Assembly: GCF_005281475.1 (NCBI RefSeq)
Contig: NZ_CP040106.1
Span: forward strand, 4,182,501-4,246,500
Length of the DNA stretch: 64,000 nt
Source: Echinicola rosea
GTDB taxonomy: Bacteria; Bacteroidota; Bacteroidia; Cytophagales; Cyclobacteriaceae
Reading direction: 5' to 3'
The first letter of the stretch is position 1. The number at the start of each line of letters is the position of its first letter. Below the pieces are notes generated by a model. The model had not been told where the DNA came from. It did no database searches and saw only the letters and a list, made by a program, of their open reading frames with translations. Below are positions 1 to 64,000 of the stretch, piece after piece. Both the position numbers and the translations under genes were made by a program.

Positions 1-2053
1 CCATAGGATGATCGTAATCCGTATCAAGAAATATTTTGAGACGACTTATCGAAACGGGATGAGACCATTGGAAATCAAGTGAAGGCTGGGTATCTGATGG
101 ACTAGCCATCCAAGCATTAGGCTGTGCTACAGGCCGGTACAATGGGCTAAGGATATTAGTGGCTTCATAGGTATATACTGGTTCTGCAAATTCAATGGCC
201 ATATTTCCTCCCTTAGGCCGACGCTTTGGACACCAAAACTCAAACTCATCCACTCCAGAACCCTCAGGCGGCTCTTGCTTGCCAAAATTGGAAACCGCTT
301 TATTCACTTGATTATACACTGAGACCATGCCCGATAGCAATTGATCAGAAAGTAGAATATCCACATCGTCGTTTTTCAAGACTGTAATAAATGCATATTG
401 GTCTTGAAATCCCCCCAGGTCTCCTAATTCCACCGCCAGCTTTTGTTCGCCAACCTCCAATGAATAATCAGTTGACCACACCGTGATATCTGGCGTGTGG
501 TTATATGGTTTGCTACTTTTCCTTACTTGTACCGTAAGTGCTGTGGCCTTTCTGACATTGAATGACAGGGAAAATGCGGGTATTTTTTTTCGTACTGGAA
601 CCATTTGAGCCATCGAAAAAGAAAGGTTCTCCCATGAAGATCCAGCAGAAATCGCCCTTAAACTGTATTCACTTGACGGATGGATGACCGCATCATTGGC
701 CAAATTATCTAAAGTGAATTGAAGCTGTGGAATATAATGTCCCGTAGCCACCAGGTCCTGTTGGAGCTTTTTCAGCTTATGCTTCTCAAGGAGCTCACGA
801 GGGGAGACATCGTATTTTATAACATGCGCTGCAGCCATCCCGACAGCCTGTCCTCCATGGGCACACGTCGCCATTACCCTTGTGGAGCCAAAGGCCACGT
901 GGGAGGCACTTATGATCCTCCCTGTCAACAACAGGTTGTCAATAGACTTTGGCACATAACACCGGTAAGGGATGGAATAAACGCCCTTGGTATGCCATTG
1001 GGTGCAGCTGGGCTTATCACTGTACACCCCATCAGCAGGGTGAAGATCCATGGCCCATCCCCCAAAAGAAATCGCATCTTCGTGTGCTAGCTGATGGACT
1101 AGGTCTTCCTGCTTTAGCATATACTCTCCTTCAAACCTTCTGCTCTCACGTTTGCCGGGGATCAGTCCCACCCATTCCAAGGTATAGTAATCTGCTTCCG
1201 TGAATTTACCTGAGTTCTTTATATAATTCCATATTCCATAAGCTACTTTCCACAGTTCATGTTTGATTTCTTCAGTATCGTGGATGGTATCTTTCCTACC
1301 ACCGTACTCAAACCACCACAGCTTACACCCATGGTCACCCACTTCCACATTTTTGACTCCTGGAATCTGGGAAGTGTCCTTTATCGCATAATCGGGTGCC
1401 ACATACTTGACTGGCTTTTCTGTTTTCTTGGAATAGAAAAACAAGGTATGCCCAAGCAGTTCACCATAATCTTCCACATCAGGAGCCAATCCTTCCCCTA
1501 GCTCCTCGGGGCTTTCGGCTCCTATTCGATAAGGTACACCGGACATGTAAGAAACGATGCCATCTCCAGAAGCATCAATAAACTGTCGGGCTGTGAAATT
1601 ATAGAGTGTGGAGTTTTGCGAATTAAATGCGATGACCTTTTCGATGGTGCGGTCGTCAGCTTTGGCAATATGGAAAACTGTCGTATTGAGGTAAAGACTG
1701 ATGTTGGGCTCCGCCATTACCTTGTCAAGCACCACCGTATCAAAAAGCACCGGGTTGCCCTCTTTGTTTCGAAAGGTATTTTCCACCATGATTTCATCCA
1801 CTATCCCCCCTTCTCTCGCCCAGCGGTTGTTATTTCCCATATGGGAGGTGGCTCCCAAGGCCCATAATCTCACTTCGCTGGATGCGTTGCCTCCCAATAC
1901 AGGCCGGTCTTGGATCAAGGTCACTTTGCATCCCTGCCGTGCTGCGGTAATCGCTGCACAAACACCGGAAAGTCCTCCTCCCACGATTACGATATCCGAA
2001 TATTCGGTGGTTTCTTTAAGATTACGAAAATTCTTAAACGCTTCTTTTATCAT
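1..2053 (-). CDS. FAD-dependent oxidoreductase (partial, C-terminus outside window)
   Basis: The reading frame stays open from an ATG at 2053 to the window edge, giving about 684 visible residues. The N-terminus shows a Rossmann FAD-binding motif (DIVIVGGGLSGVCAAITAA) followed by VLGGNASSEVR, typical of the PF12831 FAD-dependent oxidoreductase family found in polysaccharide-utilization loci. The last visible part looks like a beta-rich accessory domain, possibly discoidin-like. The substrate is not deducible; members of this family often sit in sugar loci and are presumed to oxidise sugars or related compounds. The start codon lies one base after the stop of the symporter gene, so the two are almost certainly co-transcribed and probably share LacI control. 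Confidence 0.85.
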   Translation of the reverse strand, partial: MIKEAFKNFRNLKETTEYSDIVIVGGGLSGVCAAITAARQGCKVTLIQDRPVLGGNASSEVRLWALGATSHMGNNNRWAREGGIVDEIMVENTFRNKEGNPVLFDTVVLDKVMAEPNISLYLNTTVFHIAKADDRTIEKVIAFNSQNSTLYNFTARQFIDASGDGIVSYMSGVPYRIGAESPEELGEGLAPDVEDYGELLGHTLFFYSKKTEKPVKYVAPDYAIKDTSQIPGVKNVEVGDHGCKLWWFEYGGRKDTIHDTEEIKHELWKVAYGIWNYIKNSGKFTEADYYTLEWVGLIPGKRESRRFEGEYMLKQEDLVHQLAHEDAISFGGWAMDLHPADGVYSDKPSCTQWHTKGVYSIPYRCYVPKSIDNLLLTGRIISASHVAFGSTRVMATCAHGGQAVGMAAAHVIKYDVSPRELLEKHKLKKLQQDLVATGHYIPQLQFTLDNLANDAVIHPSSEYSLRAISAGSSWENLSFSMAQMVPVRKKIPAFSLSFNVRKATALTVQVRKSSKPYNHTPDITVWSTDYSLEVGEQKLAVELGDLGGFQDQYAFITVLKNDDVDILLSDQLLSGMVSVYNQVNKAVSNFGKQEPPEGSGVDEFEFWCPKRRPKGGNMAIEFAEPVYTYEATNILSPLYRPVAQPNAWMASPSDTQPSLDFQWSHPVSISRLKIFLDTDYDHPM

Positions 2054-2054
2054 G

Positions 2055-3707
2055 CTAATTTTTTGATTTCGTTTTTCCAAAATATAATCCAGCACTTGCC
2101 ATAAGTACCATGACAATACCGGCAGCTACCAACATCCCATTTCCTTTACTGGCGATTATACCAAGTCCTGTCATTATCAATCCTATCATGCCTGTGGCAA
2201 TGGAGATGACTTTTATCCCGAAAGCGGTATCATCACCCGACCGTTCTACTTCTTCCACTTCCTGGTCGGAGCCAATGGTTACTGGGGCTTTCTCCCCTGA
2301 TAAAACAGGCCTATTCTTGATTTCAAATAGGATCAACATACATACAGGTACTGTAACTCCCAAGGTCATTTCCATACTTCTGGAGACTTCATAATCCAGC
2401 ACGGAAGGCAAAATGAGAATTATCAGTGCCAAGACCGCAATACTCACCGTAGAGGTAAGAATGACAGATCTACTGTCCTGTCTATCGGAATACAGGCTCC
2501 ACAGTATGGGAGCAAACAACGGCGCTCCAGTCACAGCGGCCACTTTCAGCACGACATTGACGATTCCTCCCAAATAGGGAACCAGCATGGCTACACCCAT
2601 CACGCCAAGTCCAAAAAATACGGTCACCCATCTGGCGACTTTAATCAATTGGTTTTCTGACGCTCGGGGATGGATTGTCTTGTAAAGGTCATTAGTAGTG
2701 ACAGCCGCCATCATATTGAGGGTTGTATTTACCGAGCTGGCCGTAGCAAAGACCATGGCTGCTATCATCAGGCCCAACATACCAATTGGCAAAGCCTTGG
2801 CACACATCATGAGGTAGGCTCCTTCCATCTGCTGGGTCGTCACCAGTCCTGGATCGTAAACTTTATAAATCATAGGAGGCAACATCCATATCAACGGAAA
2901 AACCAAGTACAAGCCAGCAAATAAAAGAGCTACTTTTTTTGCCTCTTTTGGAGATTTCACACTGGTATACCGTTGTACATACGCCCAGTTTCCACCGATA
3001 AAAACAAAATTATAAAGCATGAAAGCCACCAAGAACACGGGGCTAAATTCACTGTTGATAAGATCAAAAAACCCTTCTGGGGACTGGGAAATAAAACCAT
3101 CCGTCCCCCCCACTTCATCCAATGCCAATGGGATAACAATGAAAACTGCCGCTGTCAGGACCACAAACTGTAATACATCCGTGGCCAATACTGCCCAGAA
3201 CCCACCCACAGCGGTATAAAGAACAATGGTAATTCCTAAAATCAGGATGATGAGGGTAATAGGCATCTGTGCCGAAACTGATACGATCTTTGCCACTGGA
3301 TATAGAAAAGATCCCGCGGTAAAAAATGACACTGCAATGAACAAATAAGAATATATTTTCTGGGTTTTTACACCAAACCTACGGGTAACATATTCAGCAG
3401 CAGTCAAGACGTTAGTCTCTTTCCATTTGCGGGCTACTGTAAAATAAATGATCAGTCCTGCAATGGCCATTGTACTCTGGATAGTAACTGCCACCATTCC
3501 TTGGTCATAAGCAATAGAACCCCAGACCACAAATGTTCCAGCAGAGAAAAAACTCATAAACAAGCTAAGCCCACTAATCCACCACGGAACGTTTCCTCCA
3601 CCCGCAAAAAAATTGGTCATCGACCGCCCTGTCCTGGCAAATGCCAGTCCTGCTGAAAGAACGATTAAGGTAAACACACCTATCAATATATAATCTTGCT
3701 CTTGCAT
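2055..3707 (-). CDS. Sodium:solute symporter (SSS family)
   Basis: A 550-residue protein, nearly all hydrophobic, with about a dozen or more membrane segments, matching the length and layout of the SSS (SLC5-like) family. The motif YVTRRFG after the second helix pair and the glycine-rich unwound segments are typical. It should import a sugar or sugar acid with sodium across the inner membrane. It is the first gene of a two-gene unit with the FAD oxidoreductase and is transcribed away from the LacI gene, with two LacI-type operators between them. The C-terminus carries a charged cytoplasmic insert before the last two helices. The substrate is unknown. Confidence 0.9.
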   Translation of the reverse strand: MQEQDYILIGVFTLIVLSAGLAFARTGRSMTNFFAGGGNVPWWISGLSLFMSFFSAGTFVVWGSIAYDQGMVAVTIQSTMAIAGLIIYFTVARKWKETNVLTAAEYVTRRFGVKTQKIYSYLFIAVSFFTAGSFLYPVAKIVSVSAQMPITLIILILGITIVLYTAVGGFWAVLATDVLQFVVLTAAVFIVIPLALDEVGGTDGFISQSPEGFFDLINSEFSPVFLVAFMLYNFVFIGGNWAYVQRYTSVKSPKEAKKVALLFAGLYLVFPLIWMLPPMIYKVYDPGLVTTQQMEGAYLMMCAKALPIGMLGLMIAAMVFATASSVNTTLNMMAAVTTNDLYKTIHPRASENQLIKVARWVTVFFGLGVMGVAMLVPYLGGIVNVVLKVAAVTGAPLFAPILWSLYSDRQDSRSVILTSTVSIAVLALIILILPSVLDYEVSRSMEMTLGVTVPVCMLILFEIKNRPVLSGEKAPVTIGSDQEVEEVERSGDDTAFGIKVISIATGMIGLIMTGLGIIASKGNGMLVAAGIVMVLMASAGLYFGKTKSKN

Positions 3708-3785
3708 TTAGGTTATTTTGGTATTGCGATGATAAAAGTGAGTATTAGTCAGCTAAAAAAAAATAATGATGGATAAACTGGGTTA

Positions 3786-3831
3786 ACGAAAAGGTTTTCG
3801 TATTGAATTTTTTTAACGAAAACCTTTTCGT
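3786..3831. promoter_or_regulatory. Pair of LacI-type operators in divergent promoter
   Basis: Two 16-bp sites, ACGAAAAGGTTTTCGT at 3786-3801 and ACGAAAACCTTTTCGT at 3816-3831, are exact reverse complements of each other. Each is a palindrome apart from its central GG/CC. Their centres are 30 bp apart, about three helical turns. They lie between the symporter start (3707) and the LacI start (3880), so the LacI protein probably controls both directions. The sites are seen directly; the binding protein is inferred. Confidence 0.8.
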
Positions 3832-3879
3832 AAATTATCATAAAACCGTCTAAAAGGAATTAAAAAGTATATTTCCATT

Positions 3880-4902
3880 ATGAAAGAATATATCACGATA
3901 AAAGACTTGGCAGACCAACTTCACTTATCCGTAGGGACGGTATCCAAAGCTTTTAACCCAAAATACAAGGATATCAGCGACCGTACCCGACAGAAAATTC
4001 TTGAAGCTGCTCGCAAAATGGGGTATGTACCTAATCCTTTTGCCCAAAAACTGCTAAAGAAGAAAACCCTAAACATAGGCATAATCGTCCCGGAATTCAG
4101 TCACAGTTACTTTTCGGAAGTAATCTTCAGTGCGCAAGAAAAGCTGTTGGAAAACGATTACCAGACTTTAATCATGTCATCGCATGAAAGTTCGGAATTG
4201 GAACGAAAAAATATAGAAACATTGGTAAACCATATGGTGGATGGCCTTATCATTTCACTTTGTAATGGTAGTCTTAATCATGAATACATTAACGATGTGA
4301 TCGAATCCGGAATTCCCATTGTCCAATTTAATAGGGTATCCAAGAAAGTAAACTCTCCAAAAGTAGAGTTTAACGACTATAAATGGGCTGTATTCGGCAC
4401 TGAGCACCTGATTTCCCAAGGCTGCCAAAACCTGATCCATTTAGCTCTTCCCAGACACCTTCCCTTGGGACATCAGCGCATTTTGGGGTTTAAAAAAGCA
4501 TTGGAAAAACACCGAATTGCCCATAAGGATCACCAGGTCATTGAAGCCGGAATCACCGTACAGGACGGGGAAGAGGCCATGTCCAGGTATTTGGAAAATC
4601 ATGGATGCCCAGATGGCATATTGGCTGCAGGAGACCCCTTGGCTATCGGTGCCATGAAAATCCTGAAGCGAAAAGGGATCGCTATACCAGAAAAAGTCAA
4701 AGTTATGGGCTTTACGGAATCTGCCATGGCCTTGGTCGTCGAGCCAGAGCTGTCAAGTATATCACAGCCTACGGACCAAATTGGCCATTTGATTTCCAAG
4801 TTTTTATTGGATCAAATCGCCGGTATCGATAAGTCCAATGAACATTACCTCTTTGATGGAAAACTGAACATTAGGGAATCTACTTCCTGCACTGGTCAGT
4901 AA
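3880..4902 (+). CDS. LacI-family transcriptional regulator
   Basis: 340 residues, the usual LacI length. The N-terminal helix-turn-helix (TIKDLADQLHLSVGTVSKAF, about residues 6-25) and hinge (GYVPNPFAQ) are followed by a periplasmic-binding-like effector domain beginning at LNIGIIVPEFSHSYFSEV. It probably senses a sugar and represses the divergent symporter/oxidoreductase unit and itself through the two operators at 3786-3831. The effector is not predictable from sequence. A hairpin lies just after the stop codon. Confidence 0.9.
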   Translation: MKEYITIKDLADQLHLSVGTVSKAFNPKYKDISDRTRQKILEAARKMGYVPNPFAQKLLKKKTLNIGIIVPEFSHSYFSEVIFSAQEKLLENDYQTLIMSSHESSELERKNIETLVNHMVDGLIISLCNGSLNHEYINDVIESGIPIVQFNRVSKKVNSPKVEFNDYKWAVFGTEHLISQGCQNLIHLALPRHLPLGHQRILGFKKALEKHRIAHKDHQVIEAGITVQDGEEAMSRYLENHGCPDGILAAGDPLAIGAMKILKRKGIAIPEKVKVMGFTESAMALVVEPELSSISQPTDQIGHLISKFLLDQIAGIDKSNEHYLFDGKLNIRESTSCTGQ

Positions 4903-4910
4903 AAATGCGG

Positions 4911-4936
4911 GCCGTCAGTCGTTTTACAGCGACGGC
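4911..4936. terminator. Hairpin between convergent genes
   Basis: GCCGTC (4911-4916) pairs with GACGGC (4931-4936) directly after the LacI stop. A T-rich run follows about 12 bases later on the plus strand, inside the end of the HxlR gene. It plausibly ends LacI transcription, but the T-tract is not immediately adjacent. Confidence 0.4.
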
Positions 4937-4946
4937 ATCCCAATAG

Positions 4947-5288
4947 TTATTTTTTAATTTCCTGGTTTCTTTCCATATGGATATACCCCCATTTCCTTAT
5001 GGCCTTCACCAAAGGAAAAAGGGTATCGCCATAGGCTGTTAAGGAGTACTCGACTTTGGGAGGCACCTCTGCAAAAACCTTGCGTGCTATTATTCCATCC
5101 TCTTCGAGCTCATCCAGTTGCTTTGCGATCATCCGCTCGCTAATGGTAGGCAAAGTCCGGTTCATTTCGCTGAACCGGTTTACCCCTTTCTTGATCAGCA
5201 TGATCAACGTGGTTTTACATTTTCCTTTGATCACTTGCAAAAAAGCGTCCGATGGGCAATCGACTTCAATTTCTTTTAAATTATCCAT
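4947..5288 (-). CDS. HxlR-family winged-helix regulator
   Basis: 113 residues with the HxlR hallmark: a cysteine near the N-terminus (CPSDAFLQVIKGKCKT), then a winged helix (RFSEMNRTLPTISERMIAKQLDELEEDGII) and the wing (KVEYSLTAYGDTLFPLV). HxlR proteins are small dimeric regulators, often responding to electrophiles or quinones through that cysteine. It is divergent to a quinone-oxidoreductase-like gene, the classic arrangement for a regulator and its target. Two dyad sequences lie in the gap between them. Confidence 0.9.
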   Translation of the reverse strand: MDNLKEIEVDCPSDAFLQVIKGKCKTTLIMLIKKGVNRFSEMNRTLPTISERMIAKQLDELEEDGIIARKVFAEVPPKVEYSLTAYGDTLFPLVKAIRKWGYIHMERNQEIKK

Positions 5289-5326
5289 AATTTTATTTCC
5301 CTAATAACCAGTAAACATGTGGTCAA

Positions 5327-5369
5327 GTTCAGTAACTGAACAAAATGTAAGTCATTGATTATTTGACTT
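5327..5369. promoter_or_regulatory. Dyads in HxlR/oxidoreductase divergent promoter
   Basis: GTTCAGTAACTGAAC (5327-5341) is a perfect 15-bp palindrome around a central base. A second dyad has arms AAGTCA (5349-5354) and TGACTT (5364-5369). Both lie in the 108-bp divergent gap, so they are plausible HxlR operators. Assignment is by position only. Confidence 0.5.
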
Positions 5370-5396
5370 ATCCAATATACCTTTAAAAGAAAAACT

Positions 5397-6389
5397 ATGA
5401 AAGAAACGTTCAACGCATTTCTGGTTTCCGAAAAAGAAGAAGGTATCCATCAGGAGATTGCCCAGTTACCGTTTTCTGCATTGCCTTCCAAAGGGGTTTT
5501 GATCAAGGTCCGTTATTCATCGGTCAACTTCAAGGACGCCCTATCGGCCACCGGTAACAAAGGGGTTACTAAAAAATTCCCCCATGTGCCAGGTATCGAT
5601 GCCGTTGGGGAAGTGGTAGATCCTGACGATTCGCCATACCGAAAAGGAGACAAAGTCCTCGTTACGGGCTATGATCTAGGCATGAATACATGGGGCGGCT
5701 ATGGAGAATACACCAAAGTCCCCGAGTCATGGATCCTGTCCTTACCGAAGGGTTTATCAGAAAAAGAATCCATGTGTTACGGGACAGCAGGACTGACAGC
5801 AGGATTATCTGTTTCCAAAATCATCAATGCCGGAATTGTCCCTAATGATGGTCCAGTGATAGTCAGTGGTGCCAGTGGTGGCGTCGGTAGTATCACTACT
5901 GCAATTCTGAGTAAATTAGGATATGAAGTTCACGTAATCACTTCAAAAAACAATCCTGAATATTTCCAAGACACACTTGGAGCATCTAGCATCCTGAGTC
6001 GGGAAGCGTTTGTTGAACAACATAATAAAAAACCTATGTCCCGTCCTACCTATGCTGCTGGAATCGATTGTACAGGAGGAGAAATCCTCTCCGGAATAGT
6101 CAAGTCCGTCAAATATAGTGGTATCGTTACTTGCTGTGGCATGGTGGCATCTCCAGAAATCCATACCAGTATTTTTCCATTTATCTTAAGAGGAATCAGT
6201 TTGATCGGAATTGATTCTGTGGAAATCCCTTTAACACAAAAGGAAGATATCTGGCAAAAACTGGCCAAGGAATGGAAGCCATCACAATTGGAAAAATTGG
6301 CCAAGGAAATCTCGTTGGATCAACTTTCTGAAGAAATCAGTACAATCCTCAATGGTAAGGCCAAGGGACGGGCTATCCTAACCCATTAG
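5397..6389 (+). CDS. YhdH/AcuI-family quinone oxidoreductase (MDR superfamily)
   Basis: 330 residues of the zinc-less medium-chain dehydrogenase/reductase type. It shows the N-terminal catalytic-domain motifs YSSVNFKDALSATG and PHVPGIDAVGEV, then a Rossmann NADPH-binding site (VSGASGGVGSITTAILSKLGYEV). This matches the YhdH/AcuI group, whose characterised members reduce acryloyl-CoA or quinone-like enones. Its pairing with a divergent HxlR regulator suggests a role in electrophile or quinone stress. It is a single-gene transcript followed by a strong terminator. Confidence 0.88.
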   Translation: MKETFNAFLVSEKEEGIHQEIAQLPFSALPSKGVLIKVRYSSVNFKDALSATGNKGVTKKFPHVPGIDAVGEVVDPDDSPYRKGDKVLVTGYDLGMNTWGGYGEYTKVPESWILSLPKGLSEKESMCYGTAGLTAGLSVSKIINAGIVPNDGPVIVSGASGGVGSITTAILSKLGYEVHVITSKNNPEYFQDTLGASSILSREAFVEQHNKKPMSRPTYAAGIDCTGGEILSGIVKSVKYSGIVTCCGMVASPEIHTSIFPFILRGISLIGIDSVEIPLTQKEDIWQKLAKEWKPSQLEKLAKEISLDQLSEEISTILNGKAKGRAILTH

Positions 6390-6439
6390 GACCACCCGGG
6401 GAAAGCAGCCAATTCGAAAAGTAAGAACAGTACCTTTAA

Positions 6440-6480
6440 CCCTGACCATAATGGACAAATATGGTCAGGGCCTTTTATTC
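6440..6480 (+). terminator. Rho-independent terminator
   Basis: An 11-bp perfect stem (CCCTGACCATA, 6440-6450, with TATGGTCAGGG, 6460-6470) is followed by CC and a T-rich tract. It lies 50 bp after the oxidoreductase stop codon. Confidence 0.85.
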
Positions 6481-6663
6481 TTTTAATTTTGCTAACAACT
6501 ATCGAAAACCGAAGCGGGTAAAAGGTATATGCTAAAAGAATTTGTGCTCCCTTTTTAGAGGCATGAAAGCACCACACGCTATAAATAAGCAGGCTATTTT
6601 CTACCTAAACAATCTCTCTGGGGCGATGGACACCACCCAATGGATGACTTTCATATCATTTTT

Positions 6664-8199
6664 TTACTTATTTGACCTTTCCAATTCCATTTTAAAAACC
6701 GTCGAAATTTCATTTAGCCCTTTATCCGGAACGACCAAGGTCAGTGTTTCAGGACTTAGTTCCCAGTCAACGGTTTGACCCGTCCCCAGTACCGTAATAT
6801 CCCTAATTTTGCCAGGTGGTATATTCCTATGGTAACCGCCGATTTCTCGTAATTCGATTGTGGCCCCTGGCTTAGGCTGTCCCAATAAAAACACGTACAT
6901 CGCATTTTTATCCTTCGCGACGGTAAATCTTATATCTTCAGCGGTATATTCCACATTCGAAGATTGTCCGCCATGTGTACCATCTGCTATTTTTGCAGGC
7001 CCCCAACCAAAAACAGTATGAGGCCTGGTTCCGTAAACCGCTTCCTTATGGATAGCCATCCAGCCACCTATTTCCTTCAATATTTTTCGTTGTTCCTGAT
7101 TGATCACACCATCTGCCCTAGGAGAAACATTTAACAATACAATCCCATTCTTGCTCCATACATCAATCATGTTTCTGACCACCAAAGCTGCATCTTTATA
7201 TTTTTCTCCTTCGACGTACATCCAACGCCTTTCCCCTAGGGTAATATCCGTCATCCAAGGAATGGGAGATACATCCCGTCTTCCACCTTGCTCAATATCA
7301 TGAACACTATAAGCCAATGGCATATCATCTTGTTTATGGCAGAGAACGACCTCTTGGCCATTCTTAAGGCCATTGTTAAAGAAATTGGCAGCCATCTGTT
7401 CACGGGTACTGACTGGTATCAGGTTTAGCCATGAGTCATACCATAGAATGTCCGGATCATATTTTCTCACTACTTCATCTACCTGGTTAAGCCAATATTG
7501 GTTAAACAGATCGATGGATTCCCAGTTACCAAATAACTTTCTAAGTTTTGGTTCTGTAGTCGCAGTGGGTAAGTCAGGGTGATAAGGGTAATGACTGTCA
7601 TACCCATTTGAGCCCCAATTTTCAGGATTCCCTGCATTTCTCTGACCATTTCTAGCATGATGGAAAGTAGCTAAGGTCCTAATATTTCGCTCCTTCAAAG
7701 CTTCAAATAATTCTCCTGTCACGTCTCGTTTGGGACCCATGTCCATTGCATTCCATGGATTCACTTCACTGTCCCACATGGCAAATCCATCGTGATGCTG
7801 TGCGACTGGCCCAGCAAATTTAGCGCCTGCCATTCTGAACAAGTTTGCCCAGTCCTCCGGGTCAAAACACTCTGCGGTAAACATAGGGATAAAGTCTTCA
7901 TAGCCAAACTCCTCGATCGCACCAAAATTTTCCTGATGATATTTATTGATCCAGCTCCCCTTTATATACATAAAATGAGGATACCATGCACTTCCAAATG
8001 CCGGTACACTATATGGACCCCAATGAAAATATATCCCTAGTTTTGCATCGACAAACCACTCTGGCGCAGCCTCATGCCGAGAAAGTGACCTGGCATTTGG
8101 GTAATAGTCTTCGCGCTCCTTTTGGTCTTGTTGAGCGATAACTTCACTTAAAAGCAGCGTCACAAATACCATCGGAAACAGTAAATATTTAACCTTCAT
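6664..8199 (-). CDS. GH29 alpha-L-fucosidase-like (possible alpha-L-galactosidase)
   Basis: 511 residues with an N-terminal signal peptide ending near VIAQQ, so exported. GH29 motifs are clear: PEWFVDAKLGIYFHWGPYSVPAF near residue 46, FAGPVAQHHDGFAMWDS near 128, and DILWYDSWL near 250-257, where Asp255 is the expected nucleophile. Later motifs VLLNVSPRADG and the C-terminal beta domain complete the family. GH29 enzymes release L-fucose; some act on L-galactose of red-algal porphyran. With GH117 directly upstream, the galactan role is favoured here, but substrate is an inference. Its start overlaps the GH117 stop by 4 bases, showing one operon. Confidence 0.9.
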   Translation of the reverse strand: MKVKYLLFPMVFVTLLLSEVIAQQDQKEREDYYPNARSLSRHEAAPEWFVDAKLGIYFHWGPYSVPAFGSAWYPHFMYIKGSWINKYHQENFGAIEEFGYEDFIPMFTAECFDPEDWANLFRMAGAKFAGPVAQHHDGFAMWDSEVNPWNAMDMGPKRDVTGELFEALKERNIRTLATFHHARNGQRNAGNPENWGSNGYDSHYPYHPDLPTATTEPKLRKLFGNWESIDLFNQYWLNQVDEVVRKYDPDILWYDSWLNLIPVSTREQMAANFFNNGLKNGQEVVLCHKQDDMPLAYSVHDIEQGGRRDVSPIPWMTDITLGERRWMYVEGEKYKDAALVVRNMIDVWSKNGIVLLNVSPRADGVINQEQRKILKEIGGWMAIHKEAVYGTRPHTVFGWGPAKIADGTHGGQSSNVEYTAEDIRFTVAKDKNAMYVFLLGQPKPGATIELREIGGYHRNIPPGKIRDITVLGTGQTVDWELSPETLTLVVPDKGLNEISTVFKMELERSNK

Positions 8200-9485
8200 T
8201 GTTTGGACTTTAGTTGGTTATGTTGATTTTCAATTCGCTGCCGTTGCTTTTTACTGAGTGACTGCTGGTAATGAAACTCAGGACTTAGGTTCATGTAATG
8301 TCCTTTCATTTCCTGGTCATCGATATCTTGACTCAAATCACAATCAAACCGAGTCAATACCGTGTGGTTGTGCTCCCAATCTCCACCAGCATTGATAAAA
8401 TGGGATAGCCCCCAGGTGATCCCTGTCCCGTTCTTGGTATCCGTAAATGCATCAGGGATATAAGGTCCAGCCGCCACAGGTAAAAGTTCTGTTATAGCTG
8501 CTATTTCAAAATTGACCCAATCGGCAGCATATTGGATAGTATTATGTTCCTGTCCATCCCGTTGCACTATCGCCGCTACACCTTCCTTGAACGGAAACAG
8601 TGTGGTTTCATGCCCAGAATTGATCACCGGATTGAGTGGATGCTTCTCAAATGGCCCCAAAGGGTCATCTGCTATAGCCAAGCCTTGCATCCGCACCTTC
8701 GAAGGATTTAGCTCAGGGCGTTTGTCAAAATCCCCTTTGTAGTACAAGTAGATTTTGCCATTATGCACCAATGGATAAGGGTCATGAATGGAGTATTGGT
8801 CCCATGATCCTTCAGGACCATTGGGAATGACCACTTTATTGGTGTGGATCCAAGGGCCATCCGGAGAATCCGCATACGCGACCGATACTGGACAAAAATC
8901 TCCACGAAGACCACTGGCTTCCATAAAAGCTTGAAAGTACAGGTAATATTTTCCCTTCCATTTCAGAATATCCGTAGTGGTTACGGATCGCCATCCAGGC
9001 TGGGGCTTTGGAGGACGGGCCACAGCCACCCCTTGCTCTTCCCAAGTAAAACCGTCTTCGGAAGTCGCATACCATATCTCGGACAAATCCCAATCGGCAG
9101 AAGGGATGGTGTCGTTTGCCTCTTTTGCTCGTGCCATTCCAACAGCCTTCACAGGAGTATTTCTATAGGTGTACCACACGTAGTATTTTCCGTTTTCAAA
9201 GATCACCTTTGAAGGATCCCTTCGGGTGACGGTTCCATCTCCGCCACTATAATCAAATCCCTTTAGAGGCGTATATTTAAACTGAGAGTATAGCTCACTT
9301 TGCTCTGGTCGGATATTTTCATAGGCATCATAATTCCTTTCGACCGCTGCACTCAAAGGCCTATTGGGTTTATCTGAGGGAATTAAAAAGGGGAAATCTT
9401 TACTTCCATTGCTTACCTGTTCCTGCTGGGAAGATTGGCACGCACCTAAACATAATGCGATTCCAACTATATAAATTATTTTCAT
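8196..9485 (-). CDS. GH117-like 3,6-anhydro-alpha-L-galactosidase lipoprotein
   Basis: 429 residues. The signal sequence ends in LCLGACQSS, a lipobox, so it is probably a membrane-anchored lipoprotein. The body is a five-bladed beta-propeller protein closely resembling GH117: FDYSGGDGTVTRRDPSKVI (acidic residue Asp90), SIHDPYPLVHNGKIYLYYKG (Asp235), and NSGHETTLFPF (His292, the position proposed as an unusual acid in this family). Characterised GH117 enzymes cut the terminal 3,6-anhydro-L-galactose from neoagaro-oligosaccharides. It sits between GH2 and GH29 genes, consistent with stepwise exo-degradation of agar or porphyran oligosaccharides. Confidence 0.85.
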   Translation of the reverse strand: MKIIYIVGIALCLGACQSSQQEQVSNGSKDFPFLIPSDKPNRPLSAAVERNYDAYENIRPEQSELYSQFKYTPLKGFDYSGGDGTVTRRDPSKVIFENGKYYVWYTYRNTPVKAVGMARAKEANDTIPSADWDLSEIWYATSEDGFTWEEQGVAVARPPKPQPGWRSVTTTDILKWKGKYYLYFQAFMEASGLRGDFCPVSVAYADSPDGPWIHTNKVVIPNGPEGSWDQYSIHDPYPLVHNGKIYLYYKGDFDKRPELNPSKVRMQGLAIADDPLGPFEKHPLNPVINSGHETTLFPFKEGVAAIVQRDGQEHNTIQYAADWVNFEIAAITELLPVAAGPYIPDAFTDTKNGTGITWGLSHFINAGGDWEHNHTVLTRFDCDLSQDIDDQEMKGHYMNLSPEFHYQQSLSKKQRQRIENQHNQLKSKQ

Positions 9486-9511
9486 GATATTATTGCTGTT
9501 TGATTATGCAA

Positions 9512-12352
9512 TTAAAATTTAAATGTGAGTCCAGTAACTATTGGCTCATCATCATTACCAAAATAATTCTCCGTATTCCCGTGAGGCCCCATGGTGTCCG
9601 AATGTTGGAATTTGGTTCCTATGGCGGGGATGTTCTTGAGAAATGAAATATCTCCTTCCGGAAATTTCACGGTAACCCTACCATGTTGGTCTTCACTGGG
9701 AGCTTCTGGGGTCAACATCCTCATAAAAAGGTGCGGAGAATGGCTATAAACAGTAAAACCATTATTGTCTCTACCAATCACCTCTAACCAATACAGACTG
9801 GAATAAAAGCCTTTGAACTCGGGGTAATCATACGCTGTCTCTCCGGTAACGGTATTGTTATAGTCATTTTCCCAAACCTGAAACCTTGTGCCCTTCATCC
9901 GATTTCGCCATACTCGATAAGGACCATCTCCCAACCACTTCATGCCTTCAACGTCTTTTTCGGGAAAGGAAAAAGTAAAGCCCTTAAAGCCTTTCACCCT
10001 TTTCTCACCCTTCATTTCTACCCACAAATCGAGTAATCCGTTTGGATACACGGTCCACCTGACTATGTCCGAACTTAACTCCACATGGGTGGTCCATTCT
10101 GGGGTTTTGTCCCGCTCCTCGAAACGAACCGTAATCTCCACCTTATCTTCTGTGGCCTCTACCATTAGGGTATCCACTTTATCATCATGATCAAATAGTA
10201 TAGGGCCATTTTTTAATGGAATTAGCTTACCTTTTTTCATCACTTCTACCAAGAGCCCGTTTTCTTTGGAAAAGCTGTAATCTATTTCATTGGTACTGAC
10301 CTTAATTAACTTCCCTGATGCAGTGGAGGTCAACTTCCCTTCTGTCCCATAGTCCAGCCGGTGTTGGTGGTATTCGGCGGGAGACTGTACAGGATAGGAC
10401 CAAGTGTAAATTTCTTTTCCCTCTGGGTCAAAAGCTGTTAAATGTAACGCATCGGCCTCTTGCCATCCATCAGGCCTGTCAACGGATAGCTTTCCTTTTT
10501 CACCTGGAGCCATATCAGGAAATGTAACGGATTCCTCAAACAACACCTTACTTGGTTCGTTTGAACCTACCATTCCAAATCGCATCCATTTGGCCTTCAA
10601 TGTACATTCTGCCAGGTTGGTAAAATGGTGCCTGTTTTCCACACGAAAAACACCATTAAACCCCTCTCGGATGTTCCGCTCTTCAATATAAATGGGTGAC
10701 CATATTTCTTTTATGGTATAATAGCTTGCTTCTTTTTCCCCATAAGGTCCTACGATACCGTCGGCGGCATGATTTCCATCTGTGTCCAGTTTGCCATTTT
10801 TATCAGTCCTGACCACTGCCTCATCGGCAAAATCCCATAAAAAGCCTCCAGCGGACTGCGGTAAGTCCCACATCAGTTCCCAGTAATCTTCCAACCCTGC
10901 CCCATGACCTCCATCATATAATCCATGCAAAAACTCCGTGGGAAACAATATCTTTTCTTTGGCATACCCGTCATTGGCAAGGGCATGGTATGGGAAATAA
11001 TGTAGGGTATTGGTTTTATTGAAAATATTCCAAGGATGAATGACTTCCCGCTTTTGGATATCCCAAATGGCATAGTCATCATCCAGCTCTGTATTCCATC
11101 CGCTTTCATTGCCATTGGCCCATAACAAAATGGATGGGTGGTTCACATCCCTGACCACGGTCTCATTTACGATCTTCTCTCCTACTTCCGTATCCAAGTG
11201 AGGGCTATGCCAGGTACATACCTCATCGATCACAAATAATCCCAATGAATCGCAAACATCTAGAAAATGTACGTCAGGAGGATAATGGGACATCCTGACC
11301 GCATTCATGTTCATGTCTTTCATCATCTGCACATGCTCAATGCTTAGTTCCTTGGACGTGGTCCGGCCGGATGTGGGATAAAATGAATGGCGATTTACGC
11401 CTTTAAATTTAATTCGTTGCCCATTGACGTATATCCCGTCGCCTTCCAGCACTTCTACTGTACGGAATCCGATCCGCTCCTTGATTTCATGTAGGACATC
11501 CCCATTTTGATCTTCAATAGCCAAAGCCAACCAGTATAGATTGGGTTGCTCAGGATTCCACGTTTTGATGTCATCGGCTTGGGCATGGATCGACCATATT
11601 CCGGAAGATTTCTTTAGCTCTATGTCGTTCAGCTTCTGCACCAAGTCTCCTTTCATACTATACAAGTGCGCATTCACATCAGACGCATTTGGAGCATTCA
11701 GGTACAAATCGGCCCTAATCTCACCATTGGCCCCAGCATCGATGGCCACACGGTCAATGTGTTCTCCTGGAAGTGCCTCTAGGTAAACCGGGCGAAAAAC
11801 CCCTCCAAAAACCCAAAAATCAGCCTTGCGCTCTGCATAGTTAATACTTTCATTGGAAGATACTTTATCCACCCTTACTTCCAAAAGGTTCTCTTGGCCA
11901 CCAGGCTTCAACAAGTCCGTGATCGCATAGCTGAACTCATAGAATGCCCCTTGATGTATCTCTCCAGCCAGCTCCCCATTAATCCTTACCTCGGCATCGG
12001 TCATGACTCCCTCAAAGACGATTTTCACCTCCTTCTCTTTCCAATCCTTGGGCACAGAAAAGGTATGCTTGTAAAGGCCATACTCCTTGGCTCGTTCGTC
12101 CATAGGATCTTGTCCATAGTTATATGCGCCAAAACCTTGTTGTTCCCAACACGACGGAACCCCTATCCTCGTCCACTTACCGCTATTTCTTCCTTCCGAA
12201 CAAAAAAAGTCCCACTCCACCAAATCGTCTTTTCCTGTCCCCGACAAGTACTGCCTTTCGGTAATTGCCCCACTACTGCCCTGCCCATATCCTTCATAGC
12301 CTATGGTCACCAGTAAACCGATCAAAATTAATTTTAAACCTATTTTATACAT
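9512..12352 (-). CDS. GH2 beta-galactosidase-like enzyme
   Basis: 946 residues with a signal peptide (GLLVTIGYEGYGQG). The layout is that of LacZ-type GH2: jelly-roll domain (CWEQQGFGAYNYG), immunoglobulin-like domains, then a TIM barrel with FKGVNRHSFYPTSGR, the acid/base motif LLWANGNESGW and the nucleophile region LFPTEFLHG. A C-terminal beta-sandwich follows. It probably removes beta-linked galactose from the non-reducing end of galactan oligosaccharides in the periplasm, alternating with GH117. It is the first gene of the GH2-GH117-GH29 operon; a divergent promoter with three TAACGGT repeats lies upstream. Confidence 0.9.
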   Translation of the reverse strand: MYKIGLKLILIGLLVTIGYEGYGQGSSGAITERQYLSGTGKDDLVEWDFFCSEGRNSGKWTRIGVPSCWEQQGFGAYNYGQDPMDERAKEYGLYKHTFSVPKDWKEKEVKIVFEGVMTDAEVRINGELAGEIHQGAFYEFSYAITDLLKPGGQENLLEVRVDKVSSNESINYAERKADFWVFGGVFRPVYLEALPGEHIDRVAIDAGANGEIRADLYLNAPNASDVNAHLYSMKGDLVQKLNDIELKKSSGIWSIHAQADDIKTWNPEQPNLYWLALAIEDQNGDVLHEIKERIGFRTVEVLEGDGIYVNGQRIKFKGVNRHSFYPTSGRTTSKELSIEHVQMMKDMNMNAVRMSHYPPDVHFLDVCDSLGLFVIDEVCTWHSPHLDTEVGEKIVNETVVRDVNHPSILLWANGNESGWNTELDDDYAIWDIQKREVIHPWNIFNKTNTLHYFPYHALANDGYAKEKILFPTEFLHGLYDGGHGAGLEDYWELMWDLPQSAGGFLWDFADEAVVRTDKNGKLDTDGNHAADGIVGPYGEKEASYYTIKEIWSPIYIEERNIREGFNGVFRVENRHHFTNLAECTLKAKWMRFGMVGSNEPSKVLFEESVTFPDMAPGEKGKLSVDRPDGWQEADALHLTAFDPEGKEIYTWSYPVQSPAEYHQHRLDYGTEGKLTSTASGKLIKVSTNEIDYSFSKENGLLVEVMKKGKLIPLKNGPILFDHDDKVDTLMVEATEDKVEITVRFEERDKTPEWTTHVELSSDIVRWTVYPNGLLDLWVEMKGEKRVKGFKGFTFSFPEKDVEGMKWLGDGPYRVWRNRMKGTRFQVWENDYNNTVTGETAYDYPEFKGFYSSLYWLEVIGRDNNGFTVYSHSPHLFMRMLTPEAPSEDQHGRVTVKFPEGDISFLKNIPAIGTKFQHSDTMGPHGNTENYFGNDDEPIVTGLTFKF

Positions 12353-12421
12353 AACCTTTATTTGTTGACAGCCTTAATTCTTTCATGAAAATTAGTGCAT
12401 ACAGCGATAAAAAATTAACTT

Positions 12422-12451
12422 TAACGGTGCTTTAACGGTACCTATAACGGT
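12422..12451. promoter_or_regulatory. Three phased TAACGGT direct repeats
   Basis: TAACGGT occurs at 12422-12428, 12433-12439 and 12445-12451, spaced 11 and 12 bp, close to one helical turn each. The cluster lies in the 139-bp divergent gap between the GH2 operon and the membrane-tethered winged-helix gene. It is a likely activator or repressor site; the cognate protein is not known. Confidence 0.55.
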
Positions 12452-12491
12452 TAATATCCACAGCTAATCAACTGATAAATGCTTTAAACCC

Positions 12492-13646
12492 ATGAACCTT
12501 TCAAATGAGGCTAAACTTGAGATAGCCGAAAAGATCCTTAGGAGCGAAACATTCAAAAATGCTCCAACAAGTACCGCACTTTTGCGTTACCTTGTTCAGG
12601 CTGAACTAAAAGACCAGGTACTAAAGGAAAGTATCATTGACGTAGAATTTTTTGGAGGAGATCCCGGAAGCGAAAAAATCAATCCTCGTGTCAGGGTAAA
12701 CATCTTCAACTTAAGAAAAAAACTGGCTGATTATTATAAAACGGAAGGCGCTGGTGATCAATTCATCATCTTACTGGAGAAAGGCCAATATCAACTAAAA
12801 TACCAATCGGGGCCAAAGGCAAATAATGCTAAAAAAAGCTGGAAGCCATCATTGCACCAGGGTTTACTGCTGCTTTTGTCCTTAACTATTTGTGGCTTGC
12901 TTTTTTTCTTTTTGTCCAATACCAAACCAAAAGTGTGGAAAGGCTTTATTAACAATGGCCATGCTACCAATTTATATATCGGTGATGCCTTTGGCTACAG
13001 CGGGAAGACCATTTCCGGCCTTAACGGTTGGACGAGGGATTTCGACATTAACAGCTTGGATGATTACTATAAGATGCTGGAAGACAAGCCACAGTTAAAG
13101 CAATTGACCTCTCCTACAGACTACAATTACTCCACGCGAATGGCCGAAAATGCCACTCATGATTTGGCCAGGTTTTTTACTTTATTGAATACTGATTTTG
13201 TCATAAAATACGCCACCCATGCCTCATTTGTGGATATAAAAAAAGAAAACACCATATATATTGGTAGGTTAAAAGATCAAAAGAACTTTCTCTACCTATT
13301 CAATGAAGGGAATCGGGACTTCCAGATAATAGACAACCAAATTCATTTCTCAGGAAACGGCAACTTTTCGGACACTACCTTCATGACCAATATCGGCTAT
13401 AAAGAAAATGACCTGGCACTGGTCTCCCGAATGCCCGGCCCAAATGACACTGAACAGTTCTTCTTTTTCTCCAATCACGATATTGGTGTAATGGCCACCG
13501 TGGAATATTTCACCAACCTTGACTCCTTGGAGTCCTTTACCCAAAAACACCTAATGGACAACACATATTTCACCGCAATATTCAAGGCCAAAGGCAAAGA
13601 AAGGACTAACTTAAGCTTAGAGGAAATTTTGGTGGTGCCTTTTTAA
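12492..13646 (+). CDS. Membrane-tethered winged-helix sensor-regulator
   Basis: 384 residues. Residues about 1-105 form a winged-helix-like domain with the signature NPRVRVNIFNLRKKLADYY and ending FIILLEKGQYQLKY, seen in many bacterial one-protein regulators. One hydrophobic helix follows (about 122-142, LLLLLSLTICGLLFFFL), then about 240 residues likely outside the membrane. The topology predicts cytoplasmic DNA binding coupled to periplasmic sensing, like ToxR/CadC in principle but with a different domain. It is divergent to the GH2-GH117-GH29 operon, so it is a good candidate for sensing released galactan oligosaccharides. The periplasmic domain is unrecognised. Confidence 0.7.
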   Translation: MNLSNEAKLEIAEKILRSETFKNAPTSTALLRYLVQAELKDQVLKESIIDVEFFGGDPGSEKINPRVRVNIFNLRKKLADYYKTEGAGDQFIILLEKGQYQLKYQSGPKANNAKKSWKPSLHQGLLLLLSLTICGLLFFFLSNTKPKVWKGFINNGHATNLYIGDAFGYSGKTISGLNGWTRDFDINSLDDYYKMLEDKPQLKQLTSPTDYNYSTRMAENATHDLARFFTLLNTDFVIKYATHASFVDIKKENTIYIGRLKDQKNFLYLFNEGNRDFQIIDNQIHFSGNGNFSDTTFMTNIGYKENDLALVSRMPGPNDTEQFFFFSNHDIGVMATVEYFTNLDSLESFTQKHLMDNTYFTAIFKAKGKERTNLSLEEILVVPF

Positions 13647-13702
13647 AGAATAGCCGGTTAAAGATCACTCCTACTTGCTTGCAACAATCACTTTCCATAA
13701 AT

Positions 13703-14662
13703 TTATTCACTAAACGGGCGACTCGAAACCTTATCATGAGTCGGAAAATCTACAGGTACTTGCTGGGTAACTTCACCTGTGGCCGCCCACTCGGTGCCAC
13801 GTAGAAGCGTAGTGATAAAACCTACCCCCTCCATTGACCTTTGGTCGTGTCCCAAGGTGGTGTGAAAAACCCTGCCATCTCCGTAAGAAAGGGCCATTAG
13901 CACTGGCTCATGACGGCCTTCTCCTCCTTCACGTGTCAGGTCTTCACCCGTGGCAAGCACGATCATGTTTTTGGCAGGTCCACGCATATGGGCATAGCAC
14001 TCGTCGGGCGCCCCGAGCCATTGACGGGGTAGGTCTTTAGTGATCGCATGCTCCTCTCTGAGGGTTATCTGGAAAGAGTGGCGTTTTCCATGGCGACCTG
14101 CTGCGCCAGGGGAATGATCCTCTATCCGTTCACCCTCTTCGTTAAAGTACACATATGGGCCCCATTGTTCGTTCCTGCCGCCCCAGCCACCAATTCCAGT
14201 CATTTCATTATAGGCATCCCATCCGGGGAAACTATTATCAGCTGCATGAACAGACACAAAACCTCCCCCATTCTGCACGTATTCTTCAAAGGCTTGCTGG
14301 GTTTCCTCTGGCCAAGGGGCTGCTTTCCAACCAAAATTAGAGATGACCACATCATAATCTGAAAAGCGGGGAGCAAAATTGGGATCAGCTTTCGGCTCAT
14401 CAAGGTGCTCACCCGAAACCACATCCACATGATCCAAATAAGCGGCTTGTGATTCCCCTTTCCACAAATATTTTGTACGGGCTACATCTACCAAAAACAA
14501 CCCGGTATTCTCCAGATAGGTTTTCATCATTACAGTGGTCTTAGGCCAAGCCTGATGGTTATTTTGACCATCTACGATCAACACGTTGATTTTACCTGGT
14601 ACTTGAAAAGCACTTGACACATGGGCCAATATCAATAAAACAAGACAAAGGGTATATTTCAT
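13703..14662 (-). CDS. ThuA-like domain protein, secreted
   Basis: 319 residues with a signal peptide (LCLVLLILAHVSSAFQ). The rest matches the ThuA family, a glutamine-amidotransferase-like fold: INVLIVDGQNNHQAWPKT, VVISNFGWKAAPWP, GGGFVSVHAADNSF and GRVFHTTLGHD. ThuA-like proteins accompany many sugar-utilization genes in Bacteroidetes and Planctomycetes, but their biochemical role is mostly unknown. It is transcribed towards the winged-helix gene and stands 195 bp before the enolase-superfamily gene on the same strand. Confidence 0.85.
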   Translation of the reverse strand: MKYTLCLVLLILAHVSSAFQVPGKINVLIVDGQNNHQAWPKTTVMMKTYLENTGLFLVDVARTKYLWKGESQAAYLDHVDVVSGEHLDEPKADPNFAPRFSDYDVVISNFGWKAAPWPEETQQAFEEYVQNGGGFVSVHAADNSFPGWDAYNEMTGIGGWGGRNEQWGPYVYFNEEGERIEDHSPGAAGRHGKRHSFQITLREEHAITKDLPRQWLGAPDECYAHMRGPAKNMIVLATGEDLTREGGEGRHEPVLMALSYGDGRVFHTTLGHDQRSMEGVGFITTLLRGTEWAATGEVTQQVPVDFPTHDKVSSRPFSE

Positions 14663-14856
14663 GTTATATGGGAGTTAATTTGTCCAGTTAAACTTAAAAA
14701 AATAAAAAATACTTATCCCAATCTCTCCCGTTTTATAAACAGGGGTGATATACTTTTGAACATTTGACTTATTGGCTAAAAGGGATGGCATGATTGCTTC
14801 ATTTTACCATAGTAGACACTTAAACCAAGTAGTTCACACAATAGTACAAGTCCCGC

Positions 14857-16026
14857 TTACCAATTGGTAAAACTTCCGTCCTTTCGTTTTAAATGAGGCA
14901 CTTCCAAAAAACGAAACTCTTCCTCCTGCAGCAATGCTTCATTTACTTCCACCCCTAAACCGACGGTCTCGGGAACCTCATACCGGTTTTTCTTTAATAA
15001 TGGTTGTTGTGTATAAATCCTTGGATCATTGGTCCCCATTTGTTCAGCCTGGGTATTGATTTCTTCCAGCCAATTAAAATTGGTACACGAGGCCGCCAAG
15101 TGAATAGAAGCGGCTGTACAAATCGGCCCTAGGGGGTTGTGAGGCATTAGGTCTATATAATGCGCCTCCGCCATGGCCGCCACTTTTTTGGACTCTGTCA
15201 GCCCTCCGACGTTACACACATCCAACCTGATAAACTGGGTCAAATTGCTTTCGATATAGGGCAGAAACTGCCATTTACTGCTAAATTCCTCCCCTATGGC
15301 AAAAGGAACATTGATCAACTGTCTAAGTGACTGATAGGCTTGTGGGCTTTCATCCCTAATGGGCTCTTCAATAAAATCCAATGTGCCGGTTGGCATTTTA
15401 TGGATGAATGATGCCGTCTCAGGTACCGACAACCTATGGTGGTAATCAATACCAATCACCACATTGCTGCCTACTTTTTTCCTTAGCGCTGACACCCATT
15501 CCGATAGCTCGCCAATGGATTCCCTTGGCTCAAAAGTCCGCCCATCCTCAGAACTTTCATACTCTGCTGGTGCCAACCGAAGCACCTTCCAACCAACTTT
15601 CAATAAAATATCCGCTTTTTCAAACAATTCGTCACGGGATTTAAACCGCAAGGACGCAAAACACTCCACATGCTCTCTTTGCTTGCCTCCCAAAAGCTCG
15701 AAAACCGGAATTTGTAAAAGCTTCCCCTTGATATCGTATAACGCTAGGTCGATTGCTGAGATAGCCGCGGCCAATACCCTTCCACCTTCAAAATACTGGC
15801 TTCTGTACATCTCCTGCCATGCGGCCTCTATTCGTAAAGGATCTTTCCCTACAAGAAATTCCCTGTAATGGTTTATGGCTCCAATGACAGCTTGCTCTCG
15901 TGTGGATAGGCCAGAGGCTCCCCAACCATACACGCCATTGGTCAATTCGATTTTTGCCAAAAGTTGGTTTCCACTACCAATTTTCACTGGGTAGCAAATG
16001 ATATTCTCGATTTTCACGCTTTTCAT
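14857..16026 (-). CDS. Enolase-superfamily sugar-acid dehydratase/cycloisomerase
   Basis: About 389 residues from the Met at 16026 (MKSVKIENIICYPV); an upstream in-frame Met at 16074 adds 16 residues and is less family-like. Mandelate-racemase subgroup metal ligands are visible: GIDYHHR (Asp), DFIEEPI (Glu) and AIGEEF (Glu), then LMPHNPLGPI with the catalytic His. The last motif is shared with galactonate dehydratase. Given GH117 nearby and an aldolase downstream, 3,6-anhydro-L-galactonate cycloisomerase is the favoured role; galactonate-type dehydratase is the alternative. Divergent from the MFS/aldolase pair. Confidence 0.8.
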   Translation of the reverse strand: MKSVKIENIICYPVKIGSGNQLLAKIELTNGVYGWGASGLSTREQAVIGAINHYREFLVGKDPLRIEAAWQEMYRSQYFEGGRVLAAAISAIDLALYDIKGKLLQIPVFELLGGKQREHVECFASLRFKSRDELFEKADILLKVGWKVLRLAPAEYESSEDGRTFEPRESIGELSEWVSALRKKVGSNVVIGIDYHHRLSVPETASFIHKMPTGTLDFIEEPIRDESPQAYQSLRQLINVPFAIGEEFSSKWQFLPYIESNLTQFIRLDVCNVGGLTESKKVAAMAEAHYIDLMPHNPLGPICTAASIHLAASCTNFNWLEEINTQAEQMGTNDPRIYTQQPLLKKNRYEVPETVGLGVEVNEALLQEEEFRFLEVPHLKRKDGSFTNW

Positions 16027-16262
16027 GGCTCCGTCTCTTTTTTGATAAAAGTGCATAAAATGTACTGATACCACTAATACAGATTGTCATTTCTGTCTCA
16101 CTTATCGTTAAAGTAATAAAATCCAAACTAGACAAAAACTCAACACACCACACCTCATCCGGCATAAACAGGGTTTTAAACGCTTAGCTACGCATCTTTG
16201 AACATATGTGGCAAAAGGATCACTCCGGATCACCTAACTTACTCTTTCATTACAATTCAACA

Positions 16263-17552
16263 ATGCCCCATTATTCCAAAAAACGATACAGGATATTGGC
16301 TATGGTTTTCATTACCGTAGTGATCAACTACCTGGACAGAAGTAATATTTCTGTTGCTGCTTTTGCCATTGCTGAGGACCTCGACATTACGTCCGTTCAG
16401 ATGGGCTATATTTTTTCTGCATTTGCGGTTACCTATTCGGCCATGCAGATCCCAGGTGGCATCATTGTCGATTATATAAAACCAAGAGTACTCTATCCTA
16501 GCATCCTTACCTTGTGGTCACTGGCTACATTGGTGCAGGGATTTTTGAGCTCTCTTGGTGGGTTTATAGCCAGCCGGGCAGCGATCGGGGTTTTTGAATC
16601 CCCTTCATATCCGGAAAACAATAAAATAATCACGAAATGGTTTCCTGAAAATGAAAGGGCCACCGCCATTGCCATCTACACATCAGGGCAATTTATTGGC
16701 CTTGCCTTTTTGACTCCAGCACTGGTACTAATACAGGATAAGCTCGGTTGGCGGGGCCTGTTTATCATATCAGGGATCATCGGTATAGTTTGGGCCATTG
16801 TGTGGTTTTTCTTTTATAAAGACCCTCCAGAACAAGCCCCAAATGATACAGAAAAACCAGCTACTACTGAGAACAAAAGTGAAGAAAACGACATCACCCC
16901 GATAAACCCCTCATTTAAGTGGGACGACCTTAAAGAAGCTTTTATCCACAGGAAATTATGGGGAGTATATATCGGTCAGTTTTGCTTGGGCTCCCTATTT
17001 ATTTTCTTCCTTACATGGTTTCCCACTTACTTGGTAAAATACCGGGGCTTGGATTTCATAGAGTCCGGTTTTCTGGCTTCTATTCCGTTTTTGGCAGCTT
17101 TTGCAGGGGTGCTAATATCAGGATTTTCGTCAGACTTCATGGTTAAAAAGGGCTTTTCCAATGAGTTTTCCAGAAAAGCTCCCATTATTTTGGGAATGGT
17201 GCTTTCTACTGGAATTATTGCTGCCAATTTCACGGATAACACCGCTTGGGTCATCACGTTCTTGGCCATAGCATTTTTTGGAAATGGCCTGGCCTCTATT
17301 TCTTGGGTATTTATATCACTACTCTCTCCCAAAAACCTGATCGGGTTAATTGGGGGCGTATTCAACTTCATTGGTGGCTCATCTGCCGCATTGACTCCGA
17401 TAATTATAGGCTACTTGGTAGAAGATGGAGATTTCGAACCTGCCCTCTATTTTATAGGTTCCATGGCAACTGTGGGCTTTTTAAGTTATTTATTTCTAGT
17501 AGGAAAAGTCGAGAGGATCAAACCGAAACTATCCTCTTCAGACTTGAACTAA
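16263..17552 (+). CDS. MFS transporter (sugar-acid/anion:cation symporter type)
   Basis: About 430 residues from Met at 16263; the frame can start at 16206, but MPHYSKKRYRILAMVF gives a normal first helix. Motifs INYLDRSNISVAA and the loop after helix 2 (GGIIVDYIKPRV) match the ACS family of MFS symporters that import hexuronates, galactonate and related acids. Twelve helices with a charged central loop (residues about 215-235) are evident. It precedes the KDPG-type aldolase by 24 bp, so the pair probably imports and degrades a sugar acid from the same pathway as the divergent enolase-superfamily enzyme. Confidence 0.88.
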   Translation: MPHYSKKRYRILAMVFITVVINYLDRSNISVAAFAIAEDLDITSVQMGYIFSAFAVTYSAMQIPGGIIVDYIKPRVLYPSILTLWSLATLVQGFLSSLGGFIASRAAIGVFESPSYPENNKIITKWFPENERATAIAIYTSGQFIGLAFLTPALVLIQDKLGWRGLFIISGIIGIVWAIVWFFFYKDPPEQAPNDTEKPATTENKSEENDITPINPSFKWDDLKEAFIHRKLWGVYIGQFCLGSLFIFFLTWFPTYLVKYRGLDFIESGFLASIPFLAAFAGVLISGFSSDFMVKKGFSNEFSRKAPIILGMVLSTGIIAANFTDNTAWVITFLAIAFFGNGLASISWVFISLLSPKNLIGLIGGVFNFIGGSSAALTPIIIGYLVEDGDFEPALYFIGSMATVGFLSYLFLVGKVERIKPKLSSSDLN

Positions 17553-17576
17553 TAAACAACCTAAACACGTTAAAAG

Positions 17577-18227
17577 ATGGAAAAAGAGTTTTCAGAAGAG
17601 AATTTCAAACGTTCGCCCATTATAGGAATATTAAGAGGGTATACCTTGGATGACACCCTTCGGATAGCAGAAGTATTTCAAAAATCCGGTTTGACCACAT
17701 TAGAAATCACCTTAAATACGCCCAATGCACTGGAAATCATATCCAAGACCAAACAGCATTTTGGTTCTGGATTAAACATTGGTGCAGGCACGGTCTGCAA
17801 TGTCGATGACGTGAACAATGCCCATCAGGCCGGTGCTCAGTTTATGGTCGCCCCGATCACGGATAAGGAAGTTATTGCCCATTGTTCATCTATCAACATC
17901 CCTATATTCCCAGGGGCACTGACTCCTACTGAAATCTACCAAGCATGGGCTGGTGGCGCCCGGATGGTCAAGCTTTTTCCCGGAGGGACCTTCTCCCCCA
18001 GCTTCATCAAGGATGTCTTGGCCCCACTTGACCAAATCGAAATAATGCCCACTGGTGGAGTGACCTATGAAAACATGGAGGAGTTTTACCAAGCCGGCGC
18101 CAAGGCTTTCGGAATGGGAAACAACCTTTTTCATCCCGACCTTATCAAAAGGAAAGAATGGCAGCTCCTTCTCGACCATTTCGTCAAACACAAAAAATTA
18201 ATAGAAAATCTACAAAATCAATTTTAA
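17577..18227 (+). CDS. KDPG/KDPGal (4-hydroxy-2-oxoglutarate) aldolase
   Basis: 216 residues, the normal length for class I Eda-type aldolases. Motifs: PIIGILRG, LTTLEITLNTPNA (catalytic Glu), INIGAGTV-like NIGAGTVCN, PGALTPTEI and the Schiff-base lysine in ARMVKLFPGG, then IMPTGGV. It splits 2-keto-3-deoxy-6-phospho-sugar acids to pyruvate and glyceraldehyde 3-phosphate. That is the last step after an enolase-superfamily dehydratase or cycloisomerase, as in anhydrogalactose, galactonate or uronate catabolism. The required keto-deoxy sugar kinase is not in this window. Confidence 0.88.
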   Translation: MEKEFSEENFKRSPIIGILRGYTLDDTLRIAEVFQKSGLTTLEITLNTPNALEIISKTKQHFGSGLNIGAGTVCNVDDVNNAHQAGAQFMVAPITDKEVIAHCSSINIPIFPGALTPTEIYQAWAGGARMVKLFPGGTFSPSFIKDVLAPLDQIEIMPTGGVTYENMEEFYQAGAKAFGMGNNLFHPDLIKRKEWQLLLDHFVKHKKLIENLQNQF

Positions 18228-18350
18228 CCGATGATTTTAATTATCAATGAACTACCCCGACGCCAAGCGATCGAGGTATCACAATAATGCTAATTGATTT
18301 GTATATGAAATTTTGTTTTTCTAATTTCCTTGATTCTTTTCGTAAGCCTA

Positions 18351-18665
18351 AATCACTTCTTCAATAGCACATTGACTAACTATTTCGATGTAAAATCCAT
18401 TTGTCCAAAATTTCTCACCCCACAACTTAGCCTTGAGTTTGAGAAACCTCTTGAAAAATTCTTTTGCCATAATACTTTTCAACATCGTTATCATCTTTGA
18501 AACTGAATAACTCGGACCACTTTAAACTAAAAAATGAACAAGGTCCGGTTCGTGCCGTATCTCCACAAAATGCACATCATAGTGCTCCGAAAAATCCAAA
18601 CAGATTTTCTTTAAACCTGACCTCTTTTATCACTGATTTCCTGTACTTCAATGAAAAAACCAGAT
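18351..18665 (-). pseudogene. Degenerate IS200/IS605 TnpA transposase
   Basis: Minus-strand translation gives pieces of a Y1 transposase in different frames: HYDVHFVEIRHEPDLVHFLV, then TMLKSIMAKEFFKRFLKLK and KLWGEKFWTNGFYIE. Family members read HVH in the HUH motif where this copy has LVH, so the first metal-binding histidine is lost, and the frame is broken. It is a dead insertion-sequence fossil. It lies in a 778-bp gap after the aldolase gene; the rest of that gap (18666-19005) shows nothing I recognise. Confidence 0.7.
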
Positions 18666-19005
18666 GATATTACAATAGTGACTAATGATCTCCTATTTCT
18701 CAAAAGGATTAAACCATAAACAATAGCTTTATTGATAAGGCAATTGTTTTTCTTATATTAGTATCACCAAATAGCATAAAAACACCTCAAATTTATTGGG
18801 ACCTATTCGGTGACCCTACTTTTCGAAATTGGTATAAATAATTAAAAATCAATCGATTGAAGATAAAGGTGATAATCCCGCCACTCCCCAATAAATTTTA
18901 GTTCTGACATTTTTTTGACCCTACTACGGTTGTACTGGTGAATTTCAAAATGAATAAAAAACTAATATTAATCATTGGTTAATATGGCTAAACTAAATTC
19001 AAAAC

Positions 19006-19302
19006 ATGGAATTCAACCTACAATCCTTTAAAGAAATGGCCAGGCAACTGGATGCCTTGAATAGAAAGATAGACCAGCTAGTGGATCAAACGCATTCTGA
19101 ATATGGCAGCGAGGTCATGTCGATTGATGAGGCAGCCAAGTTTTTAAAGCTTACCAAATCGACCCTTTACAAAAAGACATCATTGAATGAAATTCCCTTT
19201 TGCAAAACAGGAAAAGTCATCGTCTTTTTCAAGAAAGATTTGGTAGAGTGGTTAAAAGACCATCGTGTCAAAGCATTGGGTAGTTTCATCCTCCAAAAAT
19301 AA
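19006..19302 (+). CDS. Excisionase-like helix-turn-helix protein
   Basis: 98 residues. A coiled N-terminal segment is followed by a MerR/Xis-type helix-turn-helix (MSIDEAAKFLKLTKSTLYKK) and KTGKVIVFFKKDLVEWL, the usual excisionase-like wing. Such proteins accompany Bacteroidetes tyrosine integrases. It is convergent with the integrase at 19327 and probably belongs to the same element remnant. Confidence 0.75.
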   Translation: MEFNLQSFKEMARQLDALNRKIDQLVDQTHSEYGSEVMSIDEAAKFLKLTKSTLYKKTSLNEIPFCKTGKVIVFFKKDLVEWLKDHRVKALGSFILQK

Positions 19303-19326
19303 GTAGCACCAAAAATTTAAGCTGGT

Positions 19327-20445
19327 TCATATTCCCAGGTCAGGAATACGCTCGACAGCCTCACGTTTACGTTCATCGACTACCTTTGCATAAATTTGAG
19401 TGGTCTTGACGTTTCTGTGGTTAAGTAATTTTGATGCCGTATAGATATCCGTACCTAAGGACAATTGCAGCGTAGCAAAGGTATGTCTGAAACAATGAAA
19501 GGTAATTTTCTTTGTGATGCCTGCCCTCATTATCCAGTCCGATAGTTTACTATTGGTCCACATCGAATATTTCAGTCCATCAAAGATCCTTGACTCAGGG
19601 TCAATGATCAACGGCTTGATTATTTCGATGGCCTGTCTTGATATATTCAATGTTTGGGATCTATTGGTTTTAGCATGTCTGATGTTAATATAATAACCAG
19701 TAACCTGAGAAAAGTGGAACTGACTCCAGGTCAAATCAATTAGATCGCTCCACCTAAGTCCCGTAAGTGCTGAAAAAATGGAAGCCTCTCGAAGTTTGGG
19801 AACCTCACAAGGTGTCTTGTTGAGTTCCTCAAGGGTCAAATATTCCCTGACCGATTCTTCCTGTTTCAGTCCATCTACCTTTAATCGAAAGTTTTCGGTT
19901 AGGTAATCCCTTTTGTACGCCTCTTCCAAAACCAACATAAATTTCCCATAATAGGATGCCTTACTATTTGTGGACAATTTCCTGGTCCTGCTTTTTAGGC
20001 TGGTACAGTTGTTCAGATAATACTTATAATCCTCACAGAATGCCCGGTCAATGTCCCTGTTACTACAGGTACCGTTGGTATAAAGCTTGAAATATTTAAA
20101 GGCCGCTTGCCAGTTTGCATGGGTGCTGTCACTGGTCCATTTATTTCGCACCATCTTTTTAAAAAATTCCAAGAGGTCCATTTCTTCCAGGCCACTGTTG
20201 AGGAATTCAAAACGCTGTGCATGCACATCCAATTGACGGGATGCCTGAATGGCTTCTGCCTGCATCATTGTTTCCTTGTTATGTTGCCTTTCCAAAACAT
20301 TCTTTGGCCTTTCGATCAAATACATTTTCAGGGATTCCCTCCTTGTCTTTTTAAGCGTTTTTGGGTTTTTTATAGGCGGGTAAAAGTCCAGGTATAGACT
20401 TACCTTGCCCTTACTGATCTTCCTTTTTCTGAGATGTACTTTCAT
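19327..20445 (-). CDS. Tyrosine recombinase/integrase (first module)
   Basis: 372 residues of the Bacteroidetes phage-integrase-like family: arm-binding N-terminus (KGKVSLYLDFYPP), SAM-like core, and a catalytic domain with LTGLRWSDL (Arg), TFHCFRHTFA (His-x-x-Arg), LNHRNVKTTQIYAK (His and Tyr nucleophile). It overlaps the upstream zinc-finger/HTH gene by 35 bases. It lies just outside the left att site of the larger element in the same orientation and layout as that element's own integrase, suggesting a remnant of an earlier element at the same locus. Confidence 0.9.
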   Translation of the reverse strand: MKVHLRKRKISKGKVSLYLDFYPPIKNPKTLKKTRRESLKMYLIERPKNVLERQHNKETMMQAEAIQASRQLDVHAQRFEFLNSGLEEMDLLEFFKKMVRNKWTSDSTHANWQAAFKYFKLYTNGTCSNRDIDRAFCEDYKYYLNNCTSLKSRTRKLSTNSKASYYGKFMLVLEEAYKRDYLTENFRLKVDGLKQEESVREYLTLEELNKTPCEVPKLREASIFSALTGLRWSDLIDLTWSQFHFSQVTGYYINIRHAKTNRSQTLNISRQAIEIIKPLIIDPESRIFDGLKYSMWTNSKLSDWIMRAGITKKITFHCFRHTFATLQLSLGTDIYTASKLLNHRNVKTTQIYAKVVDERKREAVERIPDLGI

Positions 20446-20809
20446 TGCAATTATTATTGAAAATTAAGTCCAGATTTTTCCTGTAAATAATGGTTCTTCT
20501 ACCCAGCTTTTTGGCTGGGACCACACCTGACTTTATCAATCTATAAAGCGACATTCTACTGATTCCAAGAAGTTTACAAGTATCATTTATACTAAGAAAA
20601 CTCTTCTCTTCAAGCTTCTTTATTGGCAGCTGAGATTGTTTTATAGCTTCAATATTGGATTGTTGGATCTTTTCATCCTTTTTCCGTTTTTTATAGGCCT
20701 TTTTTGCACATATATCTCCACAATACTTGGTAACTGTAGTCTTGGCAGTAAACTCTCTTCCACACTGGTAGCATATTCGTTGAATTCTAATTTTCGAGCT
20801 CATATCCAA
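20411..20809 (-). CDS. Zinc-finger plus HTH accessory protein of integrase module
   Basis: 132 residues. The N-terminus has a four-cysteine zinc-ribbon (CYQCGREF and YCGDICAKKAY), then a lysine-rich linker and a MerR/excisionase-type helix-turn-helix (LSINDTCKLLGISRMSLYRLIK). It overlaps the start of the integrase gene, so translation is probably coupled. It likely acts as a recombination directionality factor or as an integrase regulator. Confidence 0.75.
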   Translation of the reverse strand: MDMSSKIRIQRICYQCGREFTAKTTVTKYCGDICAKKAYKKRKKDEKIQQSNIEAIKQSQLPIKKLEEKSFLSINDTCKLLGISRMSLYRLIKSGVVPAKKLGRRTIIYRKNLDLIFNNNCNESTSQKKEDQ

Positions 20810-20819
20810 ATTTTACTTT

Positions 20820-20985
20820 CGTAGTATTTTCCTGTATCTCATAATACAATTATGTATAATAATGTATTGGCATGTATCAGTATGTATCATAATCTCCCCC
20901 ATTTTGTATAATGGGTCAATCACCTGATTATGCGGTACAAATACGCAATGAATACGATACAAAAGTATCAAAAAACCGGAAACAA
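20820..20985. promoter_or_regulatory. Cluster of TGTATC/GATACA-like motifs upstream of first integrase
   Basis: The AT-rich region upstream of the zinc-finger/integrase genes holds repeated TGTAT words, among them TGTATC three times and TGTATAAT twice, and the complement GATACA once. The neighbouring att core also contains CCGATACA. These may be integrase arm-type sites or autoregulatory operators. The repetition is seen; the role is inferred. Confidence 0.35.
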
Positions 20986-21062
20986 AAACAAATAAAAAAA
21001 GATGTAATATTTAATTTTACACCCTTTTAATTTCGTATTTTAGTATTTATTTAGATTTATTT

Positions 21063-21084
21063 TCTGCATTTATTTACCGATACA
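21063..21084. repeat. Left att site of the mobilizable element
   Basis: Sequence matching the mnmE 3' end at 46783-46804 with two mismatches. On the minus strand it reads TGTATCGGTAAATAAAT, which would encode the same Cys-Ile-Gly-Lys-stop as mnmE, with a silent change in the glycine codon. This is as expected for an att core carried by an element that restores the target gene. Confidence 0.8.
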
Positions 21085-21128
21085 GTATATATTAAATAGT
21101 TGAATACCTGGTATTTAATGCAATTAAA

Positions 21129-21148
21129 GTTGTACTATAGTTGTACAA
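21129..21148. promoter_or_regulatory. Candidate integrase arm sites, left end
   Basis: GTTGTACTA (21129-21137) and GTTGTACAA (21140-21148) lie about 45-65 bp inside the left att site. Related TTGTACAAC, ATGTACAA and ATGTAC words lie inside the right att site at 46651-46700, so they are plausible arm-type sites for the integrase at 45480. Confidence 0.45.
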
Positions 21149-21279
21149 TGCCGCTTAATTTATTGTGAATAATCTCGTCTATAATTTCTCCTGTAATTTC
21201 GCCCTTTTAAAAGTGACCTATTTTAGTAAGCCGAATTGTTGTTTACTACTACTTGGCTTTTTTTTATGCACTGCTTCTT

Positions 21280-22197
21280 TTATTTCTTGTCCTTGCTTCG
21301 ATTTTCAAATAATTTGTCCGTATAAGAGTAGTGTATATTTTGTCCTGAAATCCCTTCATTCAGTTCCCTTATCTTCTGTTTTATATGTTCTTCTGTTTTT
21401 GTTTCGAAATCAAAGTCACTAAGAATTAGTAATTTGTTGTATTGTTCTTTAAGCCACTTGAATTTTTCAAAAACTTCTGGCTTTTCAAAACTTGAATCAA
21501 GTCCGTTAATGATAACTTTACGAACTTTACTTATTGGTTCGGTTAATAACTCAGGTGTCATTTCTGTCCAACTTTCGATTACTTGGTAGTAAATTAATTG
21601 ATGAAAACCTACACAACCATCATCAAATCTATCTAAATACTGGTGGTATGGGTACCTGTTTCTCTTTCGTTCAAGCGGGTAGTTCAACTCTTTCAATAAT
21701 TTGTCTGACAGTACGATCCTTGGATATTTAGCACTTCTTGTTTCGAGCATAAATGCGTCAATTAATCCTTGTCCGAATACTGTTCCATTGTCAATATGAA
21801 TTATATTTCCAAGTGTCAGACCACCGCGAAATAAAATACCTTTTTCTAAAAGTACAGTTCCAATATAGGCTAGATTAACAATTAAAGTTGAAGCCATTTC
21901 ATTTATGTTTTGGTCAACTTGAATTGAAACTACGATACTGTCAGAAAATGATGTGGTATTTGTTTTCCCACGCAGGTCAAAATTGCTTAAATCCTTATAC
22001 TGCGCACTCTCTTCAATTTCTACAAATTTCAAGTCCCACTTCTCTGACTTTTCCCAATCTTTTAAATACTCAAGAACAGAATAAATTAACTCGATTTTCG
22101 AAGAGTCTATTTCAGATTGTTTTACTATTTCCTTAAATCCAAGAATATCGATAAATGCAATTAATCTGAGTTCATAGTTTAGTGGTGTATTTTTCAA
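21280..22197 (-). CDS. Class III nucleotide-cyclase-like protein
   Basis: 305 residues. The sequence has the outline of a class III cyclase catalytic domain: RLIAFIDILGF with Asp17, TTSFSDSIVVS with Asp86 (the two metal-ligand positions), LFRGGLTLGNI (residues 123-132, similar to the conserved R-x-G-I-x-x-G strand) and VFGQGLIDAFMLETRSAKYPRIVLS. There is no signal peptide or membrane segment. Related stand-alone proteins occur in bacterial defence islands, and cyclase-fold proteins make cyclic nucleotide signals in Pycsar defence. Activity here is unproven. It is the last gene of the minus-strand cargo, 70 bp after the 414-residue gene, and ends about 196 bp from the left att site. Confidence 0.6.
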   Translation of the reverse strand: MKNTPLNYELRLIAFIDILGFKEIVKQSEIDSSKIELIYSVLEYLKDWEKSEKWDLKFVEIEESAQYKDLSNFDLRGKTNTTSFSDSIVVSIQVDQNINEMASTLIVNLAYIGTVLLEKGILFRGGLTLGNIIHIDNGTVFGQGLIDAFMLETRSAKYPRIVLSDKLLKELNYPLERKRNRYPYHQYLDRFDDGCVGFHQLIYYQVIESWTEMTPELLTEPISKVRKVIINGLDSSFEKPEVFEKFKWLKEQYNKLLILSDFDFETKTEEHIKQKIRELNEGISGQNIHYSYTDKLFENRSKDKK

Positions 22198-22267
22198 TTT
22201 GTTTCAGTTTTTCAGGGTGTTGTTTTAGCCTCATTATTGCTGATATGCACTGGGCTTTTCTCATATT

Positions 22268-23512
22268 CTAATACAGAGCTAAGTTCTTATTTTTATATGT
22301 GATTACTTCTTCAAAATCAACTACTTTTTTAAACAAGATTAATTCAAGTTTTAACATAAGATCTTTGATTAGTTTCAATAGTTCTGGCCGAAGTTTAATA
22401 TTATGAATGGTTAGGTGAATTTCACTTTCTTTATTGTGTACCACTGTATTTCGTAGCTTATAAATTAGGGTTAGTAGTGCATTATAGGAAGCATTTATGT
22501 TGTTTGTATCAATGGTTTTAGATTCATTTGGATATAGCATGTCCTCAACCGTAGATTTCAAGGTAGCATTACTAGATAATTTACCCTTAAACCAATTACC
22601 TAAATCAGTTTCATTGGTTTTAAAAACAGTTTTGAAGTTTGATTTATCAAAGTCATCATATTTAGCCAAGCTGGTCATTTCTCTTAGAAAGAGATTTTGA
22701 TTTGAACTATTGACTTGAATTTTCACTAAAAGAGTTCTGGTAATCAAGTACTCTATTACCTGATATAATTTCAAATACTTGACAAGTATATCATTTGCGT
22801 GATGATATTCATCTATTACATCATAAACTTCAAAAAATTGAGTAAAATCATTTGTTGATGAGTTGACTGATGATATTAAAGATAAGTCCATTCTATAATC
22901 ATGAATTACATCTGAAGGAAAAAGTGTTTTATATCCTTTCAATAAATAAAGAAAATAGCTTTTTGAATAAAGTTTGACAAAATCTTTATTAGTTGAATTG
23001 AATACTGCAATAACAGTGTTTTTAGCTCCAGAGAGAACTTTACGAAAGAAAACGGAAAATTCTTCTTGAGTAATAGTACTGCTGCCATAATACAGAATGA
23101 CCTCTCGTAATTTTCTCTCTATGGAATCCTTTTCAATTTGTGGTATTTTATATATGGAGTCGTTTTCAATATACTTGATTGGTATAATTGCACCGATTGG
23201 AGAAGATAGTACAAAGTTCCGAATCCGAAATTTTGTTTCTTTTTTTTTAGACAAGTACGATATCTCAACACTATTTAAAGATATATAAGTGGAAATGTTA
23301 TCATTCAAATTGATTGAAACGTCTAGCGTTAAACCTTCAACACTGTTAATAATAGAAGTGACGACATTGTTTGCAGGTGCTTTAGTTCTAACATTATTAA
23401 TTAATACGCTTAAAATGTCTGTTTCATAAGACAGTTCCAAGTCCGCATCAAAAACTTCCAATTTTACAGCTAGCCTTTTTAAAAAGTCTTTTGCACATTG
23501 TTCAATACTCAT
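22268..23512 (-). CDS. Unrecognised protein paired with DGQR/DUF262-like gene
   Basis: 414 residues, no signal peptide, rich in Asn, Ser, Lys and Ile. I do not recognise a family. The middle and C-terminal parts are mostly helical, with YHHANDILVKYLKLYQVIEYLITRTLLV and a C-terminal segment LRNTVVHNKESEIHL that resembles a HEPN-like R-x-x-x-x-H element, a feature of RNA-cleaving toxins, but this is only a suggestion. Its ATG overlaps the stop region of the upstream 418-residue gene by one base, so the two are translationally coupled and probably work together. Confidence 0.75.
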   Translation of the reverse strand: MSIEQCAKDFLKRLAVKLEVFDADLELSYETDILSVLINNVRTKAPANNVVTSIINSVEGLTLDVSINLNDNISTYISLNSVEISYLSKKKETKFRIRNFVLSSPIGAIIPIKYIENDSIYKIPQIEKDSIERKLREVILYYGSSTITQEEFSVFFRKVLSGAKNTVIAVFNSTNKDFVKLYSKSYFLYLLKGYKTLFPSDVIHDYRMDLSLISSVNSSTNDFTQFFEVYDVIDEYHHANDILVKYLKLYQVIEYLITRTLLVKIQVNSSNQNLFLREMTSLAKYDDFDKSNFKTVFKTNETDLGNWFKGKLSSNATLKSTVEDMLYPNESKTIDTNNINASYNALLTLIYKLRNTVVHNKESEIHLTIHNIKLRPELLKLIKDLMLKLELILFKKVVDFEEVITYKNKNLALY

Positions 23513-24768
23513 TATTTTTTCATTTCGTGATTAAACAATGACATCCAATTCGGGCTTCCCTTTTTAAGTTTATGAATCGTATAATTCATAATGACTGTAC
23601 GTATAAGATTTCCAATATTTACAGATCTCCCACTGAGGCTGTCGTATTCAGCATTAAACTTTGCAAGATTTAATTCAGTGGGTAAGGTTGATTTTAACTC
23701 CTCAAAGGATTCAAGTATTTTATTTTCTATATCACCATCTTCATTAGATGAATTTAAATTTAGATGAACCCCAACACCCGCAAATATCCCATTCAACGTG
23801 GTATCTTTACCAAACCATGAGACTCCCTCTTTACCATACGTGCGGTTTATCTCAGTGTCTATAGCATACAACTTTTCAAGTAATTTTTTAATAAATTCAC
23901 TATTGAAAATTATTTCAGTATACTGAAGTGAAATTCCTTCATCATTCTCATTAATTAGATCATAACGATATATTATGTCACTGCTTATTCTTTGGGGCTT
24001 AGCAAGAACTAATGACATTAGAGAAGTAATTATCGAAGAAAACAAATACTCACCCGGTTTTCTTTCCCCTCTTTTAATTGAGTTAAAATCTTGTTCTTTC
24101 TCTCGAACTACTCTTATGTCAGTGAGCTTACCATTTAAGGATTTCCATAAATTCAAAAATAAAATCTCAAACTGATGTTGTGTTGATACAGCCTTATGAC
24201 CAGCATTTAGAACTAACATCTTCTTTACTAATTCAGGTTCAGAAAGATTAGACCAGATAGTAAAGTATAAAGTATAGGACGAATATTTTTCTTCAAAATC
24301 AATAACAGTTTTCCCTTCTGGAAAGTTAGATTTAAAGAATTTGGAATCAACAATTCCGTTTTCAAAGAACTGAGGATAGAATGATTTGATTCCTAAAATA
24401 GTATCCTTTAAGTTTTCGTATCTCTCTGTTTTAATTTTGGTATATATTTTCCAAAATGCCCAAAGTCTATAAGTTCGTTGGAGACCATCAAGAATATCTA
24501 ATTTGTTGTCAGTCAGATTTACATGACTAGACTTCTCTATTTTTGAAAGAGGCTCATGGTAAGCAAGAGTGATATTTGGTAATGGTTCTCCAAGTTCGAT
24601 TGTAAAAAGCAAGCCATCTAAATATCTGTTTTTTACAATTTTTCTTTGGACCTCAAAATTGAAATTGTCATCGACAAGAGATTCTACATATTCTAGCAGG
24701 TTAAGCTCAGCAAGTAGCCAATACTTTCCCTTGCCAAAATCTTTCTCTCTAAGTATTTTAAATTTCAT
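23512..24768 (-). CDS. DGQR/DUF262-like protein (ParB/Srx-related fold)
   Basis: 418 residues. The motif ILDGLQRTYRLWAFW (about residues 92-106) matches the DGQQR-type signature of DUF262 and DGQHR-domain proteins, which adopt a ParB/sulfiredoxin-like fold and in GmrSD/BrxU enzymes drive nucleotide-dependent DNA cleavage. The later NAGHKAVSTQHQFEILF also fits that superfamily. No HNH nuclease domain is seen at the C-terminus, so nuclease action may need a partner. It is coupled to the 414-residue gene and begins the three-gene unit ending in the cyclase-like protein. The attC-like hairpin lies between it and the ABC operon. Confidence 0.65.
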   Translation of the reverse strand: MKFKILREKDFGKGKYWLLAELNLLEYVESLVDDNFNFEVQRKIVKNRYLDGLLFTIELGEPLPNITLAYHEPLSKIEKSSHVNLTDNKLDILDGLQRTYRLWAFWKIYTKIKTERYENLKDTILGIKSFYPQFFENGIVDSKFFKSNFPEGKTVIDFEEKYSSYTLYFTIWSNLSEPELVKKMLVLNAGHKAVSTQHQFEILFLNLWKSLNGKLTDIRVVREKEQDFNSIKRGERKPGEYLFSSIITSLMSLVLAKPQRISSDIIYRYDLINENDEGISLQYTEIIFNSEFIKKLLEKLYAIDTEINRTYGKEGVSWFGKDTTLNGIFAGVGVHLNLNSSNEDGDIENKILESFEELKSTLPTELNLAKFNAEYDSLSGRSVNIGNLIRTVIMNYTIHKLKKGSPNWMSLFNHEMKK

Positions 24769-24796
24769 TTATTCTTATTTCCTTCTTTTCTAATGC

Positions 24797-24861
24797 TTTA
24801 CAACGTTCCGTGTATGGTGTCGTAGCATCCCGAAGGGTGCCATGGAACAGATTGTTAGGGC
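24797..24861 (-). repeat. attC-like recombination site
   Basis: On the minus strand the 65-nt segment begins GCCCTAAC, then AATCTGTTCCATGG, a loop, then CCATACACGGAAC and GTTGTAAAGC. The arms GTTCC-ATGG and CCAT-ACAC-GGAAC form a bulged imperfect hairpin as in integron attC sites. GCCCTAAC (minus strand at 24854-24861) is exactly complementary to GTTAGGGC just upstream of the ABC operon (28404-28411, minus strand). That is the layout of an integrated gene cassette. No integron integrase is present here. Confidence 0.5.
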
Positions 24862-24867
24862 TTGTTC

Positions 24868-26715
24868 TTATTCAAGATATGATTTTGGAATCAATGCATT
24901 ACCGTCATGGAATACTTCAACGATATTTATGTTTTTTAAACCAGACACCGTGTCAATAGGAATATGCTCTAAAACAATCATCTGAAAATTTCCATTATTA
25001 CTCATTCTTGTACTTATAAATCTATCCAGTAACTCAAAAGCTTTTTTGATTTTGTAGTCATCGCTATCAGGGTCATCCGTCTTTCTCTTACCGTTCGTAC
25101 CGTAATATGGCCTACTGGGCTGGTCTATGATTAGGAATGGAGCAACAAATGGTGACTGGTTTTGAAATATAACTTCATGCATTGCAAGTGAGAAAAACAA
25201 GTGAAGAAACATATGATTAGAACTGCTACCAACATTTTCTATGTAGGAGGTCTTTGGCTTCCGTAACAGCAATGTTTTGTTTTTATAGTCAAATACAGGT
25301 TGGTAGGTTGAGTAATTTGCTAGTGATTTATCGGACTCCAGTATGTACTCACTTATAATTTCTTCAGCCAACTTAATTGTTAACTCCCTTTTTTCTTCAG
25401 TATTTACAATTATCAACCGCTCTATTTCCTCTTCTAAAGCTTTAATTTCTTCATCATATGATGTTTTGACAGATGAAGAGTCTGTTGAAAATATTTCAAG
25501 TTTTGATTTCATTTGACCTAAGAAGAAATACTTTTCTTTTTCACTATTAAAGCTTCTATTGTCTTTAGGAAGTAGATCTAATTTAGATTTTATTATTTCG
25601 AGTTCTGATTCTAAATCCTTAACGTTATCGTTAACCTGTCTGTCAATAGGAGTATTTGTTCGATATGCCTGGCGAATAGTTGTTAAGTCCTTAGTGTAAG
25701 AAGTTACAAGCTGTTCAAAAATGGAGGTTTTTAAAATTTCAGAATCTTTTTCTCGTAGAAACTCAATCGGCTTAAGACTGTCACTGAGATTCTTAATAGA
25801 ACTTTTGTACCTATTGTACTCAGAGGAAAATCTTTTTAGGTTTCGGATTTTTCTTTGCAGTGAATAAAAAGATGATTCCAATTTTTCTCTTTCTGAACCT
25901 GGTGTTGATTCGGCTTCAAATCCCTCAATTGCTTTATTGATCTCAACTATTACCTCATCAGTTTTAGCATTATCCCTTATAACGTTATATTCTTTGGCTT
26001 TTCGTAAAACTTCGACACGCTCTTGATTAAAGTCTGTAGCTTTTGATGTTGTCGCTTTGTTCTTTCTAATAAACTTGGCTAATTGTTTTTCTAGGTCGGC
26101 TTTTTTCTCGCTTTTAAGAATATTTTCAACGGTTTCTATACCTAGGGCAAGATCGAAGATGCGAGGAAGTGCCTCTTTATATCTAAGCTCATTTTGTTTG
26201 TCAAAAAACACACCTTCATCATTTTCAATAATATTACCAGATATCGTATTAAACATTAAAAAGTACCGAAGTGAAACCTTAGTGCCTGCCTTTATATAAT
26301 TACTGCCAAAACTAATTGGGAATTTCGCGTCTCTATCTATGTTGAATTCAGTTTCTAAAATAGCTTTTATGGCGCTTGATGTGTTATTTGAATCTAATTT
26401 AGGTGGTATCTCACCGAAAGAAGAAAAATAATAATTGTCAGAAACTTTGCCTTCAATAAGTGCTTTGCGTGCTATAGTATAAGTTTTATCATTCACAGAA
26501 ATGTTTATGCCGTACCACAAAACATTTTCGTTTATCATACTTTCTGAAATCCGAGACTTGCTTGAAAAGAAACAGTAATCTATAATTTCAAGAATCGCAC
26601 TTTTTCCAGTATGGCTCCCACCTGTTATTATATTGACTTTGTTTGGTTCGAAATTAACCTCTCTGATTTTACCATTCTTGAGCCACAAGACGATTTTATT
26701 TATATGAAAATTCAT
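24868..26715 (-). CDS. DUF3732-type SMC-like ATPase of ABC three-component system
   Basis: 615 residues. Walker A is IITGGSHTGKSAI (residues about 29-41) in the DUF3732 arrangement. Long coiled-coil arms follow (roughly 190-450), and near the C-terminus FLIIDQPSRPYYG is the Walker B-like motif where family members have DQPSQ. This is the ABC ATPase of the ABC-3C conflict systems described by the Aravind group, thought to sense nucleic acid or protein assemblies of invaders and activate an effector. It overlaps the middle-component gene by 4 bases. Intact, with no frameshift. Confidence 0.8.
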   Translation of the reverse strand: MNFHINKIVLWLKNGKIREVNFEPNKVNIITGGSHTGKSAILEIIDYCFFSSKSRISESMINENVLWYGINISVNDKTYTIARKALIEGKVSDNYYFSSFGEIPPKLDSNNTSSAIKAILETEFNIDRDAKFPISFGSNYIKAGTKVSLRYFLMFNTISGNIIENDEGVFFDKQNELRYKEALPRIFDLALGIETVENILKSEKKADLEKQLAKFIRKNKATTSKATDFNQERVEVLRKAKEYNVIRDNAKTDEVIVEINKAIEGFEAESTPGSEREKLESSFYSLQRKIRNLKRFSSEYNRYKSSIKNLSDSLKPIEFLREKDSEILKTSIFEQLVTSYTKDLTTIRQAYRTNTPIDRQVNDNVKDLESELEIIKSKLDLLPKDNRSFNSEKEKYFFLGQMKSKLEIFSTDSSSVKTSYDEEIKALEEEIERLIIVNTEEKRELTIKLAEEIISEYILESDKSLANYSTYQPVFDYKNKTLLLRKPKTSYIENVGSSSNHMFLHLFFSLAMHEVIFQNQSPFVAPFLIIDQPSRPYYGTNGKRKTDDPDSDDYKIKKAFELLDRFISTRMSNNGNFQMIVLEHIPIDTVSGLKNINIVEVFHDGNALIPKSYLE

Positions 26716-27152
26716 AGTTGAACTCTTAAGTTTAAAAATAGGTTTTTATCGCTTCCTGAAAGTAATGCTGAAACATTATTGGAAGCTTGGAATATCTTTT
26801 TCGCTCTAGTCCCCATTTTTGTATCATATTCTAATGACTTTGTCTTTAATAGAACGCCTTCATCATGCCGCGCATAACCCATTTCAGTTAAGTATTGGAT
26901 TGATGAAAATGAAAGAGTTAATGCATCATAATATCTAGCATTGAAGTTAGAAAAAAAGCTCGTTTTCTCAGATATTAATTTTTCAATACTTTGTACTTTA
27001 GTAGTCGTTCTAGCTAAGTAATACAAACTCTCAGTATGAGTGATTAAAGGCATTATTAAAGTTGCCTTAGCTATGGATAAATCATCGCTATTACTAAGTA
27101 CTGCACCTATGGCTGTGACGCCCACGCCAATATTGTTATAGTCTACTTTCAT
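26712..27152 (-). CDS. ABC three-component system middle component
   Basis: 146 residues, all-helical look, no catalytic motif. Small proteins of this length encoded exactly between a nuclease-like effector and a DUF3732 ATPase are the middle components of ABC-3C systems. The sequence (KATLIMPLITHTESLYYLA, TEMGYARHDEGVLL) fits that class, which probably bridges effector and ATPase. It overlaps both neighbours by 4 bases (ATGA type), so the three are translated as a unit. Confidence 0.7.
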   Translation of the reverse strand: MKVDYNNIGVGVTAIGAVLSNSDDLSIAKATLIMPLITHTESLYYLARTTTKVQSIEKLISEKTSFFSNFNARYYDALTLSFSSIQYLTEMGYARHDEGVLLKTKSLEYDTKMGTRAKKIFQASNNVSALLSGSDKNLFLNLRVQL

Positions 27153-28366
27153 TTTTTATGCTTTTCCCAGTCATTTCTCCAACCAATTACTGGTTCGTCT
27201 GAGAGTGAATAAAACTTCCCGTTACATAAATCAACTTCAAGATCTTGCCCCGCCAGTTTAAGTTTTTCTTTTAAGACAGTTCGAAGAACTTCAATACCCT
27301 TCTTATTGTACTCTTCTTCTGCAATGTTTCCGACATGCTGCATGCGAAATTCAGTATCCCATAAATTGATAGCATTGCTTTTAAAACGCTCCAATTCTAA
27401 ATCTGTCACATTGCCTTCGAGCTTCCAATCATTAAGATTGGTCAAGAGTTTAAGTTTATATGTAGTTAACTTGATTATGTGTTCAAAGTCACCACTTTGT
27501 ACAAAACCAACTTCCAATAATTGTTTTATGAAAACCTGTTTTTCCAAATTGTCAGGAAGTACTCCTTTGTATTCTTGAATATCCAAAAATCCATTTCGAT
27601 ACATGTCGAATAGTCGTCTATATCTCTTATACAATTCATTAAACGTAATTTCAATTTTAACACCCTCTTTAACTTTTAGGAAGTTGTCTGATCTGAGGCT
27701 TGAATCTATAGTTTTAAATGCTTTGTCAATTTTTTCTTGAGGAATCATTTTCCCCTTTATAGCATCTTTACATTTGATAATGATATCATCATCATCTAAA
27801 TGGAAAAAAGTGTTCAGTAAAAATTGTTTTAAAACGCGTTGGTCCAGATCTAATACATCTTTGATGTAACCTTTTAAACCTGGGTTGTTAGTGCTTTTTT
27901 CCAAAGATTGGAAATAGGTACGGACATTATTTTCATTCTTTGTTCCACTTTGAAGTTGATTAATTATGGTAACAACATTATTTGATTTATTAGAAGATTT
28001 ATTACTTGCTAAAACAAAGCTTGTCTTTTCAATTAAGTTAAGCTGAGCTTGTGTTGTACCTCTGCCATCTTTTGTATCACTTATAACTTTCGACCAGTTA
28101 GAGAATGTTTTCCACATGTCTAAATCTGAAGTAGTCAGATTTGTCGAAGACCCTTTAGTATTTTTCTTAATGGTGTGCTTTAACTGATATAGGATTTGAT
28201 GATTATTACCCAATTCAGTGTGCACATCATCTTTAACTTCCAATCCAACAGATTCATTCGGCTGTAGCAATAAAACCCTCCACAGGAAGAAATAATATTG
28301 GTAATCAAAACCAATTGATTTTGATTCTGCAGCAGTTTTTTCGGTATGTGATTTATTGTTACTCAT
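27149..28366 (-). CDS. Restriction-endonuclease-like effector of ABC three-component system
   Basis: 405 residues. The N-terminus resembles DUF4297/Cap4-type PD-(D/E)xK nucleases: GFDYQYYFFLWRVLLL, then GLEVKDDVHTEL with Glu43 and Asp46/Asp47, and ILYQLKHT with the Q-x-K pair Gln61 and Lys63. The remaining 330 residues are helical and probably contact the middle component. It is first in the operon, with ATGA overlaps down to the ATPase. In established systems such nucleases cut DNA when the ATPase is triggered. The target is unknown. Confidence 0.75.
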   Translation of the reverse strand: MSNNKSHTEKTAAESKSIGFDYQYYFFLWRVLLLQPNESVGLEVKDDVHTELGNNHQILYQLKHTIKKNTKGSSTNLTTSDLDMWKTFSNWSKVISDTKDGRGTTQAQLNLIEKTSFVLASNKSSNKSNNVVTIINQLQSGTKNENNVRTYFQSLEKSTNNPGLKGYIKDVLDLDQRVLKQFLLNTFFHLDDDDIIIKCKDAIKGKMIPQEKIDKAFKTIDSSLRSDNFLKVKEGVKIEITFNELYKRYRRLFDMYRNGFLDIQEYKGVLPDNLEKQVFIKQLLEVGFVQSGDFEHIIKLTTYKLKLLTNLNDWKLEGNVTDLELERFKSNAINLWDTEFRMQHVGNIAEEEYNKKGIEVLRTVLKEKLKLAGQDLEVDLCNGKFYSLSDEPVIGWRNDWEKHKK

Positions 28367-29124
28367 AGTACTTCATTGGTGCAGATCGGTGTTTTTTGAA
28401 TGAGCCCTAACTAGTTTATAGATACACCCAAAGTATACATGTTTTTCACCACTTGATATATATGTGCACGTCTAGTCGTGTTTATTTACGTTCAATGATC
28501 ATCAAGGAAACATTTGATTTTTTGTATGTTCTTTGACGCTTATACATATTGACCTCGGTAGTCCGATTTCTTTTTGTGGCTTAACGACTTCCTATTAAAA
28601 CAAGGATTGGTCCTTCCCTCAATTGATTGAGTCATAAGGAAAGGCCTGAGCGTATAAGTGACAACTGCCTTATTTTTTTCGGAAGACCGCTTGGTTGTGA
28701 TAGTATATCGGAATTTAGCTTTTTCCAGGAAAGGGGATTTGACAGGTTTTCTAATTGAAAAATACCTTTGATCTACTGGTGTTTTCTTACTCCACCGAGC
28801 AGCTGTCGAATGATACTGGATATAGATATAGGGAGGAGCAGAATGAAAATACCTTTCCCAAAAAGCATCATGGCGATGCCAAAACGGTTTTTTAGCAATA
28901 GAGAGTAGTAGCATATTCAAAAACTTAAAAGTTAATGATGCATTAAATTAGAATTTTTTTTCGATTTAAAAAATTAGTTGGATGGCAGTCTTTGAGCGGT
29001 TGTAGGTTATTTTATACCAAAAACAGGGTTACATTGGCTTGTTATTGCGTATAAAGTACTTGGTTTAATAGTCCCCCCAGTAGGGTAAGAATTAAGTTGT
29101 GACTACTGAATATTGATTATTAGA
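28367..29124. other. 758-bp stretch without a supported gene
   Basis: This holds the upstream region of the ABC operon, including GCCCTAAC at 28404-28411 (the partner of the attC-like site). An open frame of 126 codons lies on the minus strand at 28540-28920; its very basic, Ser/Lys/Arg-rich translation matches nothing I know and is probably chance. The rest is AT-rich sequence with no feature I can support. Confidence 0.4.
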
Positions 29125-29315
29125 TTAACCTCTTGTGCTAGTTAAAGATTCAGGAAGAACTAATTCATTACGTGTCTTTTGTGCTGCCTCTATTTTCTTG
29201 TCCAGCTGGACCAATTTGGCGTGGACTGCTTTTAAGTCAATCTACTCTTCTTCTTCAGCCGTACTTACATATCTGGAAATATTAAGATTGTAGCCCTTTT
29301 GCTCAATCTCCTCTT
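29125..29315 (-). pseudogene. hsdM/hsdS remnant (type I restriction-modification)
   Basis: On the minus strand the sequence encodes EEIEQKGYNLNISRYVST, an in-frame stop after AEEEE, then IDLKAVHAKLVQLDKKIEA. This is the C-terminal end of a type I methyltransferase HsdM, where the family reads YNLNISRYVD and then IDL. Another frame just upstream gives MPEIRFPEFE, typical of HsdS subunits. Only about 60 codons survive, so the R-M system is destroyed. YhcG-type nucleases are commonly encoded within type I loci, which explains the intact neighbour. Confidence 0.7.
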
Positions 29316-29377
29316 TTCAAATTCAGGAAAGCGTATCTCCGGCATCAGTTTTGTTTTCCACAGAATTAATCAAGCTA

Positions 29378-30433
29378 TCACTCATCTTCTTTATTCAGTT
29401 TGTTCTGGGCGATTTCCATGGCCCTGTGCAGCTTTTGCTCCAGGACTTTCATCGGTGGCAGGTGCACCAGGTATTCGGCCACTTTGATATTTCCTTTGTC
29501 CAGTTGCAGCAGCTCGATATGTTCCTGATTTTTGGAGGCACAGAGGATCAGGCCTATCGGTGGGTTTTCCCCTTCTACCGTTTCATGTTTTTCCAGCCAG
29601 CGAAGGTACAGCTCCATTTGTCCTTTGTACTCTGCCTTGAAGTGGCCTAGTTTTAGATCAATGGCCACAAGGCTTTTTAGCCTGCGATGGTAAAAGAGCA
29701 GGTCGATATAATAATCCACTTGATCTATTCCGATTCTCTTTTGCCGAGCCAAAAACGCAAAATCAGAGCCCAGTTCTCCGATGAATTTTTGGAGTTCATT
29801 CAGAATTGAATCTTCCAGGTCTTTTTCGGAGTAAGTGTCACTCAATCCCAAAAAATCCAGAAAATACGGATCTCTGAATATCAAATCCGGATTGACGGAA
29901 TCCTGATTTTTTAATTCCCCTAAGGTGGTTTTGATGGTTTCTTCCGGTTTCTTGCTGATTGCCGTGCGTTCATACAGCATGGAGTCGATCTTCTCCTGAA
30001 GGCTGCGCACGCTCCATTTTTCCAGTTTGCAGATTTCTACATAAAACATGCGCTTTACCTCGCTGTCCATAGGAATGATCAGCCGGATGTGTGACCAGGT
30101 CAATTGTGAACACAGTGTGTGCACAATTTCTGCGTCTGGAAAAGCCTCGGCAAAACGCAGGCAATAATGAATCTGACGCTTGCTCCATCCCTTTCCGTAC
30201 TCTTGTTCTAGCTGTACGGACAATGAGTTGATGATTTCTTTCCCGTATTCCGCCCGTTGATGATGCAGGACTTCTTCATGAAGTCGCTTGCCTACCTTCC
30301 AGTAAAGCAGACTTATTGCTGCATTTACGGTGTGAGCTACTTGCCTACGGCTTTGATCGATCAGCTGCTTGATCTCCCCAAATAGCGGATCGGTACTGCC
30401 TTGGCTATTCGATACTTCGTTACTTTTTCTCAT
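29378..30433 (-). CDS. YhcG/DUF1016-family PD-(D/E)xK nuclease
   Basis: 351 residues. The N-terminal DUF1016 domain (INAAISLLYWKVGKRL-like NAAISLLYWKVGKRLHEE, YGKGWSKRQIHYCLRFAEAFP) is followed by a PD-(D/E)xK nuclease domain: DYYIDLLFYHRRLKSLVAIDLKLG with the acidic residues and lysine, then GQMELYLRWLEKHE and GLILCASKN. The family (PF06250) is related to resolvase-type nucleases and is often embedded in type I restriction loci. The protein looks full length while the adjacent hsd genes are fragments, so it may be an orphan or act alone. Confidence 0.88.
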   Translation of the reverse strand: MRKSNEVSNSQGSTDPLFGEIKQLIDQSRRQVAHTVNAAISLLYWKVGKRLHEEVLHHQRAEYGKEIINSLSVQLEQEYGKGWSKRQIHYCLRFAEAFPDAEIVHTLCSQLTWSHIRLIIPMDSEVKRMFYVEICKLEKWSVRSLQEKIDSMLYERTAISKKPEETIKTTLGELKNQDSVNPDLIFRDPYFLDFLGLSDTYSEKDLEDSILNELQKFIGELGSDFAFLARQKRIGIDQVDYYIDLLFYHRRLKSLVAIDLKLGHFKAEYKGQMELYLRWLEKHETVEGENPPIGLILCASKNQEHIELLQLDKGNIKVAEYLVHLPPMKVLEQKLHRAMEIAQNKLNKEDE

Positions 30434-30725
30434 AAGCTGCTAGTCCTGATATTTCACGGCTTTCGGCCAGTTTTTTTATTGGGGTACCAAGTCATTCATC
30501 AATATTGCCTTCCTGCATCTTTGTCCTTGTCCATCCGTATGCATACTGAAGAATACAGTCTGAAATCTTTATCATAACGGCCAATACCTTAATTCGCAAT
30601 AAATCTGTGATATTATCCCATTCCCAGCGTCAATTCGTTCAATATGGTATTCATGTTCAACCTTTCCGCCCACCAAAAGAGCTATTGATATTAGTACTTT
30701 TTATAACTCTATCGTCTATATCAAA

Positions 30726-31259
30726 CTAAGATTTGGGCACCAGATCTATAGTGAACGAATCATATTCTTTGCCATCATTAATGCTGATCAAAATTTTTTC
30801 AGGTGATTTTGTGCCTAATGTTATTCCATAATTGACCCCTTCAAGGTTATGTTGGTACCATTTCCCTGGATTGGCAATCATATTATAATCAACCGAACCA
30901 TTATCGGTTATCACAGTAATTTTGCTCTTATCTTTGTAAAACCAGATCTCTTGGGCGAAATCCCTTCCACCAACTTGAATATACTTTTCGCATCCTTCTA
31001 TACCTGAGAATCCAGACAAATATTCACTTTTCTTCTGTGATTCAATTTGATTTGCCATCTCTTCGCTCTCCTGCTTTATTCTATGAAGAGCTATTATTTT
31101 TCTTTTATCGTTATCTAGTTTTTTGATAATTACTTCACACGTGATTGCTCTAACTCTCCAGTCCGAAGCACTTTGAGGTATTCCCGATTGTTTATCCAGT
31201 TTTTTAATAAAATCATCATAGTACTGCCTATTGATGATTCTGTTGATAAATCTAAACAT
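30726..31259 (-). CDS. Hypothetical protein
   Basis: 177 residues, not recognised. The N-terminal half is charged and helical (KKLDNDKRKIIALHRIKQESEEMANQIESQKK, a likely coiled coil), the C-terminal half beta-rich (RDFAQEIWFYKDKSKITVITDNGSVDYN). No signal peptide or membrane segment. It is preceded by 290 bp of sequence with no supported feature (30434-30725) and lies in the AT-rich cargo of the mobile element. Confidence 0.6.
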   Translation of the reverse strand: MFRFINRIINRQYYDDFIKKLDKQSGIPQSASDWRVRAITCEVIIKKLDNDKRKIIALHRIKQESEEMANQIESQKKSEYLSGFSGIEGCEKYIQVGGRDFAQEIWFYKDKSKITVITDNGSVDYNMIANPGKWYQHNLEGVNYGITLGTKSPEKILISINDGKEYDSFTIDLVPKS

Positions 31260-31421
31260 AGTTGAGGTATATAATATCTATTTACCTATTAATGCGTAGG
31301 GCAGAGTCTAATGACTCAACAGTTTTCCAAATACTGCCTCCAATTTTTCTTTCGCTTCTATTAATTTTTAACACTTTCGTTTCATTGGGAGACTATTTAT
31401 TTCTTTTTTGATAGCATTTAG

Positions 31422-32330
31422 CTATTTCATATTGTATACCTCTTCACCCAATACCATCATATCTTTGTAGGCTGGTCTTAAAAATGGTATTTTATAACTA
31501 TACTTGCCTTTTATCCTGATTCTTAAATCTTTATAAGAATTCGCTTTTTCTAATATTTCTTTTTCAATAATAAAGTTTCCAGCTTCAGCTATAGTCCCCC
31601 CTGAAAAGACATCCCTATTTGCATTTAAATCATACTCATAAACTTCTCCATCTGGTGTCATGAACTGAATCACCTCCATAAATCTCCAGTTATCACTTGA
31701 ACAATTTATTATACCCACTAGAAATCTTTTTTCTTGTGTTATAATCGCTTTAAAATTTAAGTGAAACCAAGTATCATCAATCTCAATTCCAGGTAAATAA
31801 GATTCCACTCTTAATACTGAATACTTATCAAATTCATTGTACTCTTCTTGTATTTCATAGGAGGTATTCCTAATTAATATTTCTGGTGGTGAAGGTAAAT
31901 ACTTTAATGATTCATTTTTTAATCTTATAACGTCAACAAAGGTATTGCCATCCCAAAAATAGTAATTCTCATTATCTATTTTCTTTCTCGAATAATAGGG
32001 TTCACCTAGTACACTTTTTAAATCCTCCTCAAATTCTAAATATTGCGAAAAAGCCTTTTTCTCATTTGCAAATTCCAAGGCTATATACTGCATTTCTTCT
32101 TTATCATGGTCAAAACTTATTCTAATTTTATTAAATACTTTTCCTTTAACTTTACTTTCATATTCGGTAATTGTGTCACCAAGAATGTTTATATATGTTT
32201 TAATTTCATCCTTTTCAACCTTGTATATAGATGGGTCGAGATTGAGTGAATTAAATATTTTATCAAAATCCTGGGCAAAGGATAGCTTTGTAAATAAAAA
32301 GAAAGCAATAGTTATAGATAGTAATTTCAT
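31422..32330 (-). CDS. Secreted hypothetical protein
   Basis: 302 residues with a clear signal peptide (LLSITIAFFLFTKLSFAQ), so exported. The mature part is beta-rich with many aromatic and charged residues (YYFWDGNTFVDVIRLKNESLKYLPSPPEI); I recognise no family. Low GC like its neighbours. Stand-alone gene, with a 162-bp gap to the next downstream gene. After its start codon there is a stretch to 32835 in which I see no gene. Confidence 0.65.
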   Translation of the reverse strand: MKLLSITIAFFLFTKLSFAQDFDKIFNSLNLDPSIYKVEKDEIKTYINILGDTITEYESKVKGKVFNKIRISFDHDKEEMQYIALEFANEKKAFSQYLEFEEDLKSVLGEPYYSRKKIDNENYYFWDGNTFVDVIRLKNESLKYLPSPPEILIRNTSYEIQEEYNEFDKYSVLRVESYLPGIEIDDTWFHLNFKAIITQEKRFLVGIINCSSDNWRFMEVIQFMTPDGEVYEYDLNANRDVFSGGTIAEAGNFIIEKEILEKANSYKDLRIRIKGKYSYKIPFLRPAYKDMMVLGEEVYNMK

Positions 32331-32835
32331 AAAATTATATTTTTTTTAATACTCAAAAATAGAAAATAATGTGCTATTAACAGAATTTAGTTAATGCTGA
32401 CTAATTCAAAAACCATAGCATCTTATAATGCCGAGATTATCAACTCACGATATATTTTGTTCTTTTGATAGCAATTTTGGGATTGTAGTTATGATTGGAG
32501 CTTTTCCCACGCTTGTACTGGGGCGTTCCTTTGCCCAGTGTACCCCTATTCGAAGCAAATGAATTATAACGGAACTAATAATTAGATAAGATTTTTTCTT
32601 TTTTAAATATAAATCGATACTGATCTTTGGTGAAACGGGAAATATATACTGTGCTCTTGATTAATTTTAACGTACAGAGGGTATTCGGTTTTCCTATACT
32701 GGTAAGTGTTATAAGGGAAACGAACATATTGGCCATGACACCCTCAATAAGGTAGCATTTCTGATTTGAAAAAATTAATTTGTGCAGAAATATAGGGATA
32801 AGTGTGCGGCCCTCCTGAGTGGTTCAGGTACATAC

Positions 32836-32879
32836 AAAAAAAGAATGACCCGCCGGCAAGCTATGACCATTCTTTTTTT
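32836..32879. terminator. Bidirectional terminator-like hairpin
   Basis: AAAAAAAGAATG (32836-32847) pairs perfectly with CATTCTTTTTTT (32868-32879), giving a stem with A and T tails suited to ending transcription from either side. No certain gene abuts it. Confidence 0.6.
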
Positions 32880-32908
32880 GCATCGTATGCAACATTTTAA
32901 AGAAGAAT

Positions 32909-33025
32909 ATGATAATTAAAATTATCTTGGTTCTTACAGTCGCTCGATTGACATTGAGCATTTGGAAGAACCTACTCGAGCTGGATAAACTCCGGTGTCC
33001 TATGTTTTGGCCTAACTCTCTGTAA
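32909..33025 (+). CDS. Possible 38-residue small protein
   Basis: A short frame MIIKIILVLTVARLTLSIWK and 18 more residues, with a purine-rich AAAGAAG before the ATG. The N-terminus is a hydrophobic helix. It lies between a terminator at 32836-32879 and another at 33072-33103, so it could be a small independent transcript, for example a small membrane protein or a toxin-like peptide. There is no homology evidence; it could equally be chance. Confidence 0.2.
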   Translation: MIIKIILVLTVARLTLSIWKNLLELDKLRCPMFWPNSL

Positions 33026-33071
33026 GAGTAGTCCATTTTGACTTCTCACTCGAGAAGGTAGTAATTAGTAC

Positions 33072-33103
33072 CCCTTGCTATTCACAGTAGTAAGGGTTTT
33101 TTT
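33072..33103 (+). terminator. Rho-independent terminator
   Basis: CCCTTGCTA (33072-33080) pairs with TAGTAAGGG (33088-33096) with one mismatch, followed by a run of T residues. The orientation serves a plus-strand transcript, whose only visible candidate is the small frame at 32909-33025. Confidence 0.6.
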
Positions 33104-33269
33104 CTAAGTTATTAGTCCAATAACTTAGACGATCAAATGTAGCGGTTAAACCAATAATATGCAACTCATTCGTATATAAATCAATCCAACAGGAATGTTT
33201 GCCTTAGCTATTATTCTGGTGGGACTTTCCCTACGGGCTCAGGCTGCCACTACTCCCAGCGCTTTTCCT

Positions 33270-33941
33270 TTATCCATTATTACCTTGGTTAAATAAAAAC
33301 CCCTCATTCAAAGCCTGCATAATATTTTTATGAAAAAATTCATTCTCCCTAGCAGTGGATATTATAAAATTATCCGTCCTATTATCTTCATGATCAAATA
33401 TAAATTGGTAATCCCCATACCCGTTTGTACAGCTATCAAGAACCGATTTTATTTTATCCCGGATAATTTTTGCCTCTTCAATTTCCTCTGGTGTATAAAG
33501 CCTGATACCATATGGATTTCCATTCCTTCTATCTGTGTGGGCTAATTTCCTGTCTCTTTTTTCCTTTGCCATTTCATAAAATTTCCCCGCTCGTATTTCC
33601 GCCAGTATTTTTTTATTTTCCTCATATCGACCATTAAAATCCCTCCCAACGCTTTTACTGGCTGTTCTGTTTAGCTTCGATAAACTAGCAAAGTTCGTGT
33701 CTTCATGGTTTTCCCATTTTTTTCCTTTGGTTTCCTTTGTATCCGGCTCTAATAATTTCATTAGTTCCATCGTCATCATATAGGTAAGGGAGATCATATA
33801 AAATTGAAATGGTCGCATGGAAATTATATCTCTTTCCTTTTCAGGCCTTGATTTATATAGGTATCCTATTTCAGTTAGGGAGGTTGAATATAGATAACAG
33901 CTCATTTGAACGTATTCAAAGTTTTCTATTTGCTCACTCAT
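33270..33941 (-). CDS. HEPN/AbiU2-like protein
   Basis: 223 residues, helical. The central segment KFYEMAKEKRDRKLAHTDRR resembles the R-x-K-x-x-A-H-x-D element of AbiU2-like and HEPN-type proteins, families with abortive-infection RNases. The rest (MRPFQFYMISLTYMMTMELMKLLEPD) is helical and unassigned. It is a single gene in the cargo region; the 230 bp before it on the plus side hold only the terminator noted above. Function as an RNase toxin is an inference. Confidence 0.55.
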   Translation of the reverse strand: MSEQIENFEYVQMSCYLYSTSLTEIGYLYKSRPEKERDIISMRPFQFYMISLTYMMTMELMKLLEPDTKETKGKKWENHEDTNFASLSKLNRTASKSVGRDFNGRYEENKKILAEIRAGKFYEMAKEKRDRKLAHTDRRNGNPYGIRLYTPEEIEEAKIIRDKIKSVLDSCTNGYGDYQFIFDHEDNRTDNFIISTARENEFFHKNIMQALNEGFLFNQGNNG

Positions 33942-34083
33942 CTTGGTTTATTTTGTTCCTCTATGAAGATAATATTTTTTATTCTCCACGCCTTATCATT
34001 CAACCCATATATCTTTTAACTTTCTTGAACAATTTCCGTAGATTAGATAAATCCTTTTCTAAAAACCCAATTTCAATTAAAAA

Positions 34084-34305
34084 ATGAAACATCTAGTGCG
34101 TCAAGAAATTCAAATTCTCCATTCCAGAAGTGATAAAATAGATGATAATAGAGAAATACTTCAAGCCTTTGACGATGATGCAGATCTTTTGGAGTGTGCT
34201 TTGAAATTTGAGGATGAAAATGTACATTTTCATTACAGCGAGTGTGGTAATTTTTTATCAGTTGAAAATTCCCCTCGATTTTATTTTTTTATGCAACAAA
34301 CATAA
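34084..34305 (+). CDS. Possible small hypothetical protein
   Basis: 73 residues, acidic (DDDADLLECALKFEDENVHFHYSECGNF), not recognised. It is divergent to the HEPN-like gene with 142 bp between. Composition looks protein-like rather than random, but nothing else supports it. Confidence 0.35.
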   Translation: MKHLVRQEIQILHSRSDKIDDNREILQAFDDDADLLECALKFEDENVHFHYSECGNFLSVENSPRFYFFMQQT

Positions 34306-34387
34306 AGATAGCTTTAGTATTTTTTGATAGTATTTCTGACAGCTGCTAGAATTACCAATTAAATGAAGAAAATAACCGATTTTTAAT

Positions 34388-34917
34388 TCAATTTGAAATT
34401 TGCCTTGCTGTATAAATTAGGCCTAAATTATCTCTTACCTCAAGTTTGCCATCTTTTAGAATAATCCATTTGTCAAAAGAGCTAGATTCTTTTGTACTGA
34501 ATACACTATTACCATTCTTTTCTTGATAATTCATCTCAGATTTGAATGAAGAGTTGTCCATAAATATCTCTTCTTTATAGTACTTCCCATTTTCTTTGGA
34601 GAGAATCAGCTTTCCTCCTCCATATTCCGTTGGTGTTTTCCAAATACCAATTTTATTACTTTCTTTTGGTTTGGATTTAGCCTTTTCAATCGGATTATTT
34701 TGTCTTGATTATTTTTCGTAATTCTTGCCGTTGATTTTTGGCATTCAACCAAGTTGCGCATGAATTCAGATTTCTCTTTATCAAGTTTTCTGTTTTGCTC
34801 TCTTAACGATTTAATTTCTTCCTCCAAACTCCTGATTTTTGACAGCAAAGGCGCCTCTTTGTCGGTGCAGGAAAAGCAGAAAATTAAAATAGTAGAAAGA
34901 AGTAGTAAGTGTTTCAT
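34388..34917 (-). pseudogene. Frameshifted lipoprotein gene
   Basis: The minus-strand frame begins with a lipoprotein signal (LLLSTILIFCFSCTDKE) and a coiled coil, and stops at 34606 after 103 residues. A second frame continues with strong protein-like sequence (NPIEKAKSKPKESNKIGIW, then KTPTEYGGGKLILSKENGKYY) to a stop at 34388. One missing base in an A-run near the junction would join them into about 176 residues. Either a recent inactivating deletion or a sequencing error. Function unknown. Confidence 0.55.
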
Positions 34918-35061
34918 TTTTCAACAAATAAATTTACAATATTTAAAAATAACATATTTAGCGGCATTATCAGATTATAAGCGAATTTGAGCAACTATTT
35001 ATCTGATATTCTATTTCTAAACAAACTGGATAACTGGGATTTTTTCAATTTTCATAGTAAT

Positions 35062-35390
35062 TTAGTCATCTAGTGAGCAGCCGACTGCTCTTTTACCCAA
35101 TATTTTGGCGATATGTGCAGCTTTCACGGCTCTTTCCTCACATATATCCTTCCGATCCTATTCTCTCTGATTTAGCTCCTTGTTAATGCTAGGTGGTGTA
35201 CTTAAATCCTGGACTGGTGCACTTAAATTCTGAGGTAGTGTACTTAAATCTCGAGCTGGTGCACTTAATTTTGAGCCTGCAACATAATAAGTTCCTTTAC
35301 CTTTTGCTTCAGCTCCAATAGTTCATAATTTTTTAATGACTTCAGCTCCATACTTGCTTTCAATGTATGGCAATCCACCATATGCCCCGT
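35062..35390 (-). pseudogene. C-terminal remnant, possibly AlbA_2/Schlafen-like protein
   Basis: Minus-strand translation reads EAKGKGTYYVAGSKLSAPAR, then DLSTLPQNLSAPVQDLSTPP, a stop after NQRE, then more residues to a stop at 35062. A GKGTYYV motif followed by a flexible linker is common at the C-terminus of ATP-binding AlbA_2 (COG2865) proteins. Four near-identical 20-nt steps encode the LSAP/LSTP repeat. In-frame stops show it is broken. The surrounding stretch, 34918-35660, holds no other gene I can support. Confidence 0.35.
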
Positions 35391-35660
35391 AATTGTCTAA
35401 TAGATCCTACCTCTCTCACAAAGATTAAAGCTTGATTTGACTGTCGTTCAATAGTGGTTTTTCAAATTAAGTCAATCAATCCACATCGTGTTGATCGAGA
35501 AAATGATGAAGCAGTAAACTATTCAAAAATTGGTTACTCCGCCCGTTTAGATAGGCAATTCTAGCAGCTCTTTGAATTCTATCGATATTTTTAAATCTGA
35601 AGGAAGGGACCTTCGGATGGAGGGTCTATGACTTGAAAAACAAAAATATCACTCTTCTTT

Positions 35661-35960
35661 CTATTTCTCCGACAACTCCTTTAATTCCAGATAACAAGAT
35701 CTAGCCAATGGACGAAGTTCTTGGCCTAAAAATGTGATGGAAAAATCTGTGCTTTGATGCATAAACTTCATATAGATTTCGCAGAATTTGGTGGATAGTT
35801 GGTCATCTCTTATGCCCATCAATTTTTCAATAAGTTCTAGAATTCCCAAATAATGGGCATCTCCATCTCCAAGTTCCAACGTTCTTAGACCATATAGGAG
35901 CTGGCAGTGTTTGAGATCTTGGAGGATGAGTTCTTCTATTAGTTCTTCGGTGGATATCAT
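35661..35960 (-). CDS. Small hypothetical protein upstream of HEPN partner region
   Basis: 99 residues, acidic and helical (MISTEELIEELILQDLKHCQLLYGLRTLEL). No recognised domain. It follows the HEPN-domain gene on the same strand with 57 bp between, so the two may be an operon and perhaps a toxin and its partner. That pairing is inference from position. Confidence 0.55.
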   Translation of the reverse strand: MISTEELIEELILQDLKHCQLLYGLRTLELGDGDAHYLGILELIEKLMGIRDDQLSTKFCEIYMKFMHQSTDFSITFLGQELRPLARSCYLELKELSEK

Positions 35961-36017
35961 TGGAATAGTTTAATATGGTTATTAGACTTACGATAATAGA
36001 CAACTGTAGATAATGAT

Positions 36018-37040
36018 CTAAAACTGCTCAAAAATAGGCTGTAGGCTTTTCTCGTGATGTGCTTTACACAGTTTGTGAATGCATTCGGCTCGATGGAAAA
36101 GTTTGGTGGCAATCTCTTCCTTTACGACAAACGTAATCTGATAACGGGCTTTGCAATAGGCATCTTCGAGGGTTTTGAGTAGTTTTACTTCATCAGGGCT
36201 GTCTTGGGGAAATACTGTGGCAAGCTCAGGAATGTATTTCCAACATTGTCGGATCAGCACCCTGATTTCATGGGTCTTCTTTACATAGTTCTCCCAACAG
36301 TGTACCAATGACCTAAGCCAAAGTTCCAGCGCTTGATGGATAAAATAGACCGATAGGGTCCAATCTTTCTTTTTTCGTTCGATCTGTACATGTTCCCAAA
36401 AGGCATTCCCTATCTCCCATCCCGCCAAAATTCGCTCTCGGGCTTCACCAAGGGCTCTAGCTTTGACTTCCTTTTCCATTATTGGCAGTTCCATACTTCC
36501 GTCTTTTTGATAGATCAACCTATCCTCGTTTAGGTAATAATGGAAAAATAGGTTTCCATCCATCAATTCCTGCTTAAGATATGAACGGTTGATGGGATGA
36601 ATACACAACTCATCTTTTCCCAATGCCAAGAAGCCCAACAGTCCTTTGTAGGTCTCCATGGTCTGGGAATTAACACTGGGCAACAGGACATAAACCTCTT
36701 TCCGATTAATTTCTTCGCTCTCATCTAGTGCCGGCAAATCGAATAGGTATATACGATCAGGGCCCAAAATGATTTTTATAGCAATCACCAAGTGCACAAA
36801 GTATTCATCCAAATCTTGGGAATATACTGTATTTGCGTGTCCGGCCCCTTTTTCATCCGTGATTACCCTTTCTTCTAAAAATGTACACAAGCTTTCATAA
36901 AAATCCACCATATCCTTATCCTCCTGTTTATCAGCTGATCTGTACGGTGAAGTGGTCCAGTGCTTGAAAAGCTCCCAGAGTTTTGCTTTACTGGCTTCCA
37001 AGTTGGTAGGGCTTGAAAATAATTCTTTTGTAGCTGTCAT
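36018..37040 (-). CDS. HEPN-domain protein with nucleotidyltransferase-like N-terminus
   Basis: 340 residues. The C-terminal third is a HEPN domain: WTLSVYFIHQALELWLRSLVH, THEIRVLIRQCWKYIPELATVF, LLKTLEDAYCKARYQ. The N-terminal part contains a region (VHLVIAIKIILGPDRIYLFDL) placed like a degenerate minimal nucleotidyltransferase, but catalytic GS and DxD motifs are not clear. HEPN/MNT proteins form toxin-antitoxin modules; this fused or degenerate form is also common as single proteins in Bacteroidetes. A 409-bp region upstream (37041-37449) contains two copies of a TCA(G/A)TTGCAATCAC word near 37204-37246 but no gene. Confidence 0.65.
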   Translation of the reverse strand: MTATKELFSSPTNLEASKAKLWELFKHWTTSPYRSADKQEDKDMVDFYESLCTFLEERVITDEKGAGHANTVYSQDLDEYFVHLVIAIKIILGPDRIYLFDLPALDESEEINRKEVYVLLPSVNSQTMETYKGLLGFLALGKDELCIHPINRSYLKQELMDGNLFFHYYLNEDRLIYQKDGSMELPIMEKEVKARALGEARERILAGWEIGNAFWEHVQIERKKKDWTLSVYFIHQALELWLRSLVHCWENYVKKTHEIRVLIRQCWKYIPELATVFPQDSPDEVKLLKTLEDAYCKARYQITFVVKEEIATKLFHRAECIHKLCKAHHEKSLQPIFEQF

Positions 37041-37449
37041 AAAAGTAGGTTTTGTTTAATACAAGCGTGTAGCAGATCTATTGATTCCGTCACTATGTTA
37101 GTGGTCCAACAACTAGGGAAATGTGTTTTTTCCATATCCTTAAGATCTAGTCTTTCGTACTTCTACCCTATTCTATTCAGAATAATTTATTCTATGATTT
37201 ATAATCAGTTGCAATCACCAACTTAATTATCAGTCAATTGCAATCACAAAAAATGAGCTCACGATGTGCCACTACCGAACTACCTCATTTTAATATTGCT
37301 CCTATCATACTTTGGAAAGCAAGATTTCTCATAAGCCATTTTCGTGTTTTTAGGCTATTATCTTCATACCATGTGATTCTTACTTTTCCCCTTTCCAATA
37401 TCCCCCATTTTCCTTAACTTGTGTTTTAGTTTTTTAGCAACCAAGCCAT

Positions 37450-37896
37450 ATGACAAATACATCTTCACGAAATATCCATCAGGGACGAAATATCAAACGC
37501 TTTAGAGAAATGCTGGGCATCAAACAAGATGCTTTGGCCCACGAACTGGGAGAAGACTGGTCCCAAAAGAAAATCAGTCTACTAGAACAAAAAGAGGACA
37601 TTGAAGAAAGTATTCTAAAGCAGGTAGCAGAAATCCTTCATATTCCGGTAGAGGCCATTCAGAATTTTGATGAAGAACAGGCGGTGAATATTATTTCTAA
37701 TACTTTTACCTGTACTGATTTTAAAGGAAATGCCTCTGTAATGAATTTTCACCCAGTTTTTGATCCTGTTGAAAAAATCATGCAAATTCATGAAGAGAAA
37801 ATAGCCCTTTATGAAAGGATGCTGAAAGAAAAGAATGAGATGATGGCAAGATTGGAGAGATTGATTCAAATTGGAAAAGGAGGAAGTACTGCTTAA
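37450..37896 (+). CDS. XRE-family helix-turn-helix protein
   Basis: 148 residues. The N-terminal HTH_3 domain (GRNIKRFREMLGIKQDALAHEL, EDWSQKKISLLEQKE, VAEILHIPVEAIQNF) is typical. A C-terminal coiled-coil (EKIALYERMLKEKNEMMARLERLIQIG) probably dimerises it. Proteins of this form are frequent in Bacteroidetes mobile elements and may regulate element genes. Divergent to the HEPN gene. Confidence 0.85.
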   Translation: MTNTSSRNIHQGRNIKRFREMLGIKQDALAHELGEDWSQKKISLLEQKEDIEESILKQVAEILHIPVEAIQNFDEEQAVNIISNTFTCTDFKGNASVMNFHPVFDPVEKIMQIHEEKIALYERMLKEKNEMMARLERLIQIGKGGSTA

Positions 37897-38039
37897 AAAA
37901 AATTCGGAGGAAAATAGGTAAAACCCTTTGGACGCGATTCTATTTCAAAATGTGTTGGTTATCTAACCTATTGATTGGAGTTAATCATCAAAAGAAACAA
38001 ATACACCTCTTGCGTTCAAATAGAGAAAAATTGAAATAA

Positions 38040-38357
38040 TTAACTATACCTAACCGTCTTATTTTTTGTTTTTCTTTCTTTAATAAAATCCTCCCTATCA
38101 ATAATAAAGGATAATGTAAATGAATAAAGAATTACTATAATAATTAATAGGTATAAAGTCTTTTTATGGTTTTCCTTTCTTTTATTTAACATTAGTTTGA
38201 CAATAAAAAGAATGGCTAAGATAGAAATAAGTCCTTCCACATTGTAATAGTAAAATTTTGCCGTTTCTAAAATGAAAAACTGCCAGAAATATATAACCAT
38301 TACAAGACCAGCCAGATAATAAAAGTATTCGGAAAATAAATCAAATAGCTTTTTCAT
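38040..38357 (-). CDS. Small membrane protein
   Basis: 105 residues from the Met at 38357 (MKKLFDLFSEYFYYLAG); the frame extends further upstream but the shorter start gives a sensible membrane protein with three hydrophobic segments (YLAGLVMVIYFWQFF, VEGLISILAILFIVKLML, LLIIIVILYSFTLSFII). No recognised family. It is 94 bp after the RES-domain gene on the same strand and might be its partner, though RES toxins usually pair with Xre antitoxins. Confidence 0.6.
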   Translation of the reverse strand: MKKLFDLFSEYFYYLAGLVMVIYFWQFFILETAKFYYYNVEGLISILAILFIVKLMLNKRKENHKKTLYLLIIIVILYSFTLSFIIDREDFIKERKTKNKTVRYS

Positions 38358-38451
38358 GTTTATTTCGTTGTATGTATTTAAAAATAAACCAATTAATTCA
38401 AAATTTCGGGGAAATTTGACGGGTTTTCTTGAGTTGCAATCAATACGATAA

Positions 38452-39516
38452 TTAAATTTTATGACCAAAAACCGCTCTAATATTTTTTAAATTCTCAGAC
38501 ATTTCAATTTCTTCCACTCCTTTACACAAAATACTTTTCATTTTAGCATAATCAATCTCCGAAGCCACCGGATCTGTCCAACCAAATATTCTCTTAAGAT
38601 TTTTACAGAAGCCGTCCTCATCCGGATCCATTACGGGAAAAGCATAATTCAGAACAGGTTTGGTAATCGCATCATAGGTGAGTTTTGTGGAAGGAAACCT
38701 TACTCCATCATATTTCATAGTTTCCTTTCCACCATATTTCTTGATTTTCTTTATATAACTCATTAACATCTGAGGGACGATATACTCCGGATTATAAGGG
38801 TGGTTATGGGGAGGCGCAGTTTTAAAAAGACAGGATCTTGTAAAAGGAAGAAAAGCTAGAAATCTTAAAGCGGAAAAATAATCGCCATCATGATTTAATC
38901 TCCAAATTACGAACTCTGGAAAATCAATTGTAATTACTTTGAACGAATCACGACTTCTGAACTTAGAAATATAATATTCTGAAATAGTATCCCCATTGAA
39001 AGTCTCTTCTTCGCAAAGCTCAATAGATTCTCCCAAATACAAAGCAGGAGTTCCAGAAATGCTAAACCTATAGTTTCTGCACTTGCGCCTTTCAAAATAC
39101 TTGATATGGAATAAATCTTCCTTTGTGAAGGGGAGACGCTTACCATCTTTGCAATTAGAACGTCTAATGCGGAAAAAGTCTTTTTGATCAAGAGGTAAAA
39201 ACGAATCAAAAGACAAATTCCTATTATTTGATGATTTCATTAGCTCATTGAAATTACCAATAGCCGTTTCATCATCGTCATCTAATTTGCTCTGGATTAC
39301 TTTGTAGGTCAAATCATGAGTTTTTTTAAAGGTGGTTTTCACTTCGTTTTTATCCGACTTGAACCAATCAAATTCGGTTTCGCAAAAACTTTGAATCTCC
39401 TCAATAGTTCTTTGGTACACAGATAAAAAATCATCGTTTTCCGACTTAAACGGAAATGGGAATTTCTTTCTGAATTTTTCTAAATCATTGATAAAGCATT
39501 GTGTTTTAGTATGCAT
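38452..39516 (-). CDS. RES-domain protein (NAD+-degrading toxin-like)
   Basis: 354 residues. The core has RES-type motifs: FFRIRRS, then HIKYFERRKCRNYRFSISGTPALYLGESIELCEEE, matching the R...RFNP.G.P.LYLA...E pattern of the family. RES toxins hydrolyse NAD+ by phosphorolysis or related reactions. The N-terminal 110 residues are an extra helical domain. No Xre/ParS antitoxin gene is adjacent, so it may be an effector of a defence unit or be controlled by the small membrane protein downstream. Confidence 0.6.
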   Translation of the reverse strand: MHTKTQCFINDLEKFRKKFPFPFKSENDDFLSVYQRTIEEIQSFCETEFDWFKSDKNEVKTTFKKTHDLTYKVIQSKLDDDDETAIGNFNELMKSSNNRNLSFDSFLPLDQKDFFRIRRSNCKDGKRLPFTKEDLFHIKYFERRKCRNYRFSISGTPALYLGESIELCEEETFNGDTISEYYISKFRSRDSFKVITIDFPEFVIWRLNHDGDYFSALRFLAFLPFTRSCLFKTAPPHNHPYNPEYIVPQMLMSYIKKIKKYGGKETMKYDGVRFPSTKLTYDAITKPVLNYAFPVMDPDEDGFCKNLKRIFGWTDPVASEIDYAKMKSILCKGVEEIEMSENLKNIRAVFGHKI

Positions 39517-39652
39517 TGTTTGGATATTAGTTTATTCAAGGGTAAAAGTAGCAAATTAATATATCCCATTTAATTCTAAAACATCCCCCTACAGAATACT
39601 TTATCTCATAATCAGACACGATCTTAAATGGCATAACATAAATTGTACTGCC

Positions 39653-40117
39653 ATGAAAAAGAAAAAATCTAAAGTGATCGTAGTGGACATATACGAAAAA
39701 TACACTGAGATCGGAAACATGTATTCTTCACGCTGGAGAAAATTAGACCTTTTTATCCCCAGTAACTTTCGGTTATTATGTGCCATTCTAAAAGTAAAGC
39801 CGGAAGATATCTTAATGGATTTTATGTGGATGCTTTGCTATGGAAATAAGGATGCTACTGACAATCAAATCAAATCTGCTCAGAAGTTTTTTATAGCAGG
39901 CCGCTTTGGCCAGCCCTCCTACTCCAAGAAGGAGATCAAGCAAATGTTTAGAGAGCTAAAAGCTGTCAGGACAATCTATGACACCACAGAGAAAATGAAT
40001 ATTGAAAACAAAGAGTTGTTTTGGAAAAGTAACCATATGTACACCGAATTCTGGTATAAACGATGGTTTGAGAAAAACACCAGGAAAGAGGATCATTCCG
40101 TTTTGGAGAAATTCTAA
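39653..40117 (+). CDS. Hypothetical protein conserved-looking beside mob genes
   Basis: 154 residues, basic and helical (RWRKLDLFIPSNFRLLCAILKVKPEDILMDFMWMLCYGNKDATD). No domain I can name. It is divergent to the RES gene and convergent with the relaxase gene, at the cargo/mobilization boundary. The 186 bp after it hold nothing recognisable. Confidence 0.6.
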   Translation: MKKKKSKVIVVDIYEKYTEIGNMYSSRWRKLDLFIPSNFRLLCAILKVKPEDILMDFMWMLCYGNKDATDNQIKSAQKFFIAGRFGQPSYSKKEIKQMFRELKAVRTIYDTTEKMNIENKELFWKSNHMYTEFWYKRWFEKNTRKEDHSVLEKF

Positions 40118-40303
40118 GCTGCAGTTCAGGGTCTGAACTTTCGTGGATATCAGGCGGATTGTTAGGTTTTATGCCTAAGTTATATGGCCTTATCAGGGAG
40201 CTTAAACGAAGGTAGAGTTTACACTGGTTATTAAAACAAGGGTAAAAAATCATCAAATTCACCCCCGTTCATTATGTCACCTAATTGTTCTAAAATCACT
40301 GCT

Positions 40304-41479
40304 TTAAATACTCCTACCCTTTTTCCGCTTCTTCTTTTTCTTTCGAGGAATTGGATCTACCTCCCCAGAATTAGGAACAGGCCTAAGCAACAGGTCAAGA
40401 ATATCAATGGCACCGCCAACAACTTGATGACCAAGGTCAATTTCTTTTCGATTTTTTGTTGTAATTCCCCCTGATGTTGAAGTTCCTTTTTTACCAATTC
40501 CAGTTTGGAATTCATTTTGACCCCACATTGATAATTGGTCTCGATCTGATCGTTCTGTCTGTCCAGCTTTCTGCTGATGTGCAGGAGACTGTCCTGGATC
40601 TTGGGAATGTACCCCATGAACTCGAGTTGTTTTTTGACCATTTCCTGATAGTCCTCCTGGGTATTTTGATGTTGTTCTTGCGTTTGCCTGGCCAATTGCT
40701 TGGCGATCTCTAGTTTGCTCATAGTGTAAAGTATTTGCGATGTTCTTCCATTTGAATTGGTTGCCCAAAGATTGCCCCTTGGCCTTAAAGCCTTCATAGC
40801 AGTAGGCCACGCCTGACACCCTGCCGGTACTGGCCTGGTTGAACAGTAGATTAGCCCCTGCTGCCTCAACTTGTTGGATAAAGTCTGTCATGGTATTGGT
40901 CTGCTTTAAGGCCTCTCCCACTATTTGCTGGAGCACCATTTTCTTGGATGGTTTTCCGGTTCTCATCACCATTTCGATTTCATCCTTATTGGGCGCCTTG
41001 ACCTTAGCTTCCTTGCTGCTCTTAACTTGTTGCAGACCATATTTCTTTTCCAGTTTTCTCACCAAGCTTTCGCTCTTTCGGTAGTTGTTGCTATCGGAGA
41101 CCACTGTTCCATCAAACCGGTTTCTCAATGCCAGCAAGTGGCAATGGGGGTGTTCGGCATCATGATGCCTGAAAATGAAATAGGCATTGTCATCGAAGCC
41201 CATGCCTTTCAGGTATGCATTGGCTATGGACAGCATTTTTTTATTTGATATTTTTTCCTCCTTGCCAAAGCTTAGGCTGACGTGGTAGGTATTCCGCTTA
41301 AGCCGTGGATTCATGCTTTTCATCAACTCTACTTCTTTCTGTACCATTTCCCTGTCCAAGCTGCTAAAGTTTGTTTCCAGAACTTCTGCACGCTTTACTT
41401 CATCACTGGTCACCATCTTTTTGAGATTATAATCCAATGCTCCCATAAAGTTTTTTCCGATGGACTGTTTAGCGATCAT
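40304..41479 (-). CDS. Relaxase/mobilization nuclease (MobA/BmgA-like)
   Basis: About 391 residues from the Met at 41479 (MIAKQSIGKNFMGALDYNLKK), which overlaps the MobC stop by 11 bases. The MOBP-type relaxase signature is present: FRHHDAEHPHCHLLALRNRFDG with the three-histidine metal site, and NTYHVSLSFG. The tail after about residue 265 is low complexity and ends in a lysine run. It nicks oriT and pilots the strand into a recipient through another element's pore. A second gene is encoded in a different frame within its 3' third. Confidence 0.88.
   Translation of the reverse strand: MIAKQSIGKNFMGALDYNLKKMVTSDEVKRAEVLETNFSSLDREMVQKEVELMKSMNPRLKRNTYHVSLSFGKEEKISNKKMLSIANAYLKGMGFDDNAYFIFRHHDAEHPHCHLLALRNRFDGTVVSDSNNYRKSESLVRKLEKKYGLQQVKSSKEAKVKAPNKDEIEMVMRTGKPSKKMVLQQIVGEALKQTNTMTDFIQQVEAAGANLLFNQASTGRVSGVAYCYEGFKAKGQSLGNQFKWKNIANTLHYEQTRDRQAIGQANARTTSKYPGGLSGNGQKTTRVHGVHSQDPGQSPAHQQKAGQTERSDRDQLSMWGQNEFQTGIGKKGTSTSGGITTKNRKEIDLGHQVVGGAIDILDLLLRPVPNSGEVDPIPRKKKKKRKKGRSI
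40357..40722 (-). CDS. Coiled-coil membrane protein nested in relaxase gene
   Basis: 121 residues from ATG at 40722 (MSKLEIAKQLARQTQEQHQN), wholly inside the relaxase gene in another frame of the same strand. It has a long amphipathic coiled coil (QDSLLHISRKLDRQNDQIE, KLELVKKELQHQGELQQKIEKK) and ends with one membrane helix (LLAVPLIFLTCCLGLFLIL). This composition is far from random and the relaxase tail in the same DNA is low complexity, so the nested frame is probably the conserved one. It may be a mobilization accessory protein. Confidence 0.6.
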   Translation of the reverse strand: MSKLEIAKQLARQTQEQHQNTQEDYQEMVKKQLEFMGYIPKIQDSLLHISRKLDRQNDQIETNYQCGVKMNSKLELVKKELQHQGELQQKIEKKLTLVIKLLAVPLIFLTCCLGLFLILGR

Positions 41480-41813
41480 GGAGCAGCAGTTTGATGATTT
41501 GATCCAATTTTGCGGAAAGGGCATCAATCGCCCTCGCCCTGTCTGCGGACACTTCAAATTTTGAATTGAGGTGTTTTGCAATCTGGTTTATATTATTGCC
41601 GATCCTTTTGAGCTCCATATAGGTCTGCCTGTCCAGTTTGGCAACCTTTGCCTTGGGCAACCTGTTTTTGAACACGCAGGACCTGACCACGTCAGCGGCC
41701 GGCATCGCTGCCACTTCGCATAGACTTCCCAGCAGTCTGAGCTCTTCTTCGGTCATGCGGAAAGTAAACTTTATATTCCTCTTCTGATCTTCGGGTTTCT
41801 TTGGTCTTCCCAT
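41469..41813 (-). CDS. MobC-like mobilization accessory protein
   Basis: 114 residues from MGRPKKPEDQ at 41813; the open frame extends 9 codons upstream, but the MGRPKK start is the family norm. Ribbon-helix-helix-like N-terminus (KFTFRMTEEELRLLGSLC) and the MobC motif LKRIGNNINQIAKHLNS are visible. It helps the relaxase bind oriT. It overlaps the relaxase start and lies just after a large hairpin that could be oriT. Confidence 0.85.
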   Translation of the reverse strand: MGRPKKPEDQKRNIKFTFRMTEEELRLLGSLCEVAAMPAADVVRSCVFKNRLPKAKVAKLDRQTYMELKRIGNNINQIAKHLNSKFEVSADRARAIDALSAKLDQIIKLLLHDR

Positions 41814-41846
41814 GAGTGAAATGAACGGAGTGAATTTCAACCTGAG

Positions 41847-41899
41847 CGTAGCGAAGCAAGCCGTTTTGGTAAGACCAAAACATGGCTTGCTTCGCTACG
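41847..41899. other. Candidate oriT hairpin
   Basis: CGTAGCGAAGCAAGCC (41847-41862) is perfectly complementary to 41884-41899, and an inner pair GTTTTGGT/ACCAAAAC extends the stem to 24 bp with a two-base bulge and a 3-base loop. It lies between the primase stop and the mobC start, the usual place for oriT of MOBP relaxases. It could alternatively be a terminator for the primase gene, but there is no T-tract. Confidence 0.5.
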
Positions 41900-41914
41900 A
41901 TTTATAAAACGTTG

Positions 41915-42778
41915 CTACCTTCGCACCCCAACGCTTTTTGACTTTCGGTGGTAATCGTTTAGATCCTTATGTCCCAAATATTTACCTGATTGATCAGTGC
42001 ATTGGCTGAAGTCTTTCAGCAATCTTTTTGTCCACGCCTTGCCCTGTATATCATTGTCCAGGTAAAGATTTACCTGCGGAAATTCTCCCAAAATCTTTCT
42101 TGCCGCATCCATGTTGGACAGGGAATTCAGCACCAGAAAGTCATCGGGTTCGACATCTTTTTGCTTTCGTTCATAGAAACTGAGCAGGTCAAAAATCCCT
42201 TCGAACATATGGAGGGTTTTGCCTTCCCCTGGATAGTAACTAATGCCCTGCGCACTGCTGCCTTTCCAATAGGCATTCCGTATGGCCCAGCCGTTCTCGT
42301 TCTTGTTTCCGATCCCGAAATATTTTTTGTCCCCTATGGAATAATACACTTCCATGCAAAACCTGGATGCCGTCTCGGCGCTGACCTTCCGGTGGAGAAG
42401 GTAATCCATTAAGGCCGGGTTGCTTCCAATGGCTTTGACCGATCGGATTACTATTTTATGCTCACGCTCCTTTTCCATGGATACCTGTGGGTGAAAAGAA
42501 AAAGAATTACCAGTAATATCTTCGATGTAATGAAGGGCATCGGAAACGGACAAGCCTGGTTTCAATTTCATGACCAGGTCAAGGACCTTTCCCCCATAAT
42601 TGTTGTCCCCAAAATCAATCCATAGGTTCTTGGAGGCACTGACCTTAAAGGAAGGTGTATTTTCTTTCCTGTATGGGGAATGATAGAAATAACTATCCCC
42701 GGAAACCTTGGAGGGCCTGATGCCAAGCTTTTCAAGAAAGGCAATAATGGACAGCTCGCTTGCTTGTTTGATGTTCAT
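41915..42778 (-). CDS. DNA primase-like protein (TOPRIM)
   Basis: 287 residues. The N-terminus resembles the CHC2 primase zinc-finger domain (YFYHSPYRKENTPSFKVSASKNLWIDFG) but without the cysteine/histidine ligands, a known feature of Bacteroidetes element primases. A TOPRIM domain follows (LHMFEGIFDLLSF with Glu, and NLYLDNDIQGKAWT with DxD). It should prime replication of the element's single strand or circular form. It is encoded near a VapE-type helicase with an iteron-like region between. Confidence 0.82.
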   Translation of the reverse strand: MNIKQASELSIIAFLEKLGIRPSKVSGDSYFYHSPYRKENTPSFKVSASKNLWIDFGDNNYGGKVLDLVMKLKPGLSVSDALHYIEDITGNSFSFHPQVSMEKEREHKIVIRSVKAIGSNPALMDYLLHRKVSAETASRFCMEVYYSIGDKKYFGIGNKNENGWAIRNAYWKGSSAQGISYYPGEGKTLHMFEGIFDLLSFYERKQKDVEPDDFLVLNSLSNMDAARKILGEFPQVNLYLDNDIQGKAWTKRLLKDFSQCTDQSGKYLGHKDLNDYHRKSKSVGVRR

Positions 42779-42814
42779 GGTAAGGTTGTTAAATGGTGAA
42801 AATGTAAAATATGC

Positions 42815-43019
42815 CTACTACAACTACTACATACTACAAATCGCTCCCTAATGATAATATGAAGGTGTTTTCAGGGAAGTTTGTGGTGTAGTACCCTTTT
42901 TTCTGGTGCTACTACAGGCTACTACAAGTAGCTGTGTAGTAAGCTGTAGTAGTTTTCTCTTTCAACCACCTACTACACTTAAACCACTGTATATCTAACG
43001 GTTATAACCTTTGTAGTAG
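42815..43019. repeat. Iteron-like CTACTACA cluster
   Basis: CTACTACA or its complement occurs at 42815, 42824, 42909, 42919, 42945 (complement), 42970 and 43012 (complement), plus single-mismatch copies at 42831 and 42935. Nine copies in 205 bp, in both orientations, between the primase and helicase genes. This is the arrangement of an iteron-type replication origin or a regulator-binding array. Confidence 0.5.
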
Positions 43020-44221
43020 GTAGTACCCTGATTTTCTATTTTGACATAATATCCCTTTCTGGGGTAGGCAGAGGAATGGTGGCCACGCTTGGAGCACTGC
43101 TCAAAGCCCAATCTTTTAAGCGCCTTTCCGACCTCCTGTATGCTGATCCTGACCTTTCCATCTTCAAGACCGGTCAACATGGTCACAATATCCGATGCGG
43201 TCATAAAGGGATCTTCCTTGGTTCCCGGCAAAAGGTATTTCTGGACCAGCTCAAACTCCACGGTGAGGGAACTGAAAAAGACATTGGCCCTTTCATTCTC
43301 CTCGATCTCCTCCCTGGTCATTTCAAACCGGTAATCGGAATAGAGGAGCTGATAGGCCTGGGACCAGACAATGTTGATATCAATGTCCTTTTTGTAGTCC
43401 CAGTCAATTCCTTTGAGGGGGAAGCAGAGCCAGCGGACACTCCCTGTCTCATCGGTCAGGAATTCGGCCTTGTTGGTACTGCCCCATATGGATGCCCTTC
43501 TCGGTTCCATCTTGGCTTTACGGTCATAGGGGTGGCGAACTTTCACGGTTGACTTGCTCATCAGGGTTTTCTGGGCATTGATCTCTGCCCGGGAAAGGGT
43601 GGAGAGTTCATCCTGGATAATCCCGAAGTTCTGGCAAAGGGCAATTAAACTGTCCTTGTCCACTGAGATATTCTCAGCATAATACTCCCTTAGTTCAGGA
43701 GGAACCAAAAAGCGTGTTAGCGTGGTCTTCCCCGTATTCTGTTTGTCCTGGATAAAGATGAACGCCTGCTTGTTGTAATAGTCGTCCCGTATACTGCAGG
43801 CCACACAACGCACCAACCATTTCTTGAACTGTACATTAAACCTACCCTGGTCCTCGGCATGGATATAGGAAGCAAAGCGGGCGATATAATCGCCATGCTC
43901 TGCCTGGTTCCATAGTTCCTTGTGCTTCTCGAAATAGGCCACAAAGGGATCTGTTGAAGGGATATAGTCCGAACTGAGAAAGGAGGATATTTCACCCACC
44001 GAAGTCCGGTAACCTCCTGCCCTGGCTTCTATGTACAGTGTATTAGGATTGACCGGATGGTAACGGTTGGTTTCTTTCTCACTGGCAAACACCTCGTTCA
44101 GTACAACGTTATTGATGAAATCATACTTGGACATCAGATACCTAATCATTCGTACCGTGGAAGAATTCGAGCCACCATCAAGGTCTTTGACTTTTTTATG
44201 GGTTCTCATAATCCCGTTCAA
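42995..44221 (-). CDS. VapE-family helicase-like protein
   Basis: 408 residues. The P-loop IFIQDKQNTGKTTLTRFL and the following IIQDELSTLSRAEINAQKTLMSKSTVKVRHPYDRK and ASIWGSTNKAEFLTDETGSVRWL are typical of virulence-associated E (PF05272) proteins, superfamily 3-like replicative helicases of phages and islands. It probably unwinds the element origin together with the primase. The gene is intact. It lies 21 bp downstream of the HTH gene and is transcribed with it. Confidence 0.85.
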   Translation of the reverse strand: MNGIMRTHKKVKDLDGGSNSSTVRMIRYLMSKYDFINNVVLNEVFASEKETNRYHPVNPNTLYIEARAGGYRTSVGEISSFLSSDYIPSTDPFVAYFEKHKELWNQAEHGDYIARFASYIHAEDQGRFNVQFKKWLVRCVACSIRDDYYNKQAFIFIQDKQNTGKTTLTRFLVPPELREYYAENISVDKDSLIALCQNFGIIQDELSTLSRAEINAQKTLMSKSTVKVRHPYDRKAKMEPRRASIWGSTNKAEFLTDETGSVRWLCFPLKGIDWDYKKDIDINIVWSQAYQLLYSDYRFEMTREEIEENERANVFFSSLTVEFELVQKYLLPGTKEDPFMTASDIVTMLTGLEDGKVRISIQEVGKALKRLGFEQCSKRGHHSSAYPRKGYYVKIENQGTTYYKGYNR

Positions 44222-44242
44222 ATAATTTGACCAAAGTTTAAT

Positions 44243-44521
44243 TTATCTGGTCTTCTTGTATCGAAAGGCATCCATTTTGATCTCACTTTCTGGTTTATGG
44301 CTGTTTTGCAATAGCCATTCATCAATTTTCTTTTTCTCAAAAAATAGCATCTTCCCATTGGGTTTGGAATACGGGATTTTAGCCTCATGGACTAACTTGT
44401 AGATAAATGATTTTTTGAAGCCAGTATATTCACATAGCTCCTCTACATTTAGTATATTTTTTAGGCCACAAATATACTTTTCAATTCGGTTGAGTTTTTG
44501 TAAGATAATTTCGTTTTCCAT
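44243..44521 (-). CDS. Excisionase-like helix-turn-helix protein
   Basis: 92 residues with an HTH_17-type domain (LNVEELCEYTGFKKSFIYKLVHEAKIPYSKPNGKMLFFEKKKIDEWL). Proteins like this act as excisionase or as regulators in Bacteroidetes mobile elements. It stands before the VapE gene and close to the integrase module. Its layout mirrors the HTH protein at 19006. Confidence 0.8.
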   Translation of the reverse strand: MENEIILQKLNRIEKYICGLKNILNVEELCEYTGFKKSFIYKLVHEAKIPYSKPNGKMLFFEKKKIDEWLLQNSHKPESEIKMDAFRYKKTR

Positions 44522-44618
44522 TGCTTTTTATTTTGTTTGATAGATAAAGCAAAGGAAATAATTGAAAAAATTAATTTGGATGACAGCTTAAGCATCCTTA
44601 ATATTTTTATGGTGATTC

Positions 44619-45476
44619 TTAAGGTAGTTGCTCCATTTCATTAAAGATTTGGTCGATATCATCCTTATATTTTGGTGCGATGCTATATTTTCTATTATTG
44701 GATTTCGAAGCATAAAGTGATCCAGGCTTAAGATGGCCATTTTTATTGGTAAAAATTTTTCCAAGATTAGAACTGTTAAGGTTAACAGTGTATTGTTGTA
44801 ATTTGGTTAATAAATAGGATGTTGAAGGATTTCTAAATTCCAACTTAAACATAGGGTTTAGGGGAAATTTTCCACCTAAGAATAACCTGACAAAACTTTC
44901 ACGATCTTCGATTCTGACTTGATCATCATCGTACATAAAAATTCCATGTTTTACAAAATTGTCAAACATATTCTCTAATTGACTTTTGTTCAATTCAATC
45001 TCGAAATCCTTAATTTTATTCTCATTTATTATTTTCTTGGCTTTTGGCAAAAACCGTTCTTCAAACTTCATACTCCAAGTAAAATCCATGAAAATAAGGG
45101 AGATGATAAATAGACCAAAGATCAATGAAAAGAATGCTACATCTTTCAAAAGCAGGCCATAGGAAGAGGAATTAAGGAAAACAAAAATCGACAGGAGCAT
45201 AATGGGTACAGAGAATGAGTAGAAAAATAGTCTTGGCTTTTCCACTTTTTTCTTCATACCGACCGGTTTCCTATTAAACATATATTCTGAATACCAAATA
45301 GGATATCGTCTTACCAGTTTAAAAATATAGTATGCTCCCACAACAATCATGATAGTAACGGTCACATATCTAAATGTATTAAAATCCGAATAGTAAATAA
45401 ATAGGGTATTGTAAGCCCCAGCCAATAATAGGAGCAAAAATACCATTATGACAATTCGATAAGGAAAATTGTCCAT
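44619..45476 (-). CDS. Membrane-associated hypothetical protein
   Basis: 285 residues. Four hydrophobic segments in the first half (IVIMVFLLLLLAGAYNTLFIYY, FRYVTVTIMIVVGAYYIFKLV, FYSFSVPIMLLSIFVFLNSS, DVAFFSLIFGLFIISLIFMDF) and a charged cytoplasmic C-terminal half. No family recognised. Its start lies 3 bases after the integrase stop, so it is co-transcribed with the integrase. Genes of this kind recur beside Bacteroidetes integrases, with unknown function. Confidence 0.65.
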   Translation of the reverse strand: MDNFPYRIVIMVFLLLLLAGAYNTLFIYYSDFNTFRYVTVTIMIVVGAYYIFKLVRRYPIWYSEYMFNRKPVGMKKKVEKPRLFFYSFSVPIMLLSIFVFLNSSSYGLLLKDVAFFSLIFGLFIISLIFMDFTWSMKFEERFLPKAKKIINENKIKDFEIELNKSQLENMFDNFVKHGIFMYDDDQVRIEDRESFVRLFLGGKFPLNPMFKLEFRNPSTSYLLTKLQQYTVNLNSSNLGKIFTNKNGHLKPGSLYASKSNNRKYSIAPKYKDDIDQIFNEMEQLP

Positions 45477-45479
45477 AAC

Positions 45480-46622
45480 CTAAAGTTTTAAGTTTAGTTC
45501 AAGATTTGGTATTATATGGGCAGACTCCCTCATTTTCTCATCCACTATTTTAGCATAAATGGCCGTTGTTTTAATCTCCTTATGTCCTAATCTCTTCTGG
45601 ACGGTGTATAGGTCAGCGCCATTTTCCAATAATAGTACCGCATTGGTGTGCCTGGCACTGTGAAAGGTAATGTGCTTGAATACCCCAGCTCGGTTGCACC
45701 ACCTCACAATTTCATTATTATAAACAGCACTGTACTTAAGACCGTAGAATACCCTGTCATGTGGGGTTTGCCGTTCACCAAGTAAATCCCTTGCCTGCTT
45801 GGAAATATATAGGTACTCTACCCCATCTGTTTTCTTTTGTCGAAAGTTTACCCTGAAAGTGTTATCATCCTCATCCCGGACCTCAGACCAGGTAAGGCCA
45901 TTGATATCAGACCACCTAAGTCCAGTTAAACATGAAAACAAAAAAGCTCTTTTTAGAACCTTGTACTTACACTGGGTATTGGTGAGAGCCTGCAGTTCAG
46001 AAAAGGTCAAATACTCCCGTTGGCTTTCTGCTTGTTCAAAGGATTTCACCCTAGCAGCGTAGTTGATGTTTAAATAGCCATCATCAAAGGCACTTCTTAG
46101 ACAGGCTTTGAATTTATTAAAATAGGAGTACTTGGAATTCATGGAAAGGGGAAGATCACTCTTCGTGCGGGCTTTTTCATCAAAATACCGTCTTACCCTT
46201 TTGGTAAAACTATCGTCAACCTCATCAAATAGAAAATTAGGACTAACACAGTTTTTCAAGTGAACAAATGCGGACGTCCATACGCCATAATTCTTTTCTG
46301 AATTGGCTTTTTCCTCCATCTTCTCCTTAAAAAAATCAAGAAAAGGTCGCTTGGATTTGCTTAGGTTTTTTACATCAAACTTTCCCTGAATGTAATCACT
46401 TTGCCGGATCGCAAGGATATTTTCTGCCAGATGGAGTTTTTCCTTGTTCTCCTTCTTTTCTCTAGCAGAATTTGGATTTTGGTGCAGATAAATCTTCAAG
46501 AACTCAAAATCCCTTAAATGGATTCGCTTGCCTTTCTCATCTATAGTAGAGCCTTTATAGTATTCTATAAAAAGACTTAGCTTTCCATTCTGTAGTTTCT
46601 TCTTCTTTAAAGATATCTTCAT
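45480..46622 (-). CDS. Tyrosine recombinase/integrase of the mobilizable element
   Basis: About 380 residues from the Met at 46622 (MKISLKKKKLQNGKLSLFIEYY), the normal N-terminus for this family; the frame extends 27 codons upstream. Catalytic motifs are complete: LTGLRWSDINGL (Arg), TFHSARHTNAV (His-x-x-Arg), RLGHKEIKTTAIYAK (His, Tyr nucleophile). The start is 160 bp from the att site at the mnmE 3' end. TGTAC-type repeats between the start and att are probable arm sites. It is related to, but clearly different from, the integrase at 19327. Confidence 0.9.
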   Translation of the reverse strand: MKISLKKKKLQNGKLSLFIEYYKGSTIDEKGKRIHLRDFEFLKIYLHQNPNSAREKKENKEKLHLAENILAIRQSDYIQGKFDVKNLSKSKRPFLDFFKEKMEEKANSEKNYGVWTSAFVHLKNCVSPNFLFDEVDDSFTKRVRRYFDEKARTKSDLPLSMNSKYSYFNKFKACLRSAFDDGYLNINYAARVKSFEQAESQREYLTFSELQALTNTQCKYKVLKRAFLFSCLTGLRWSDINGLTWSEVRDEDDNTFRVNFRQKKTDGVEYLYISKQARDLLGERQTPHDRVFYGLKYSAVYNNEIVRWCNRAGVFKHITFHSARHTNAVLLLENGADLYTVQKRLGHKEIKTTAIYAKIVDEKMRESAHIIPNLELNLKL

Positions 46623-46650
46623 AATACAGGTATGGTTTAAAAGTTGAACA

Positions 46651-46702
46651 ATTGTACAACCATTTTTCATAAAGATGTACAAATGATGTAACCAATGTAC
46701 CA
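46651..46702. promoter_or_regulatory. Candidate integrase arm sites, right end
   Basis: TTGTACAAC (46652-46660), ATGTACAA (46675-46682) and CAATGTAC (46693-46700) lie between the integrase start and the right att site. Similar TTGTAC words flank the left att site at 21129-21148. Confidence 0.45.
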
Positions 46703-46782
46703 AAAAAGAATATTATGAACAAGTAAAAATCGTTTAAATAACTGATTTACAGGGTAAAGAAAAACATTTAGAACTAAAGAAA

Positions 46783-46804
46783 TCTGGATTTATTTGCCGA
46801 TACA
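46783..46804. repeat. Right att site overlapping mnmE stop codon
   Basis: Contains the mnmE stop and last codons (minus strand TGTATCGGCAAATAAAT). Matches 21063-21084 at 20 of 22 bases. Marks the chromosome/element junction. Confidence 0.8.
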
Positions 46805-48172
46805 AAACTTACTAAATATATTAGCCAGTAAATCATCAGTAGTAATCTCACCGGTAATTTCTCCAAGAAAATGGAGGGAACGGCGGATGTCCATCGCCAA
46901 AAAATCGTTGGTGATTTCATTGTCAATGCCCTCTAAAACATCCAATAATGATTCTCGAGTCTTCACCAACGAATCATAATGGCGGATATTGGTTACTACG
47001 GTGTTGCCTGTTCTGAATTTGTCCAAATTTACCAACTCCAATACCTTGTCCCTTAGATCATCCAAGTGCTCCTTCTGACCAGCAGAAATAAAGATCGTGT
47101 CGGGATGCTTTTTGTTTAACTCTTCTACAAACTCATTGCTGGCCTTGTCTATTTTATTGGCCACCTTTACGAATGGTACACCGAGATTCTCTAACTTATT
47201 GATGTCACGGTTGATTTCTACCATGTCCGTGTCACTAAGATCAAAAATATACAAAATTAGCGAGGCGGTTTTCATCTTTTCCTGGGTCCTGGAAACCCCC
47301 ATTGCTTCAATGGTATCCGTCGTTTCCCGTAGGCCGGCCGTATCGATAAAACGGAAAATCACCCCGCCAATATTGATTTCATCTTCGATAAAATCCCGCG
47401 TGGTGCCAGCAATGTCCGAAACAATGGCCTTTTCTTCATTGAGGAGCGCATTTAGTAACGTGGATTTTCCGGCATTGGGCTTACCGGCAATGACCGTCGG
47501 TACCCCATTTTTGATCACATTTCCCAAGTCAAAACTCCCAATTAACTGCTCCACTACGCGTAAAAGTTTTTCAACCAACTGCTGCAGATCATCCCTACTG
47601 GCAAATTCCACATCCTCTTCCACAAAATCCAATTCCAATTCTATCATCGAGGCAAAATGGATCAATTGGTTACGCAGCTCCTTGATCTCTCCACTAAACC
47701 CACCCCTCATTTGATGGAGTGCTGCCTGATGGGATGTTTCACTGTCCGAATGAATCAGGTCTGCCACTGCCTCGGCCTGAGCCAGATCAAATTGCCCGTT
47801 CAGAAATGCCCGCTGGGTAAACTCTCCAGGTTTGGCAGGCCTCGCCCCTTTCCTTATCAACAGTTTGATCACTTGGTTTATGATATAAGAAGATCCATGT
47901 GTGGAAATCTCCACTACATTTTCCTTGGTAAAGGATTTTGGCGCAATAAACAGTGATACCAATACTTCATCAATCACCCGTTCACCGTCCCTAATTGTCC
48001 CAAAATGAATGGTATGGCTGGCTTGGTCTTCTAGGTTTTTGCCCGTAAACACCTCATTGGTAAGCCGAATGGCATCCTTACCGGAAAGACGGATAACGGC
48101 TATGGCGCCTATCCCTTGGGGAGTGGCAAGGGCAATGATGGTATCTTCTTTTTCACTGATCGAAAAGCTCAT
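46790..48172 (-). CDS. mnmE: tRNA modification GTPase MnmE
   Basis: 460 residues, normal length. Motifs: TIIALATPQGIGAIAVIRLSG at the N-terminus (tetrahydrofolate-binding domain), the G-domain P-loop GKPNAGKSTLLNAL, DIAGTTRDFIED, DTAGLRET, NKID, and the C-terminal FCIGK with the essential cysteine. With MnmG it makes the 5-carboxymethylaminomethyl modification of wobble uridine in tRNA. The mobile element lies against its 3' end, and the protein end is preserved. This gene is core chromosomal. Confidence 0.97.
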   Translation of the reverse strand: MSFSISEKEDTIIALATPQGIGAIAVIRLSGKDAIRLTNEVFTGKNLEDQASHTIHFGTIRDGERVIDEVLVSLFIAPKSFTKENVVEISTHGSSYIINQVIKLLIRKGARPAKPGEFTQRAFLNGQFDLAQAEAVADLIHSDSETSHQAALHQMRGGFSGEIKELRNQLIHFASMIELELDFVEEDVEFASRDDLQQLVEKLLRVVEQLIGSFDLGNVIKNGVPTVIAGKPNAGKSTLLNALLNEEKAIVSDIAGTTRDFIEDEINIGGVIFRFIDTAGLRETTDTIEAMGVSRTQEKMKTASLILYIFDLSDTDMVEINRDINKLENLGVPFVKVANKIDKASNEFVEELNKKHPDTIFISAGQKEHLDDLRDKVLELVNLDKFRTGNTVVTNIRHYDSLVKTRESLLDVLEGIDNEITNDFLAMDIRRSLHFLGEITGEITTDDLLANIFSKFCIGK

Positions 48173-48840
48173 GCAAATGGATTAGGTCATGTATAAGGAC
48201 ACAAAGATACGAGACATTGGGAGAAATGACGAATCTTTCATTAGTCTAACAGGGAAATCGTCTTTCGTCCCAATGATGTTACTTCATTCAGGCTGACGTC
48301 CCCGCAATGATGGCTCAAAACCGATTTTCTTGATTCTCCACCTCTCGGTAAAATGACCAAAACTCGATGGTGACATGTATTTGGACTGGCATGATGTAAA
48401 ATCATTTTTGTGATCATTACATAAGTGGCCCAATGCCGTTTAGTTAAGGGGATTTCCTTCTTTTCATATACCTAAAAGTCCTTTTTTTTTTTGATTGACT
48501 TTGGCTGGGGAAACCTGATCATCCTGGTGGATTTTATCCTTTTCCTTTTTTCCATTGATGAAAAAAGAAAGAAAAAAATCTAGGCCGGTGGTATGCCTTT
48601 TAAAATGGGACATAAATTTCCCCTGCGACGTGGATCCGTCGCCCATTATAATTTCCACCCGATGGCTACGGCCTAAAAGTGAGTGGGTCTCGCTGTTCCA
48701 CGACGCGAGCCAACTCCCTTTCTTAACGGCCTCCACCATCGGCTGGAAAACAGGCATACCAAGGGCCGTAATAAGGAAGCGATACCTTTTTGGGACTTAT
48801 TAATTTTAAAATCGTCACTGCGAGGCTTAGAGGGAGATAT
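48173..48840. other. Intergenic stretch upstream of mnmE, no gene supported
   Basis: Frames of 75-97 codons here have odd composition and overlap each other on both strands; none looks real. A/T-rich inverted repeat sequence CCTTTTTTCC/GAAAAAAGAAAG around 48545-48575 resembles transcription-terminating or repeat-type stem-loops seen again near 49200-49820. Confidence 0.4.
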
Positions 48841-48854
48841 GAGGGGTGGAAGCC

Positions 48855-48882
48855 GTGGCAGCTCGCCGCGGCGAGTTGCCAC
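48855..48882. repeat. REP-like GC-rich palindrome
   Basis: A 28-bp near-perfect palindrome, arms GTGGCAGCTCGCC and GGCGAGTTGCCAC, preceded by ACTGCGAGG. This resembles widely dispersed intergenic palindromic repeats of the CATTGCGAGG type. Only one copy is seen in this window. Confidence 0.55.
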
Positions 48883-49193
48883 ACCCTTTTCCAACCCACA
48901 TCCTCCTTAAAAGGGTTCGCAACGATTTTAATACAAAAATTAAGTCGAGCTCAGGTTATTAACTGAATCCGCCTTGCAGGTATTGGGCGTTAAGAAATTA
49001 AAAAGCGGGGCAAGAAGGCAGGCTTGTTTGACGAAGTGCTGCCCAAAAATAATGTTGGCAGCTAAAGAAGGTTTACCTGGCTTTAGATAGGCCTGCTTGG
49101 CTTTAGACAGGAGGAGTTTGCCTGCATGAGGGGAGCCTTTAATTTTAGGCCAATAGCTGCACACCTGTGCGCCGTGGCGTAGCGGCGGGGTTT

Positions 49194-49823
49194 TTTGGTT
49201 ACTTTGTGTGTCCTGAAGTTCGGGAAACCGGACATGCTATCCAACTGATGTCGAATAGGGCGTGACAACCCTTGGCACGACGGCTGGGACTGGATCAGGC
49301 AGACCAGTCAAATTCCCCTGATGGTGCTGCGCTTTCAAGGCTGTGGTACTGAGCGATCAGAAGGAATGCGTTTCGAAAAGCTGAACGAAAGTGAACCGTT
49401 CGATGAAGTGTCGTGAAAAATACTTCCTGTCAAAACCGGGGGCTAGAGTAACTTCCGGGACAAAATAGGCAGCGCAGACTGAGAGTTGGCCTATTGGCAG
49501 GCGGCATTAAGGCGGCAGGAGTTCGAAACAGGCGGTTGGATGGAACAGGAGAACCATCCCCTTTATTAGGGATGGGGCGGATCAGTCCGTAGTAGTGTTG
49601 AAAGCTCTGGAAACGGAGAAAGAGCGAAGGGACTGAGGCAATCGGTTTTGAATGGTTCCACAACCTAAAAACTAGGGAAGATGGAGTTGTTTGAAACAAA
49701 ATCTGGAACATCAGATTTGATTGTCAAGAGCCGTATGACGGGAGACTGTCACGTACGGTTCTGAGAGAGGCTTGGGCATAGGGCCCAGGCCTACTCGACT
49801 TTGACCTGAAGCAAAAAAGTGAC
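49194..49823. repeat. Stem-loop interrupted by the intron
   Basis: Removing 49206-49799 joins TTGGTTACTTT to TTTGACCTGAAGCAAAAAAGTGAC, which folds into a 12-bp stem (GTTACTTTTTTG with CAAAAAAGTGAC) and an 8-base loop. The interrupted stem-loop looks like a terminator or intergenic palindromic repeat. Confidence 0.5.
49206..49799 (+). ncRNA. ORF-less group II intron
   Basis: The 5' end GTGTGTCC fits the GUGYG consensus. A 34-nt domain V (49728-49761) starts GAGCCGTATG and ends CGTACGGTTC with a GGAGAC-type apical loop, which is diagnostic. Domain VI follows (GGCTTGGGC with GCCCAGGCC and a bulged A in CTACTCGAC), ending the intron at 49799. The whole is 594 nt, the size of the ribozyme core without a reverse transcriptase gene; no RT frame is present inside. 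It may be mobile or spliced only with a maturase supplied in trans. The flanks 48883-49205 hold nothing else I recognise. Confidence 0.8.
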
Positions 49824-49944
49824 AAAGGTAAAGGGATGAAAACCACCTAGGGATTTAGCTAGAAAAATAACTGCCCAAGGAAAAAATATAGAACCCATAT
49901 TTTCCAGATACACACTAACTAAACGGCATTGATAAGTGGCCTCA

Positions 49945-50400
49945 TTAATCTTTACCAAACCGCTGAATAGTAGTTTTGAGGTCTTTGATAAAAGCCTCAG
50001 GTTTGCGGTATCCAGGAAGTTGGGTTATATTTTCCATGGTGGAATCAATAATTACAAAATTGGGATAAGAACTTACCCGCATGGCCCTCGCCATACTCGC
50101 CTCGGTGTATTCTTCCCCTTTAAATTCAAATTTCTTACCGTTGTTTTCTGCATCCAGCTTCACGGCATAGAAATGATCGTTCAAGTAACTGATCACTTCT
50201 GCATCGGTAAAGGTTTCCTTATCCATCTTTTTGCACCAGCCACACCAATCCGTATAAACATCCACGATGACCATTTTGGGATTTTCCTTGTTTAGTGCGG
50301 TGGCTTCTTCAAAAGTGTACCATTTGATCGCTTGTTCTTCTTGGGCCATACCCAAAAAAGCGAACAGCATAAAAGCCAGGAGGAATGTAAGTCTTTTCAT
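49945..50400 (-). CDS. Secreted thioredoxin-family protein
   Basis: 151 residues from the Met at 50400 (MKRLTFLLAFMLFAFLGMAQ, a signal peptide); the open frame extends 31 codons upstream without support. The thioredoxin-like fold is clear: VIVDVYTDWCGWCKKMDKETF with the CGWC active site, and VSSYPNFVIIDS with the cis-proline. It probably reduces or oxidises disulfides in the periplasm. It is followed by the intron region and stands alone. Confidence 0.88.
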   Translation of the reverse strand: MKRLTFLLAFMLFAFLGMAQEEQAIKWYTFEEATALNKENPKMVIVDVYTDWCGWCKKMDKETFTDAEVISYLNDHFYAVKLDAENNGKKFEFKGEEYTEASMARAMRVSSYPNFVIIDSTMENITQLPGYRKPEAFIKDLKTTIQRFGKD

Positions 50401-50628
50401 TTGTTTTATCATAATACTTTTAGCCAAGCTACAATTAATGTTAAATGAATACGGGATATCTGTGCCAAAGTTTTGATTCCCTATTTTAATCACACAAAAC
50501 CGAAATGATCACTTGGTGGAAAATGAAAGGTAATACATAAACAACCTATGCAAAATACCTAAATTATTCATTTAAGAAATATTCATCAGAGAGCGCAATA
50601 AAATAAATTTCATCTTTAATTACCTATT

Positions 50629-51927
50629 TCATTTAATTTCTGTCGCTATTGGTACCGCAATTTCTCCAACCAATTTCTCCAAGTACTCCCTAAAATACGC
50701 TTCCTTCGCAAATCCCGGATCGGCCAGCTCCCAGGCCGCTACTGCAAAATACTCCAATGGCTCACCTGATTTAACCTTCACCTTGGCCAGAAAACTATCC
50801 GTTAGTTGGCCCGTTTGTGGCGCTTTTGTCCAGCCTTGGTACACCGCATCTGGAATGATCAATGCCATTCCCAAATACCATTCCTTGTCATAGGTCTGCT
50901 TATCATGTGTGAAAAGCACGGTAAACCCATCCTTTTTGAAGGTTTGGAGCACCTTTTCCGTATGGATGTTGACGAGTCCGATTACACCGCTTTCGTCTCC
51001 TTGTAAATTTTCGAATACCACTGAATTATGGTACCCATACATTCCAGGCCAGATTTCCGTCGTTTCTTTCACTTGGTAAGTCCTCCCGGTTCCTTCTGGC
51101 ATCCAATCCTCGTAGTCATAGGTCATTACTGATAGCAACGGCCCGCTTTCGACTACTTCAAAAGTCGTCGCAGCCACATTATTGGCACTGTCTCGCTGGG
51201 TAACGCCCAACCGTACCAACTCCTCGCCGATCATCAGTGAATACCCCCCAAGTCCTACTGAGGTACCCACGGACAGGATATCCCTGCCCCAGTCTTCCAT
51301 GACATGGTAATTATCCTCGGTTACGCCTGCATTATTGATTCCGACATTCCTAGGAGACATACCATGGATTTTTTTGCCAAAAACATCCTTGGAATTTCTT
51401 CCATCCAAATAGTGACGAAAACCTACCTTGTCATTTTCCCATGAGGGACCATCTGTTTGATAAGGCTGATAGCCCATCACGCCCGGCAACTCATTGGGGT
51501 AGAAGGTGTCCTTTTTGGCCGGACGAACGGTATCCGATTCCGAAGACCTTACTCCAAAGCGCACATAGGTTTGTTCCTTCCATTCTGGTACACTCTGTCG
51601 CCAGTTTAGGCCAATTTGCATGGAAGTGCCTTGATCTAAATCAACCAAAAAGAACAACTCATCCCACTGGCCATCTCCATCGGTATCTACCAACTGGCTT
51701 GGAATCGTGTCTTCTGCCCCAGAAATAAGCAGCGGTGCCATTCCTATCCGATAAGTAGTATCCAGTGCTGACCTTGAAATGCGGATAGGCTTTTGGACCA
51801 AATCAATCTGGCTGGGGTTACTGACCGTTATCGATGCATCATCGTCCACTTTGGGTTCACATCCTCCCACTGAAAGACAAGCTACCAATGGCAAAAAAAA
51901 CAGGTGTTTAAATCGCTGATAAATCAT
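50629..51927 (-). CDS. DUF4861-family lipoprotein
   Basis: 432 residues with a lipobox signal (FLPLVACLSVGGCEP). The body matches DUF4861 (PF16153): ITVSNPSQIDLVQKPI, DGDGQWDELFFLVDL, FYPNELPGVMGYQPYQTDGPSWENDKVGFRHYLDGRNS, and MIGEELVRLG. Proteins of this family sit in Bacteroidetes loci for acidic polysaccharides such as alginate or pectin, with no settled function. It overlaps the lyase-like gene by 4 bases and closes the second glycan locus. Confidence 0.82.
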   Translation of the reverse strand: MIYQRFKHLFFLPLVACLSVGGCEPKVDDDASITVSNPSQIDLVQKPIRISRSALDTTYRIGMAPLLISGAEDTIPSQLVDTDGDGQWDELFFLVDLDQGTSMQIGLNWRQSVPEWKEQTYVRFGVRSSESDTVRPAKKDTFYPNELPGVMGYQPYQTDGPSWENDKVGFRHYLDGRNSKDVFGKKIHGMSPRNVGINNAGVTEDNYHVMEDWGRDILSVGTSVGLGGYSLMIGEELVRLGVTQRDSANNVAATTFEVVESGPLLSVMTYDYEDWMPEGTGRTYQVKETTEIWPGMYGYHNSVVFENLQGDESGVIGLVNIHTEKVLQTFKKDGFTVLFTHDKQTYDKEWYLGMALIIPDAVYQGWTKAPQTGQLTDSFLAKVKVKSGEPLEYFAVAAWELADPGFAKEAYFREYLEKLVGEIAVPIATEIK

Positions 51928-53705
51928 TGAAATGTGAGTTTGTGGGTAAATGGAGTGATGCCGGTGAGATAGACATGATTGCCTTCAGTTCGCAAAGATC
52001 CAAAATGCACACTATATTTCTCCCCGTCCAAGCGACGGATGCGTCCATGTTCTTTGATGCCCGGACCAAAGGTGATCCTATCCCCATCTTTTTCAAAGAC
52101 GCCTTGACCATCAGTCAAGAAATAATTATCTTCCCCATCATATGCAGGTTCTACCCCTTTCAATTGGCCTGCTTGATCAAAACACATTTCCACAGTTACA
52201 CTCACTCCCTCCAATCCACTCACCTCAAAGAGTACATCCACTTTACCATTGTATTCCTCGACAGTTACCTTACTTTCCAGTGTCTTTACATTGCTCAAGG
52301 GACGCTTGTCAAACGCCATTTTGCTCCAGAATCTTCCGTCCACGCTTGGGGTAAGTTCATAATCTCCATCTTTGTTTCTAAGGGATTTTGGCAACGGCTG
52401 GTAATAGGGTGCCTCCAACTTTTGGTAAAGGTGATATTTGCCATTTTCATGACGAAGTCCTTGGCTCCTAAAATGTCCCATACTGAAAAAACTGGCAGAC
52501 ATCCGCATGTACCAGAGAATGGCATTGCCCTTTCGGTAACTAAAAAAGTTAGGGCTGACAGATCGGCCTGAGGCAATGATCAAAGGCCAGTCCACACCAC
52601 CAAAAATTGTGGCCGTGGTATTTTCCCTCCTGATTCGCGCCAGACTGCTGGTGGTAAACAGTTTTTCGAAATCCACCGGAACAGGTTCTCCTTCGGGAAG
52701 GTCCTTTCGAAGCATTCCATCTTCCATAAAGTGAAATAGTGCTTCTTCTACAATAATCCGATCAAAACCAGGAAAGCCTTCAATCAGCTGACATATTTTG
52801 GCAAAGCGACCATTTTGGTCATAGTTGGCTAAATAGCGATAGTGTAAATACTGCACCACAATACTTCTATGGGAGTATTGGTCTTGCCGTCTACTGTCTG
52901 TCGTTACCAAGTCGCCATTTGGCTCCATATAATAATAGGTCATCTCCAAACTCTTCCGAGGAGCATCATATAATTCTGGGCGGCCCAACAGCCTACCCAA
53001 GGCGATAAAAGCATTGTTTTCGACATCGGAATAGTTCATGCTACGTTCGGGATAATGCCCGTCCTTGTCCAAATAAATCCCTTCGCTGAGCCACTCATCA
53101 ATACGGTCAACATACTGCGGATCAGGATAAAGCTGGTTGATCCTGGCCAGCGCATGACAAACCACCCAACGGTGATTCGGGGTATGTATCCCTCCTACTA
53201 CCAGCGCCTCACCTGTCTTTAGTACAAATCCTTTGATCTTTTTCTTAACTGGAGCTAACGCACGGTCAGATTTTTGGCTCAAAATATAAACCCCTGCACA
53301 CAGGGGCTCCATGATAAATGCCGTATCAGGTGGAGACTCCAGGTTTCCAGCGTTAATGGTGCCATCTGGCCGTTGGTTTTCGATCAGCTTGTCCGCAGTA
53401 TAGTCCAATAAGCCTATCACCTCAGCAGCCTCATAAAACCGGGAATCACTGCAGCAATAGGCAGATGCAAGCATCGCAAAATTATAACCGTAGCTTCGTC
53501 CACCATGCTTATTTGCATTGTCTCCCTTGTCCAGTAAATTTTGAACATGTTGATCATTGGCCTTCACCATTTCTTGCCATAGAGACGATATACCATTATG
53601 TCGCTGATTTCCCGCTGATGCAAAACCAAGCGTAGGCATCAGATACATGGCAGAACCAATACCAAAAGTTTGTTTTAGAAAAGTACTCCTATTAATTTTT
53701 TTCAT
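51924..53705 (-). CDS. Putative secreted polysaccharide lyase-like protein (alpha/alpha toroid)
   Basis: 593 residues from the Met at 53705 (MKKINRSTFLKQTF); an upstream Met adds 18 residues and is less likely. The Tat-like leader (TFLKQTFGIGSAMYLM) lacks the twin arginine. The N-terminal 380 residues are helical with repeated short hairpins like an (alpha/alpha) toroid (GGIHTPNHRWVVCHALARI, YPERSMNYSDVENNAFIAL), and the C-terminal part is a beta-sheet domain, as in heparinase II/III-like and related lyases. I cannot name the family, and substrate is unknown. Part of the operon with SusCD and DUF4861. Confidence 0.6.
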   Translation of the reverse strand: MKKINRSTFLKQTFGIGSAMYLMPTLGFASAGNQRHNGISSLWQEMVKANDQHVQNLLDKGDNANKHGGRSYGYNFAMLASAYCCSDSRFYEAAEVIGLLDYTADKLIENQRPDGTINAGNLESPPDTAFIMEPLCAGVYILSQKSDRALAPVKKKIKGFVLKTGEALVVGGIHTPNHRWVVCHALARINQLYPDPQYVDRIDEWLSEGIYLDKDGHYPERSMNYSDVENNAFIALGRLLGRPELYDAPRKSLEMTYYYMEPNGDLVTTDSRRQDQYSHRSIVVQYLHYRYLANYDQNGRFAKICQLIEGFPGFDRIIVEEALFHFMEDGMLRKDLPEGEPVPVDFEKLFTTSSLARIRRENTTATIFGGVDWPLIIASGRSVSPNFFSYRKGNAILWYMRMSASFFSMGHFRSQGLRHENGKYHLYQKLEAPYYQPLPKSLRNKDGDYELTPSVDGRFWSKMAFDKRPLSNVKTLESKVTVEEYNGKVDVLFEVSGLEGVSVTVEMCFDQAGQLKGVEPAYDGEDNYFLTDGQGVFEKDGDRITFGPGIKEHGRIRRLDGEKYSVHFGSLRTEGNHVYLTGITPFTHKLTFQ

Positions 53706-53785
53706 TTTATGGTCGTTTTGTATAAAGGGTAAAATGGGAAGTGCTCCCAACAGGAGCACCTCCCTTGCACATAAACCCCCAACAA

Positions 53786-55384
53786 TTAATATCCGTCGTT
53801 CTGGGTGATACTATTTCCCGTTACATCCATTTCACTCTGTGGAATAGGCCTAAGGCTGTGAAAAGGCTTAATGGCATTGTTCAGCGCTGCATGGGGATTA
53901 TGGGCCAGTACTCTTTCCTGCAGCTTGCCAGTACGCTTGAGGTCCATCCATCTGCTGATTTCTCCTGCCATTTCAATCGCACTTTCGTCCAGGATCACGT
54001 CGATATCGATATCTCCTGCTTCCAGCATCACCTCCAATCCGGCACGATCACGAAGTGCATTGATGTGCTCTGCAGCCTTACTGGCATCTCCTGCTAGAAG
54101 GTAAGCCTCTGCAGCAATCAGTCTTGTCTCTCCTGATCGGATCAGAATGGCATCCCTTTCCCCGTCCGGATTAATACCTGGATTGGTATATGGTACACCA
54201 GGATCGTCAAATTTCCTGAAATTGGGAAAATGAACTTGGGTCAATCCATCAGGTGTAAAATATTCGTCAGGATTAAAAACCACGTAATCTTTACTACTGA
54301 TAATGGCTTCCGACCAGTCTGTTTTGGGAAAGTAAATACTGGTGTCCCCTGCTTGAATAACCCCATCTGGCCCATTCACTTCCGCAATCATCAACCTTCT
54401 GATCGTAGCGTTCTCCCTCTCGTCGCCCGCTTCAAACAAGCTGAAGAAGTAAGGTGTCGGTGCCCTTCCCAGCCCTCTGTGATATAGGGTGGACCGGGTC
54501 TGGCCGGGATACACGTCGTAAACAAATTTAAACAGCAAATGTCGGTTGTTACCGAGTCCCCTGGAAACGGGATTATCTCCGTAGAGCAAGGAAAAGATGA
54601 CCTCATCGTTTCGTTGGTTCTCTATGGAAACCAATGAGGCATAATCATCTACCAATGGATGCTTATCAATTACGGTTTCTGCCAAAGCAGCCGCTTCAGT
54701 AAAGTCAGCGGCACTGCCAAAATCTTTATAACCTCTTGTCAAAAGCACTTTTGCCTTTAGATGTCTTACGGCATCCTTGGATACCTTACCATATTGGGCA
54801 GGAGACTCGTTAACCCCAGCCAGTGCCTCGTCCAAATCACTGATCATTTGGGCATATACCTCTTCTTCACTTGCCCGTATAAAGTCCGTTTGAGCAGTCT
54901 TTATTTCCTCCAATACCAACGGGACACCACCAAAATTCTCCACCAAGTGAAAATAAGAAAAGGCGCGTAGAAATTTAGCTTCTCCTAACCCTACAGCTCT
55001 ATCTTCATTACTAAGACCCTGGACCTGGTCTGCCCTGCTGATCGCAATATTGGCGGCTGAAACTACATTAAAATAATTGGTCCAATACGTCTGAAGGCTA
55101 CCATTCACCGGGCGAAGGTTGACATAATCGTTTAGCTCACTGATCCCTGCAATGATATCCCTTCTGGTAAAGATGTCAGTTCCTTGGTGGTCAAGGTCAT
55201 AAAAGGTAGTAGCCAGTCGCAATTTGTCATAGGCATTGGCCACCATTTGATCCAGTGCGGTAGGATCACTGAGCAGGATTTCATCGGACAGGTAGTTTCT
55301 GTTTTCTTCTTCCAGAAAGTCCGAGCAAGAAGACAAGCCCATGATTCCGATGACACTTACGAATAATATAATATAGTTCTTCAT
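53786..55384 (-). CDS. SusD/RagB-family outer-membrane glycan-binding lipoprotein
   Basis: 532 residues. Lipobox signal (LFVSVIGIMGLSSCSDF) and a SusD fold with TPR-like helices: MVANAYDKLR, VGLGEAKFLRAFSYFHLVENFGGVPLVL, ETRLIAAEAYLLAGDASKAAEHINALRDRAG, and the end HSLRPIPQSEMDV. It sits on the cell surface over its SusC channel and binds the oligosaccharide. It starts 12 bp after the SusC stop. Substrate unknown but probably an acidic or sulfated algal or plant polysaccharide given the DUF4861 neighbour. Confidence 0.95.
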   Translation of the reverse strand: MKNYIILFVSVIGIMGLSSCSDFLEEENRNYLSDEILLSDPTALDQMVANAYDKLRLATTFYDLDHQGTDIFTRRDIIAGISELNDYVNLRPVNGSLQTYWTNYFNVVSAANIAISRADQVQGLSNEDRAVGLGEAKFLRAFSYFHLVENFGGVPLVLEEIKTAQTDFIRASEEEVYAQMISDLDEALAGVNESPAQYGKVSKDAVRHLKAKVLLTRGYKDFGSAADFTEAAALAETVIDKHPLVDDYASLVSIENQRNDEVIFSLLYGDNPVSRGLGNNRHLLFKFVYDVYPGQTRSTLYHRGLGRAPTPYFFSLFEAGDERENATIRRLMIAEVNGPDGVIQAGDTSIYFPKTDWSEAIISSKDYVVFNPDEYFTPDGLTQVHFPNFRKFDDPGVPYTNPGINPDGERDAILIRSGETRLIAAEAYLLAGDASKAAEHINALRDRAGLEVMLEAGDIDIDVILDESAIEMAGEISRWMDLKRTGKLQERVLAHNPHAALNNAIKPFHSLRPIPQSEMDVTGNSITQNDGY

Positions 55385-55396
55385 GATGCTTTCTGA

Positions 55397-58300
55397 TTAA
55401 AATTTAACATTGATACCGCCCATAAATATCCTGGACATATAGGCTGACCCCCAGCTGTTTCGAGCGGCATTTTCAGGATCCCAGCCTTCATAATTGGTAA
55501 AGGTGAAGGGATTCTGTGCGGTAAAGTACAATCTCAAGCTTTGGATTTTCAGGGCATCCAAAATATTTTGCTTAAAATTATAACCCAAGGTAATGTACCC
55601 TACTTTCACGAACGACACATCATGATAAGTAAGTGGCTCGGAAAATGGCCCGTTATTGCTAGGCTGGTACCATTCATTGGATGGATTGTCCGGGGTCCAG
55701 TAGTTGGTCTGTAGGCTGTTGAAGCGAGCAGGTGTGGAATCAAATCCACCCGAGTGGGAAATATGAAAATAACTGGCCGATACAGCTCCTTGGTTGGTCC
55801 TTACAAAGAAGGTAAAATCCCAATTCTTATAATTGAAGGTATTGGCAATTCCCCCACTCCATTTGGGCATATTGGAGCCGATCACCGTACGGTCGTCTGC
55901 ATCAATGGTACCATCATCGTTCAGGTCCCTTACCCGAACCTGCCCAGGCTGCTGACCGTAACTTTGGGCCTCGTCCACTTCGTCCATCTGCCAGATCCCG
56001 TCAAAGACGTAAGAATAAATTGAACCAACAGGTTCTCCCACCTTATGTACATAGGATCCCGCTTGGACACCGAATAGAATTTGGTCCAAATCTCCATAAA
56101 GTTTGGTGATCTTGTTATTGTTTTTGGCAAAATTCAGGGATGTGGTCCATTTGAAATCACCCGTATGGATGTTTACGGAATTTAAGCCCAATTCTATCCC
56201 TTTGTTCTCGGCTTCCCCCACATTTTGGAATACTCCCGAAAAACCTGTAACCGTGGAGATTGGTCTAAAGAAAATGATTCCGGTATTTTTCCTGTGATAA
56301 ATGTCCAATGATCCGTAAAGTCGGTTATTGAAGAAGCCAAAATCCAGTCCAAAGTTAAATTCTTTGGTTTTCTCCCACGTCAAATCCTGGTTGGCCAGGT
56401 TGGTGACATACGCCGTTTGGGAAATTTGGTCTCCTAAATTGGTGAAGTTATTACCAATAAGGGAGAGGGACCCCAGGGGCACCAAGCCACCTCCTGTGCC
56501 GTTATTGCCGGTTTCTCCATAACTAAGCCGTAGTTTTAGATCTGCAATGAATTGCTGTTCTTTCATAAACCCTTCATCAATGATCCTCCAAGCAAAGGCC
56601 GCAGAAGGAAAGAAAGCCCATTTGTTTTGATCGGACAAGATGGATGATCCATCATAACGCCCCGTCAGGGTCAACAGGTACTTGTCTTTAAAGGCATAGT
56701 TTATCCGGGCAGTGTAGGACTCCAAGGTCTGTTTCGAAAACCCACCCTCCGCTGTCCGAAGATCCGAACCGGCGTCGATGTTATAAAACAGAAACTCATC
56801 GGTACTGTAGTTTCTCCGTTGCATCAGGTAATTTTCATACCGATCCATAAACAGCGAATACACAAAAGTATTATTCAACCGGTGATCACTGCCAAATTCA
56901 AGGTTATAATTGACAATGTTATCCCAGGTGTAGGAAATGCGGTTACGGTTATTTACTTCTGCGCGCGTATTCACTTGTTGTCCACTGGTGGATTTGGCAT
57001 ATCGTCCACGATATTCCCCATACCTGCTAAACTCAATATTTGGTGAAAAATTAGAACTTATTTTGAGGTTTTTGGTAGGGGTAAACGAAAGGGACAGGTT
57101 ACTCAAATAATTCAGGGTCCTGGTTTCCCTCGTTATATTATCAGCCTCAAAAAGGGGATTCGTAATAAACGTCTCTCCTTGCAATGGGAAAAACTGCGGG
57201 TCTCCATTTTGCTCAAAGGGAGTACCGGTAGGACGCAAACGATACGCACTTCTTAATCCTTCACGGCTACCTTCGTTCCTTAATGCAAAGGAAGCGTAGT
57301 TGTTAAAGGAAACTGAAATAAGCTCTGACAACTGGCTGCTTAGATTGCCACGAATCGTGTATCGTTCGTAATCCTCCCCTTCGAAGGTTCCTTCATCCTG
57401 TGTATAAGCGACACCGATTCCATAAACGGTCTTGTCATTTCCTCCATTTAGGCTTAAGGTATGGTTTTGCTGCATACCATTATGCTGGATCAGGTCGATC
57501 CAATTGACATAATCCCCATTGGCCACATTTTCCAGTTCATTTGGCCGCATATAATCGGCTAGATTGACATCTTCCGGTAAAACACTGAAGTCTCCTGAGG
57601 CGTAAAAGTTTCCTACTACGGCATCCCTGAAATATTGGACAAATTCTTCTCCTTGGAGCATATCAGGAAGATTATAGGCTTCTTTCACACCGATATAGTT
57701 ATCATACTGCACGGTCATTTTTCCTTGCGTGCCTTTTTTGGTTTCGATGATCACCACCCCGTTACTACCGCGAGAACCGTAGATGGCCGTTGCGGAGGCA
57801 TCCTTTAAAACGTCCATCCGTTCAATATCTGCTGGATTAAGGAATGAAATGTCATTCACAAATATCCCATCCACCACAAAAAGCGGATTTTGCCCGGGGT
57901 TAAAGCCGCCTTGTTCGACGGTTTCATTGGCATTAATGGTATTGGAGCCTCGGATTCTTACATTAAATCCACCGCCCGGTTTGTTATCCGCAGCCTGGAT
58001 ATTCACTCCTGCCACCTGCCCTTGAAGGGCCTGGAAGGCATTTACTTTATTCGCCTCCTGGATATTTTTGGAATCCATGGACACTACTGATCCGGTGAGG
58101 TCCTTCCGCTTGGTCTCTCCATAACCGACCACCACTACTTCATCAAGCTGTGCCACATCTGGCGCAAGGGTAATCTGCAGCTTACTTTGATTGTTTACGG
58201 GTACTTCTTGGGTAACATAGCCTACAAAAGAAATCGTCAAGATAGCTTCTGCGGGGTTACTCACATTCAGTGTAAAATTTCCGTCCAAGTCGGTCACTGT

Positions 58301-58543
58301 GCCCGTCCCTGTACGCTTGATCAACACCGTGGCACCGGGAATAGGCTGTTGGTCTTCACCCGAAATTACCGTGCCTGAAATGGATGAGGACTGCCCTTGG
58401 GCGAAATTCGAAATGACTACCATCAAGAGCAGCAAAAACACTCTTGAACAGTATTTAATGAGATGCCTATCGGGGAAATCAAGCATGGAACCTGAAATCG
58501 AAGCGATAAGACGCCATGGTTTTTTTGGGAAAACGTGTTTCAT
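55397..58543 (-). CDS. SusC/RagA-family TonB-dependent receptor
   Basis: 1048 residues. Signal region (VFLLLLMVVISNFAQGQSS), a carboxypeptidase-like regulatory domain (ISGTVISGEDQQPIPGATVLI), then the SusC plug (LDEVVVVGYGETKRKDLTGSV, VRIRGSNTINA, ATAIYGSRGSNGVVIIETKKG) and a 22-strand beta-barrel ending NPFTFTNYEGWDPE and MGGINVKF. It transports glycan oligomers across the outer membrane with energy from TonB. First of the SusC-SusD-lyase-DUF4861 run; a long inverted repeat lies about 60 bp upstream of its start. Confidence 0.97.
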   Translation of the reverse strand: MKHVFPKKPWRLIASISGSMLDFPDRHLIKYCSRVFLLLLMVVISNFAQGQSSSISGTVISGEDQQPIPGATVLIKRTGTGTVTDLDGNFTLNVSNPAEAILTISFVGYVTQEVPVNNQSKLQITLAPDVAQLDEVVVVGYGETKRKDLTGSVVSMDSKNIQEANKVNAFQALQGQVAGVNIQAADNKPGGGFNVRIRGSNTINANETVEQGGFNPGQNPLFVVDGIFVNDISFLNPADIERMDVLKDASATAIYGSRGSNGVVIIETKKGTQGKMTVQYDNYIGVKEAYNLPDMLQGEEFVQYFRDAVVGNFYASGDFSVLPEDVNLADYMRPNELENVANGDYVNWIDLIQHNGMQQNHTLSLNGGNDKTVYGIGVAYTQDEGTFEGEDYERYTIRGNLSSQLSELISVSFNNYASFALRNEGSREGLRSAYRLRPTGTPFEQNGDPQFFPLQGETFITNPLFEADNITRETRTLNYLSNLSLSFTPTKNLKISSNFSPNIEFSRYGEYRGRYAKSTSGQQVNTRAEVNNRNRISYTWDNIVNYNLEFGSDHRLNNTFVYSLFMDRYENYLMQRRNYSTDEFLFYNIDAGSDLRTAEGGFSKQTLESYTARINYAFKDKYLLTLTGRYDGSSILSDQNKWAFFPSAAFAWRIIDEGFMKEQQFIADLKLRLSYGETGNNGTGGGLVPLGSLSLIGNNFTNLGDQISQTAYVTNLANQDLTWEKTKEFNFGLDFGFFNNRLYGSLDIYHRKNTGIIFFRPISTVTGFSGVFQNVGEAENKGIELGLNSVNIHTGDFKWTTSLNFAKNNNKITKLYGDLDQILFGVQAGSYVHKVGEPVGSIYSYVFDGIWQMDEVDEAQSYGQQPGQVRVRDLNDDGTIDADDRTVIGSNMPKWSGGIANTFNYKNWDFTFFVRTNQGAVSASYFHISHSGGFDSTPARFNSLQTNYWTPDNPSNEWYQPSNNGPFSEPLTYHDVSFVKVGYITLGYNFKQNILDALKIQSLRLYFTAQNPFTFTNYEGWDPENAARNSWGSAYMSRIFMGGINVKF

Positions 58544-58603
58544 AGATGGTCACTTTGGGTTATAGGATAACATAAGGTTTTAAGCATCGGTAAAATACTC
58601 TTG

Positions 58604-58639
58604 TTTAGTATGGTGAAAATAGATTTTTACCATACTAAA
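58604..58639. promoter_or_regulatory. Long inverted repeat upstream of SusC
   Basis: TTTAGTATGGT (58604-58614) and ACCATACTAAA (58629-58639) are exact complements, and the pairing extends inward with AAAA/TTTT and a single mismatch, giving nearly 16 bp per arm. It is 61-96 bp upstream of the SusC start. It is a probable operator for a dimeric regulator, or an RNA hairpin in the leader. The remaining 58640-58942 region is AT-rich with no gene. Confidence 0.6.
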
Positions 58640-58942
58640 TTTCATTCTTCACCTACACCAAAGTAAAAGTGTTATGGCTACACTTCCAAAACATAATATG
58701 CAAAGGTTTGCGTACCGATTGACCATAATTTAATCAATGGGATCGTTGATGAATCAATAATTTCACCAATGGATTCCTCTATACATGACAACCCTTTAAA
58801 TATTTGATTTTAAACACTTTATAAATACATTATTAAAGTATTTATTAATAAATAGCCTTTCCTATTTTGTTCAGGTCAAATAAAATTGAAAACAAAAAAA
58901 ACACCTCAACAACACGGAGAATCACCCATCTGTTTCACATCG

Positions 58943-60526
58943 CTAAATTGTTCCCAGCAAAATATAAATGGCTACGGTAATGATGACCAAAATGGCCGAA
59001 AGTAATCGGGCATGCTTCCACCTTGTCGTGGGAATAATAGATTCTAGGGAAGGAACGCTGGCCGGTACATGCAGGGGACGAAAATACGACACCAAAAACA
59101 TGATCACCACATTAAGCAAAAATTCAATTCCCCAAATATGGACAAAATGGATATCAATATCCAACAGGAAAGTGGTGAAGACATAGAACGCCAATCCGGT
59201 TACCAAAGCCACTTTAGCCGCCAAAGGGGTAACCCATTTCGTAAAAAAGCCCGCAAGCATAATAGATGCAATAGGAATAAAAAATATACCGTTTAATTGT
59301 TGTAATAATTGAAAGAGGCCTTCAGGGGCATTTGCAACCATCGGGGCAGCCAAAATGGACGTAATAGCCAGGGCGGTAGCCGATAATTTACCGGCCCTTA
59401 CCAGTTGCCTAGAGCTCGCTCCTGGCTTGATCAGCCTTTTATAAATATCAATACTAAAGATGGTAGAAGCACTGTTCAGCACACTATTAAAGGTACTGAG
59501 TACCGCTCCCATGATCACGGCAGCAAATACACCAGTCAAGCCTGCTGGGAGCACTTTCTTTACCAGTTCAGGATAGACCATGTCCTGCTGATCATATAGG
59601 CTGTCGCCAAAATAATAATACCCGATCACTCCTGGCAAAACTATGATAAATGGAACCAAAAGCTTCAAAACACCGGTATATAGCAAACCTTTTTGGGCCT
59701 CTTTCAGGTTCTTGGCTCCCAGGGCACGTTGGACAATGGTCTGGTTCATGCACCAGAAATATAGCTGATTGATGACCAGCCCTGTAAAAAGTGTACTGAA
59801 GGGCAAAACGGAATCCTTGGCGCCAACTACATTGAATTTTTCGGGACTGTGTTCAAAAACCTTTTCCATTCCCAAGAGAGGATTGCCATCACCGATCATA
59901 AAAAGCGCAATCAATGGCACCATCAGCCCCGCCAACAGTAAGCCGTATCCATTAATGGTATCCGAAACGGCGACTGCTTTCAAACCTCCAAAGATGGCAT
60001 AAATTGAGCCAATACCGCCGACCGCCAAGACAGTGTACCATAGCCCCTGTTCCTGACTCACGTTCAATACCGCTGATACATTAAAAAGGCTCTCGATATT
60101 AATGGCTCCGGTATAAAGCACGATGGGCAACAGTGTGATGGCAAAAGATACCAACAGGAAAAAGGCCACCATTGACCTTATGCCAGCGTCAAACCGATTT
60201 TCTAGGTATTGCGGGATGGTGGTCAAGCCCATCTTAAGGTAACGCGGCACAAAATACAATGCAGCCACAATCAGCGCCAGGGCCGAGGTCACTTCCCAAG
60301 CCACGATAACAAAACCATTTTTATAAGAAGAACCGTTCATGCCTACCAAGTGCTCGGTAGAAATATTGGTCATGATCATGGAGCCCGCGATAACGATCCC
60401 TGTAAGGCTCCTTCCTCCTAAAAAATATCCGTCTTCTGAATCAAGGTTCTCTTTCCGGGTTTTCAGCCAAGCATAACCGGCAACAAACAGTGTAAAACCA
60501 ATAAATGATAAAACGGTCAAATTCAT
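58943..60526 (-). CDS. Sodium:solute symporter (SSS family), sugar-type
   Basis: 527 residues with repeated membrane helices. SGLT-like features: DYFLGGRSL-like EDGYFLGGRSLTGIVIAGSMIMTNISTEHLVG, GLTTIPQYLENRFD, GGIGSIYAIFGGLKAVAVSDTINGYGLLLAGL and FNSVLNSASTIFSIDIYKRL. It should import the monosaccharide product of the second glycan locus. Situated upstream of SusC on the same strand with a 399-bp gap, so it may have its own promoter. Clearly distinct from the symporter at 2055. Confidence 0.93.
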   Translation of the reverse strand: MNLTVLSFIGFTLFVAGYAWLKTRKENLDSEDGYFLGGRSLTGIVIAGSMIMTNISTEHLVGMNGSSYKNGFVIVAWEVTSALALIVAALYFVPRYLKMGLTTIPQYLENRFDAGIRSMVAFFLLVSFAITLLPIVLYTGAINIESLFNVSAVLNVSQEQGLWYTVLAVGGIGSIYAIFGGLKAVAVSDTINGYGLLLAGLMVPLIALFMIGDGNPLLGMEKVFEHSPEKFNVVGAKDSVLPFSTLFTGLVINQLYFWCMNQTIVQRALGAKNLKEAQKGLLYTGVLKLLVPFIIVLPGVIGYYYFGDSLYDQQDMVYPELVKKVLPAGLTGVFAAVIMGAVLSTFNSVLNSASTIFSIDIYKRLIKPGASSRQLVRAGKLSATALAITSILAAPMVANAPEGLFQLLQQLNGIFFIPIASIMLAGFFTKWVTPLAAKVALVTGLAFYVFTTFLLDIDIHFVHIWGIEFLLNVVIMFLVSYFRPLHVPASVPSLESIIPTTRWKHARLLSAILVIITVAIYILLGTI

Positions 60527-60621
60527 GGGTATTTTGGGTTTTTTGATTACTAAATGATTGAGCTACTAGGTTAATGGTTATTTGGTTGTAACAAGGGCTA
60601 TTTCCATTGTCCGTTATGTCC

Positions 60622-62500
60622 GTTGTGACGAGGGCTATGCCCCGGCACCGCGAAAGTTGAGTTTATTAACTCAATTCATCATACCAACACAACGCCCACC
60701 AAACCCTTCACTACTTATTCATTTCCGATACGGTGAAGATAACCTAAATCTGCAGCAGTTCGTGTTATTGAGCTGCAAGCTCAAGCCTACTTCGTACCGG
60801 GGCACAGCCCTCGGTACAACCGGCGGGTGGGTACAACGAGCTTGGTCGTTACTCCTAATGCGGTTGTGACGAGGGCTATGCCCCGGCACCGCGAAAATTG
60901 AGTTTATTAACTCAATACATCAAACCAATACAACTTCCACCAAACCTTTCACTACTTATTCATTTCCGATACGGTGAAGACAACCTAAATCTGCAGTTCG
61001 TGCAATTGAGCTGCAAGCTCAAGCCTACTTCGTACCGGGGCACAGCCCTCGGTACAACCGGCGGGTGGGTACAACGAGCTTGGTCGTTACTCCTAATGCG
61101 GTTGTGACGAGGGCTATGCCCCGGCACCGCAAAAATTGAGTTTATTAACTCAATACATCATACCAACACTACGTCCACCAAACCCTTCATTCCAGCATAA
61201 TCCTTTGCACTGCTGAAAAGATATTCCTCAGGATGCTCTACTATCATCGCCTTGACAGGATTATTATGAATATACTGAAGTTTTTGGTCCATGAACTTGT
61301 GTGACTCAATCCAAATTGCACGATTATCATCTTCCCAAAACTTATAATTTTCTACACGCTTGACTTGGCTAGCCTTAAACTTCATCCTCTCCAATATCCA
61401 CGTTCTTCTAGACTCAAAACTTTCTATTTTTAAGCTATCCGTTATTTTTCTGCCTATATGCCTCTTAAAATCCCTTAAAAAGTCGCTCATTCTCAGCGGC
61501 TCTTTAACTCTTCCCAAAAGATGGAGGTGATTACTCATAAGACACCAAGCATACAGCTCTAATCCTTTTTGCTTTATACAATAGTTCAAACTGTCGACAA
61601 CTTCTATTTTAAACTCCTTTCTTGTAAAGACATCTAGCCAATCCAATACTGTCAATGTAAGGAAATAAATTCCATTTTGGTCAGTGATAGAATATGGTTT
61701 GTTTATAGATTTCATTTATCATCGATATTTTATGGGTACTGAGCAATAATAGCTCCGTAGCTTGTCACACTGTTTATCCTAATGCGGTTGTGACGAGGGC
61801 TATGCCCCGGCACCACGAAAATTGAGTTTATTAACTCAATACATCAAACCAATACAACTTCCACCAAACCCTTCACTACTTATTCATTTCCGATACGGTG
61901 AAGATAACCTAAATCTGCAGCAGTTCGTGTTATTGAGCTGCAAGCATAAGCCTACTTCGTACCGGGGCACAGCCCTCGGTACAACCGGCGGGTGGGTACA
62001 ACGAGCTTGGTCGTTACTCCTAATGCGGTTGTGACGAGGGCTATGCCCCGGCACCGCGAAAATTGAGTTTATTAACTCAATACATCAAACCAATACAACT
62101 TCCACCAAACCTTTCACTACTTATTCATTTCCGATACGGTGAAGACAACCTAAATCTGCAGTTCGTGTTATTGAGCTGCAAGCTCAAGGCTACTTCGTAC
62201 CGGGGCACAGCCCTCTGTACAACCGGCGGGTGGGTACAACGAGCTTGGTCGTTACTCCTAATGCGGTTGTGACGAGGGCTATGCCCCGGCACCGCGAAAA
62301 TTGAGTTTATTAACTCAATACATCATACCAATACAACTTCCATCAAACCCTTCACTACTTATTCATTTCCGATACGGTGAAGACAACCTAATCTGCAGTT
62401 CGTGTTATTGAGCTGCAAGCTCAAGACTACTTCGTACCGGGGCACAGCCCTCGGTACAACCGGCGTGTGGGTACAACGGGGGCTCAGCCCTCGGTACAAC
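60622..62500. repeat. Tandem array of about 240-bp REP-like units
   Basis: Units begin GTTGTGACGAGGGCTATGCC and end TCCTAATGCG: 60622-60862, 60863-61100, a broken one from 61101 (with its tail at 61770-61786), 61787-62027, 62028-62265, and a diverging last one from 62266. Each carries terminal arms CGAGGGCTATGCCCCGG and CCGGGGCACAGCCCTCG (one mismatch) and two small hairpins (TTGAGTT/AACTCAA and TTGAGCT/AGCTCAA). Units are 238 or 241 bp and over 90 percent alike. The third is interrupted by the RAYT gene. Confidence 0.85.
61158..61715 (-). CDS. REP-associated tyrosine transposase (RAYT)
   Basis: 185 residues. The Y1 HUH motif is AWCLMSNHLHLLGRV, with the catalytic tyrosine in KLQYIHNNPVKAMIVEHPEEYLFSSA, the classic RAYT end. 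The gene lies inside the REP-like tandem array; its last codons run into repeat sequence. RAYTs cut and move REP sequences and are usually single copy and domesticated. It appears intact and is the likely driver of the array. Confidence 0.88.
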   Translation of the reverse strand: MKSINKPYSITDQNGIYFLTLTVLDWLDVFTRKEFKIEVVDSLNYCIKQKGLELYAWCLMSNHLHLLGRVKEPLRMSDFLRDFKRHIGRKITDSLKIESFESRRTWILERMKFKASQVKRVENYKFWEDDNRAIWIESHKFMDQKLQYIHNNPVKAMIVEHPEEYLFSSAKDYAGMKGLVDVVLV

Positions 62501-62770
62501 AATGACAGCAGAGGTAACGGGCGAGTACCAAGGATGTTGGTCACTACAGTCTCTCAATAATCCCATTATTTGAACTATTTAAAAAACTTTAGCCATTATA
62601 TCGTCATGCAAAGGTTTGCATTAATGCATATCAGTATTTTGTGCACTAAACCCGTGTAATTCACTATAATATTCACTAATTTTAAATAATTGTTTAAGAC
62701 TAATACTCAACTAGTAAGGGAGATTAAACCATCAACCATTTTGCCCTACCAACTTAATAAGTTACACACC

Positions 62771-64000
62771 ATGTTTTCTTTAAAAGCAAACGGAAAAGCT
62801 GCTTTTCATTCCATTCTATTTTTTTCATGTTCATTGATGCTCCTATTGGTGGATAATCATGCTTTCGGCCAGAAAAACGACAATGTGCAAATCGCTTTTC
62901 TGGCCGATGTGCATTTACAGGATGTGTACGCTGATTTAGGGGAAGGTGAATTTAAGGGAGTCTATCATCCCCAAACAGGGAAATATGCCACCATCCGAAC
63001 AATGAATGCCCAAATCCACTCTACCAGACTATTTAATGAAAACTATTTCGCCTTCCATGAAGCACTGAAGGAAGTGGTCGCTCAAGGTATAAAAATAGTC
63101 GTATTGCCGGGGGATTTCAGCGATGATGGCCAACCGATGAACCTAAAAGCACTAAACAGCATTCTTTCCGAGTTTAGTGAAGCATACGGCCTACGTTTTT
63201 ACCTTACCACGGGAAACCACGATCCGGTTACCGCTACAAGGAGCCCTGGCGGTAAATATGATTTTATGGGACCTGGAGGCAAACCACAAGCATTGGTCAG
63301 TGATACTAGCTACCTAAGACACCATCTTCCAGCAGACTTGCCCGTGGCTTTTTCGGATCAAATTGCCTATGGTGGTTATCTGGACATTTTGGAAGAGCTG
63401 GGAGTCTTTGGTTTTTATCCTTCTGAGGAAGACGTTTTTTGGACGCATCCATTCGAAGCATTGGACTATGAAGGCTATAGCTTCCAAAAAGCCGAAAAAA
63501 ATGCAGTATTGGCCAATCGGTACTTTGATATCTCTGCTGCTGACTCCCTTCTGGACCTCAGTTACCTGGTAGAGCCTGTGGAAGGAATTTGGCTACTGGG
63601 CATCGATGCCAACGTTTACTTTCCTGTGGGAGGAACGGGGATTTTTAAAGGATCCAGTGTAGGCTTTAACCTTGCCAAAGACCAAAAAAGCCACCAACTG
63701 GAATGGATCAAAAAAATCGCCAAAGAAGCCGAAAAAAGAGGAAAAATCTTGGTTTCATTTAGTCATTATCCTCTGGTCGAGTTCAACGATGGCACCGATA
63801 AACTGCTCAAAAAGACTTTTGGTCCTGAAAAATTCCAATTGACACGTAGTCCGCTGCCTGCCATCTCTGCCGCCTACGCAGATGCAGGCATCAAAGTACA
63901 CGTGGCCGGACATATGCACATCAATGACACCGGCATCTTTACGTCAGAAATCGACAACACCTTGGTCAATGTACAAGTGCCTTCCTTAGCGGCCTATCCA
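62771..64000 (+). CDS. Secreted metallophosphoesterase (partial)
   Basis: The frame is open from ATG at 62771 to the window edge (410 codons). A signal peptide (SCSLMLLLVDNHAFGQ) precedes a calcineurin-like phosphoesterase: IAFLADVHLQDVY (D-x-H), VVLPGDFSDDG (GD), LTTGNHDP (GNHD), SFSHYPLVE and VAGHMHI (GHxH). The metal site is complete. Probably a periplasmic phosphoesterase or phosphatase. The 270 bp before it (62501-62770) show no other feature. The C-terminus is outside the window. Confidence 0.88.
   Translation, partial: MFSLKANGKAAFHSILFFSCSLMLLLVDNHAFGQKNDNVQIAFLADVHLQDVYADLGEGEFKGVYHPQTGKYATIRTMNAQIHSTRLFNENYFAFHEALKEVVAQGIKIVVLPGDFSDDGQPMNLKALNSILSEFSEAYGLRFYLTTGNHDPVTATRSPGGKYDFMGPGGKPQALVSDTSYLRHHLPADLPVAFSDQIAYGGYLDILEELGVFGFYPSEEDVFWTHPFEALDYEGYSFQKAEKNAVLANRYFDISAADSLLDLSYLVEPVEGIWLLGIDANVYFPVGGTGIFKGSSVGFNLAKDQKSHQLEWIKKIAKEAEKRGKILVSFSHYPLVEFNDGTDKLLKKTFGPEKFQLTRSPLPAISAAYADAGIKVHVAGHMHINDTGIFTSEIDNTLVNVQVPSLAAYP

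Follow-up and report, generated by a model that had tools for sequence, protein, structure and literature searches.

A predicted Dazbog defence pair next to a class III cyclase-fold gene at the probable end of a mobile element in Echinicola rosea

Introduction

Dazbog is reportedly a two-gene anti-phage system, consisting of DzbA and DzbB and introduced by Millman et al. in 2022. This study is cited for Dazbog in PMC10952713, and in excerpts of the latter paper the DUF262 gene is described as required in Dazbog, PD-T4-2 as a combination of DUF262 and HEPN, and the DUF262 relatives GmrSD, BrxU and SspE as acting on DNA. In extracts of two reviews (PMC12409349, PMC12926258), Dazbog is described as open to activation by methylases, through a route that is unclear, and the former review, published in 2025, calls the mechanism of the system unclear. 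The PycC enzymes of Pycsar carry two metal-site aspartates, as stated in an excerpt of PMC11224242.

Here, we compare these systems with three genes in a stretch of 64,000 nucleotides of the Echinicola rosea genome (the window), which were originally predicted to form a new three-gene defence unit following a Pycsar- or CBASS-like logic. The Dazbog identity proposed here for genes 1 and 2 guards against mistaking the locus for a new defence system of the signalling type, and invariant HEPN-type residues in DzbB provide a testable effector hypothesis for Dazbog. Furthermore, gene 3 flags an unannotated cyclase-fold family with a retained metal site and an unusual active site.

Results and discussion

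Organisation of the locus and its mobile element

The three genes are located on the minus strand, with a 1-base overlap (TAATG) between genes 1 and 2 and a gap of 70 bp ahead of gene 3, exactly as first described.

23512-24768, minus strand: gene 1, predicted DzbA, 418 amino acids, ATG start
22268-23512, minus strand: gene 2, predicted DzbB, 414 amino acids, ATG start
22198-22267, minus strand: gap of 70 bp between genes 2 and 3, where the DNA homology to relatives on either side stops (blastn)
21280-22197, minus strand: gene 3, orphan class III cyclase-fold protein, PHROG 23933-like, 305 amino acids, TTG start

The TTG start of gene 3 is also present in its nearest fetched relative (L134). 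All three genes look constrained when each is judged by sequence against one relative, with dN/dS values of 0.070 for DzbA and 0.063 for DzbB (both against locus L004) and 0.057 for gene 3 (against L134), while dS ranged from 1.2 to 1.7 across the three genes and is thus near saturation. A mini-ORF of 30 codons (22172-22264, minus strand) begins a few bases past the DzbB stop codon and overlaps the start of gene 3 in another frame.

The surrounding DNA contains the following features.

21063-21084, plus strand: probable far attachment site, a repeat of the mnmE 3' end
24868-28366, minus strand: Lamassu/ABC-3C trio directly upstream of Dazbog (Pfam/PADLOC)
29378-30433, minus strand: YhcG PDDEXK nuclease, element cargo
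36018-37040, minus strand: protein with a C-terminal HEPN domain (PF05168, E 1.8e-13), element cargo
38452-39516, minus strand: weak RES-domain (toxin-like) protein, element cargo
40304-41581: relaxase
45480-46703: integrase, abutting mnmE (Pfam)
46790-48172: mnmE (Pfam)

The Lamassu/ABC-3C trio is composed of an LmuB-like DUF3732 ATPase, an MC3 middle component and an LmuA-like protein that matches CTD7 weakly. A MobC protein, a primase and a VapE-like protein are also encoded in the element and, together with the integrase, the relaxase and mnmE, mark it as an integrative mobilizable element. The repeat at 21063-21084 shares 20 of 22 bases with positions 46783-46804, a level that no shuffle of the window reached (200 single-base shuffles). 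Lying about 200 bp beyond gene 3, it probably closes the element there, in line with the proposed position of the three genes at the far cargo end. Just outside this site, a second tyrosine integrase and an HTH/excisionase-like gene were observed (19327-20809, minus strand), which suggests a tandem or remnant element.

Genes 1 and 2 very probably encode Dazbog

Gene 1 matches the PADLOC model of DzbA (E 1.4e-36), and gene 2 matches that of DzbB (E 2e-11, profile positions 14-338 of 341). The Pfam match of gene 1 to GmrSD_N is weak (E 0.0027, under its cut-off), and neither an HNH/DUF1524 domain nor any other nuclease domain was detected in it by Pfam. Residues 94-98 of DzbA form the motif DGLQR, which is part of the stretch ILDGLQR (residues 92-98) that was invariant in an alignment of 30 rows. 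This confirms the earlier description of a DUF262-like protein lacking an HNH domain.

A scan of genome contigs yielded 125 relatives, of which 80 loci, all with a DzbA ORF (80/80), were kept. In 75 of them, DzbA is followed by DzbB on the same strand, at a spacing of at most 110 bp in 71 of these 75. Among the five loci without DzbB, four (L040, L054, L060 and L080) end about 1.7 kb or less from DzbA, which is not the case for the fifth (L068). Based on these sequence comparisons, we are very confident that genes 1 and 2 represent the known two-gene system Dazbog, with which they share both components, their order and adjacency, and a DUF262-like first protein without DUF1524. The pair differs in belonging to a divergent Bacteroidota branch, to which the PADLOC DzbB model aligns weakly (see the E-value above), and in being followed by a third gene that is not conserved.

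DzbB is a candidate HEPN RNase

The possible HEPN-like R-N-x-x-x-H segment noted earlier in the second protein is present as RNTVVH. Residues E254, R354 and H359 were invariant in 62 DzbB rows with identities of 11-82% to the DzbB of the window, which fits a catalytic site. E254 lies within a helix (242-268), and R354 is close to the end of another (339-358). This placement of an acidic residue and an R-x4-H motif corresponds to that published for HEPN helices 2 and 3 in an excerpt of PMC3710099, and resembles members of the HEPN superfamily such as AbiV and MtlR/YggD both in the acidic residue within the helix at the position of helix 2 and in the R-x4-H at the end of the one at the position of helix 3. 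The C-terminal R-x4-H was found in 77 of 79 DzbB ORF matches (the gene of the window counted twice); of the other two, one ORF is cut by a contig end (L018) and one is the N-terminal part of a gene that is split (L024). Structural similarity to HEPN was weak, and a Foldseek search with the whole DzbB model returned nothing convincing.

The C-terminal domain of DzbB appears HEPN-like, with E254, R354 and H359 as its putative key residues, and on balance we favour a role of DzbB as the RNase effector of Dazbog. A pairing of a DUF262 with a HEPN domain is likewise given in the description of PD-T4-2. A link between Dazbog and HEPN was not found in the excerpts of PMC10952713, which name both, and may be in print elsewhere; a literature search for the names DzbA and DzbB returned no defence-related title. 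The HEPN assignment is a modest new point that may already have been published.

Gene 3 encodes a class III cyclase fold with an unusual active site

Gene 3 contains the segments FIDILGF with D17 and SFSD with D86 as well as RGGLTLG. Its best structural matches were class III cyclases, followed by GGDEF domains, and it adopts the cyclase homology domain fold. D17 and D86 are retained in 49 of 49 rows of the gene 3 family and align with the metal-site aspartates of Pfam-matched cyclases (hhalign E 8.7e-5, with a probability of only 60), the comparison comprising four cyclases chosen by a motif filter. Hence, the class III cyclase-like character proposed for the third protein is borne out, and a loss of the metal-site residues, which would have spoken against it, was not observed.

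In canonical class III cyclases, an Asn and an Arg stabilise the transition state and a Lys selects the base. At the Asn position gene 3 has I146 (I in 28 and N in 3 of 49 family members), at the Arg position M150 (E 11, K 9, M 7, L 7, Q 6 and R 1 of 49) and at the Lys position T82 (T in 27 and K in 3 of 49). Gene 3 therefore shares with class III cyclases, including PycC of Pycsar, the fold and two metal-site aspartates at the same alignment positions, whereas most of its family members lack the canonical Asn/Arg pair or the base-selecting Lys. Unlike in Pycsar, no effector gene accompanies it in the window: neither PycTM nor PycTIR is adjacent, the neighbours being DzbB on one side and, past the probable attachment site, the HTH protein and the integrase on the other. 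No Pycsar protein was among the PADLOC matches of the 49 family members at E-values up to 0.1, within the scope of the Pycsar models in the library, and no cyclic-nucleotide effector was seen among the selected neighbours scanned. The Pycsar/CBASS logic of the original prediction is consequently not supported.

We interpret the product of gene 3 as a stand-alone protein of the class III cyclase fold with two retained metal-site aspartates and a non-canonical active site, and the occurrence of this unannotated family (PHROG 23933) in viral contigs and chromosomes is a modest new point. At least 120 relatives of gene 3 share 71-90% identity with it, and most of these are metagenomic. It may be tentatively speculated that it belongs to a widespread branch carried by mobile elements, in which the classical residues are replaced and a new nucleotide chemistry serves stand-alone defence or conflict between elements. 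Matches of gene 3 to MarR regulators (profile search of PDB sequences, E 0.025 and above only), to Diphtheria_R (Pfam, E 0.15) and to ThsB (PADLOC, E 0.0063 over 31 residues) were taken as chance.

An all-against-all comparison of the neighbours in 23 gene 3 loci revealed matches only between L119 and L126, which are related loci, and between the methylases of L127 and L132, and a constant partner of the family was therefore dropped. Among the selected neighbours scanned, DNA methylases occurred near gene 3 relatives in at least four loci (L127, L132, L138 and L140), a ParA-like ATPase immediately ahead of the relative in L129 and L130 (about 3900-5700), and Beta protein in L143. A distant relative lies inside a type I restriction operon (L138:3935-11460) in the order HsdM, gene 3 relative, PIN and HsdR. 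Another is located about 300 bp 3' of mnmE (L142:7788-10319), the insertion-site type of the element in the window.

Gene 3 and Dazbog are separate in related genomes

An iterated profile search detected no member of the gene 3 family in the 80 Dazbog loci (at least 1.3 kb beyond DzbB being covered in 68), and none in 13 DzbA-like loci on viral contigs (7 with a DzbB match). Conversely, the gene 3 loci L084-L143 contain neither DzbA nor DzbB. A gene 3 relative was present in 15 and a DzbA relative in 7 of 390 family genomes (that of the window included in both counts), and only the genome of the window and one other, G034, appear on both lists. Short loci around DzbA from the six other family genomes contained no gene 3 relative. 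A wider stretch of G034 revealed the single exception, a relative with 31% identity that is separated from the Dazbog pair by about 11 kb and has the opposite orientation, this pair lying outside the stretch covered in the gene 3 locus search.

The closest fetched Dazbog (L004, 86%) has no gene 3 in the 2.1 kb downstream, and neither DzbA nor DzbB was detected in the 20 kb surrounding the nearest gene 3 that was fetched (L134, 85%). In blastn, positions 22269-24796, which hold the Dazbog pair alone, match only L004 (Algoriphagus chordae, 80%), and positions 21259-22211, which hold gene 3 alone, match only L134 (81%). Both matches terminate within the 70-bp gap or at its border, a break in DNA homology that gives the pattern of two separately acquired modules. 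The co-occurrence check thus upheld the joint presence of DzbA and DzbB and failed for gene 3, and the proposed new three-gene unit is not retained. We consider it highly likely that the Dazbog pair and gene 3 are two separate cargo modules, whose chance neighbourhood is easily understood in such a defence-rich island.

Proposed explanation and alternatives

The explanation that we prefer, and regard as likely, is a Dazbog pair and an independent cyclase-fold gene at the element end, with DzbB acting as an RNase on release. Module 1 (22268-24768) would be the two-gene anti-phage system Dazbog. DzbA, as a DUF262/ParB-like nucleotide-binding protein, would bind a nucleotide via its DGLQR pocket, sense invading or modified (methylated) DNA and until then keep DzbB inactive; upon release, DzbB, as an HEPN-type RNase (E254, R354, H359), would cut RNA and stop the infected cell. 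Module 2 (21280-22197) would be the stand-alone class III cyclase-fold protein, separate from Dazbog. The sequence and structure comparisons show the family membership and conserved gene order of module 1, the invariant HEPN residues, the fold and metal-site aspartates of module 2 and the break between the modules. We infer all biochemistry and the triggering order in this scheme, whose sensor-plus-RNase logic resembles that suggested by the DUF262 and HEPN make-up of PD-T4-2.

A three-gene Dazbog variant, in which DzbB is tuned by a nucleotide signal that the cyclase-fold protein produces or breaks down, in a relay like that of CRISPR type III or CBASS, would be consistent with co-directional genes 70 bp apart and with the conserved metal-site aspartates of gene 3. 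CRISPR type III systems also include HEPN RNases under the control of nucleotide signals. This variant is nevertheless very improbable, given the absence of gene 3 from all 80 Dazbog loci and from the 2.1 kb downstream of the Dazbog pair in L004, the lack of DzbA and DzbB matches in the 20 kb around gene 3 of L134, and the break in DNA homology between DzbB and gene 3. It is unlikely that DzbB is instead a helical scaffold or DNA-binding partner while DzbA itself causes the damage or directly blocks DNA: the invariant E254, R354 and H359 in 62 rows (11-82% identity) fit a catalytic site, and Pfam detects no nuclease domain in DzbA, whereas the weak structural similarity to HEPN, the predicted nature of the RNase role, and the action of GmrSD, BrxU and SspE on DNA (excerpt of PMC10952713) would agree with this alternative. 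The class III fold and both metal-site aspartates could also indicate a stand-alone cyclic-nucleotide cyclase, of the Pycsar type or another, with its effector elsewhere in the element. This is quite unlikely in view of I146, M150 and T82 at the canonical Asn, Arg and Lys positions (N in 3, R in 1 and K in 3 of 49 members), and neither a Pycsar protein among the PADLOC matches (E up to 0.1) nor a cyclic-nucleotide effector among the selected neighbours scanned was detected.

Intergenic features

The Lamassu ATPase gene and DzbA are separated by an imperfect palindrome (24797-24866), which occurs as a single copy in the genome. An integron cassette was considered and rejected, since the palindrome is attC-like by eye only and single-copy, its folding was near that of shuffled sequences (minus strand z -0.32, no better; plus strand z -1.58, a mild difference), and GTTRGGC was not enriched (6 found versus 11 expected). 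In the same context, a 15-base piece matched 36 viral stretches. Strings resembling AGTGCATAA near the ends of gene 3 were not enriched in the window, and Rfam returned nothing at gathering scores for 19-30 kb of the window.
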